Shown piece after piece: positions 1 through 27,459 of a DNA stretch of 27,459 nt (positions are counted from its first letter, which is position 1; each line of letters begins with the position of its first letter). Source of the stretch: Betaproteobacteria bacterium (lineage in GTDB: Bacteria; Pseudomonadota; Gammaproteobacteria; Burkholderiales; SG8-39). The position numbers and the translations under genes are program-made. Location of the stretch: the NCBI GenBank assembly GCA_009693435.1, contig SHXF01000058.1, forward strand, positions 1-27,459, written 5' to 3'. The notes beneath the pieces were generated by a model. The model did no database searches. It was given only the letters and a program-made list of their open reading frames with translations, and had not been told where the DNA came from.

Positions 1-68
1 TGCACCAGAGTCCCCTCGAACAATTCTCCGCTTTCGCTTGTCATCTCGATTCCATCTCGCGTTGTCAT
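1..68 (-). CDS. Putative transposase, N-terminal fragment running off the left edge
   Basis: An ATG at 68 (minus) opens 22 codons beginning MTTRDGIEMTSESGELF and continues past base 1. Its position just inside a repeated IS-like end, preceded by a purine-rich AAGAGAGC, is the only evidence that it is a transposase. No domain can be recognised in 22 residues. The same fragment is present at the right edge. Confidence 0.4.
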   Translation of the reverse strand, partial: MTTRDGIEMTSESGELFEGTLV

Positions 69-145
69 AGCTCTCTTAACGTACCAGCGCTCTAACCGTG
101 GACCAGGTAGTACGGATATTTTTATAATTTTTCACAGGCTCTGAG
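1..145 (-). mobile_element. Left copy of terminal IS end (145-bp inverted repeat)
   Basis: These 145 bases are the exact reverse complement of 27315-27459; the match breaks at base 146. Read on the minus strand, the inner edge begins CTCAGAGCCTGTGAAAAATT, passes an AT-rich stretch, and reaches a ribosome-binding-like AAGAGAGC and an ATG at 68 that opens a reading frame running off the window. This looks like the start of an insertion sequence with its transposase directed outwards. Insertion into an IS3-like gene at about 146 supports a mobile element. The family cannot be assigned from so little sequence, and the exact IS tip and target duplication cannot be fixed because the other end lies outside. 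Confidence 0.75.
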
Positions 146-373
146 GAGTAGATCGGTTTCATCGACCTGCACGGGCATTTTCTGGGCATAGACCGTGGCT
201 CGCGATACCCCTGCCAGAACACATTGCCGGATCAGCGCCACCCCATCGCCTGAGTCGACCCACCCTTGCCGGGTCATGGCAGGCTGATCCCGGACTTTTC
301 TTGAGCCAATCCAGCTCCACCTTGAGCATGCCAATCTCGCTGTAGAGCACCTCCGGCTCCCGGTGCGAGGCAA
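146..373 (-). pseudogene. IS3-family transposase remnant (OrfA end / OrfB start), cut by the terminal IS
   Basis: On the minus strand one frame (about 359-296) reads EVLYSEIGMLKVELDWLKK, the typical coiled C-terminus of IS3-family OrfA. A second frame (about 238-146) reads ALIRQCVLAGVSRATVYAQ followed by VDETDLLL, matching the start of the OrfB integrase subunit. OrfB then stops abruptly where the 145-bp terminal repeat begins, so the left IS inserted into this older IS3 copy. The overlapping two-frame layout is normal for IS3 elements, but both ORFs lack most of their length, so the element is dead. The motif match is from memory of the family; the subgroup is not assigned. Confidence 0.7.
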
Positions 374-377
374 TCGT

Positions 378-398
378 CGATGCCATTGCCGCCTTGAC
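378..398 (+). repeat. 21-bp direct repeat, copy 1
   Basis: The 21 bases CGATGCCATTGCCGCCTTGA plus C recur exactly at 2079-2099 in the same orientation. The two copies bracket a 1.7-kb segment holding the intact fic gene and the Fic relic. They may be the scar of an insertion or recombination event, or a remnant shared by two related sequences. Confidence 0.6.
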
Positions 399-533
399 CT
401 GTGCTCACCCGATATAACCTGTCCTTTTAACTGTCCTTTTATAGTTCAAAATTATTGAAATATTCCTTTTCCGTCATATACATCAGTATCATATAAACTG
501 CCCTTAATCCTCTCCAGAAAAGCGTCCCTGTCA
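399..533 (+). promoter_or_regulatory. AT-rich leader upstream of fic
   Basis: This stretch is markedly AT-rich against its GC-rich surroundings. It contains a short tandem repeat of CTGTCCTTTTA (two copies near 419-441), an imperfect dyad TTCAA-N5-TTGAA near 445-460, and TATAAA/CATATA-type hexamers near 475-500 that could serve as -10 elements. No single promoter can be picked with confidence. The composition suggests the fic gene was acquired with its own regulatory region. Confidence 0.35.
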
Positions 534-1733
534 ATGTCCGACCCCGCCGTTTTTCAGCCCTTGTTCCCGGAGGAACACACGCTCGGCCCGCTGCATGAAC
601 TCGCCTCCGCGCTCATCAAGGAGTGTCATGGTTTGGCCGGGCTGGCCGGCAAACCGGTGAAGCAGGCGCTTCGGTCAAAGCTGCGCGCCATGAACTCTTA
701 CTACACCAACAGGATCGAAGGGCAGCACACGCGGCCGGCAGACATCGAGCGCGCGATACGCAAGGAATTCGATGCCGACGCCGCCCTCGCCGGAAAACAG
801 AGGGTTGCCGTTGCGCACATGGATCTCGAGGAACAATTCGAAAAGCAACTCTCCGGCGTGGCTCCCAAGGCGCTTTTCGACCCCGCTTTGGTTCGCGGTA
901 TTCACCGGGAGTTCTATGGCAAGCTTCCCGGCGAAGACCGCTTTACCGATCAGCATGAGCCGATCATCCCGGGCGAACTTCGAACGCGGGATGTGACGGT
1001 CGGACGCCACGTTGCCCCGCCGTGGCCGGACGTGGCCGGTCTGCTGGAGGCATGGGCTGAACGTTACCGGAAGCTGGCGGGAACCGAGTTAATGCTCATC
1101 GGTGCCGCCTGCTCGCACCACCGGCTTTCCTGGATACACCCGTTCATGGACGGAAACGGCCGGACAGCCCGGCTGCACGCGCATCTGCTGCTCGACTCCA
1201 TGGGATTGACCCAGGGCCTCTGGTCGCCAATGCGGGGATTGGCCCGCACCCGTGATCAGTATTACGCGAAACTCAACAATGCCGATCAACTGCGGCGCAA
1301 TGACTACGACGGACGCGGGCCGCTCTCCCAGGAAGATCTGATCGCATTTGCCGGGTATTTCCTGGAAACCTGCATGGACCAGGCGCGATTCATGCGGAAT
1401 CAATTCGACCTGGGATCGATGAAAGATCGATTGCGCGCGCTGCTCGGCTATTTACAGGACAGGCCCTGGCAAATCGGCAGCGAGAAATCGCTGGTCAAAC
1501 CGGACGCCCTTGAAGCGCTCCACTATGCAGCCATCGCAGGGCCGCTGGAACGTTCGCGTTTCATAGCCATGACAGGTTTGGGAGATCGAACCGGGCGCAG
1601 GGTGCTGGCAAGCCTTCTCGATTACGGCTTGTTATCGGCTGAAACGACACGAGCGCCGGTAAACTTCGCGATACCGCTTTCGTCACTCAGGTTCCTGTTC
1701 CCCAACCTCTGGCCGGAAGTCGAGGCGGACTGA
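534..1733 (+). CDS. fic: Fic family protein (putative AMP-transferase)
   Basis: This 399-residue protein carries the Fic core motif HPFMDGNGRTAR at about residues 202-213. In this family the His acts as general base and the loop positions ATP for transfer of AMP (or a similar group) to a hydroxyl of a target protein. An N-terminal sequence TNRIEG (residues 58-63) fits the [S/T]xxxE[G/N] inhibitory helix, so it is probably a self-inhibited class II Fic protein. The C-terminal 120 residues look like a winged-helix-type domain, as in many Fic proteins of about 370-400 residues. No antitoxin is needed or seen for this class. The start at 534 has no strong ribosome site, but it is the first ATG and leaves the inhibitory helix intact. 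The targets are unknown. Confidence 0.9.
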   Translation: MSDPAVFQPLFPEEHTLGPLHELASALIKECHGLAGLAGKPVKQALRSKLRAMNSYYTNRIEGQHTRPADIERAIRKEFDADAALAGKQRVAVAHMDLEEQFEKQLSGVAPKALFDPALVRGIHREFYGKLPGEDRFTDQHEPIIPGELRTRDVTVGRHVAPPWPDVAGLLEAWAERYRKLAGTELMLIGAACSHHRLSWIHPFMDGNGRTARLHAHLLLDSMGLTQGLWSPMRGLARTRDQYYAKLNNADQLRRNDYDGRGPLSQEDLIAFAGYFLETCMDQARFMRNQFDLGSMKDRLRALLGYLQDRPWQIGSEKSLVKPDALEALHYAAIAGPLERSRFIAMTGLGDRTGRRVLASLLDYGLLSAETTRAPVNFAIPLSSLRFLFPNLWPEVEAD

Positions 1734-1779
1734 CGCGGTATTCATCGGACAATATATTAATGACAGTATATATACTTCT

Positions 1780-1868
1780 CGGTAACGTCCGTCCTGCCTG
1801 GCATTATACGAAATAATTCACTAAATTTTCCACGTTCCCCCGCCCGCCGAGCACCCGCCCCTATTCCG
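1780..1868 (+). repeat. Degenerate third copy of the tctC-flank repeat
   Basis: Aligned by eye to 2752-2912 and 4212-4368: CGGTAACG, then TAATTC followed by a TAAATT/TGAATT block, then GCACCCGCCCCTATTCCGCC (the 4.3-kb copy has GCACCCGCCCCTACTCCGCC). It is the most decayed of the three copies and lies between the intact fic gene and the Fic relic. Confidence 0.5.
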
Positions 1869-2098
1869 CCTATTTGTGTACATCCATCCCTGCATGGATG
1901 GAAACGGCCTGCTCGCGCTTCCTGATGAACCTAATGCTCGCATCGGGCGGTTACGAATGGACCGTGATCCCCGTCGAACAGCGCGGCCAGTACATGGATG
2001 CACTCGAACGCGCGAGTTCATTCGGCGACATCACACCGCTTGCTGGCCTCGTCACCGGCCTGATGGCGGGGCAACCGCCGATGCCATTGCCGCCTTGA
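1868..2098 (+). pseudogene. Second Fic protein, 3' relic with frameshift
   Basis: One frame (from 1876) reads YIHPCMDGNGLLA, a worn Fic motif (compare HPFxxGNGR). About 15 codons later the homology continues in the neighbouring frame (1874 register) as RFLMNLMLASGGYEWTVIP and then EQRGQYMDALERAS, the usual sequence after the Fic motif. A deletion of about two bases near 1910-1922 explains the frame change. The motif Arg is lost and everything upstream of the motif is missing, so this cannot be functional. It is not a copy of the intact fic gene next to it but a member of another Fic subgroup. The frame ends at the 21-bp direct repeat. Confidence 0.75.
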
Positions 2099-2099
2099 C
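2079..2099 (+). repeat. 21-bp direct repeat, copy 2
   Basis: Exact second copy of 378-398. It overlaps the last codons and stop of the Fic relic. Confidence 0.6.
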
Positions 2100-2142
2100 G
2101 GATAGCGCCTAGTAGAGACTATTGTGCCCCGACCCGGGTCTG

Positions 2143-2475
2143 TCAGCCAATGGCGAGTCGCACCGGTTTGCCGATTCGGCCAAGCATGTTGACAAGGGTG
2201 TCGATGGTGAACTTGCTCACCTTCATGTTCACCACATCCGAAACGCGCGGACGGGAGACCATGAGAATCTCTGCCGCTTCCGCCTGCTTCAGATGGTTTT
2301 CGGCAATCCATTGGGACAGTTCGCTCATTAACTGCTTTTTCAGCGCCCTGGTGTCATTGATCTGGCGCCGCGACGCGGCATGCAGCCGATCGGCTTCGGC
2401 CGCGGGGAAACCCAGTTCCCGAAATAGATTTGCGCCGGGCTTCGTCACATGGCGGATTCTGGTATCGATTGTCAT
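2143..2475 (-). CDS. higA: HigA-type antitoxin (XRE helix-turn-helix)
   Basis: This 110-residue protein has the layout of the HigA antitoxin of phage-derived Gp49/HigB systems: an N-terminal FRELGFPAAEADRLHA segment, then an XRE helix-turn-helix with QAEAAEILMVSRPRVSDV and a closing IDTLVNMLGRIG. It would bind its toxin and repress its own operon. The ATG at 2475 is preferred over the one at 2496 because AAGGAAG lies upstream at good spacing and the homology starts with MTIDTRI. The toxin gene that should precede it survives only as a tail (2493-2606), so this antitoxin is probably orphaned. A truncated second copy of its N-terminus lies at 4115-4181. Confidence 0.8.
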   Translation of the reverse strand: MTIDTRIRHVTKPGANLFRELGFPAAEADRLHAASRRQINDTRALKKQLMSELSQWIAENHLKQAEAAEILMVSRPRVSDVVNMKVSKFTIDTLVNMLGRIGKPVRLAIG

Positions 2476-2492
2476 TTCCCCCACTTCCTTTC

Positions 2493-2606
2493 TCATGCCA
2501 CGGCCCGATAGCGTGCTTGCGCAATATCCTTGTCGTGCTTCGTTGTCGCTTCTGTCTTCTTCTGGAAGCGATGCAGGACATACACTGCTTCTATACGAGA
2601 TTCAAG
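2493..2606 (-). pseudogene. HigB-like toxin, C-terminal remnant
   Basis: On the minus strand this reads LESRIEAVYVLHRFQKKTEA and, after a few residues, DIAQARYRAVA before a TGA that overlaps an ATG (ATGA) at the start of the antitoxin region. VYVLHxFQKKT is the hallmark C-terminus of Gp49/HigB (RelE-fold) mRNA-interferase toxins. An in-frame stop occurs just upstream at about 2610, and the N-terminal two thirds of the toxin are missing. Position and overlap fit an original higB-higA operon. Confidence 0.75.
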
Positions 2607-2751
2607 GAAAGGGGAGCATCAGTTGCGCGAGCGTTTCGCGCAGGCAATGCAGGTTGCATTGCGCAAAACGATTCGGTGCGCTTCCCGGTTGACGGGACCG
2701 CCCGGCAAACGCGCGCGCTATTGCGCCGTCGCTTCCCTATGAGGGAGTTGA

Positions 2752-2912
2752 TCCGGAAACCGGCGCCGGAGCGTCACCGGCAGCTATATCAACTATTGGA
2801 TACCCACTGCCCGCTAACGTCCGATATATGGGGAGTTCTACGGAATAATTCTCTGAATTTCCGAATTTCCCAGGCGCATGCGCGTACTCCGCCCTGATGT
2901 TCGCTTCGCTGG
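2752..2912 (+). repeat. tctC-flank repeat, copy A
   Basis: Alignable with 4212-4368. Shared blocks include CCGATATATGGGGAGTTCTA, then CGGAATAATTC versus CGGAGTAATTC, then ACTCCGCCCTGATGTTCGC versus ACTCCGCCCTGATATTCGC. On the minus strand the right end reads EANIRAE, the last residues of the TctC protein at 4344, but here without a stop codon. This is therefore a partial duplicate of a tctC 3' end and its downstream DNA. Bases 2607-2751 to its left show nothing I recognise. Confidence 0.7.
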
Positions 2913-2964
2913 AGGCACTTCGAGCGTTCCAGGAAAACGGATTGCGCGCCGGCTTCTTGCGGTC

Positions 2965-3063
2965 CGGCGGCACTTCGCGCCGCGTCGTTGTCGAAGGACA
3001 AGTAGCGGTAGCCGCGGCGCTCGCCGACGGGGCGAGCCAGCGTAGTCTTGCCGCGTTGCGTCG
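2965..3063 (-). pseudogene. Fragment of an AAA_14-type ATPase (Walker A region)
   Basis: The minus strand reads RGKTTLARPVGERRGYRYLS followed by FDNDAARSAA, resembling the Walker A to strand-2 region of the AAA_14/DUF4143 ATPases (GKTTLARRLG..RGYRYxSFDD). Only about 33 codons are present, with the glycine-rich front of the P-loop missing. It is a shard, not a gene. Confidence 0.5.
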
Positions 3064-3079
3064 TACTGGAATTATTGCG

Positions 3080-3184
3080 GGCCCCCCCGCCGCCGATGGG
3101 CACGCGCGGTCCGCAGGCGTCCACGACAAGTTTTTTGCCGGAGAGGCTGTTGTTGCCTTCGGGGCCGCCCGCTTCGAAGGCGCC
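3080..3184 (-). pseudogene. Fragment resembling S-adenosylmethionine synthetase
   Basis: The minus strand reads GGPEGNNSLSGKKLVVDACG followed by PRVPIGGGG. This resembles the central MetK segment (GGPxxDxGLTGRKIIVDxYG..GGGAxSGKD). It is joined in the same frame to the ATPase fragment at 2965-3063, a chimaera of two unrelated gene pieces. About 34 codons only. Confidence 0.45.
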
Positions 3185-3215
3185 GGCGAATCGGCGATGC
3201 CGGGGCTGCTCGCGC

Positions 3216-3221
3216 TATACT
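3216..3221 (+). promoter_or_regulatory. Putative -10 box of hicBA
   Basis: A consensus-like TATACT lies 25 bases upstream of the hicB start and 11 bases ahead of the GGAGG ribosome site at 3234-3238. No good -35 hexamer is seen at 17 bases, so the call rests on the -10 alone. Confidence 0.35.
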
Positions 3222-3245
3222 TTCGCATCACACGGAGGTCGTCTA

Positions 3246-3437
3246 ATGAAAACGATGAGCTTTACCTATTGGAAGGACGGCAGGTTCTACATCGGCTTTC
3301 TCAATCAGTATCCTGACTACCAGACCCAGGCAACGACAAAAAGCGAATTGACCGAAAACCTCAAAGACCTGCTGAAAGACATTGAATCCCGCGAGGTACC
3401 GTTTATCCGAAAAGTGGAAGAACTGCAGGTCGCGTAG
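3246..3437 (+). CDS. hicB: HicB-type antitoxin (short form)
   Basis: A 63-residue protein with the N-terminal strand-strand-helix pattern of HicB (WKDGRFYIGFLNQYPDY, then a helix with ENLKDLLKDI), i.e. the degenerate RNase-H-like fold that blocks HicA. The C-terminal DNA-binding domain of longer HicB proteins is absent. The start at 3246 is chosen because GGAGG lies seven bases upstream; longer upstream frames lack any homology. The next gene begins directly after the stop codon with no gap. In neutralising the toxin it would form a HicA-HicB complex in the cytoplasm. Confidence 0.8.
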   Translation: MKTMSFTYWKDGRFYIGFLNQYPDYQTQATTKSELTENLKDLLKDIESREVPFIRKVEELQVA

Positions 3438-3617
3438 ATGAAGCGACGCCAATTGATCAAGACACTTGAAAGCATGGATTGCAAACTGGTGCGACATGGC
3501 GGGCGACACGATTGGTACACGAATCCCGTCACAAGGCAGTCTCAACCTGTTCCGAGGCACAACGAGATCAACGAGCAATTAGCCAAGTCCATCATCAAGA
3601 AGCTTGCCGGATCCTGA
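3438..3617 (+). CDS. hicA: HicA-type mRNA interferase toxin
   Basis: A 59-residue protein starting MKRRQLIKTLESMDCKLVRH and continuing GGRHDWYTNP. This is the double-stranded-RNA-binding-like HicA fold with its catalytic His in the GG[ST/R]H loop, followed by VPRHNEINEQLAKSIIKKL, the typical C-terminus (VPRHxEIxxxLxxxIxKxL). HicA cleaves mRNA and halts growth until bound by HicB. The ATG follows the hicB stop codon immediately, so the pair is translationally coupled. The antitoxin-first order is the reverse of the well-known E. coli hicAB but occurs in this short-HicB group. Length is normal and all hallmark positions are present, so the module is probably intact. Confidence 0.85.
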   Translation: MKRRQLIKTLESMDCKLVRHGGRHDWYTNPVTRQSQPVPRHNEINEQLAKSIIKKLAGS

Positions 3618-3734
3618 TCCGAAATTTCTGGGTCGATTGCATGCCGGAAGGCGCCGGCGCCGTTGACGGTGAGCTGTTCGAGCCGCGTAGCCGAGATGCC
3701 CGGCAGGTGAATATCCGGCACACATGAAGTTATT

Positions 3735-3766
3735 CCCGGGATTCCGATCCATTCGAAAATCCCGGG
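3735..3766. terminator. Hairpin downstream of hicBA
   Basis: A perfect 9-bp inverted repeat CCCGGGATT / AATCCCGGG with a 14-base loop. No T tract follows on either strand, so it may be a weak terminator or another stem-loop. The rest of 3618-3798 shows no gene. Confidence 0.35.
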
Positions 3767-3798
3767 CCTGACCCTCAAGCAATTACGGACGGCAAACC

Positions 3799-4047
3799 AT
3801 GACCACGCTGGAGCTGAAATTGAACCTGCCGGACCGGGCGGCGCGCGAGGCGCAAGCGGCGGGGCTGCTCAGGCCGGAGGCGCTCGCGCAGATGCTCAAG
3901 GACGCCATGCGCCGGTGCGCCGGCCAGACCTTGCTCGACGGCGCTGCGCGCGCCACAGCAGCCGGCGGCGTGCCGATGTCGATGAAGGATATTCAGGCCG
4001 AGGTGAACGCCGTTCGCCGCAGCCGCAAGGCCCGCAGCCGCGCATGA
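3799..4047 (+). CDS. Probable antitoxin of a PIN-toxin pair
   Basis: An 82-residue protein (begins MTTLELKLNLPDRAAREAQA) with a short N-terminal strand, Ala/Arg-rich helices and a very basic tail (RRSRKARSRA). No well-known DNA-binding motif stands out. Its identity rests on context: its stop overlaps (ATGA) the start of a PIN-domain toxin remnant at 4044, the usual layout of vapBC-like operons. Since the toxin is broken, it may be a relic antitoxin. Similar small proteins precede PIN toxins in proteobacteria, but I cannot name the family. Confidence 0.55.
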   Translation: MTTLELKLNLPDRAAREAQAAGLLRPEALAQMLKDAMRRCAGQTLLDGAARATAAGGVPMSMKDIQAEVNAVRRSRKARSRA

Positions 4048-4098
4048 GACTGGTACCTGACACCCATGTGCTGGTATCCGCATTTCTCTGGAAAGTCA
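4044..4098 (+). pseudogene. PIN-domain toxin, N-terminal remnant
   Basis: Begins MRLVPDTHVLVSAFLW, the first strand and helix of a PIN nuclease (consensus MRLVLDTNVLVSAFLW, with the first catalytic Asp). Homology stops after about 17 residues, where an unrelated sequence containing a reverse-strand HigA stub begins. The frame runs on without similarity to 4265. Non-functional. Confidence 0.7.
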
Positions 4099-4114
4099 AA
4101 CACAGGCGACTAAT

Positions 4115-4181
4115 CGGTAGGCAAGAAATACCCGATCGCGCCAAGCTTCGTCACGTGGTGGATGCTTGTATCGATCGTCAT
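4115..4181 (-). pseudogene. HigA-type antitoxin, N-terminal remnant
   Basis: On the minus strand the sequence reads MTIDTSIHHVTKLGA, clearly related to MTIDTRIRHVTKPGA of the antitoxin at 2143-2475; the bases just upstream are also similar. Homology ends after about 20 codons at the junction with the PIN remnant. It sits beside copy B of the tctC-flank repeat, as the complete higA sits near copy A, so both were duplicated together. Confidence 0.7.
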
Positions 4182-4211
4182 TTCGCCGACTTTCATTCAG
4201 CAGGAAGTTTG

Positions 4212-4368
4212 TCCAGAATCCGGCGCCTTAGCCGTACCAGTAGTTATATCAATCCTTGGATATAAACCGCCCGGTAACGACCGATATATGGGGAGTTCTA
4301 CGGAGTAATTCCCTGAATTACCGGGTTTCCCCGGCACCCGCCCCTACTCCGCCCTGATATTCGCCTCG
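4212..4368 (+). repeat. tctC-flank repeat, copy B
   Basis: Partner of 2752-2912. It covers the last codons of the intact tctC gene and about 130 bases downstream of it, including CCGATATATGGGGAGTTCTA. Because this copy is attached to the intact gene, it is likely the parent arrangement. Confidence 0.7.
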
Positions 4369-5309
4369 CGGATGATGCGCGCCCAGTGGGCGGTCTCGGA
4401 CTTGATCTGCGCGGCGAATTCCGCAGGGGTGTTGGCCACCGGATAGAGGCCCTGCGCGGCCAGCGCGGCGCGCACCTCGGGCAGGTTGACGATGGCGGCG
4501 ATCTCCGACTGGATGCGCCGCACCAGTTCCGCCGGCGTGCCGGCCGGGGCCATGGCGCCGTACCAGGAGGCCACGTCGAAATCGCGGATGCCGGCTTCCT
4601 CCACCGTGGGCAGGTCCGGCGCGGCCGGCGAGCGCTTCGCCGTGGTCACCGCGAGCGCGCGCAGCTTGCCCGCCCTCACCTGCGGCATCAAGGTCGGCAC
4701 CGAGCCGAACATCAGGGTGATCTGCCCGCCCATCAGGTCCTGCATCGCCTGGGTCGTGCCCTTGTAGGGGACGTGCACGATGTCGATGACGGCGCTGCGC
4801 TTCAACAGTTCGCCCGCCAGGTGCAGGCTGGAGCCGATGCCGGGCGAGCCGTAGGTCACCTTGCCCGGGTTCGCCCTGGCGTGGGCGATGAATTCCTGCA
4901 CCGTTTTCGCCGCCAGCGACGGATGCACGGCGATCATGTTCGGCGCCGTCGCAACGAGCGTCACCGGAACGAAGTCGCGATCCCAGCTGAAGGGCATTTT
5001 CATCAGCGTGGCGTTGATGGTGATGTTGCCCTGCGGCACGAACAGCAGCGTGTAGCCGTCGGAAGCGGCGCGGGCGACCAGCTCGATGCCGATGTTGCCC
5101 GCCGCCCCGGGCCGGTTTTCGACGATCACCGGCTGGGCGCTGCGCGCCTGGAGTTTCTCGGCGACGGTGCGCGCCAGCACATCGATCGGGCCGCCCGGCG
5201 GAAACGGCGCGACGATCCGCACCGGCCGCGCCGGCCACGATTGCGCGAGCGCCGCGCCGCACGCCGCGGCAAGCAGCAGCGCAACCAGCACCCGCAACCA
5301 GCGACTCAC
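4344..5309 (-). CDS. Bug/TctC-family periplasmic solute-binding protein
   Basis: A 321-residue protein with a signal peptide (hydrophobic LVALLLAAACGAALA, likely cleavage before QSWP). The hallmarks of Bug/TctC proteins follow in order: PVRIVAPFPPGGPIDVLAR, ENRPGAAGNIG, DGYTLLFV, YGSPGIGSSLHLAGELL, HVPYKG and WYGAMAPAGTP. These proteins bind carboxylates, including aromatic acids, in the periplasm and deliver them to TctAB membrane partners or act as sensors. No TctA or TctB is encoded here, which is usual for Betaproteobacteria with many orphan Bug genes. It starts with GTG overlapping the upstream RidA-family stop (GTGA), so it is the last gene of the leftward operon. Its ligand is plausibly the substrate of the linked oxygenases. 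Length is typical and no damage is seen. Confidence 0.93.
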   Translation of the reverse strand: MSRWLRVLVALLLAAACGAALAQSWPARPVRIVAPFPPGGPIDVLARTVAEKLQARSAQPVIVENRPGAAGNIGIELVARAASDGYTLLFVPQGNITINATLMKMPFSWDRDFVPVTLVATAPNMIAVHPSLAAKTVQEFIAHARANPGKVTYGSPGIGSSLHLAGELLKRSAVIDIVHVPYKGTTQAMQDLMGGQITLMFGSVPTLMPQVRAGKLRALAVTTAKRSPAAPDLPTVEEAGIRDFDVASWYGAMAPAGTPAELVRRIQSEIAAIVNLPEVRAALAAQGLYPVANTPAEFAAQIKSETAHWARIIREANIRAE

Positions 5310-5707
5310 GAATTCGACGCGTTGCGGATCGCCGTGACGTCGATTTCTATGAGGCAGCCGATGCCGGCGAGGCCCTTGATCTCAATCATGGTGGAGCACG
5401 GCCGGGGCTCGGGAAAGAATTCGTTGCGGGCGCGGCCGAACTCGGGGCGCTTGCCCATGTCGGTGACGTATACGGTCATCTTCACCACGTCCGCGACGCA
5501 GGCGCCTGCGGCCTCGAGCATGATGCGGATCTTCTCCATGCATGCCTTCGCCTGCAGGTACATGTCGCTGCCGCCGGTCGGCTGGCCGTCCGCGCCACGC
5601 GCCGTCATCCCGGAGATGAAGATCTGGTCGCCCACCATCAGGCAATTGGAATAAATGCCGTCCGGCGGCTCGGCCAGGTGCGGCGATACGATTTTTCGGA
5701 TAGTCAT
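5306..5707 (-). CDS. RidA/YjgF family protein
   Basis: A 133-residue protein, full length for the family, with the characteristic YSNCLMVGDQIFISGM near the start, a central helix (AKACMEKIRIMLEAAG), VVKMTVYVTDM and C-terminal IEIDVTAI. RidA proteins form trimers with active sites at the subunit interfaces and hydrolyse reactive enamines/imines; some catabolic members are 2-aminomuconate deaminases. Its start overlaps the oxygenase stop (ATGA) and is preceded by GAAGGAG. Its stop overlaps the tctC start. Tight coupling to a Rieske oxygenase suggests it handles an imine or aminomuconate-like intermediate or a related tautomer, but that is inference. Confidence 0.9.
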   Translation of the reverse strand: MTIRKIVSPHLAEPPDGIYSNCLMVGDQIFISGMTARGADGQPTGGSDMYLQAKACMEKIRIMLEAAGACVADVVKMTVYVTDMGKRPEFGRARNEFFPEPRPCSTMIEIKGLAGIGCLIEIDVTAIRNASNS

Positions 5708-6909
5708 GGGTGCTCCTTCAGATGGGCAGGGGTTGGGGTTACAGGGGCAGGGGTTGCCAGCCTTGGGATTGCCAGCCTCGGGGTTGCCAAGCCTTGGGAT
5801 TGCCAAGGCAAGGGCAGGCCGGCGGCGGCCAGCGCCGCGAGTTGCGCCTCGGCTTCGCTGCGCATCCAGCGGCGCACCCAGCTGACGCCGGTGTCGTGAT
5901 CGTAGAGGAACTCGCGCTCGCACGCGTCCGGCTCGATTTCCTCCATCAGGGCGCGGTCCTGCTCCAGCACCGCCCAGTGGCGCGCCTCCAGCCGGTTGCG
6001 ATAGAGGAAGCGCCACACGTTGCGCTGCCAGCCCGCGACCTTGCGGTTGCGCCAGAAGAAATTCGCGCAGCGTCCGTCGCCGATCGGCGTGCCCATGAAG
6101 ATGATGCCGAAGTTGCCCCCCGGGCCGCCCGTCTTCGGATACGGAATCTCCAGGCGCGCGTAGCAGATGTGGGGGTCGCACCACTCGCTCCAGTCGAAAT
6201 TCACGTCGCGCTGGGTGACCTTCTCGAAGACAAAACCGGTTTCGGTGTTGCGGATGCGGAACTTCGCCTCTATGTCGCCCGCCGCCATGGAATGCGACTG
6301 CCGGTGCAGGAAGGTGCCGTGCATCGGGTCGAGGTTGTTGTCCACGCCGTAGCGGTAATCGACCCGCCATTCGGTATAGCAGAGGAAACGATCGTAGTCC
6401 TCGCCCACCAGCTGCGGCGGCAGTTGCAGGGGCTGCGGCTCGGCATGCAGCGCGTCGCCGAACCACGCGTAGATAGCGCCGTTCACCTCCTGCGACGCGT
6501 AGGTCATCACCGCGCGCTGGCCTTCGAGCCTGCAGCCGGGCGAACCCGGCACCGACAGCACCGTGCCGTCTCCGCCTATCTCCACCCCGTGATAGACGCA
6601 GGCGATGCGGTTGCCCAGGTGGCGCGCGAGCGACAGCGGCGCGCCGCGGTGCGGGCAATGGTCTTCCTGAACGTGCACCACACCGTCCATCGCGCCACTA
6701 CCGGCGCCGCCGCCCAGTTCGCGCCACAGCACCAGTTTCAGTCCGAGGCGATACAGCGATAGCGGTTTGTCGCCGACGAAATGCGAGGGGCACAGCGCGT
6801 ACCAGCGATTGCGCAGGCCGATTTTCAGCAGGGTCTGCACGTCTTCCTCGGTGGGCGGGGCGGCGCCTGCAGTACCCTCAGGGGCAGGCGCGGACTTGAT
6901 GGTGGCCAT
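5704..6909 (-). CDS. Rieske-type aromatic ring oxygenase, alpha subunit (1)
   Basis: A 401-residue protein. The N-terminal Rieske domain has C85-P-H87 and C104-V-Y-H107 (CxHx16Cx2H), binding a 2Fe-2S cluster. The catalytic domain has D194-P-M-H197-G-T-F-L-H202, the Asp that relays electrons and two His ligands of the mononuclear iron. No beta subunit is present, so it belongs with the phthalate-dioxygenase/vanillate-demethylase-like single-component group. It would hydroxylate or demethylate an aromatic acid using electrons from a reductase or ferredoxin. The ATG at 6909 is preferred: it follows the upstream stop by two bases and has GGAG in place. The C-terminal 35 residues are a low-complexity Pro/Leu/Ala tail encoded by a 15-bp tandem repeat, unlike normal family members. 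It is clearly paralogous to the oxygenase at 10401. Confidence 0.93.
   Translation of the reverse strand: MATIKSAPAPEGTAGAAPPTEEDVQTLLKIGLRNRWYALCPSHFVGDKPLSLYRLGLKLVLWRELGGGAGSGAMDGVVHVQEDHCPHRGAPLSLARHLGNRIACVYHGVEIGGDGTVLSVPGSPGCRLEGQRAVMTYASQEVNGAIYAWFGDALHAEPQPLQLPPQLVGEDYDRFLCYTEWRVDYRYGVDNNLDPMHGTFLHRQSHSMAAGDIEAKFRIRNTETGFVFEKVTQRDVNFDWSEWCDPHICYARLEIPYPKTGGPGGNFGIIFMGTPIGDGRCANFFWRNRKVAGWQRNVWRFLYRNRLEARHWAVLEQDRALMEEIEPDACEREFLYDHDTGVSWVRRWMRSEAEAQLAALAAAGLPLPWQSQGLATPRLAIPRLATPAPVTPTPAHLKEHP
5724..5812. repeat. 15-bp tandem repeat in the oxygenase 3' end
   Basis: About five imperfect units (for example GGGTTGCCAGCCTTG at 5751-5765 and GGATTGCCAGCCTCG at 5766-5780). They encode the repeated LATPRLAIPRLATPAP tail of the first Rieske oxygenase on the minus strand. 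The unit length is a multiple of three, so the reading frame is kept. Confidence 0.8.
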
Positions 6910-6911
6910 CG

Positions 6912-7154
6912 CTAGGCTCCGAGCTGCGCCATCACGGCCTCGAACCGCTCGTCGGTCCACGTGTCACCGTTCGGCGTGCGCACGCCCTCCTGATTCAGCC
7001 GCGCCACCACGCCGGGCAGATCCCAGATGCCTGCGCCGAACGCCGCTTCGATCGCGTCGCCCAGCAGGTTCTCGTAGTGGTTGGGCGGGGAGCGCTGCGC
7101 CTGGCGCGCTTGCAGATATGGCGGCGGCAGGGCCGCGTCATGCGGAAATTTCAT
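6912..7154 (-). CDS. Small recombinase-like helix-turn-helix protein (1), Rieske-linked
   Basis: An 80-residue protein with HYENLLGDAIEAAFGAGIWD then LPGVVARLNQEGVRTPNG and a closing WTDERFEAVMAQLG. The second half resembles the helix-turn-helix of the serine-recombinase 'recombinase' domain (LNxxGxxTPxGxxWxxxxVxxxL), but there is no catalytic resolvase domain. It is a paralogue of 8175-8474, and each copy sits within a Rieske oxygenase gene group. Start 7154 overlaps the upstream stop (ATGA). It may be a small accessory or structural subunit or a DNA-binding regulator. Its function is not known to me. Confidence 0.75.
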   Translation of the reverse strand: MKFPHDAALPPPYLQARQAQRSPPNHYENLLGDAIEAAFGAGIWDLPGVVARLNQEGVRTPNGDTWTDERFEAVMAQLGA

Positions 7155-7480
7155 TTCTTGCTCCACTCCCCGGCCTGGTAGCGCGCCTTGATGCGCTCGC
7201 GCACCGGGACGAAATCATAGGTCGGATAAAACTCGGTGGAAAACACGCCCCACGCCGATCGCTCGATTTCGATGTTCACCTGGTTGAGCTTCTCCGGCGG
7301 CATGCGCAGCGTCACGATCTGCCCCAGACCCATCGCGACGGTCCAGGAAACGATTTCCACGCCTTCGGGCGGAAAGCGTTCCCACCACTGGCGCTCGGCC
7401 AGGGTGCCCTGGATCTGGTCGATGTTTTTGGTCTGGTCGTGCTTGAGAAATATCGTCACCAGTATGGTCTGGTCGCTCAC
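7151..7480 (-). CDS. Conserved-looking 109-aa protein of unknown function, first gene of Rieske operon
   Basis: A 109-residue protein, no signal peptide or membrane segment. The sequence alternates predicted strands and helices (TILVTIFLKHDQ; VEIVSWTVAMGLGQIVTLRM; KLNQVNIEIERSAWGVFS; YPTYDFVPVRERIKAR), which suggests a compact ferredoxin-like alpha/beta fold of the dimeric barrel kind. I do not recognise the family. It heads the leftward operon, its stop overlaps the next start, and its ATG at 7480 follows GGAGGCTCC at 7485-7493 on the coding strand. Being first in a tight oxygenase operon, it may assist catalysis or binding of the product. Confidence 0.7.
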   Translation of the reverse strand: MSDQTILVTIFLKHDQTKNIDQIQGTLAERQWWERFPPEGVEIVSWTVAMGLGQIVTLRMPPEKLNQVNIEIERSAWGVFSTEFYPTYDFVPVRERIKARYQAGEWSKK

Positions 7481-7570
7481 TGGAGCCTCCGGTAGTGTGC
7501 AGCGATTGAAAAGGCCGCCGGCGATGCGGCGTGTCGCCGTCCGGCCGCAACGGCTGCATCATCTTCCGTG

Positions 7571-7658
7571 GCATCATCGATCCGCATCATCGAACCACGC
7601 ATCATCGAGCCACGCAGCATCGAGCCACGCAGCATCGAACCACGCATCATCGAGCCAC
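7571..7658. repeat. 15-bp tandem repeat in the divergent intergenic region
   Basis: Five units of GCATCATCGAGCCAC with G/A and T/G variation, preceded by a 13-base partial unit. The array abuts the TTGACA of the rightward promoter exactly at 7658/7659. It lies within 7481-7787, which otherwise holds only the regulatory sites listed here. Confidence 0.85.
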
Positions 7659-7689
7659 TTGACAAACCGCTACCGGAGGATGCTACACT
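7659..7689 (+). promoter_or_regulatory. Sigma70-like promoter of the rightward catabolic operon
   Basis: A perfect -35 TTGACA (7659-7664) is followed at 17 bases by GCTACA (7682-7687) or at 19 bases by TACACT (7684-7689). It faces the ferredoxin gene that opens the rightward unit. The expected start of transcription is near 7695. Confidence 0.6.
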
Positions 7690-7709
7690 GCGTTTCACTA
7701 AAGAACAAT

Positions 7710-7727
7710 TGTTTCATATATGAAACA
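7710..7727. promoter_or_regulatory. Perfect 18-bp palindrome, candidate operator
   Basis: TGTTTCATATATGAAACA is its own reverse complement. It lies about 15-30 bases past the expected transcription start of the rightward operon, a typical repressor position. IclR-family operators are often TTTCA..TGAAA-type palindromes, and an IclR gene is encoded in this operon, so it is the natural candidate regulator. AACAATTGTT at 7704-7713 is a second, overlapping palindrome. Confidence 0.6.
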
Positions 7728-7787
7728 CGACGCTTTTTTCAACCCGGTTTTCCCACTGTTTCCTTCACTCAACATCACTTATAAATC

Positions 7788-8108
7788 ATGACCGCAAAAT
7801 GGCACGACGTCGGCCCGCCCGACGACCTGAACGAAGACCAGCCGATTACCGTCAAGGCCGCAGGAAGGGAAATCGGCATTTACGTACTCGACGGCAAGCA
7901 CTATGCGCTGGAAGATGTCTGCCCGCATGCGTTTGCGCTCCTGTCGCAGGGTTTCATCATGGACGGGGAAGTCGAGTGCCCCCTGCATGGCGCCCGCTGG
8001 GACATCGCGACCGGCGCGCTGAAAGCCGAACCCGGCGGGCGGGACCTGAAATGCTATCCGTGCAAAGTCGAGGGCGGCCGGGTACTGGTCGAAGTGCCTG
8101 AATCCTGA
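7788..8108 (+). CDS. Rieske 2Fe-2S ferredoxin (oxygenase electron carrier)
   Basis: A 106-residue single-domain Rieske protein. C45-P-H47 and C64-P-L-H67 (CxHx16Cx2H) bind the 2Fe-2S cluster, and the length fits non-haem iron oxygenase ferredoxins such as BphF/CarAc types (about 105-110 residues). It would shuttle electrons from a reductase to one or both Rieske oxygenases encoded nearby. It is the first gene after the promoter at 7659. No reductase is encoded in the window, so electrons must come from a protein encoded elsewhere. Confidence 0.92.
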   Translation: MTAKWHDVGPPDDLNEDQPITVKAAGREIGIYVLDGKHYALEDVCPHAFALLSQGFIMDGEVECPLHGARWDIATGALKAEPGGRDLKCYPCKVEGGRVLVEVPES

Positions 8109-8174
8109 TCCAGCGGTCTTTTATTTTCCCTTTGTCTTTCCCCTTTGTCTTTCCCCCATGCGAGGCGAACGACC

Positions 8175-8474
8175 ATGAACCACAACCCCCATCTCAAGCC
8201 GTGGCGCCAGCCGCAGCCGGCACGGGTAGCCGGAAAGGGCGCGATAGAAACGCCCGGCGAAGTGGCCAATATCGTCTGGCAGACGCGCTCCGCCGAACCG
8301 ACCGAGTACGAGAACCAGCTCGGCGATGCGCTGGAAGCGGTATTCGAGTCCGGCGTCGCAACGCTGCCCGACGTGGTCGCCAAGCTCAATGACCTCGGCA
8401 TGTTCGCCCCCGACGGTAGCCGCTGGTCCGAGGATTCGTTCCAGATCGAAATAAAACGCCTGGCCGCAAAATGA
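8175..8474 (+). CDS. Small recombinase-like helix-turn-helix protein (2), Rieske-linked
   Basis: A 99-residue protein whose C-terminal 60 residues (EYENQLGDALEAVFESGV, LPDVVAKLNDLGMFAPDG, WSEDSFQIEIKRLA) align closely to the 80-residue protein at 6912-7154. The N-terminal 40 residues are a Pro/Gln-rich extension (HLKPWRQPQPARVAG). The start at 8175 follows GAGGCGAACGACC; the upstream in-frame ATG at 8145 has no support. It lies between the ferredoxin gene and the transporter genes. The role is unknown: a small oxygenase accessory subunit and a DNA-binding protein are both possible. Confidence 0.75.
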   Translation: MNHNPHLKPWRQPQPARVAGKGAIETPGEVANIVWQTRSAEPTEYENQLGDALEAVFESGVATLPDVVAKLNDLGMFAPDGSRWSEDSFQIEIKRLAAK

Positions 8475-8513
8475 ACGCCGTGTGCGGGATCGCGCAATCC
8501 CGACGCCCTGAAT

Positions 8514-8582
8514 CCGGCTGCGCGTCTGGCTGCGCGTCCGGCTGCGCGTCCGGCTGCGCGTCCGGCTGCGCGTCTGTCTGCG
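8514..8582. repeat. 12-bp tandem repeat upstream of the ABC ATPase
   Basis: About 5.7 units of CCGGCTGCGCGT, some with CTGG or CTGT. The array occupies most of the gap 8475-8616 between the small helix-turn-helix gene and the ATPase gene. No terminator or promoter is visible there. Confidence 0.9.
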
Positions 8583-8616
8583 AACTCGGCCGCGCGCGGG
8601 TCACCGACCGATAGTC

Positions 8617-9471
8617 ATGGCAAGCAGCGCGACCGCGGCCTCCCCTCAGACCGGCGACCCTCACGGCGCCGTGGCCAATGTCGCGCGCATCCGCTTCGAA
8701 AAAGTCAGCAAGCGTTTCCTGCCGCAGAACGCGCGCGCGGGCAGCGGTGCCGGCGTGACGGCGGTGGAGGACGTGACCCTCGCGATAGGCGATGGCGAGG
8801 TGGTGTCGCTGATCGGCCCGAGCGGATGCGGCAAGAGCACCCTGCTCAACATGGGCGCGGGACTGTACCTGCCGACCGAGGGCGAAGTGACGGTCGATGG
8901 CGCAAGGGTCGAAGGTCCGAATCCGCATGTGGCCTTCATGCTGCAGAAAGACCTGCTGCTGCCCTGGCGCACCATCCGCGAGAATGTCGCGTTCGGCCTG
9001 GAGATCCGCCACGTGCCTGCAGCCGAGCGGCTGGAGCGCGCCGGCGCCCTGATGCTGCGTTGCCACCTGAAGGGTTTCGAGCGGCACTATCCGCACCAGT
9101 TGTCGGGCGGCATGCGCCAGCGCGCGGCCCTTGCCCGCACCCTCGCGGTGGACCCGCACGTGCTGCTGCTGGACGAGCCCTTCTCCGCCCTCGACGCCCA
9201 GACGAAAATGGTGCTGCAGGCCGACCTCGCGCGCACCCTGGCCGACGAGCACAAGACCGCGCTGTTCATCACCCACGACCTGATCGAGAGCGTGGCGCTG
9301 TCCGACCGGGTGCTGGTGATGTCGCAGCGCCCCGGGCGCATCGTGCGCGAGCTCATCATCGACATGCCGAACCGCGACGACCCGTTCTCGCGCCGGCAGC
9401 ATCCGAGGATCATCGAGTACGCGAACGAACTGACCGCGTTGCTCGACATCACCCATCAGGAGTTGCAGTGA
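8617..9471 (+). CDS. ABC transporter ATP-binding protein (SsuB/TauB-like)
   Basis: A 284-residue ATPase with every ABC motif: Walker A GPSGCGKST, Q-loop MLQKDLLLPW, signature LSGGMRQRAALARTLA, Walker B LLLDEPFSALD and switch His in FITHD. The PW after the Q-loop and the overall layout fit the nitrate/sulfonate/taurine/aromatic-acid importer family (SsuB, TauB). It powers uptake through the permease encoded next. The N-terminal 20 residues are a variable leader. The ATG at 8617 has a weak ribosome site. No cognate SsuA/NMT1-type binding protein is in the window. Confidence 0.93.
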   Translation: MASSATAASPQTGDPHGAVANVARIRFEKVSKRFLPQNARAGSGAGVTAVEDVTLAIGDGEVVSLIGPSGCGKSTLLNMGAGLYLPTEGEVTVDGARVEGPNPHVAFMLQKDLLLPWRTIRENVAFGLEIRHVPAAERLERAGALMLRCHLKGFERHYPHQLSGGMRQRAALARTLAVDPHVLLLDEPFSALDAQTKMVLQADLARTLADEHKTALFITHDLIESVALSDRVLVMSQRPGRIVRELIIDMPNRDDPFSRRQHPRIIEYANELTALLDITHQELQ

Positions 9472-9558
9472 TGGCTGCGGCTTTCAGGCGGATTTGCGCG
9501 CGAGCGCCGCGCAGATCGACGCGACCGGCGAGTGCGACCGGAACGCTCGGGTGAGCCC

Positions 9559-10353
9559 ATGAGCAACGGCAACCCCACCTCCTTGTCGGCCAGGACAATC
9601 GCGGCGAGCTTCACCGTGCTCGTGGTGTTCCTGGTGGCGTGGGAATGGCTGCCGGTGCTGCTCAAGGTGCCGCCCTTCATCCTGCCGCCGGCCTCCAGGA
9701 CCTGGTCGGAGTTCCTGCGCATGCTCGCAACCGAGCGCCTGCTGTGGCACAGCGGCATCACGGCCATGGAAGTCATCGTCGGCTTCATCCTCGGCTCGAT
9801 GCTGGGCATGGTCATCGGTTACGTCCTCGGGGTATCGCCGCGAACCGAACTGGTGCTCTCCCCCTACATCCTCGCGCTGCAGATCGCGCCCAAGGTGGCG
9901 TTCGCGCCGCTGTTCGTGATGTGGCTGGGCTACACCGTCTATCCGAAAATCCTGGTTGCCATCCTGATCGTGTTCTTTCCGGTGATGGTGAACGTGCTCA
10001 CCGCGATACGCACCGTGGACCCGGACCTCGTCAACCTGGCGCGCTCGTTCTCCTCGACGCGCCTGCAGATATTCCGCATGATCGAATTTCCGGCGACGAT
10101 GCCGCCGCTGTTCTCCGGACTGCGCATCGGCGCCACGCTCGCGGTCATCGGGGTGGTGGTGGGCGAGCTGGTCGGCGGCAATATCGGCCTGGGCTACCTC
10201 CTCGTATCCGGAGAGGGCCAGGGCAACACCGCCATGGTGTTCGTCACCATCATCATGCTCACCGTGATAGGCATCGTTGCCTACGGCGCGGTGGTGCTGG
10301 CCGAGCACAGGGTGCTGCATTACATGCCACGCGCGCAGCACACCGCGGTTTGA
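9559..10353 (+). CDS. ABC transporter permease (SsuC/TauC-like)
   Basis: A 264-residue inner-membrane protein with about six hydrophobic segments: near residues 10-30, 65-90, 100-120, 125-145, 185-205 and 220-245. The cytoplasmic coupling loop is VNLARSFSSTRLQIFRMIEF, matching the EAA motif of BPD-type permeases. It forms the channel with the ATPase at 8617. The start is taken as ATG 9559; a GTG at 9532 is possible. The 87-base gap from the ATPase stop is longer than most junctions in this operon. The stop codon begins a 12-bp tandem repeat. Confidence 0.92.
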   Translation: MSNGNPTSLSARTIAASFTVLVVFLVAWEWLPVLLKVPPFILPPASRTWSEFLRMLATERLLWHSGITAMEVIVGFILGSMLGMVIGYVLGVSPRTELVLSPYILALQIAPKVAFAPLFVMWLGYTVYPKILVAILIVFFPVMVNVLTAIRTVDPDLVNLARSFSSTRLQIFRMIEFPATMPPLFSGLRIGATLAVIGVVVGELVGGNIGLGYLLVSGEGQGNTAMVFVTIIMLTVIGIVAYGAVVLAEHRVLHYMPRAQHTAV

Positions 10354-10383
10354 ACACGGGTTTGAACACGGGTTTGAACACCG
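10348..10383. repeat. 12-bp tandem repeat at the permease stop codon
   Basis: Three units of GTTTGAACACGG. The first contains the permease stop codon (gtt TGA), so the gene's 3' end itself has been duplicated. It ends 17 bases ahead of the next start, just before GGAGG. Confidence 0.85.
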
Positions 10384-10400
10384 ATCGAACGGAGGGTGCC

Positions 10401-11510
10401 ATGACAGTCGCAGAGAAAATCCATCCCGACAGAATCCGCGCAAAGGTGCAAAGCGGCCTGCACAATGTCTGGCATCCGGTGCTGCCTTCGTGGCGCGTAC
10501 ACGGCGCACCGGTGGGCATCACCCGCCTGGGGGAGAACATTTCCCTGTGGCGCGACAAGGAGGGCGTGGTGCGCGCCATCGAGGACCGCTGTCCGCACCG
10601 CGGCGCGCGTCTCTCCTTCGGCTGGAACCTCGGCGATCGCATCGCCTGCTGGTATCACGGCATAGAGCTGGACGGCTCGGGCACGGTGAAGAACGTCCCG
10701 GCGGTCCATGGCTGCCCGCTGGAAGGGACGAAATGCGTGCGCTCCTATCCGGTAAAGGAATTGCAGGGCGCGATTTTCCTGTATTTCGGCGATGAACTCC
10801 ATCCCGAGCCGTGCGCCTTCGAGCCGCCGGAGCAGCTCGCTTCGCCGGAATGGGGGGCGATGCTGTGCACCAGCTACTGGAACTGCAACTGGCAGTACGC
10901 CGTCGACAACGTCATGGACCCAATGCACGGTGCCTATCTGCACGCGCTATCGCACTCGATGGCCATGGGCGACAAACAGGCGGAAATGCACATCCGCACA
11001 ACCGACACCGGCATCGTGTTTGAGAAGACGGGGCAGCGCGGCGTCAATTTCGACTGGGTGGAATGGGGCGAGTCCGGCAGTTGCTGGCTGCGCCTGTCCA
11101 TCCCCTACCAGAAAAAATTCGGCCCCGGCGGCCCCTTCTACATCATCGGCTATGCCACGCCGATAGACGATGACCACTGCGAGGTGTTCTTCTGGCGCTG
11201 CCGACAGGCCACCGGCTGGCAGCGCGACGTGTGGAAATTCCTCTACAAGAACCGCCTCGAGGGCCTGCATTGGGACGTGCTCGAGCAGGACCGGCTGCTG
11301 CTGGAGAACATGGCGCCCGGCGCGCGCGACAACGAGTTCCTCTACCAGCACGACCTGGGGCTGTCGCGCGTCAGGCGGAGGCTGGAGAGAAAAGCGGCCG
11401 AGCAGCTGGGCGCACTCGACCAGGCACGCGCCGAGAAGGCACGCGCCGACCAGACACGCGCCGACCAGACGTCCGAGAACGCCGCCGGCCAGCCGCAAGC
11501 GGCCGACTGA
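10401..11510 (+). CDS. Rieske-type aromatic ring oxygenase, alpha subunit (2)
   Basis: A 369-residue protein with Rieske ligands C64-P-H66 and C83-W-Y-H86 and catalytic-domain motif D173-P-M-H176-G-A-Y-L-H181. It is paralogous to the oxygenase at 5704-6909 along its whole length (shared VDN..DPMHG..LH..SHSM, EKxxQRxVNFDWxEW, WQRxVWxFLYxNRLE). It likely catalyses ring hydroxylation or demethylation of an aromatic substrate with electrons from the ferredoxin at 7788. The ATG at 10401 is preceded by GGAGGGTGCC. The last 30 residues are an Ala/Arg/Glu/Asp-rich repeat tail encoded by a 15-bp repeat, again unlike the family. Downstream SDR and extradiol enzymes fit a cis-dihydrodiol route if it is a dioxygenase. 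Confidence 0.93.
   Translation: MTVAEKIHPDRIRAKVQSGLHNVWHPVLPSWRVHGAPVGITRLGENISLWRDKEGVVRAIEDRCPHRGARLSFGWNLGDRIACWYHGIELDGSGTVKNVPAVHGCPLEGTKCVRSYPVKELQGAIFLYFGDELHPEPCAFEPPEQLASPEWGAMLCTSYWNCNWQYAVDNVMDPMHGAYLHALSHSMAMGDKQAEMHIRTTDTGIVFEKTGQRGVNFDWVEWGESGSCWLRLSIPYQKKFGPGGPFYIIGYATPIDDDHCEVFFWRCRQATGWQRDVWKFLYKNRLEGLHWDVLEQDRLLLENMAPGARDNEFLYQHDLGLSRVRRRLERKAAEQLGALDQARAEKARADQTRADQTSENAAGQPQAAD
11424..11468. repeat. 15-bp tandem repeat in the second oxygenase 3' end
   Basis: Three units (GCACGCGCCGAGAAG, GCACGCGCCGACCAG, ACACGCGCCGACCAG) encode an ARAEK/ARADQ/TRADQ tail. The unit keeps the frame. The sequence is unrelated to the 15-bp repeat in the first oxygenase gene, though both lie at the same place in paralogous genes. 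Confidence 0.85.
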
Positions 11511-11535
11511 GCCCGCGGACCCTGACCCTGCGGCC

Positions 11536-12279
11536 ATGACCTCCCTGTCCCTGAACGGCAAGCGCGTCCTCGTCACCGGCGGGGCGCGCGGGCTGGGCAA
11601 GGCATTCGCCGCTGCGGCGATCGCCGCCGGCGCGCGCGTCGCCATCGCCGACATACTGGAAGACACGGGGCACGCCGCAGCCGCGGAAATCGGCGCGTCG
11701 TTCTTCCCGCTGGATCTCGCCTCGCCGCAGTCCATAGAAGCCTGCGTGGCCGCGACGGCTGCGGCGCTGGGCGGCATCGACGGCCTGGTGAACAACGGCG
11801 CCATCACCAACTCCGGCGGCAAGACGATGGACGAACTCGACACCGGCGTCTGGGACCGCGTGATGGCAGTCAACGTGCGCGGCACCTGGCTCGCGAGCCG
11901 CGCCGCCATCGCGCACCTGGGCGCATCGGGCGCCGGGCGCATCGTCAACATCGCCTCGGATACTGCGCTCTGGGGCGCGCCGCGCCTCATGGCCTATGTG
12001 GCGAGCAAGGGCGCGATCATCGCCATGACCCGTTCCATGGCGCGCGAACTGGGCGACGCCTGCATCACGGTCAACGCGGTGGCGCCCGGACTGACCCTGG
12101 TGGAAGCCACCGAATACATACCGCAGGACCGGCACGACCTGTACCTGCACGGCCGCGCCCTGAAGCGCCAGCAGATGCCGGAAGACGTGTGCGGCGCGGT
12201 GCTGTTCCTGTTGTCCGACCTAGCGAGCTTCATCACCGGCCAGCTGCTGCCGGTCAACGGCGGCTTTGTGATGCACTGA
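11536..12279 (+). CDS. SDR-family NAD(P)-dependent oxidoreductase
   Basis: A 247-residue classical short-chain dehydrogenase. The nucleotide-binding loop is TGGARGLG (residues 14-21), with D39 after the second strand favouring NAD. VNNGA stands for the usual NNAG; N113, S141, Y154 and K158 (YVASK) make the catalytic tetrad. The C-terminus GQLLPVNGGFVMH is normal. In this setting it may oxidise a cis-dihydrodiol or an alcohol formed by the oxygenases. It follows the oxygenase gene by 25 bases and its own stop opens a 12-bp tandem repeat. Confidence 0.92.
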   Translation: MTSLSLNGKRVLVTGGARGLGKAFAAAAIAAGARVAIADILEDTGHAAAAEIGASFFPLDLASPQSIEACVAATAAALGGIDGLVNNGAITNSGGKTMDELDTGVWDRVMAVNVRGTWLASRAAIAHLGASGAGRIVNIASDTALWGAPRLMAYVASKGAIIAMTRSMARELGDACITVNAVAPGLTLVEATEYIPQDRHDLYLHGRALKRQQMPEDVCGAVLFLLSDLASFITGQLLPVNGGFVMH

Positions 12280-12345
12280 ATCGCGCATTCAATCGCACAT
12301 TGAATCGCACATTGAATCCCGAATTAAATCCGAATTTGAATTTCG
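12275..12345. repeat. 12-bp tandem repeat at the SDR stop codon
   Basis: About six imperfect units of ATTGAATCGCAC, the first containing the SDR stop codon (cac TGA). It fills the 88-base gap to the cupin gene. Later units are progressively degenerate (ATTGAATCCCGA, ATTAAATCCGA). Confidence 0.85.
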
Positions 12346-12367
12346 TGAACGACTGAAGGAGAGAATC

Positions 12368-12913
12368 ATGGGTGAACCCGCACCGAAAGAAGTGACCAAG
12401 CGCTCCTGGGACCGCCCCGAGGGCAACAGTTTTTCGCAATGGATGGAATCGCGGGTCGCGCGCCTCTCGACGCGCCGCTACGACTGGGACGCGCTGAAGT
12501 TCCAGGCCGATTTCGATCCGAGGTACAAGCGCGCGCAGATGCGCTATGTGGGCACCGGCGGCACCGGCGTCTCCAGCGACGCCACGTCGGTGCCGGCGGA
12601 GGGCTTCACCTTTTCCACCATGATCATCCCGGCGGGCCACGAGGGCCCGATGCACCTGCATACCGACGTGGAAGAGATTTTCTTCGTCATCCGCGGCAAG
12701 GTGAAGGTGATGTGCGAGAAGGACGGCGAGAAGTGGGAGGTGATCGTGACCGACCGCGACCTGATTTCGATTCCCCCGGGCGTGTACCGCGGCGAAATCA
12801 ACATCGGCGAGGAAGACGCGCTGATGTGCGTGATGCTGGGCGCCGCCAAGCCGAACACGCCGACCTATCCGCCTGATCATCCGCTCGCCAGCATCAAGCG
12901 GCCGGCGAAGTAA
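12368..12913 (+). CDS. Cupin-domain protein
   Basis: A 181-residue single-cupin protein. Motif 1 is G90-x5-H96-x-H98 followed by E102/E103 and G110, supplying two His and one Glu ligand for a metal. The second motif (PPGVYRGEIN, residues 136-145) has no His where the usual fourth ligand sits, so the metal site is three-coordinate or altered. Possible roles are a ring-cleaving or other dioxygenase, an isomerase, or a binding protein. The ATG follows AAGGAG at 12356-12361. It stands between the SDR and the alpha/beta hydrolase in the operon. Confidence 0.85.
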   Translation: MGEPAPKEVTKRSWDRPEGNSFSQWMESRVARLSTRRYDWDALKFQADFDPRYKRAQMRYVGTGGTGVSSDATSVPAEGFTFSTMIIPAGHEGPMHLHTDVEEIFFVIRGKVKVMCEKDGEKWEVIVTDRDLISIPPGVYRGEINIGEEDALMCVMLGAAKPNTPTYPPDHPLASIKRPAK

Positions 12914-12952
12914 GGATACGGGCGGCGAAACGGACGACGCGGTCGCACCTAC

Positions 12953-13828
12953 ATGGCGCAGAAGAGCATGGCAGAGCGCAGCCCGGCACAGGCCGATGCA
13001 AGCCTGGAAGACCGGCTTGCACGCGTGCCGGTGCGGGAATTCCGCACCGCGCGCGGCGTGATTTCGCTGCGCGAAGCCGGCGCCGGGCCGGCACTGGTGC
13101 TGCTGCACGGCATCGGCTCGAATTCGGGCTCCTGGCTGCACCAGCTCGAATCGCCCGAGGGCAGGCGCATCATCGCCTGGGACGCGCCGGGCTACGGCAC
13201 CTCCACGCCGCTCGCGTCCGCATCGCCGTCGGCAGCCGACTACGCGGATGCGCTGACTGCGCTGCTGGATGCGATGGCCATCGACCGGTTGCTGCTGGTG
13301 GGACACTCGCTGGGCGCGCTCATGGCGGGGGCGTTCGCCGCGCGCCATCCGCAGCGCCTGCACGGTCTCGCGCTGCTCAATCCGGCCGGTGGCTACGGCA
13401 ATGCCGATCCCGCCCTGCGCGAAGAGCGGCTGGCGAGCCGACTGAAAATGATGGACGAACTGGGGCCCGCAGGCATGGCGGCGCAGCGCGCGAGCAACCT
13501 GCTCTCCCCCGCGGCGCCGCCGGGAGCGCTGCAACTGGTGAGCTGGAGCATGCGGCGGCTGGATCCCGCCGGGCACGAACAGGCGGCACGCATGCTGGCC
13601 GGGGGCAAGCTGGCGGAGGACGCGGCGCGCTTTCCCGGCCGGGCGCTGGTGATGTGCGGCAGCGAAGACCGCATCACGCCGGAAGCCGGCTGCCGGAAAA
13701 TCGCCGAGTGCTTCGCACACGGCGCCTATCGCTCGCTGCACGGGCTGGGCCATGCGTCCTATGCCGAGGCGCCGGCGCTGGTGAACGCGGCGCTGGCTGA
13801 ATTCGGCCGAGAGGCGGGCGCCTGGTGA
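12953..13828 (+). CDS. Alpha/beta hydrolase
   Basis: A 291-residue hydrolase with oxyanion-hole motif LLHGIGSNSGSW (residues 50-61), nucleophile S119 in GHSLGA, acid D239 in GSEDRIT and H267 in GLGHASY. This is the complete triad of the MhpC/enol-lactonase-like family. In an aromatic pathway it could open a lactone, split a meta-cleavage product or hydrolyse an ester. Its stop overlaps the regulator start by four bases (GTGA). Confidence 0.88.
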   Translation: MAQKSMAERSPAQADASLEDRLARVPVREFRTARGVISLREAGAGPALVLLHGIGSNSGSWLHQLESPEGRRIIAWDAPGYGTSTPLASASPSAADYADALTALLDAMAIDRLLLVGHSLGALMAGAFAARHPQRLHGLALLNPAGGYGNADPALREERLASRLKMMDELGPAGMAAQRASNLLSPAAPPGALQLVSWSMRRLDPAGHEQAARMLAGGKLAEDAARFPGRALVMCGSEDRITPEAGCRKIAECFAHGAYRSLHGLGHASYAEAPALVNAALAEFGREAGAW

Positions 13829-14616
13829 ACGCTGCACTGCCTCAATCGCGCTATCGCGTGCCGGGCCTGGAACGCGGCCTGCAGATCCTGCAGCTATTCG
13901 ATCGCCAGCAGACCCGGCTCACCCCGCCCGACATGGCGCGCGCGCTCGGCATACCGCGCTCGACGGTGTTTCGCCTGTTGCAGACGCTGGAGCAGCTCGG
14001 TTTCGTGGAACGGCAGGACAGCGGTTATCAGCTCGGTCCGGCGGTGCTGCGGCTCGGCTTCGAATACGTTGCCTCGCTCGCCATCAGCGACGTCGCGCGG
14101 CCGGCGGTGGAGGGCTTGCGCGACGAGACCGGTTTTTCCGCGCAGTTGATGATACGCGACGGGCGCGACGCGGTATGCGTGCTGAAAGCGGCCAGCACCT
14201 CGGCCTTCGCCAGCAACGTCAATGTCGGGACGCGCCTGCCCGCGCACGCCACCATCTTCGGCCGCATGCTGCTGTGCGACCTGCCGGAGCGCGAACTGCT
14301 TGCGATCTTCCCCGAGGCGCGCCTGGCGGGCCACTCGCCGCAGACCCCCAGGACCGTCGCCGAACTGGCGCGCCTGCTGCGCGAAGACCGCTCGCGCGGC
14401 CATGCGGTCAGCGAATCGTTTTTCGAACACAGCATCTCCGCCATCGCCGCGCCGGTCAGGGACCAGAGCGGAAAAATCGTGGCGGCCACGGGCATTACCG
14501 TGCCGCAACCCCGCATCGAGCCCGCGGCCTTGCGCGCGCGGCTGATCAAGCAGGTGAGCGCGTCCGCAGCGCGCCTCGCCCACCGTCTCAATTTCCGCCC
14601 GGCCGAAGCGGCCTGA
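13825..14616 (+). CDS. IclR-family transcriptional regulator
   Basis: A 263-residue regulator: N-terminal winged helix (residues about 13-75, with LTPPDMARALGIPRSTVFRL as the helix-turn-helix) and the IclR effector-binding domain (FSAQLMIRDGRDAVCVLKA; VGTRLPAHATIFGRMLL; SISAIAAPVRDQSGKIVAA). Such proteins sense aromatic acids or their breakdown products and repress or activate linked operons. It is embedded in the operon rather than divergent from it and starts with GTG inside the preceding stop. The perfect palindrome at 7710-7727 is a likely binding site, which would make it an autoregulator. Confidence 0.93.
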   Translation: MNAALPQSRYRVPGLERGLQILQLFDRQQTRLTPPDMARALGIPRSTVFRLLQTLEQLGFVERQDSGYQLGPAVLRLGFEYVASLAISDVARPAVEGLRDETGFSAQLMIRDGRDAVCVLKAASTSAFASNVNVGTRLPAHATIFGRMLLCDLPERELLAIFPEARLAGHSPQTPRTVAELARLLREDRSRGHAVSESFFEHSISAIAAPVRDQSGKIVAATGITVPQPRIEPAALRARLIKQVSASAARLAHRLNFRPAEAA

Positions 14617-14651
14617 CGGCAATCGCAGCAGATTTTTTTACAGAGGCATCA

Positions 14652-16334
14652 ATGAAAACCACCGTAGGCGACGTTGTCGCAGCTTTCCTCGAACAATGCG
14701 GCGTGCAGGCAGCGTTCGGTGTGATATCCATCCACAACATGCCGGTGCTGGATGCGTTTCATCGCCGCGGCAAGATCCGTTTCGTTCCGGCGCGCAGTGA
14801 AGCGGGCGCGACCAACATGGCCGACGCCTATGCGCGCGTCACGCCGGGCCTGGGGGTCACCATCACCAGCACCGGCACCGCGGCCGGCAACGCCTGCGGC
14901 GCGATGGTGGAGGCACTGACGGGCGGCACGCCCCTGCTCCACCTCACCGGCCAGATAGAGATTCCTTACCTGGACCGCAATCAGGCCTACATCCACGAGG
15001 CGCGCGACCAGATGGCGATGCTGGCAGCAGTGTCGAAAGCCGCGTTTCGCGTGTGGAGCGCCGCATCGGCGCTGGCCACATTGAAGCTCGCGGTGCAGAC
15101 GGCGCTGACGGCGCCCGCGGGTCCGGTGAGCCTGGAAATTCCGATCGATATACAGGCGAGCGAAATCGACTGGCCGGCGGATCTGTCGCCGCTGCCCGTG
15201 GCGACCAGCGTTCCTGCGGCGGCAGCGCTGGATGCGCTGGCGAATCGATTGGCGCAGGCGAAGCGGCCGTTGCTGTGGCTGGGCGGCGGCGCGCGCGGGG
15301 CAAGCGATGCGGTCCGGCGGCTGGTGGCGCTGGGCATCGGCGTCGTCACCTCCACGCAGGGCCGCGGCATCCTGCCCGAAGACCATCCCATGACGCTGGG
15401 CGCCTATACGCTGTATCCGGCGGTGGAGCAGTTCTACCGCAGTTGCGATGCGATGCTGGTGGTGGGGTCGCGGCTGCGCGGCAACGAAACGCTGAGATAC
15501 AAGCTCGCCCTGCCCAAACCCCTGTATCGCATCGACGCCGATCCGGAGCAGGCGCAGCGCAATTACGCGAGCGATGCCTTTGTCGCAGGCGACGCACGCC
15601 TGGCGCTGGAAGGCCTGGCCGACCGCCTGCAGGGGCGCATGCGCTGCGACCCGGCGTTCGCCGGCGATCTGGCCGCCGCGCGCGACGCGGCCGCGGCGCT
15701 GGTGCGCAAGGGCATCGGACCGTATGCGGCGCTGGTCGAGCGCTTGCAGGAAATCGCCGGGCGCGACTACGTATGGGTGCGCGATGTCACCGTGTCCAAC
15801 AGCACCTGGGGCAACCGCCTGCTGCGGATTTTCGGCGCGCATGACGGCGTGCACGCGCTCGGCGGCGGTATCGGCCAGGGCATACAGATGGGCATAGGCG
15901 CGGCCGTCGCAGAGCAGATGCGGCTGGAGCGCGCCAGTCCGCAGGCTGCGCGCGCTCGCAAGGTGCTGTGCCTGACCGGCGACGGCGGCCTGCAGGTCAA
16001 CATCGGCGAGCTTGCCACGGCGGTGCAGGAAAACGCCGACATGATCATCGTGCTGATGAACGACCGCGGCTACGGCGTCATCAGGAACATCCAGGACGCG
16101 CAGTACGGCGGCCGGCGTTGCTACGTCGATCTGCACACGCCCGATTTTGCGCTGCTGGCGAAATCGATCGCGCTGCCGCACTTCCGCGTGCGGGACCTGG
16201 ACGCGCTGCCCGCCGCGCTTGCCGCCGCGCTCGCGGCGCGCGGGCCGGTCATGGTGGAAATCGACATGATCGCCATCGGCCCCTTTGCCAGCGCCTTCGC
16301 CGGCCCGCCGGTGCGCGAGAAGGCGCCGGCATGA
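14652..16334 (+). CDS. Thiamine-diphosphate-dependent enzyme (acetolactate synthase-like)
   Basis: A 560-residue three-domain ThDP enzyme. The N-terminal domain has the catalytic Glu (E50 in RSEAGATNMADAYAR). The middle domain is the nucleotide-like fold (LWLGGGARGASDAV). The C-terminal domain has the ThDP/Mg motif GDGGLQVNIGELATAV ending in NDRGYG (GDG-x24-30-N). The length and layout fit the acetolactate synthase/benzoylformate decarboxylase/glyoxylate carboligase superfamily. In a catabolic operon it is more likely a 2-oxo-acid decarboxylase or carboligase than a biosynthetic enzyme. AGAGG precedes the ATG at 14652. The stop overlaps the next start (ATGA). Confidence 0.9.
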   Translation: MKTTVGDVVAAFLEQCGVQAAFGVISIHNMPVLDAFHRRGKIRFVPARSEAGATNMADAYARVTPGLGVTITSTGTAAGNACGAMVEALTGGTPLLHLTGQIEIPYLDRNQAYIHEARDQMAMLAAVSKAAFRVWSAASALATLKLAVQTALTAPAGPVSLEIPIDIQASEIDWPADLSPLPVATSVPAAAALDALANRLAQAKRPLLWLGGGARGASDAVRRLVALGIGVVTSTQGRGILPEDHPMTLGAYTLYPAVEQFYRSCDAMLVVGSRLRGNETLRYKLALPKPLYRIDADPEQAQRNYASDAFVAGDARLALEGLADRLQGRMRCDPAFAGDLAAARDAAAALVRKGIGPYAALVERLQEIAGRDYVWVRDVTVSNSTWGNRLLRIFGAHDGVHALGGGIGQGIQMGIGAAVAEQMRLERASPQAARARKVLCLTGDGGLQVNIGELATAVQENADMIIVLMNDRGYGVIRNIQDAQYGGRRCYVDLHTPDFALLAKSIALPHFRVRDLDALPAALAAALAARGPVMVEIDMIAIGPFASAFAGPPVREKAPA

Positions 16335-17128
16335 TGCGCGTGCTGATGCTGGGCGGCGGCGCCATCGGCCGCGAAGTGCTGAAGCATGTGGCGGGCGATC
16401 CGTCGCTCTCCATCACCCACGTGCTGGAACTGCCGGCGGGCCGCGAAGCGCTGCAGCGGCTGCTCGGCGCGGGCACACAGGTCATCGGTTCGCTCGACGA
16501 GATGAAAGAGAAACCCGACCTGGTCCTGGAATGCGCCGGCCATGGGGCGGTCAAGGCGCATGTGCCGCTGTTGCTCAGGCGCGGCATCGACGTGCTGCTG
16601 GTGTCGGTGGGTTCGCTCTCCGATCCGGGCCTGCCAGAAGCGCTGGCCGCCGCGGCAGCGGAAGGACATGCGCAGCTGACCCTCATATCGGGCGCCATCG
16701 CCGGCATCGATGCGATTGCCGCGGCCAAGGTGGGCGGCCTCGATGAAGTCATCTATACCGGCCGCAAACCGCCGCTGGGCTGGCTCGATTCGCCGGCGGA
16801 GAAAATATGCGACCTGCGCAGCCTGCGCGAGGCCACGGTGATATTCCAAGGCAGCGCGGGCGAAGCGGCGCGCCTGTATCCGAAGAACGCCAATGTCGCG
16901 GCCACCGTCTCGCTCGCGGGACTGGGCCTGGAGAAGACCCGCGCCACCTTGATCGCCGATCCGGCCGTGACCAAGAACATTCACCACGTGCGCGCGCTCG
17001 GCGCATTCGGCGAACTCGAGATCACCATATCCGGGCGGCCATTGGCGGACAATCCCAAGACCTCGGCGCTGGCGGCCTACTCGGCGGTGCGCGCACTGCG
17101 CAACCGCGTGGCCGCCGTCTGCATATGA
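16331..17128 (+). CDS. nadX: Aspartate dehydrogenase-like NAD(P)-dependent enzyme
   Basis: A 265-residue protein with a Rossmann start (MRVLMLGGGAIGREVLKHV) and the signatures of aspartate dehydrogenase: LISGAIAGIDAIAAAKVGG, YPKNANVAATVSLAGLGL, DPAVTKNIHHV and NPKTSALAAYSAVRALRN. The type enzyme NadX oxidises L-aspartate to iminoaspartate. Catabolic relatives are found beside ThDP enzymes and aldehyde dehydrogenases and may act on another amino or imino acid. Translational coupling to the ThDP gene (ATGA) indicates the two act together. The last codons and stop were duplicated into a 22-bp tandem repeat. The symbol follows the family; the true substrate is uncertain. Confidence 0.8.
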   Translation: MMRVLMLGGGAIGREVLKHVAGDPSLSITHVLELPAGREALQRLLGAGTQVIGSLDEMKEKPDLVLECAGHGAVKAHVPLLLRRGIDVLLVSVGSLSDPGLPEALAAAAAEGHAQLTLISGAIAGIDAIAAAKVGGLDEVIYTGRKPPLGWLDSPAEKICDLRSLREATVIFQGSAGEAARLYPKNANVAATVSLAGLGLEKTRATLIADPAVTKNIHHVRALGAFGELEITISGRPLADNPKTSALAAYSAVRALRNRVAAVCI

Positions 17129-17204
17129 CGACCACGCTGTCTGCGTATGACGGCCACGCTGTCTGCGTAGGACGGCCACGCTGTCTGCATTTGACGGCTG
17201 CTGT
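17117..17204. repeat. 22-bp tandem repeat at the aspartate-dehydrogenase-like stop
   Basis: Four units, each starting GTCTGC and ending GACGGCCACGCT with few changes (17117, 17139, 17161, 17183). The first unit covers the final codons GTC TGC ATA TGA of the gene, so the repeat arose by copying its 3' end. The unit is not a multiple of three. Confidence 0.9.
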
Positions 17205-17228
17205 TCCGGATAGTTATACTTTTTTTTG

Positions 17229-17258
17229 TTGAAAACTCATTGTGAACAACCGTAATAC
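17229..17258 (+). promoter_or_regulatory. Possible sigma70 promoter of the aldehyde dehydrogenase gene
   Basis: TTGAAA (17229-17234) and TAATAC (17253-17258) with an 18-base spacer lie in an AT-rich 248-base gap (17129-17375). They would let the aldehyde dehydrogenase be transcribed separately from the upstream operon. A run of eight T at 17219-17227 lies just before the -35. Confidence 0.4.
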
Positions 17259-17375
17259 GGCGACTTTAATGATAATTTCAGTGAATATTTGCGCCGTTAC
17301 GGGAACCGCGAGAACCATCCGCAACAGGGCTGGACAGGATGGCGACAGTGGCAAGAGTAGAAAGAGGAGACCCGC

Positions 17376-18848
17376 GTGACCATCAAGCCCATTCTGATTG
17401 CCGGTGAGTGGCGGCAAGGCGCCGGACCGGTATATGCGTCGCACTATCCGGCGGACAACAGCATCAACGCCGAACTCGCCGCCGCCAGCGTTGCCGACGT
17501 GGAAGAAGCCATAGAAAAGGCCGATGCCGCCTGGCGCAAGCCGGACTGGCGCGACTTGAAGCCGCACGAGCGCGCGGGCTGCCTGCATCGCGTCAGCGCG
17601 CTGATACGCGAGCGCAGCGAGGAACTGGCGCAACTGCAGCGCCGCGACAACGGCAAGCCGATTAACGAAACGCGCGCGCTGGTGGCCAGCGCGGCGGGGA
17701 CATTCCAGTTCTACGCGGCGGCCTGCGAAACGCTGGAACAGGCGCTGACCCCGGCGCGCGGCGATTTCTTCACCATGAGCGTGCACGAACCGATGGGCGT
17801 CGTCGCGGCGATCACGCCGTGGAACTCGCCCATCGCAAGCGAAGCGCAGAAGCTCGCGCCGGCTCTTGCCGCGGGCAATGCGGTGGTGCTCAAGCCCGCG
17901 GAAGTCACGCCGCTGATCGCGCTGGAATTGGGCAGGATCTGCGAACAGGCGGGCATCCCCAGGGGCGTGGTCAGCGTGCTGCCGGGCAAGGGCTCGGTCA
18001 TCGGCGATGCGATCGTTAAACATCCGCTGGTGCGCAAGGTCGCCTTCACCGGCGGCACCGCCACCGGCCGCGCCCTGGCGCACCACGCGGCGGAGAAACT
18101 GATGCCGGTCACCCTGGAACTCGGCGGCAAATCGCCGACCATCGTGTTCGAGGATGCCGACATCGATCACGCGGTGAATGGCGTGCTGTTCGGCATCTTC
18201 AGTTCCACCGGCGAATCCTGCATCGCGGGATCGCGATTGTTCGTCCACCAATCCATTTACGGCAACTTCATGGAGCGACTGGTATCGGCTGCCAACGCGC
18301 TGCGCGTCGGCGACCCCGCCGATCCGGCGACGCAGATGGGGCCGATGATCACCAGCCAGCACCGCCAGAGCGTTGAAGACTACGTGGCGCTCGGGCAAAA
18401 GGAAGGCGGCAGGCTGCTCGCGGGCGGCGAGCGTCCCGGTGGCGCCTTGTTCGATCAGGGCTGGTATTACCGGCCGACGATACTGTCGGGCCTGTCCAAT
18501 ACAGCGCGCATCTGCCAGGAGGAAATTTTCGGGCCGGTACTGGTGACGCTGCCGTTTGCCGATGAAGCCGACCTGCTGCGCCAGGCCAACGACAGCGTCT
18601 ACGGACTCGCCGCCGGCATCTGGACGCGCGACTACAAGCGCGCGTGGCGCGTCGCCCGCGCTCTCGAAACCGGCACGGTGTGGATCAACACCTACAAGCT
18701 GTTCTCGATATCCACGCCGTTCACCGGCATCAAGGAAAGCGGCCTGGGCACCGACAAGGGACGCCTCGGCATACTGCAATACATGAATCAGAAAAGCCTC
18801 TACTGGGGGCTGAACGACAAGCCTCTTCCCTGGGCCAACCCGCAATAG
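17376..18848 (+). CDS. Aldehyde dehydrogenase family protein
   Basis: A 490-residue NAD(P)-dependent aldehyde dehydrogenase. The motif TPWNSPIASEAQKLAPALAAGN binds the cofactor, E248 sits in LELGGK and the catalytic Cys282 in STGESCIAGS; EEIFGPV and the C-terminal GIKESGLGTDKG complete the family pattern. It could oxidise a semialdehyde from ring cleavage or an aldehyde produced by the ThDP enzyme. It starts with GTG after AAAGAGGAGACCCGC. Length is normal. A 121-base gap with a hairpin separates it from the extradiol dioxygenase gene. Confidence 0.93.
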   Translation: MTIKPILIAGEWRQGAGPVYASHYPADNSINAELAAASVADVEEAIEKADAAWRKPDWRDLKPHERAGCLHRVSALIRERSEELAQLQRRDNGKPINETRALVASAAGTFQFYAAACETLEQALTPARGDFFTMSVHEPMGVVAAITPWNSPIASEAQKLAPALAAGNAVVLKPAEVTPLIALELGRICEQAGIPRGVVSVLPGKGSVIGDAIVKHPLVRKVAFTGGTATGRALAHHAAEKLMPVTLELGGKSPTIVFEDADIDHAVNGVLFGIFSSTGESCIAGSRLFVHQSIYGNFMERLVSAANALRVGDPADPATQMGPMITSQHRQSVEDYVALGQKEGGRLLAGGERPGGALFDQGWYYRPTILSGLSNTARICQEEIFGPVLVTLPFADEADLLRQANDSVYGLAAGIWTRDYKRAWRVARALETGTVWINTYKLFSISTPFTGIKESGLGTDKGRLGILQYMNQKSLYWGLNDKPLPWANPQ

Positions 18849-18925
18849 AAAACCAAGAGAAACACTGAACAAGTATCCATTTCCGGAAAAGCGTCAAGCG
18901 TGTTTCCCCTAGAATGAGGGATATT

Positions 18926-18946
18926 CAAGGGGGTGCCGCCCCCTTG
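18926..18946. terminator. GC-rich hairpin between aldehyde dehydrogenase and extradiol genes
   Basis: Perfect 8-bp stems CAAGGGGG and CCCCCTTG around the loop TGCCG, 23 bases ahead of the next start. No U-tract follows, so it may be an attenuating or mRNA-stabilising stem-loop. A 10-bp palindrome TTTCCGGAAA lies about 40 bases upstream, and TAGAAT at 18910-18915 could be a -10 box. Confidence 0.4.
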
Positions 18947-18969
18947 TTCAGCATATCCCAAGGAACCCC

Positions 18970-19944
18970 ATGAGCATACTCGGCATCGACTGCATCACCC
19001 ACGGCGTGGAAGACATCGCGCTGTGCCGGCGTTTTTTCCTCGACTGGGGCCTCGCGCTTGCCGGCGAGAACGCCCATGGCCTGGACTTCGAAACGCTAAA
19101 CGGCTGCCAGGTGAAAATCCGGCACAAGGACGATGCGTCCCTGCCCCCGCCCATGGAACCGGGCGCCACCTTGCGGGAAGTGATCTGGGGCGTGCAGTCC
19201 GGCGCCGACATCGACATGCTCACGGGCGCGCTTGCCCGCGCGCCTGGTTTTGCCGCACAAGACGGCCAGGTCAGGTGCATCGATCCGACCGGCCTCGGCA
19301 TCGCGTTTCGCGTCACGCGCAAGCGCAACCTCGATGTCAAGGGCATGCCGCTCAACACCTGGGACACGGCAGGGCGCGGCGTCAACGTGGTGGGCAAGAT
19401 CTACGAGCGCGGGCAGCCGATCGAAGTCGGGCACGTGGTGCTGTTCACCGACCGGCTGGCGGACATGGAAACGTTCTACAGGAGCATCGGCTACTGCGTG
19501 TCGGACCGCTATCCGGGACGCGGCCTGTTCCTGCGCTGCGCGGCCGAAGGCGGACACCACGATCTCTTCCTGCTGCAGCTGCCGACCGGGAAGAAGGGCC
19601 TCAACCATGTCGCCTACGCGGTGCGCGACGTGCATGAAGTGTTCGGCGGCGGGCTGCACATCACGCGCTGCGGCTGGGACACCGAACTCGGCCCGGGCCG
19701 CCATCCGATTTCATCCGCTTATTTCTGGTACGTGAAGAGCCCCGCAGGCGGGCTGGCGGAGTACTACACCGACGAGGACATGCTGGACGCGAACTGGCAG
19801 CCGCGCGAATTCGAATCGAAGCCGGAAGCATTTGCCGAATGGGCCATCTTCGGCGGCATCGACGGCGTCACGCGGCGCCAGAAGTCGGGGCCCGCCGGTG
19901 TGCAGGAAGCGGCGAAAACCACCGCGGGACAGGCGGCGCGCTGA
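18970..19944 (+). CDS. Type I (VOC-fold) extradiol dioxygenase
   Basis: A 324-residue two-domain vicinal-oxygen-chelate protein. In the C-terminal domain H155 (EVGHVVLFT), H213 (LNHVAYAV) and E264 (LAEYYTDED) sit at the positions of the Fe(II) ligands of BphC-type catechol 2,3-dioxygenases (His146, His210, Glu260 in BphC). The N-terminal half is the non-catalytic repeat. It would cleave a catechol next to its hydroxyls to give a yellow semialdehyde. AAGGAACCCC precedes the ATG. It is the last gene in the catabolic series; the C-terminal 25 residues are a variable Ala-rich tail. Confidence 0.85.
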   Translation: MSILGIDCITHGVEDIALCRRFFLDWGLALAGENAHGLDFETLNGCQVKIRHKDDASLPPPMEPGATLREVIWGVQSGADIDMLTGALARAPGFAAQDGQVRCIDPTGLGIAFRVTRKRNLDVKGMPLNTWDTAGRGVNVVGKIYERGQPIEVGHVVLFTDRLADMETFYRSIGYCVSDRYPGRGLFLRCAAEGGHHDLFLLQLPTGKKGLNHVAYAVRDVHEVFGGGLHITRCGWDTELGPGRHPISSAYFWYVKSPAGGLAEYYTDEDMLDANWQPREFESKPEAFAEWAIFGGIDGVTRRQKSGPAGVQEAAKTTAGQAAR

Positions 19945-20001
19945 CAATTCGAAGCGCGTTTCGCGCGAGCAGCCGGGACCGAGATACCGGCGAAATCCAA
20001 C

Positions 20002-20030
20002 CGCCTGCCGCGCTCAAAAAAAGGCAGGCG
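20002..20030. terminator. Inverted repeat between convergent genes
   Basis: CGCCTGCC and GGCAGGCG form an 8-bp stem around a 13-base loop containing seven A. It lies between the convergent extradiol and PIN genes and may be a bidirectional terminator, but the A/T run is in the loop rather than after the stem. Confidence 0.3.
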
Positions 20031-20055
20031 AACCGGGCAGCTTGCGGAGCCTTTG

Positions 20056-20478
20056 TTACCGCGCCAGATACAACTCGACGCGGTCGCTTGTCCACGTCGC
20101 GACGCCTGAACCGAAAAAGTCGGCATCCTCTGTCCAGACGGGGCAACCTATCGACATCGCGCATGCGAGTACAGGCCAGTCATGGGCATCGCGAACGGCA
20201 ATCCGCTGCAGGGCCTGTTGCTGCAGTTCTGCGTACAGGTCAAGGTAAATGGGTTGAACGATGGACTCAAGACGGTCCAGAACCCTCATTGCCACGGCGC
20301 TGTCGACGCCGCGCTTCTCCAGCAACGGCGGCAGGTATTTTCTGGCATCGGCATACGCCACGTCGGGTGCGAAGAATTTGGCCGTTGCCGCGTACTTGAA
20401 TACAAGTTCCCGCACCCTCTTTCCCAACACCGCCCGAATAAGAATATTGGCGTCAAGGACGATGGCTTTACCGCTCAT
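20056..20478 (-). CDS. PIN-domain toxin
   Basis: A 140-residue PIN nuclease with D9 in IVLDANILIRAVLG, a central acidic helix region, RDAHDWPVLACA (D97/D100) and WTEDADFFG (D118/D120), which together supply the acidic metal site. Such toxins cleave RNA unless held by the partner antitoxin. The start overlaps the antitoxin stop by four bases. The protein appears complete, so with its upstream partner it forms a plausible working module. Confidence 0.85.
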   Translation of the reverse strand: MSGKAIVLDANILIRAVLGKRVRELVFKYAATAKFFAPDVAYADARKYLPPLLEKRGVDSAVAMRVLDRLESIVQPIYLDLYAELQQQALQRIAVRDAHDWPVLACAMSIGCPVWTEDADFFGSGVATWTSDRVELYLAR

Positions 20479-20759
20479 TTTGCTGCGGGTTTGCGCTTTT
20501 TGCGCGAGTTGGCCTGCTTGCGAACAGCTTTGAAATCAGCGACAGCCGCATCGACATCTACACCCTGCGCGGCAAGCATCTGGTCCAATGTCTTGCTGGC
20601 CTTCTTCAGTGCCGCAATATTTGCGTCGACCTGGCCTTGCGCGGGAATGAAGTAACCCACGGTTTGACCGTGACGAGTTACTGCTACGGGGGTGCTGGAG
20701 GCGATGTATTCGGCCAAGTCTGCCCGGAACTCCCGAATGCCTACTTTTATGGTTTCCAT
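20475..20759 (-). CDS. Phd/YefM-type antitoxin
   Basis: A 94-residue protein. The first 50 residues (TIKVGIREFRADLAEYIA, then TPVAVTRHGQTVGYFIPA) match the Phd/YefM DNA-binding dimerisation fold; the rest is a helix and a Lys/Arg-rich tail that would wrap the toxin. AGGAAA precedes the ATG at 20759. It lies directly upstream of the PIN toxin gene. A dyad and promoter just upstream fit self-repression. Confidence 0.85.
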   Translation of the reverse strand: METIKVGIREFRADLAEYIASSTPVAVTRHGQTVGYFIPAQGQVDANIAALKKASKTLDQMLAAQGVDVDAAVADFKAVRKQANSRKKRKPAAK

Positions 20760-20798
20760 GAAATTTCCTCATGATGAGCAAGCGCAGTTTGTTAATCC

Positions 20799-20838
20799 AT
20801 GTGTACACATTTTACGCTGGGACAAGGAGAATATGCAA
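20799..20838 (-). promoter_or_regulatory. Promoter and palindromic operator of the Phd-PIN module
   Basis: On the minus strand TTGCAT (20833-20838) and TAAAAT (20809-20814), spacer 18, form a sigma70-like promoter. A perfect 12-bp palindrome ATGTGTACACAT (20799-20810) overlaps the -10 edge, where a Phd-type antitoxin dimer could block transcription. Confidence 0.55.
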
Positions 20839-20998
20839 TGCAACCAGCTTATCCGCCTCGACGTCGGCCTTTGCAGCAGTGATTGAAGGAATGGGTGGTA
20901 AAACGGACCTTGGAGGGGTGTCACTGCACCCGGGCGCAGCAGCCTATCGTCGCGGTCAATCGTTGATTTATCGCCGGCGTGCATCGCGGTTCGACAAG

Positions 20999-21248
20999 CC
21001 TGCGCCCGAGTCCTGCGAACTGCTGAAATGCGGCGTTGCCGACGGCGCCTTTTTCCCGGCTTAAAGCGTGATCTCGTTCAAGCTCAATACGGTGGTGAAA
21101 TATGCGGCGCCGATTCCCGGCGGGTTTTACAACCTCGCCTTCAGGTTTATTCTTGACCCAGAACGCGTGGGACAAAATCTCCAGGCGGGACCAGGACATG
21201 ATCGAAACGCTCAACGGCCAGTGCATTGCCCGCCGCGCCGGAAAACGC
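20999..21248 (+). pseudogene. TRAP-transporter DctP-type binding protein, 3' relic
   Basis: The plus strand reads ESCELLKCGVADGAFFPA, an in-frame TAA (21062-21064), then SFKLNTVVKYAAPIPGGFYN. After a frameshift near 21140 comes NAWDKISRRDQDMIETLNG followed by ARRAGKR. These match consecutive C-terminal segments of DctP/TAXI-like TRAP substrate-binding proteins (ELLKSGVADGVFFP, YATTVPGGFYN, LSKEDQ). At least one stop and one frameshift are present and the N-terminal two thirds are gone. The next 220 bases (21249-21469) hold nothing I can assign. Confidence 0.7.
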
Positions 21249-21469
21249 CTGACGACCCCGCCCCGACGCGGAGCGGCGCTTACGCTGCCAGGGCTTTTTC
21301 CACCTGCGGCCAGAGATCCACGCCTGCCGGGTGACGCAGTCAATCGTTGCGCTGTCAATCAATCATTGCCGGCGCCGGGCGCCGGTACCGCGAGCGGAGA
21401 TCTGCGCAACCACTGCTGAGGCATGCCGGCATGCGGATCCGCCGCTGCCAGGCGCCGCGTGCCTTCGCT

Positions 21470-22024
21470 TCACCCCGCGAACGGATCGGACGGCTCGCCC
21501 GGGCGGGGCGCAATACCTGTCGTCACCACGATGCTGGCGAGGATCGCATAGAACCCGGCAACACTCAGGATCTCGATGACGCCCGTCTGGCCGAGCACCT
21601 TTTCCGCAGTGGCATACGTGGCATCGGTGACGCCCTGCCCCGCGTGGAGTTCGCGGAACAGATCGTAGACGGCCTTCTCCGCCGGATCGGCGAAGCTGGG
21701 CGTCTTCTTCGCGCGTATCGCCTCGATCACGGCTGCGGAAATGCCCGCGCTCAATGCCTGGGACGACTGCGCATTCCACACGTAGGCGGCATTCCAGTGG
21801 CGCGCGGTCATGCTCACGGCGAGCAGCGCCAGCTTGCGCGGCACCGAAATGCCGTCGCGAAGGTAGTCGGCATAGTGGGCCGCGCGCTCCGCCAGTTCCG
21901 GATTGCGCAGCATGTGGGCCCAGGGGCCCTGGATCTTGCCGCCACGATTCCTGGCGATGCCTTCGCCGAGCTTGCGCGTCGCCTCGTCGAAGTCCTCCGG
22001 CTTGAGTTCGGGCATGCGTAACAT
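21470..22024 (-). CDS. Carboxymuconolactone-decarboxylase-like (AhpD-fold) protein
   Basis: A 184-residue all-helical protein with the CMD family pattern: PWAHMLRNPELAERAAHYADYL, a helix with ELAL-like residues (RKLALLAVSMTARHWNAAYVW), and C-terminal VIEILSVAGFYAILASIV. The redox Cys pair of AhpD and the usual ExxxC..H acid-base set are not seen; Trp/Asn occupy that helix. It probably acts as a decarboxylase-like or lactone enzyme in aromatic breakdown rather than as a peroxidase, but the chemistry is unclear. Start 22024 is followed by a second Met at codon 4 (MLRMPELKPEDF), which may be the true start. Confidence 0.8.
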   Translation of the reverse strand: MLRMPELKPEDFDEATRKLGEGIARNRGGKIQGPWAHMLRNPELAERAAHYADYLRDGISVPRKLALLAVSMTARHWNAAYVWNAQSSQALSAGISAAVIEAIRAKKTPSFADPAEKAVYDLFRELHAGQGVTDATYATAEKVLGQTGVIEILSVAGFYAILASIVVTTGIAPRPGEPSDPFAG

Positions 22025-22094
22025 CGGTGTTCTCCCATTGGTTATCGTTTTTCGGGTAAGTCGGACGCATGCTACCGCGGCTATCGGGCAGCCG

Positions 22095-22523
22095 TCACGA
22101 TGGATCCGGCTGCTCCTCCAGGATCTTTACCACCGCCTTGCCGAACACGGCGAGGTCGCGCGTGCCGGTGCGCGCCGCCTGCAGCACTATCTTCCAGTCG
22201 ACCTGGATGTATTCGTGCACCAGCACGTTGCGAAATCCCGCAGCCAGCCGCAGGCGCTCGGCGAGGACCCGGTCTATGAGACCGAGGCGGCCAAGCTCCG
22301 CAAAGGCATCGCCCGCGCTCGCCGGCATGGTGCGATGCGCCGCGCACAGGTGAAAGGCGATGTCGGCGCAGGTCTGGATGGCTACTTCGAGGTTGCGCGC
22401 GAGAATATCCTGCAGGTCCTCGTCCGCAGCGAGCGCCCGTGCGGAACGTGGCTGGCGCGCCGCGATGCGCCGCGACAGAATCTTCGGGATCACATGCATC
22501 TGGCCGGCCGGACTTCTCGCCAT
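22095..22523 (-). CDS. HepT-like HEPN toxin, orphan
   Basis: A 142-residue protein whose residues 30-140 follow HepT/DUF86 (DLQDILARNLEVAIQTCADI, then GFRNVLVHEY). It has the RX4HXY active-site motif R98-x4-H103-x-Y105 of HEPN ribonucleases. The usual first 25 residues are replaced by an unrelated leader (MARSPAGQMHVIPKIL), and the partner nucleotidyltransferase MntA, normally adjacent and upstream, is absent; only 29 bases separate this gene from the binding-protein gene before it. It is therefore an orphaned, probably 5'-damaged toxin. Confidence 0.75.
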   Translation of the reverse strand: MARSPAGQMHVIPKILSRRIAARQPRSARALAADEDLQDILARNLEVAIQTCADIAFHLCAAHRTMPASAGDAFAELGRLGLIDRVLAERLRLAAGFRNVLVHEYIQVDWKIVLQAARTGTRDLAVFGKAVVKILEEQPDPS

Positions 22524-22552
22524 TTCCGGAATCGGTATTGCGCAGCGATGTG

Positions 22553-23596
22553 TCAGTCGATCACCCTTTCGGCGCTGATCAGCAGCGACTGCGGAATGGT
22601 GAGGCCCAATGCTTTGGCGGTCCCGCGGTTGATGACCAGATCGATCCTGGTGGGTTGCTCCACCGGCAGATCGGCCGGCTTCGCACCCTTGAGAATCCTG
22701 GCCACGTAAGTCGCGAGGTACCGATAGCTTTCGGTACGGTTCATGCCGTACGTCATCAACAGCCCCGCCTCGGCATAAACGGGAAACGAGGCGACCGCCG
22801 GCAGGCGCTGTGCCGCCGCCAGCGCCGCAATCTGGCCGCGTTGCTGGACGAACAGCGGGCTGCTCGCGACTATCATCGCGCCGGCCTTCTCCTTGTTCAT
22901 CAGAGCAAAAGCCTTGTCGATTTCCTGCGGGGTCGCCGCTGAAACTGGCAGGAGCGTCACGCCGATCTTCCGTGCCGCATTCTGGATACTCTGCAGTATC
23001 GCGGAATGGCTGATGGCTCCCGGGTCTGTCAGGACCGCCACGCGCGCGAGCCTGGGAACCATGCCGCGCAGCAGTTCCAGGTACTTGGGGCTGATGTCCA
23101 GGGACATGCTGGAGAGGCCGGTGATGTTTCCGCCGGGCCGCCCCAGGCTTTTCACAAGGCCGTCCCCCACCGGATCGGCCACGCCCACCATCACGATGGG
23201 GATTGTCGTCGTGGCCTTTTGCGCAACGCGGTTTCCGGTCGATCCGTCGACGACCATCAGGTCCACCCTGGAACCCACCAATTCGGCCGCCAATGCGGGC
23301 AGACGCTCGGTTTTGCCGTCCGCCCAGCGAAATTCGATGACAAGATTCTTGCCCTCGGTGTAGCCCTGATCGTGCAGACCCGCCCGCAGTGCGGCCAATT
23401 CGGACGGGAAAGCGTCAGAGGTCGTGCCGCCAAGGTATCCGATGCGCCAGACCTTACCCTGCGGCTGCCCGAACACATTCAGCGAGCCTGCCAGCGCACC
23501 CGCAGCGAAAGCGGCCACCACAATCCGACGGCGCCTCGATACTGTCGCGTCGCGTCGAGTCGAGTCGAAGCGATGCGCCGCTGAACTGTTCCTCAT
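22553..23596 (-). CDS. ABC transporter substrate-binding protein (TrpX/YnjB-like family)
   Basis: A 347-residue exported protein. The N-terminus has a basic SRRRR then a hydrophobic core (IVVAAFAAGALAGSLNVF), possibly a Tat-type signal. The mature part follows the ABC_sub_bind family: VWRIGYLGGTT, GLHDQGYTEGKNLVIEFRWA, VDLMVVDGSTGNRVAQKATT, IPIVMVGVADPVGDGLV, RPGGNITGLS, KYLELLRGMVP, and RIDLVINRGTAKALGLTIP near the end. Such orphan binding proteins are abundant in Betaproteobacteria. No permease or ATPase is adjacent. The start at 23596 is chosen to keep the signal peptide; the frame stays open further upstream through unrelated sequence antisense-shifted to the next gene. Confidence 0.88.
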   Translation of the reverse strand: MRNSSAAHRFDSTRRDATVSRRRRIVVAAFAAGALAGSLNVFGQPQGKVWRIGYLGGTTSDAFPSELAALRAGLHDQGYTEGKNLVIEFRWADGKTERLPALAAELVGSRVDLMVVDGSTGNRVAQKATTTIPIVMVGVADPVGDGLVKSLGRPGGNITGLSSMSLDISPKYLELLRGMVPRLARVAVLTDPGAISHSAILQSIQNAARKIGVTLLPVSAATPQEIDKAFALMNKEKAGAMIVASSPLFVQQRGQIAALAAAQRLPAVASFPVYAEAGLLMTYGMNRTESYRYLATYVARILKGAKPADLPVEQPTRIDLVINRGTAKALGLTIPQSLLISAERVID

Positions 23597-23652
23597 AGCG
23601 AGCAATATCACTGCATCCCGGAAAACGTGGTCTGTCCCCGGTTTTACCGGCT

Positions 23653-24555
23653 TTAGTCGCTCTTGCCGAGAAGGAAGTCCAACACCAGCTTGTTCACTTC
23701 TTCGGGGGCGTCGGTCTGCGCCTGGTGACCGGCGTTGGGCAGGATGTCGATGCGCACGTTGGGCAGCAGCTTCATCAGGCCATGCGCAAGATCCACCGGC
23801 GCAAATGCGTCCTTTTCGCCCCAGACCATCTGCATCGGAATCGTCAGTGCCGGCAGGCGCTCCTTCATCTGGAAACGCTGCCTCAGGTTCGGGTCGTTCG
23901 GCATGCTCTTCATGAACACGCGCATCGCGGTGTGCGCCGCTTCCGCACCGGGCAGGCTTGCCATGGCAAAGCGCGCATCGACCAGCGCGTCGCCCGGCTT
24001 GCTGAGCAGGATGCTTTCGAGAAACTCGCGCAGCTTCTGCTTGGTGCCGTCGTAGGCCATGAACGCCTTCAGTCCGGGGAGGTTGGTGAGGTTGTGGCTG
24101 AGGCCCATTGCAGAGGCGATCGTTGCGCTGGCGATCTGGAACACGCGTTCGGTCTTCTCGGGATGATCCAGCGCGAAGCGCGTGACCACGTACGCGCCCC
24201 AGGAATTGCCCACGAGTTTCACTGGCGCCAACTGCAGGGTTTCGACGACGTCGGCAAGCTGGTGGACGTGATCCTGGTGGCTGTACATCAGGTGGGACGG
24301 CTTGTCCGATTCGCCGAAACCCAACAGATCGATCGCGATCACGCGAAAGTGCCTGGCGAGCTCGGGGATCATTTTCGAGAAGCCGAACGCGCCGCCCGCC
24401 CCCGGGCCCGCGCCGTGTACCAGCACCACCGGGTCGCCCTCCCCTGCCTCTACATAGCGGGTGCGCACGCCGCGCGTCATGACCCACTTCGCCGCCCACG
24501 GCCCTTTCGGTGTCAAGGCACTCGCGCCCGACGGGTGATACTTGATTTCGCTCAT
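23653..24555 (-). CDS. Alpha/beta hydrolase (meta-cleavage product hydrolase-like)
   Basis: A 300-residue hydrolase with LVHGAGPGAGG (oxyanion hole, residues 45-55), nucleophile S118 in GNSWGA, acid D249 in GEKDAFAP and H277 in AGHQAQ. HGxGPG and GNS[WM]G are features of the BphD/MhpC/TodF C-C bond hydrolases that act after extradiol cleavage. It could therefore process the product of the dioxygenase at 18970, though it is encoded apart from it. The ATG at 24555 follows AAGGAGAACTTTGCA. Confidence 0.88.
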   Translation of the reverse strand: MSEIKYHPSGASALTPKGPWAAKWVMTRGVRTRYVEAGEGDPVVLVHGAGPGAGGAFGFSKMIPELARHFRVIAIDLLGFGESDKPSHLMYSHQDHVHQLADVVETLQLAPVKLVGNSWGAYVVTRFALDHPEKTERVFQIASATIASAMGLSHNLTNLPGLKAFMAYDGTKQKLREFLESILLSKPGDALVDARFAMASLPGAEAAHTAMRVFMKSMPNDPNLRQRFQMKERLPALTIPMQMVWGEKDAFAPVDLAHGLMKLLPNVRIDILPNAGHQAQTDAPEEVNKLVLDFLLGKSD

Positions 24556-24609
24556 TGCAAAGTTCTCCTTAGGTCTGGACACCTGTCCGGATTTCATTTC
24601 CTGATTCAG

Positions 24610-24972
24610 TTACTCGGCTTGATGAATGCGCAATCTTCCCATCTCCACAATCCATAGACGACCGGCAAGCGGCTCGCTGGCGAGGCCGCCGATTAATGTA
24701 CGAATCAGAGAATCCAGAATATGCGCGTTTGGCTCGGGCGGAAGGCGGAGCACCGCGATCCCCGGGAAATCCACCGGGTTGTAGCGGAAGGGATTGGCAA
24801 AATCCAGATCCAGACTGACCAGCGCCCGCACTTCACGCCTACAAATCTGGATCAGCTCGCCATCCGCCGCGCCCTGAAGCCCCTGAAGCGGAACGGTACT
24901 GACATCGTGCCCCGCCGATTCGAGAGCCTTGCGCGCTGCGTTTCCCAGATTTTCGTCGAGCTTGAGTTTCAA
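24610..24972 (-). CDS. DUF5615 PIN-like toxin
   Basis: A 120-residue protein with KLKLDENLG near the start, GHDVSTVP, ALVSLDLDFANP and GIAVLRLP, the pattern of DUF5615/Mut7-C-like PIN-fold proteins (acidic D6, E7 and later Asp residues). It is the downstream partner of a DUF433 protein with a four-base overlap, a well-known toxin-antitoxin-like pairing. It appears complete. Confidence 0.85.
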   Translation of the reverse strand: MKLKLDENLGNAARKALESAGHDVSTVPLQGLQGAADGELIQICRREVRALVSLDLDFANPFRYNPVDFPGIAVLRLPPEPNAHILDSLIRTLIGGLASEPLAGRLWIVEMGRLRIHQAE

Positions 24973-25217
24973 GCTGCATCTTCAATCGGGATTCGCACAT
25001 AACGCTCTCGTGTCATCTCCGAACCATACGCGATGCAGGCCTGTATGTCTTCGCGGACCAGACCAGGGTAGTCAGCGATTATTTCTTCAACGGTCATGCC
25101 GTCGGCAAGCAGATCGAGTATCAGCGAGACCCAGATTCTATGGCCGCGAACGCAGGGTTTTCCCCCGCAACGTCCTGGGTCGATCCATATCCGCTTTTCC
25201 AATTCTTCGCGTTTCAT
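24969..25217 (-). CDS. DUF433 antitoxin
   Basis: An 82-residue protein with IWIDPGRCGGKPCVRGHRIW, SLILDLLADGMTVEEIIADY and LVREDIQACIAYG, the full DUF433 helical domain (a Mu-transposase/antitoxin-type helix-turn-helix). The ATG at 25217 is used; upstream in-frame codons lack family similarity. It overlaps the DUF5615 gene and likely neutralises it. Confidence 0.88.
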   Translation of the reverse strand: MKREELEKRIWIDPGRCGGKPCVRGHRIWVSLILDLLADGMTVEEIIADYPGLVREDIQACIAYGSEMTRERYVRIPIEDAA

Positions 25218-25497
25218 CCGGGGCCTTTCGATTCCCGCCAACCAAGCAGGCAACACGGTCCTGATTTTACCGCCCGAGGAACCACCTGCGGGAGGAACAG
25301 GCAAACCGATCCTGCGCCCGGGGCACAATCGGGACACAGCCAGACACGCTGCACGCACGCTTCATTACATTTTCAGCACTCAATGATTCAAATGCAAGGG
25401 CAGTTTGACAGGCAGGGCCGACCTTATCGATAGCCTGCAAATGCCAAAAAGTCCGATCATCTTGTACGATGTGCTCTCGCAAGGACAAAGGACCGAC
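25218..25497. promoter_or_regulatory. Divergent intergenic region
   Basis: This 280-base gap separates the leftward DUF433 gene from the rightward amidohydrolase gene. A perfect TTGACA lies at 25405-25410 on the plus strand, but no convincing -10 follows at normal spacing (GATAGC-like only). AAGGA at 25480-25484 is the ribosome site of the downstream gene. Nothing else is recognised. Confidence 0.3.
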
Positions 25498-25533
25498 ATG
25501 CCGAGCAAGATGCCGACCAAGATGCCGACAACA
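25498..25533. repeat. 12-bp tandem repeat at the amidohydrolase start
   Basis: Three units of ATGCCGACCAAG (first ATGCCGAGCAAG, last ATGCCGACAACA) begin with the start codon and give the N-terminus MPSKMPTKMPTT. Each unit supplies a new in-frame ATG. Confidence 0.85.
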
Positions 25534-26613
25534 ACAGACAACAACGCCAGCAGCGAAGAAATCCTGATCTCCGCGGACTCGCATGTCATGGAGCCCCCGA
25601 GCATGTTGAGGGATCGCGTGGCGCCCGCGTTCAGGGAGCGCGCCCCGATGCTGCCGAAGTTCGACCTGGGCCAGGGGTTTCAGGCGCACCCGGGCGGCAG
25701 CGATCCGATCCACAGGCTCACCGAGATGGAGACCGACGGCCTGAGGGGAGAGGTCCTCTACCCGACCAACCTCCTGCCCCACTTCGCCATGGACGATGCA
25801 GGCCTGCAGCAGGCCTGCTTCCGCGCCTACAACGACTGGCTGATCGAATACTGCCGAGTCGCGCCCGAGCGACTCATCGGCATCGCCGCGATTTCCGTCT
25901 ACGACATCGATGTGGCCGTGCGCGAACTGGAGCGCGTGGCGAAGGCCGGTTTGAAAGGGTCCATCATCTGGCAGGCGCCGCATGCCGACCTGCCGTTCCA
26001 TTGCGCGCACTACGACCGCTTCTGGGCCGCCTCGCAGGACCTGAACATGCCGGTCAGCCTGCATATCCTTACCGGTCACGGCTACCACAACAAGAGCGAT
26101 TTCTACGACGTCAGGGGAATCGAGAATTACCGCGCCAGCGTCGTCCTCAAGCTGAAGGAAATTGCCGATGCTTTTTTCGAGCTGATTTTCTACGGCGTGC
26201 TGGAGCGCCATCCCGGCCTGAAATTCGTCAGCGTCGAGAACGAGATCAGCTGGCTGCCGTTCATGCTGCAGCAGTGGGACTATTACTACCGCAGGTTCCG
26301 CGCCACCAATCCGCCGCCCATCAGCAAGGATCCCAGCGAATATTTCAAGTCACAACTTTTCGGAACCTTCTTCCGCGATACGGTTGCCGGCCATAACCTC
26401 GAATGGTGGGGCCAGGACAATTGCATGTGGTCGAACGACTATCCGCATCCGAATTCGACCTGGCCCGAGTCACGCAAGCGCATCGCGCAGGATCTCGGGC
26501 GACTGCCGGCCGAGACGCGGCATAAACTCGTCTGTGACAACGTCGCAAAACTCTATCGGCTAGACATGCGTCAGCTTGCCGTGCCGCGCGCCGGTGCGCC
26601 GGCGGCGCACTGA
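25498..26613 (+). CDS. Amidohydrolase family 2 protein (ACMSD-like)
   Basis: A 371-residue TIM-barrel metal enzyme of the amidohydrolase_2 group. ISADSHVMEP near residue 22 is the DxH variant of the first metal motif. Mid-protein His residues occur in SLHILTGHGYH, with VENEISWLPFMLQQW and the C-terminal catalytic Asp in WSNDYPHPNSTWP. Relatives include 2-amino-3-carboxymuconate semialdehyde decarboxylase and gamma-resorcylate decarboxylase, so decarboxylation of an aromatic or muconate-type acid is a reasonable guess. The start at 25498 has AAGGA upstream; the first 14 residues come from a tandem repeat and are not part of the fold. Confidence 0.88.
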   Translation: MPSKMPTKMPTTTDNNASSEEILISADSHVMEPPSMLRDRVAPAFRERAPMLPKFDLGQGFQAHPGGSDPIHRLTEMETDGLRGEVLYPTNLLPHFAMDDAGLQQACFRAYNDWLIEYCRVAPERLIGIAAISVYDIDVAVRELERVAKAGLKGSIIWQAPHADLPFHCAHYDRFWAASQDLNMPVSLHILTGHGYHNKSDFYDVRGIENYRASVVLKLKEIADAFFELIFYGVLERHPGLKFVSVENEISWLPFMLQQWDYYYRRFRATNPPPISKDPSEYFKSQLFGTFFRDTVAGHNLEWWGQDNCMWSNDYPHPNSTWPESRKRIAQDLGRLPAETRHKLVCDNVAKLYRLDMRQLAVPRAGAPAAH

Positions 26614-26698
26614 GGCAGCGCACGGACCGGCACCGCAAACAGTCGCCGGTTCGCGCAGGTTCGGTAGCGGGGGAGAGAGGGTCTGCTACCGCGCGCGC

Positions 26699-26726
26699 CA
26701 AACAAAACGGGGCGCAGCGCGCCCCG
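26699..26726 (-). terminator. Rho-independent terminator of the FecR-like gene
   Basis: On the minus strand CGGGGCGC-GCT-GCGCCCCG forms a perfect 8-bp GC stem, followed directly by TTTTGTTTG. It stands 21 bases past the stop codon of the leftward gene at 26750. Confidence 0.85.
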
Positions 26727-26749
26727 GATGTTTCAGAGGATTACGATGT

Positions 26750-27314
26750 TCAGGGCTGGGTGCGAGACTTCACCCAGGCAGCCAGTTCCTGCACTTCCCC
26801 GTTGTTCGGCTGGCGTTTGGACATCTCGTCCACCACCGGCTTCATGTCGTCATACAGCAAGTAGTCCTGAAGCACGCTGTACAGGTAGAGCTCGGGCGTG
26901 ATGTCGTCGGCAACCGACTGCGCGCGCAGCTTGCGGTACGTATCCTTCGCCGACGTGACCTCGGCCTGTTGGTCCGCGGTCAGCTTGGGGGGACGTCCCG
27001 CACCCCGAACCGACACGCCTCCCGAACGGCCCAGTTTGGCGATCTGCAGCAATTCCGGCACCTGCGCTATTTTCTGGGGAACCGATGCCGGCAGTGTCGT
27101 CACTTCGCCCGGCGTGCCGCTTTGCGCATCGCTGGCGGAAGCGCCCGCCTTGAACGACGACGGACCCTTCCACGTCTCCTGGCGCCCGCCCTGGAAATAA
27201 ACCACGCGCACCTGGGCACCCGCGGGAACCGTAAACCGGTCGCCCTGGCGCATTTTCATGAAAGGCTGCACCTTTGCGGCCGCTGCGCCGTCGCTGGCGT
27301 AGGACACGTCCCCG
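26750..27314 (-). pseudogene. FecR-like protein, 5' end removed by the right-hand IS
   Basis: The frame reads LSGDVSYASDGAAAAKVQPF from the IS junction, then MRQGDRFTVPAGAQVRVVYF, resembling the FecR-type beta domain (GDxxxxxxxG..V..G..F.VP.GA.V.L...). A linker and a helical C-terminal half (ELLQIAKLG; LTADQQAEVTSAKDTYRKLR) follow. The coding frame is open up to base 27314, where the 145-bp IS sequence starts, and has no start codon or signal peptide of its own except an internal GTG at 27307. Similar proteins are exported, so the lost part probably held the signal. The 3' end and terminator are intact. Confidence 0.65.
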
Positions 27315-27459
27315 CTCAGAGCCTGTGAAAAATTATAAAAATATCCGTACTACCTGGTCCACGGTTAGAGCGCTGGTACGTTAAGAGAGCTATGACAACG
27401 CGAGATGGAATCGAGATGACAAGCGAAAGCGGAGAATTGTTCGAGGGGACTCTGGTGCA
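27315..27459 (+). mobile_element. Right copy of terminal IS end (145-bp inverted repeat)
   Basis: Exact reverse complement of 1-145. It interrupts the FecR-like gene at 27314/27315. With the left copy it forms an inverted pair whose transposases point away from the enclosed genes. Confidence 0.75.
27392..27459 (+). CDS. Putative transposase, N-terminal fragment running off the right edge
   Basis: The same 22 codons as at 68-1 (minus), starting at ATG 27392. The assignment rests on position within the repeated IS-like end only. Confidence 0.4.
   Translation, partial: MTTRDGIEMTSESGELFEGTLV

Follow-up and report, generated by a model that had tools for sequence, protein, structure and literature searches.

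Why should a small protein that resembles the helix-turn-helix of DNA recombinases be encoded with a Rieske oxygenase, and why twice on one stretch of DNA? The window, meaning the whole 27,459-nucleotide stretch that was analysed (contig SHXF01000058.1, from a betaproteobacterium), carries two such proteins, here called HTH_A and HTH_B. An earlier note on this DNA had described them as paralogous. Both open reading frames are real and homologous: BLASTP aligned the 80-aa HTH_A and the 99-aa HTH_B over 63 residues, of which 27 are identical (43%, E 2e-18). The motifs that the note listed as shared hold in both proteins, except that HTH_A begins HYEN and not EYEN. HTH_A and HTH_B both belong to the Pfam family PF20552 (HTH_62, 'Recombinase-like helix-turn-helix domain') and match it from position 2 to position 72 of 72. 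Since their scores lie far above the curated cut-off of 27 bits, the two are members of a protein family and not a chance resemblance. In the Pfam scan, PF20552 was the only family above its cut-off in either protein, and the catalytic domain of resolvases was absent from both, in line with the note. PF07508 matched HTH_A only, at 12.1 bits, which is below its cut-off of 21.1. The likeness to recombinase helix-turn-helix domains, also proposed in the note, is thus borne out at the sequence level by the Pfam name, by this weak PF07508 match and by the resolvase ORFs that are among the next-ranking hits of the PF20552 searches.

Table 1. Genes of the two HTH_62/Rieske operons of the window, each in order of transcription.
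Feature	Position	Strand	Family evidence
Unit A: 109-aa protein, unnamed family	7151..7480	-	no Pfam match
Unit A: HTH_A, 80-aa HTH_62 protein, short tail, partner of alphaA	6912..7154	-	PF20552, 92.2 bits
Unit A: alphaA, Rieske oxygenase alpha subunit	5704..6909	-	PF00355 + PF19112 (VanA_C)
Unit A: RidA-type protein (Endoribonuclease L-PSP)	5306..5698	-	PF01042
Unit A: TctC-type receptor (tripartite tricarboxylate transporter family), last gene of the unit	4344..5309	-	PF03401, 249.6 bits
Unit B: Rieske-type ferredoxin	7788..8108	+	PF00355, 70.8 bits
Unit B: HTH_B, 99-aa HTH_62 protein, conserved 42-aa N-terminal tail, partner of alphaB	8175..8474	+	PF20552, 95.3 bits
Unit B: ABC transporter ATPase, between HTH_B and alphaB	8617..9471	+	PF00005, 107.3 bits
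Unit B: ABC transporter permease, between HTH_B and alphaB	9532..10353	+	PF00528, 100.6 bits
Unit B: alphaB, Rieske oxygenase alpha subunit	10401..11510	+	PF00355 + PF19112
Unit B: SDR	11542..12279	+	PF13561 and PF00106
Unit B: cupin-domain protein	12368..12913	+	PF07883
Unit B: alpha/beta hydrolase	12953..13828	+	PF00561
Unit B: IclR-family regulator	13846..14616	+	PF01614 and PF09339
Unit B: thiamine-pyrophosphate (TPP) enzyme	14649..16334	+	PF02776, PF00205, PF02775
Unit B: aspartate-dehydrogenase-like protein	16331..17128	+	PF01958
Unit B: aldehyde dehydrogenase (ALDH)	17376..18848	+	PF00171
Unit B: VOC-like protein, pathway of unit B	18970..19944	+	308 bits against the HMM of one annotated VOC protein

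The HTH_62 and Rieske genes of the window form two divergent operons, unit A on the minus strand and unit B on the plus strand. Unit A runs from the 109-aa protein through HTH_A and alphaA to the RidA-type and TctC-type proteins. The HTH_A gene overlaps the 109-aa gene by 4 nt, and alphaA starts 2 nt further on. Unit B begins with the Rieske ferredoxin, HTH_B, the ABC ATPase, the ABC permease and alphaB, and continues with the SDR, cupin, hydrolase, IclR, TPP enzyme, aspartate-dehydrogenase-like, ALDH and VOC-like genes. The ATG at 10401 was chosen by us as the start of alphaB. The earlier note had placed one HTH copy beside each oxygenase; each copy does lie in the operon of an alpha subunit, but HTH_B is not adjacent to alphaB, from which it is separated by the two ABC genes (about 1.9 kb). 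Both alpha subunits match PF00355 and PF19112 above the cut-off, contain the Rieske ligand motif (C-x-H...C-x-x-H) and are 49% identical over 354 aa.

The 109-aa protein has 1296 homologues at E<=0.001, and the family members scanned matched no Pfam family, apart from one GYD match below the cut-off; by eye, some of its relatives look exported. The VOC-like protein gave no match in a Pfam scan at E<=1e-5. A pathway like that at 10401-19944 (Rieske alpha, SDRs, cupin, hydrolase, VOC, TPP enzyme, aspartate-dehydrogenase-like protein and ALDH) recurs elsewhere, including plasmid records of Caballeronia, Acinetobacter, Klebsiella, Novosphingobium and Paracoccus. Its substrate is not named in any paper that we found in the open literature. 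In a record labelled Acinetobacter phage (CAKLQH020000010.1, locus L257), a Rieske/HTH_62 operon lies beside pga genes, as it does in A. baumannii (L001); this record is probably host DNA that was labelled as phage. Near the start of the window, at 534-1733 (+), a Fic/DOC-family protein (PF02661) is encoded.

We determined how regularly HTH_62 accompanies a Rieske alpha subunit. The PF20552 HMM was searched against 398 Pseudomonadota genomes and 385 genomes of the class of genome G002, some genomes being common to both sets. At least 40 bits were reached at 15 and 18 places, respectively, 32 of them distinct overall; this line was set after the scores were seen, and no score fell between 32 and 40. 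A further 26 ORFs scored 21.4-32 bits, 17 of them with a resolvase-type motif and 9 without. These weaker places were excluded from the HTH_62 counts, and the neighbourhood was viewed only for one of them, a fused protein of genome G001. Four weak matches (L147, L148, L149 and L150, about 27-32 bits) are neither resolvases nor clear HTH_62 members. In neighbourhoods of about 20 kb, or less at contig ends, a Rieske alpha gene lay on the same strand as HTH_62 at all 32 places. The two genes were within about 100 bases at 19 places and 1.7-2.7 kb apart at 12, with other operon genes, mostly of an ABC transporter, in between; at the remaining place (L190), alpha is about 2.9 kb away from the HTH match, which lies where the contig ends.

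The reverse search, with alphaB as the query (E<=1e-40) against both sets, gave almost the same genomes. Among the 398, the 15 genomes with an alpha were the same 15 as those with HTH_62. Among the 385, alpha was found in 16 and HTH_62 in 15, all of which are among the 16; in the sixteenth (G504), the search recovered no more of alpha than 127 residues from its C-terminal part. On plasmids, 47 records matched alphaB at E<=1e-20. Of the 40 listed, 26 have an alpha of about 45% identity or more, and HTH_62 was present on all 26 (23 by tblastn, 3 by annotation). The other 14, with alphas of less than 30% identity, gave no HTH_62 match by tblastn, and the annotation of two of them, which we viewed, has no HTH_62-type gene beside alpha. 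Because tblastn missed divergent copies on three plasmids, the absence from the other plasmids rests on a fallible search. Genome contigs were also scanned, starting from HTH_62; an alphaB-type gene was downstream in 80 of 80 kept loci, which are the best 80 of 143, were picked through HTH_62 and are mostly from Burkholderiaceae. The exception is an A-type alpha of G001 (L227, contig C17), 51% identical to alphaB, with neither HTH_62 nor a 109-aa gene in view; G001 encodes HTH_62 elsewhere. The counted genomes and plasmids are related to each other, and these counts are not independent events. The association between HTH_62 and the Rieske alpha subunit is near-exclusive in genomes. Homologues lying mostly away from Rieske genes, which would have spoken against the functional link claimed in the earlier note, did not appear in the neighbourhood survey that it had suggested. 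This co-occurrence and the natural fusions to either end of alpha strongly support the link.

The first fusion came from G001. In this protein of 426 aa, Rieske and VanA_C domains come after a domain at the N terminus that resembles HTH_62 and scores 21.6 bits, less than the Pfam cut-off; no separate HTH_62 gene was found in the surrounding 12 kb. A homologue search with the fused protein gave 1122 matches, and the 120 that were listed were examined. Precomputed annotation assigns both PF20552 and PF00355 to 55 of these 120, so the fused architecture is already visible in Pfam; our own profile counted 57 HTH_62-Rieske fusions. The HTH precedes alpha in 54 of the 57 and follows it in three (P0221, P0226 and P0227; PF20552 scores 67.1 bits in P0221), and the Rieske ligand motif is kept in all 57. 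An alpha tree was built by a quick method with SH-aLRT support from 70 alphas, including 15 of the 57 fused proteins; L024, L037, L048, L063 and L164 were omitted to thin near relatives, and the basal row, L191, is a long branch beside a two-row outgroup. The 12 sampled N-terminal fusions make up one clade (SH-aLRT 99). The three C-terminal fusions form a separate clade (SH-aLRT 100), nested in a 32-row clade (SH-aLRT 98) whose other members are B-type alphas. Because the two kinds fall in different clades, with the C-terminal fusions among B-type alphas, two separate fusion events would fit this tree best. There is also a third kind, in which HTH_62 is joined to the 109-aa protein beside an A-type alpha (G723, G652 and G565; loci L137, L138 and L139).

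The structure prediction recommended in the note was carried out for HTH_B alone and for an HTH-alpha pair. For HTH_B (AlphaFold, 37 sequences), helices are predicted at 44-58, 64-73 and 86-97, with pLDDT of 86-95 for the core blocks. The N-terminal 42 residues are conserved like the core (0.71 versus 0.68), yet they are predicted to be disordered. The pair was modelled in one job, in which HTH_62 and alpha of Trinickia, encoded by two genes, were read as a single chain; the alignment held 9 other pairs read likewise, 46 natural fusions and 12 HTH-only rows. The model has a pTM of 0.83, with 92-97 for the HTH core blocks and 83 for the last block. Ceilings of pTM can be estimated from its formula. 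By rough arithmetic on this single pTM, the ceiling would be about 0.72-0.75 with the HTH core unplaced and 0.83-0.84 with the core placed; assuming intradomain errors of 1.5 A, the bound with the HTH placed is 0.81. Since 0.83 exceeds the unplaced ceiling, the core appears to be placed on alpha in the model and may dock there. Contrary to expectation, the tail was still disordered in the presence of alpha (10-residue blocks of 41, 39, 38 and 59, versus 55, 51, 49 and 56 alone). Thus, the prediction is compatible with a core that sits on alpha, but it leaves the tail unordered.

According to the earlier note, the HTH protein had been duplicated together with its oxygenase. The five nearest relatives of HTH_B all lie beside B-type alphas; four of the five nearest to HTH_A lie beside A-type alphas and the fifth beside a B-type. 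When the labels of the alpha tree were placed on the HTH tree, from which L191 was left out, 4 changes were needed; the least possible is 3, and the shuffled mean is 20.4. This agrees with co-duplication, but ready-made units acquired by transfer would give the same pattern, and the sequences are consistent with either an old duplication or the transfer of complete units. The correlation of HTH and alpha distances was 0.69, and that of HTH with other operon genes was 0.57-0.73. Co-evolution beyond that of the operon is not supported, because HTH correlates no more closely with alpha than with the other genes.

HTH_62 could be a small DNA-binding regulator of Rieske operons: its core is of the helix-turn-helix type and is homologous to the HTH of serine resolvases, and the protein is often encoded upstream of catabolic genes. 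The charge of this core makes such a role less likely. We calculated net charge over the final 60 residues of the HTH match; shorter matches were taken whole. At 42 places (31 of the 32 survey places, one ORF being too short, and 11 from further loci; three HTH_62/109-aa fusions are included) the mean was -6.26, with a range of -10 to -3, and the core was acidic in every case. The same was true of 24 of 24 HTH_62 homologues, the HTH_B of the window included (mean -7.29). By contrast, all 17 resolvase HTHs from the same searches were basic (mean +3.82, range +2 to +7), and the 9 other weak matches averaged +1.44. In the 57 fused proteins the HTH carries less negative charge (mean -3.75, range -9 to +4). 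Some DNA-binding proteins are acidic overall, and charge alone does not exclude DNA binding. However, HTH_62 is also fused to the enzyme at either end, and IclR genes are already present in 23 of the 32 survey loci; in unit B, the operon is more plausibly controlled by the IclR protein than by HTH_62. We regard a regulatory role as highly improbable. An electron-transfer adaptor, which would dock the ferredoxin or the reductase on the oxygenase, agrees with the ferredoxin gene directly upstream in many loci, including unit B. Yet the HTH_62 alignment (A1) has no conserved Cys or His column, the highest frequencies being 0.16 for Cys and 0.21 for His, so HTH_62 cannot carry a cluster itself. 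Moreover, the electron-donor gene varies by locus (ferredoxin, VanB-type or FAD-dependent reductase, or none in view), whereas HTH_62 is constant: loci with a VanB-type reductase as the donor, and loci that show no donor gene, still have it. An adaptor seems improbable to us, though less so than a regulator. HTH_62 is thus unlikely to bind DNA or to carry electrons. The earlier note had offered three options. The acidic core and the fusions disfavour its DNA-binding regulator, the lack of conserved Cys and His and the changing redox partners disfavour its electron-transfer adaptor, and the small stabilising subunit is favoured over both.

An assembly or folding factor for alpha, outside the mature enzyme, would also be small, acidic and encoded in the same operon, and it could have a conserved but apparently disordered tail; the exclusive linkage would look identical. 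But where HTH_62 is fused to either end of alpha, it would remain with the mature enzyme if no cleavage removes it, and the pTM implies, as far as a model can, a placement on alpha. This explanation is rather unlikely, although it is the strongest of the rivals. Finally, the linkage could be nothing but operon hitch-hiking, with HTH_62 acting on another step of the same pathway. Other pathway genes do recur (20 of the 32 survey loci have the TPP enzyme, for instance), and the distance correlations do not single out alpha. Against this, unit A and loci L179-L181 have HTH_62 with alpha while most pathway genes are not nearby on the strand, and in the fusions seen, the partner of HTH_62 is either alpha or the 109-aa neighbour. 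Hitch-hiking is as improbable as a regulator. The rivals are not fully distinct from the preferred reading, since an adaptor might itself be a subunit, and these estimates do not sum to one.

We consider it very likely that one clade of Rieske oxygenases has HTH_62 as a dedicated subunit or domain without catalytic function, whose role is probably structural. HTH_62 would be the small subunit of an alpha-only (VanA_C-type, dicamba-monooxygenase-like) clade and, in some lineages, would belong to the alpha chain as an integral domain. The three-helix core of HTH_62, which is acidic, would be a helix-turn-helix scaffold that lacks the net positive charge found in the related resolvases. This core may dock on the alpha subunit and would most likely stabilise or shape the oxygenase oligomer. 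We infer that the separate HTH_62 and alpha proteins form a physical complex in cells; our guess is that what HTH_62 actually does is to stabilise the enzyme or shape its active site. A bolder proposal, to which we give even chances, is that these enzymes have a third Rieske architecture beside alpha-only and alpha-beta, made of alpha and an obligatory HTH-derived 'gamma' subunit. A DNA-binding fold of the recombinase type would then have become a protein-docking module, gained at the root of the clade; fusion to one or the other end of alpha would have come later. Genome records label HTH_62 genes 'recombinase-like HTH' or 'hypothetical'. If our reading is true, cloning alpha, ferredoxin and reductase alone omits a part of the enzyme, and HTH_62 would offer a clear example of a DNA-binding fold recruited as a structural component in a redox enzyme. 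The role of this conserved gene becomes directly testable by co-expression. In the open literature, to which our search was confined, no paper was found for 'recombinase-like helix-turn-helix', HTH_62 or PF20552, and no published experiment on HTH_62; on small or accessory Rieske partners or such a gene cluster we found nothing relevant among the papers listed, PMC5757984 included. We do not claim priority for HTH_62 as a part of the oxygenase.

To our knowledge, dicamba O-demethylase oxygenase DdmC and other alpha-only oxygenases are homotrimers without a small subunit. The beta subunits of Rieske dioxygenases are larger than HTH_62 and have a different fold. HTH_A and HTH_B are clear members of PF20552, and RefSeq names such proteins 'recombinase-like helix-turn-helix domain-containing protein'. 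This name suggests a DNA-related role, whereas the genome context, charge and fusions of HTH_62 point to a part of an enzyme. With the HTH of serine resolvases and recombinases, HTH_62 shares, by eye, the pattern L-N-x-x-G...G-x-x-W; however, the HTH of resolvases is basic and comes after a catalytic domain, while the acidic HTH_62 is either a separate protein or attached to a Rieske alpha. When alphaB was compared with PDB sequences, DdmC (PDB 3gb4) matched best (E 2.9e-21). As for the beta subunits of alpha-beta dioxygenases, HTH_62 is instead a three-helix domain of 80-100 aa, and no beta-subunit family matched HTH_A or HTH_B in the Pfam scan. Such a beta subunit, for example IadE of Variovorax iadDE, is likewise a small non-catalytic partner encoded with alpha.
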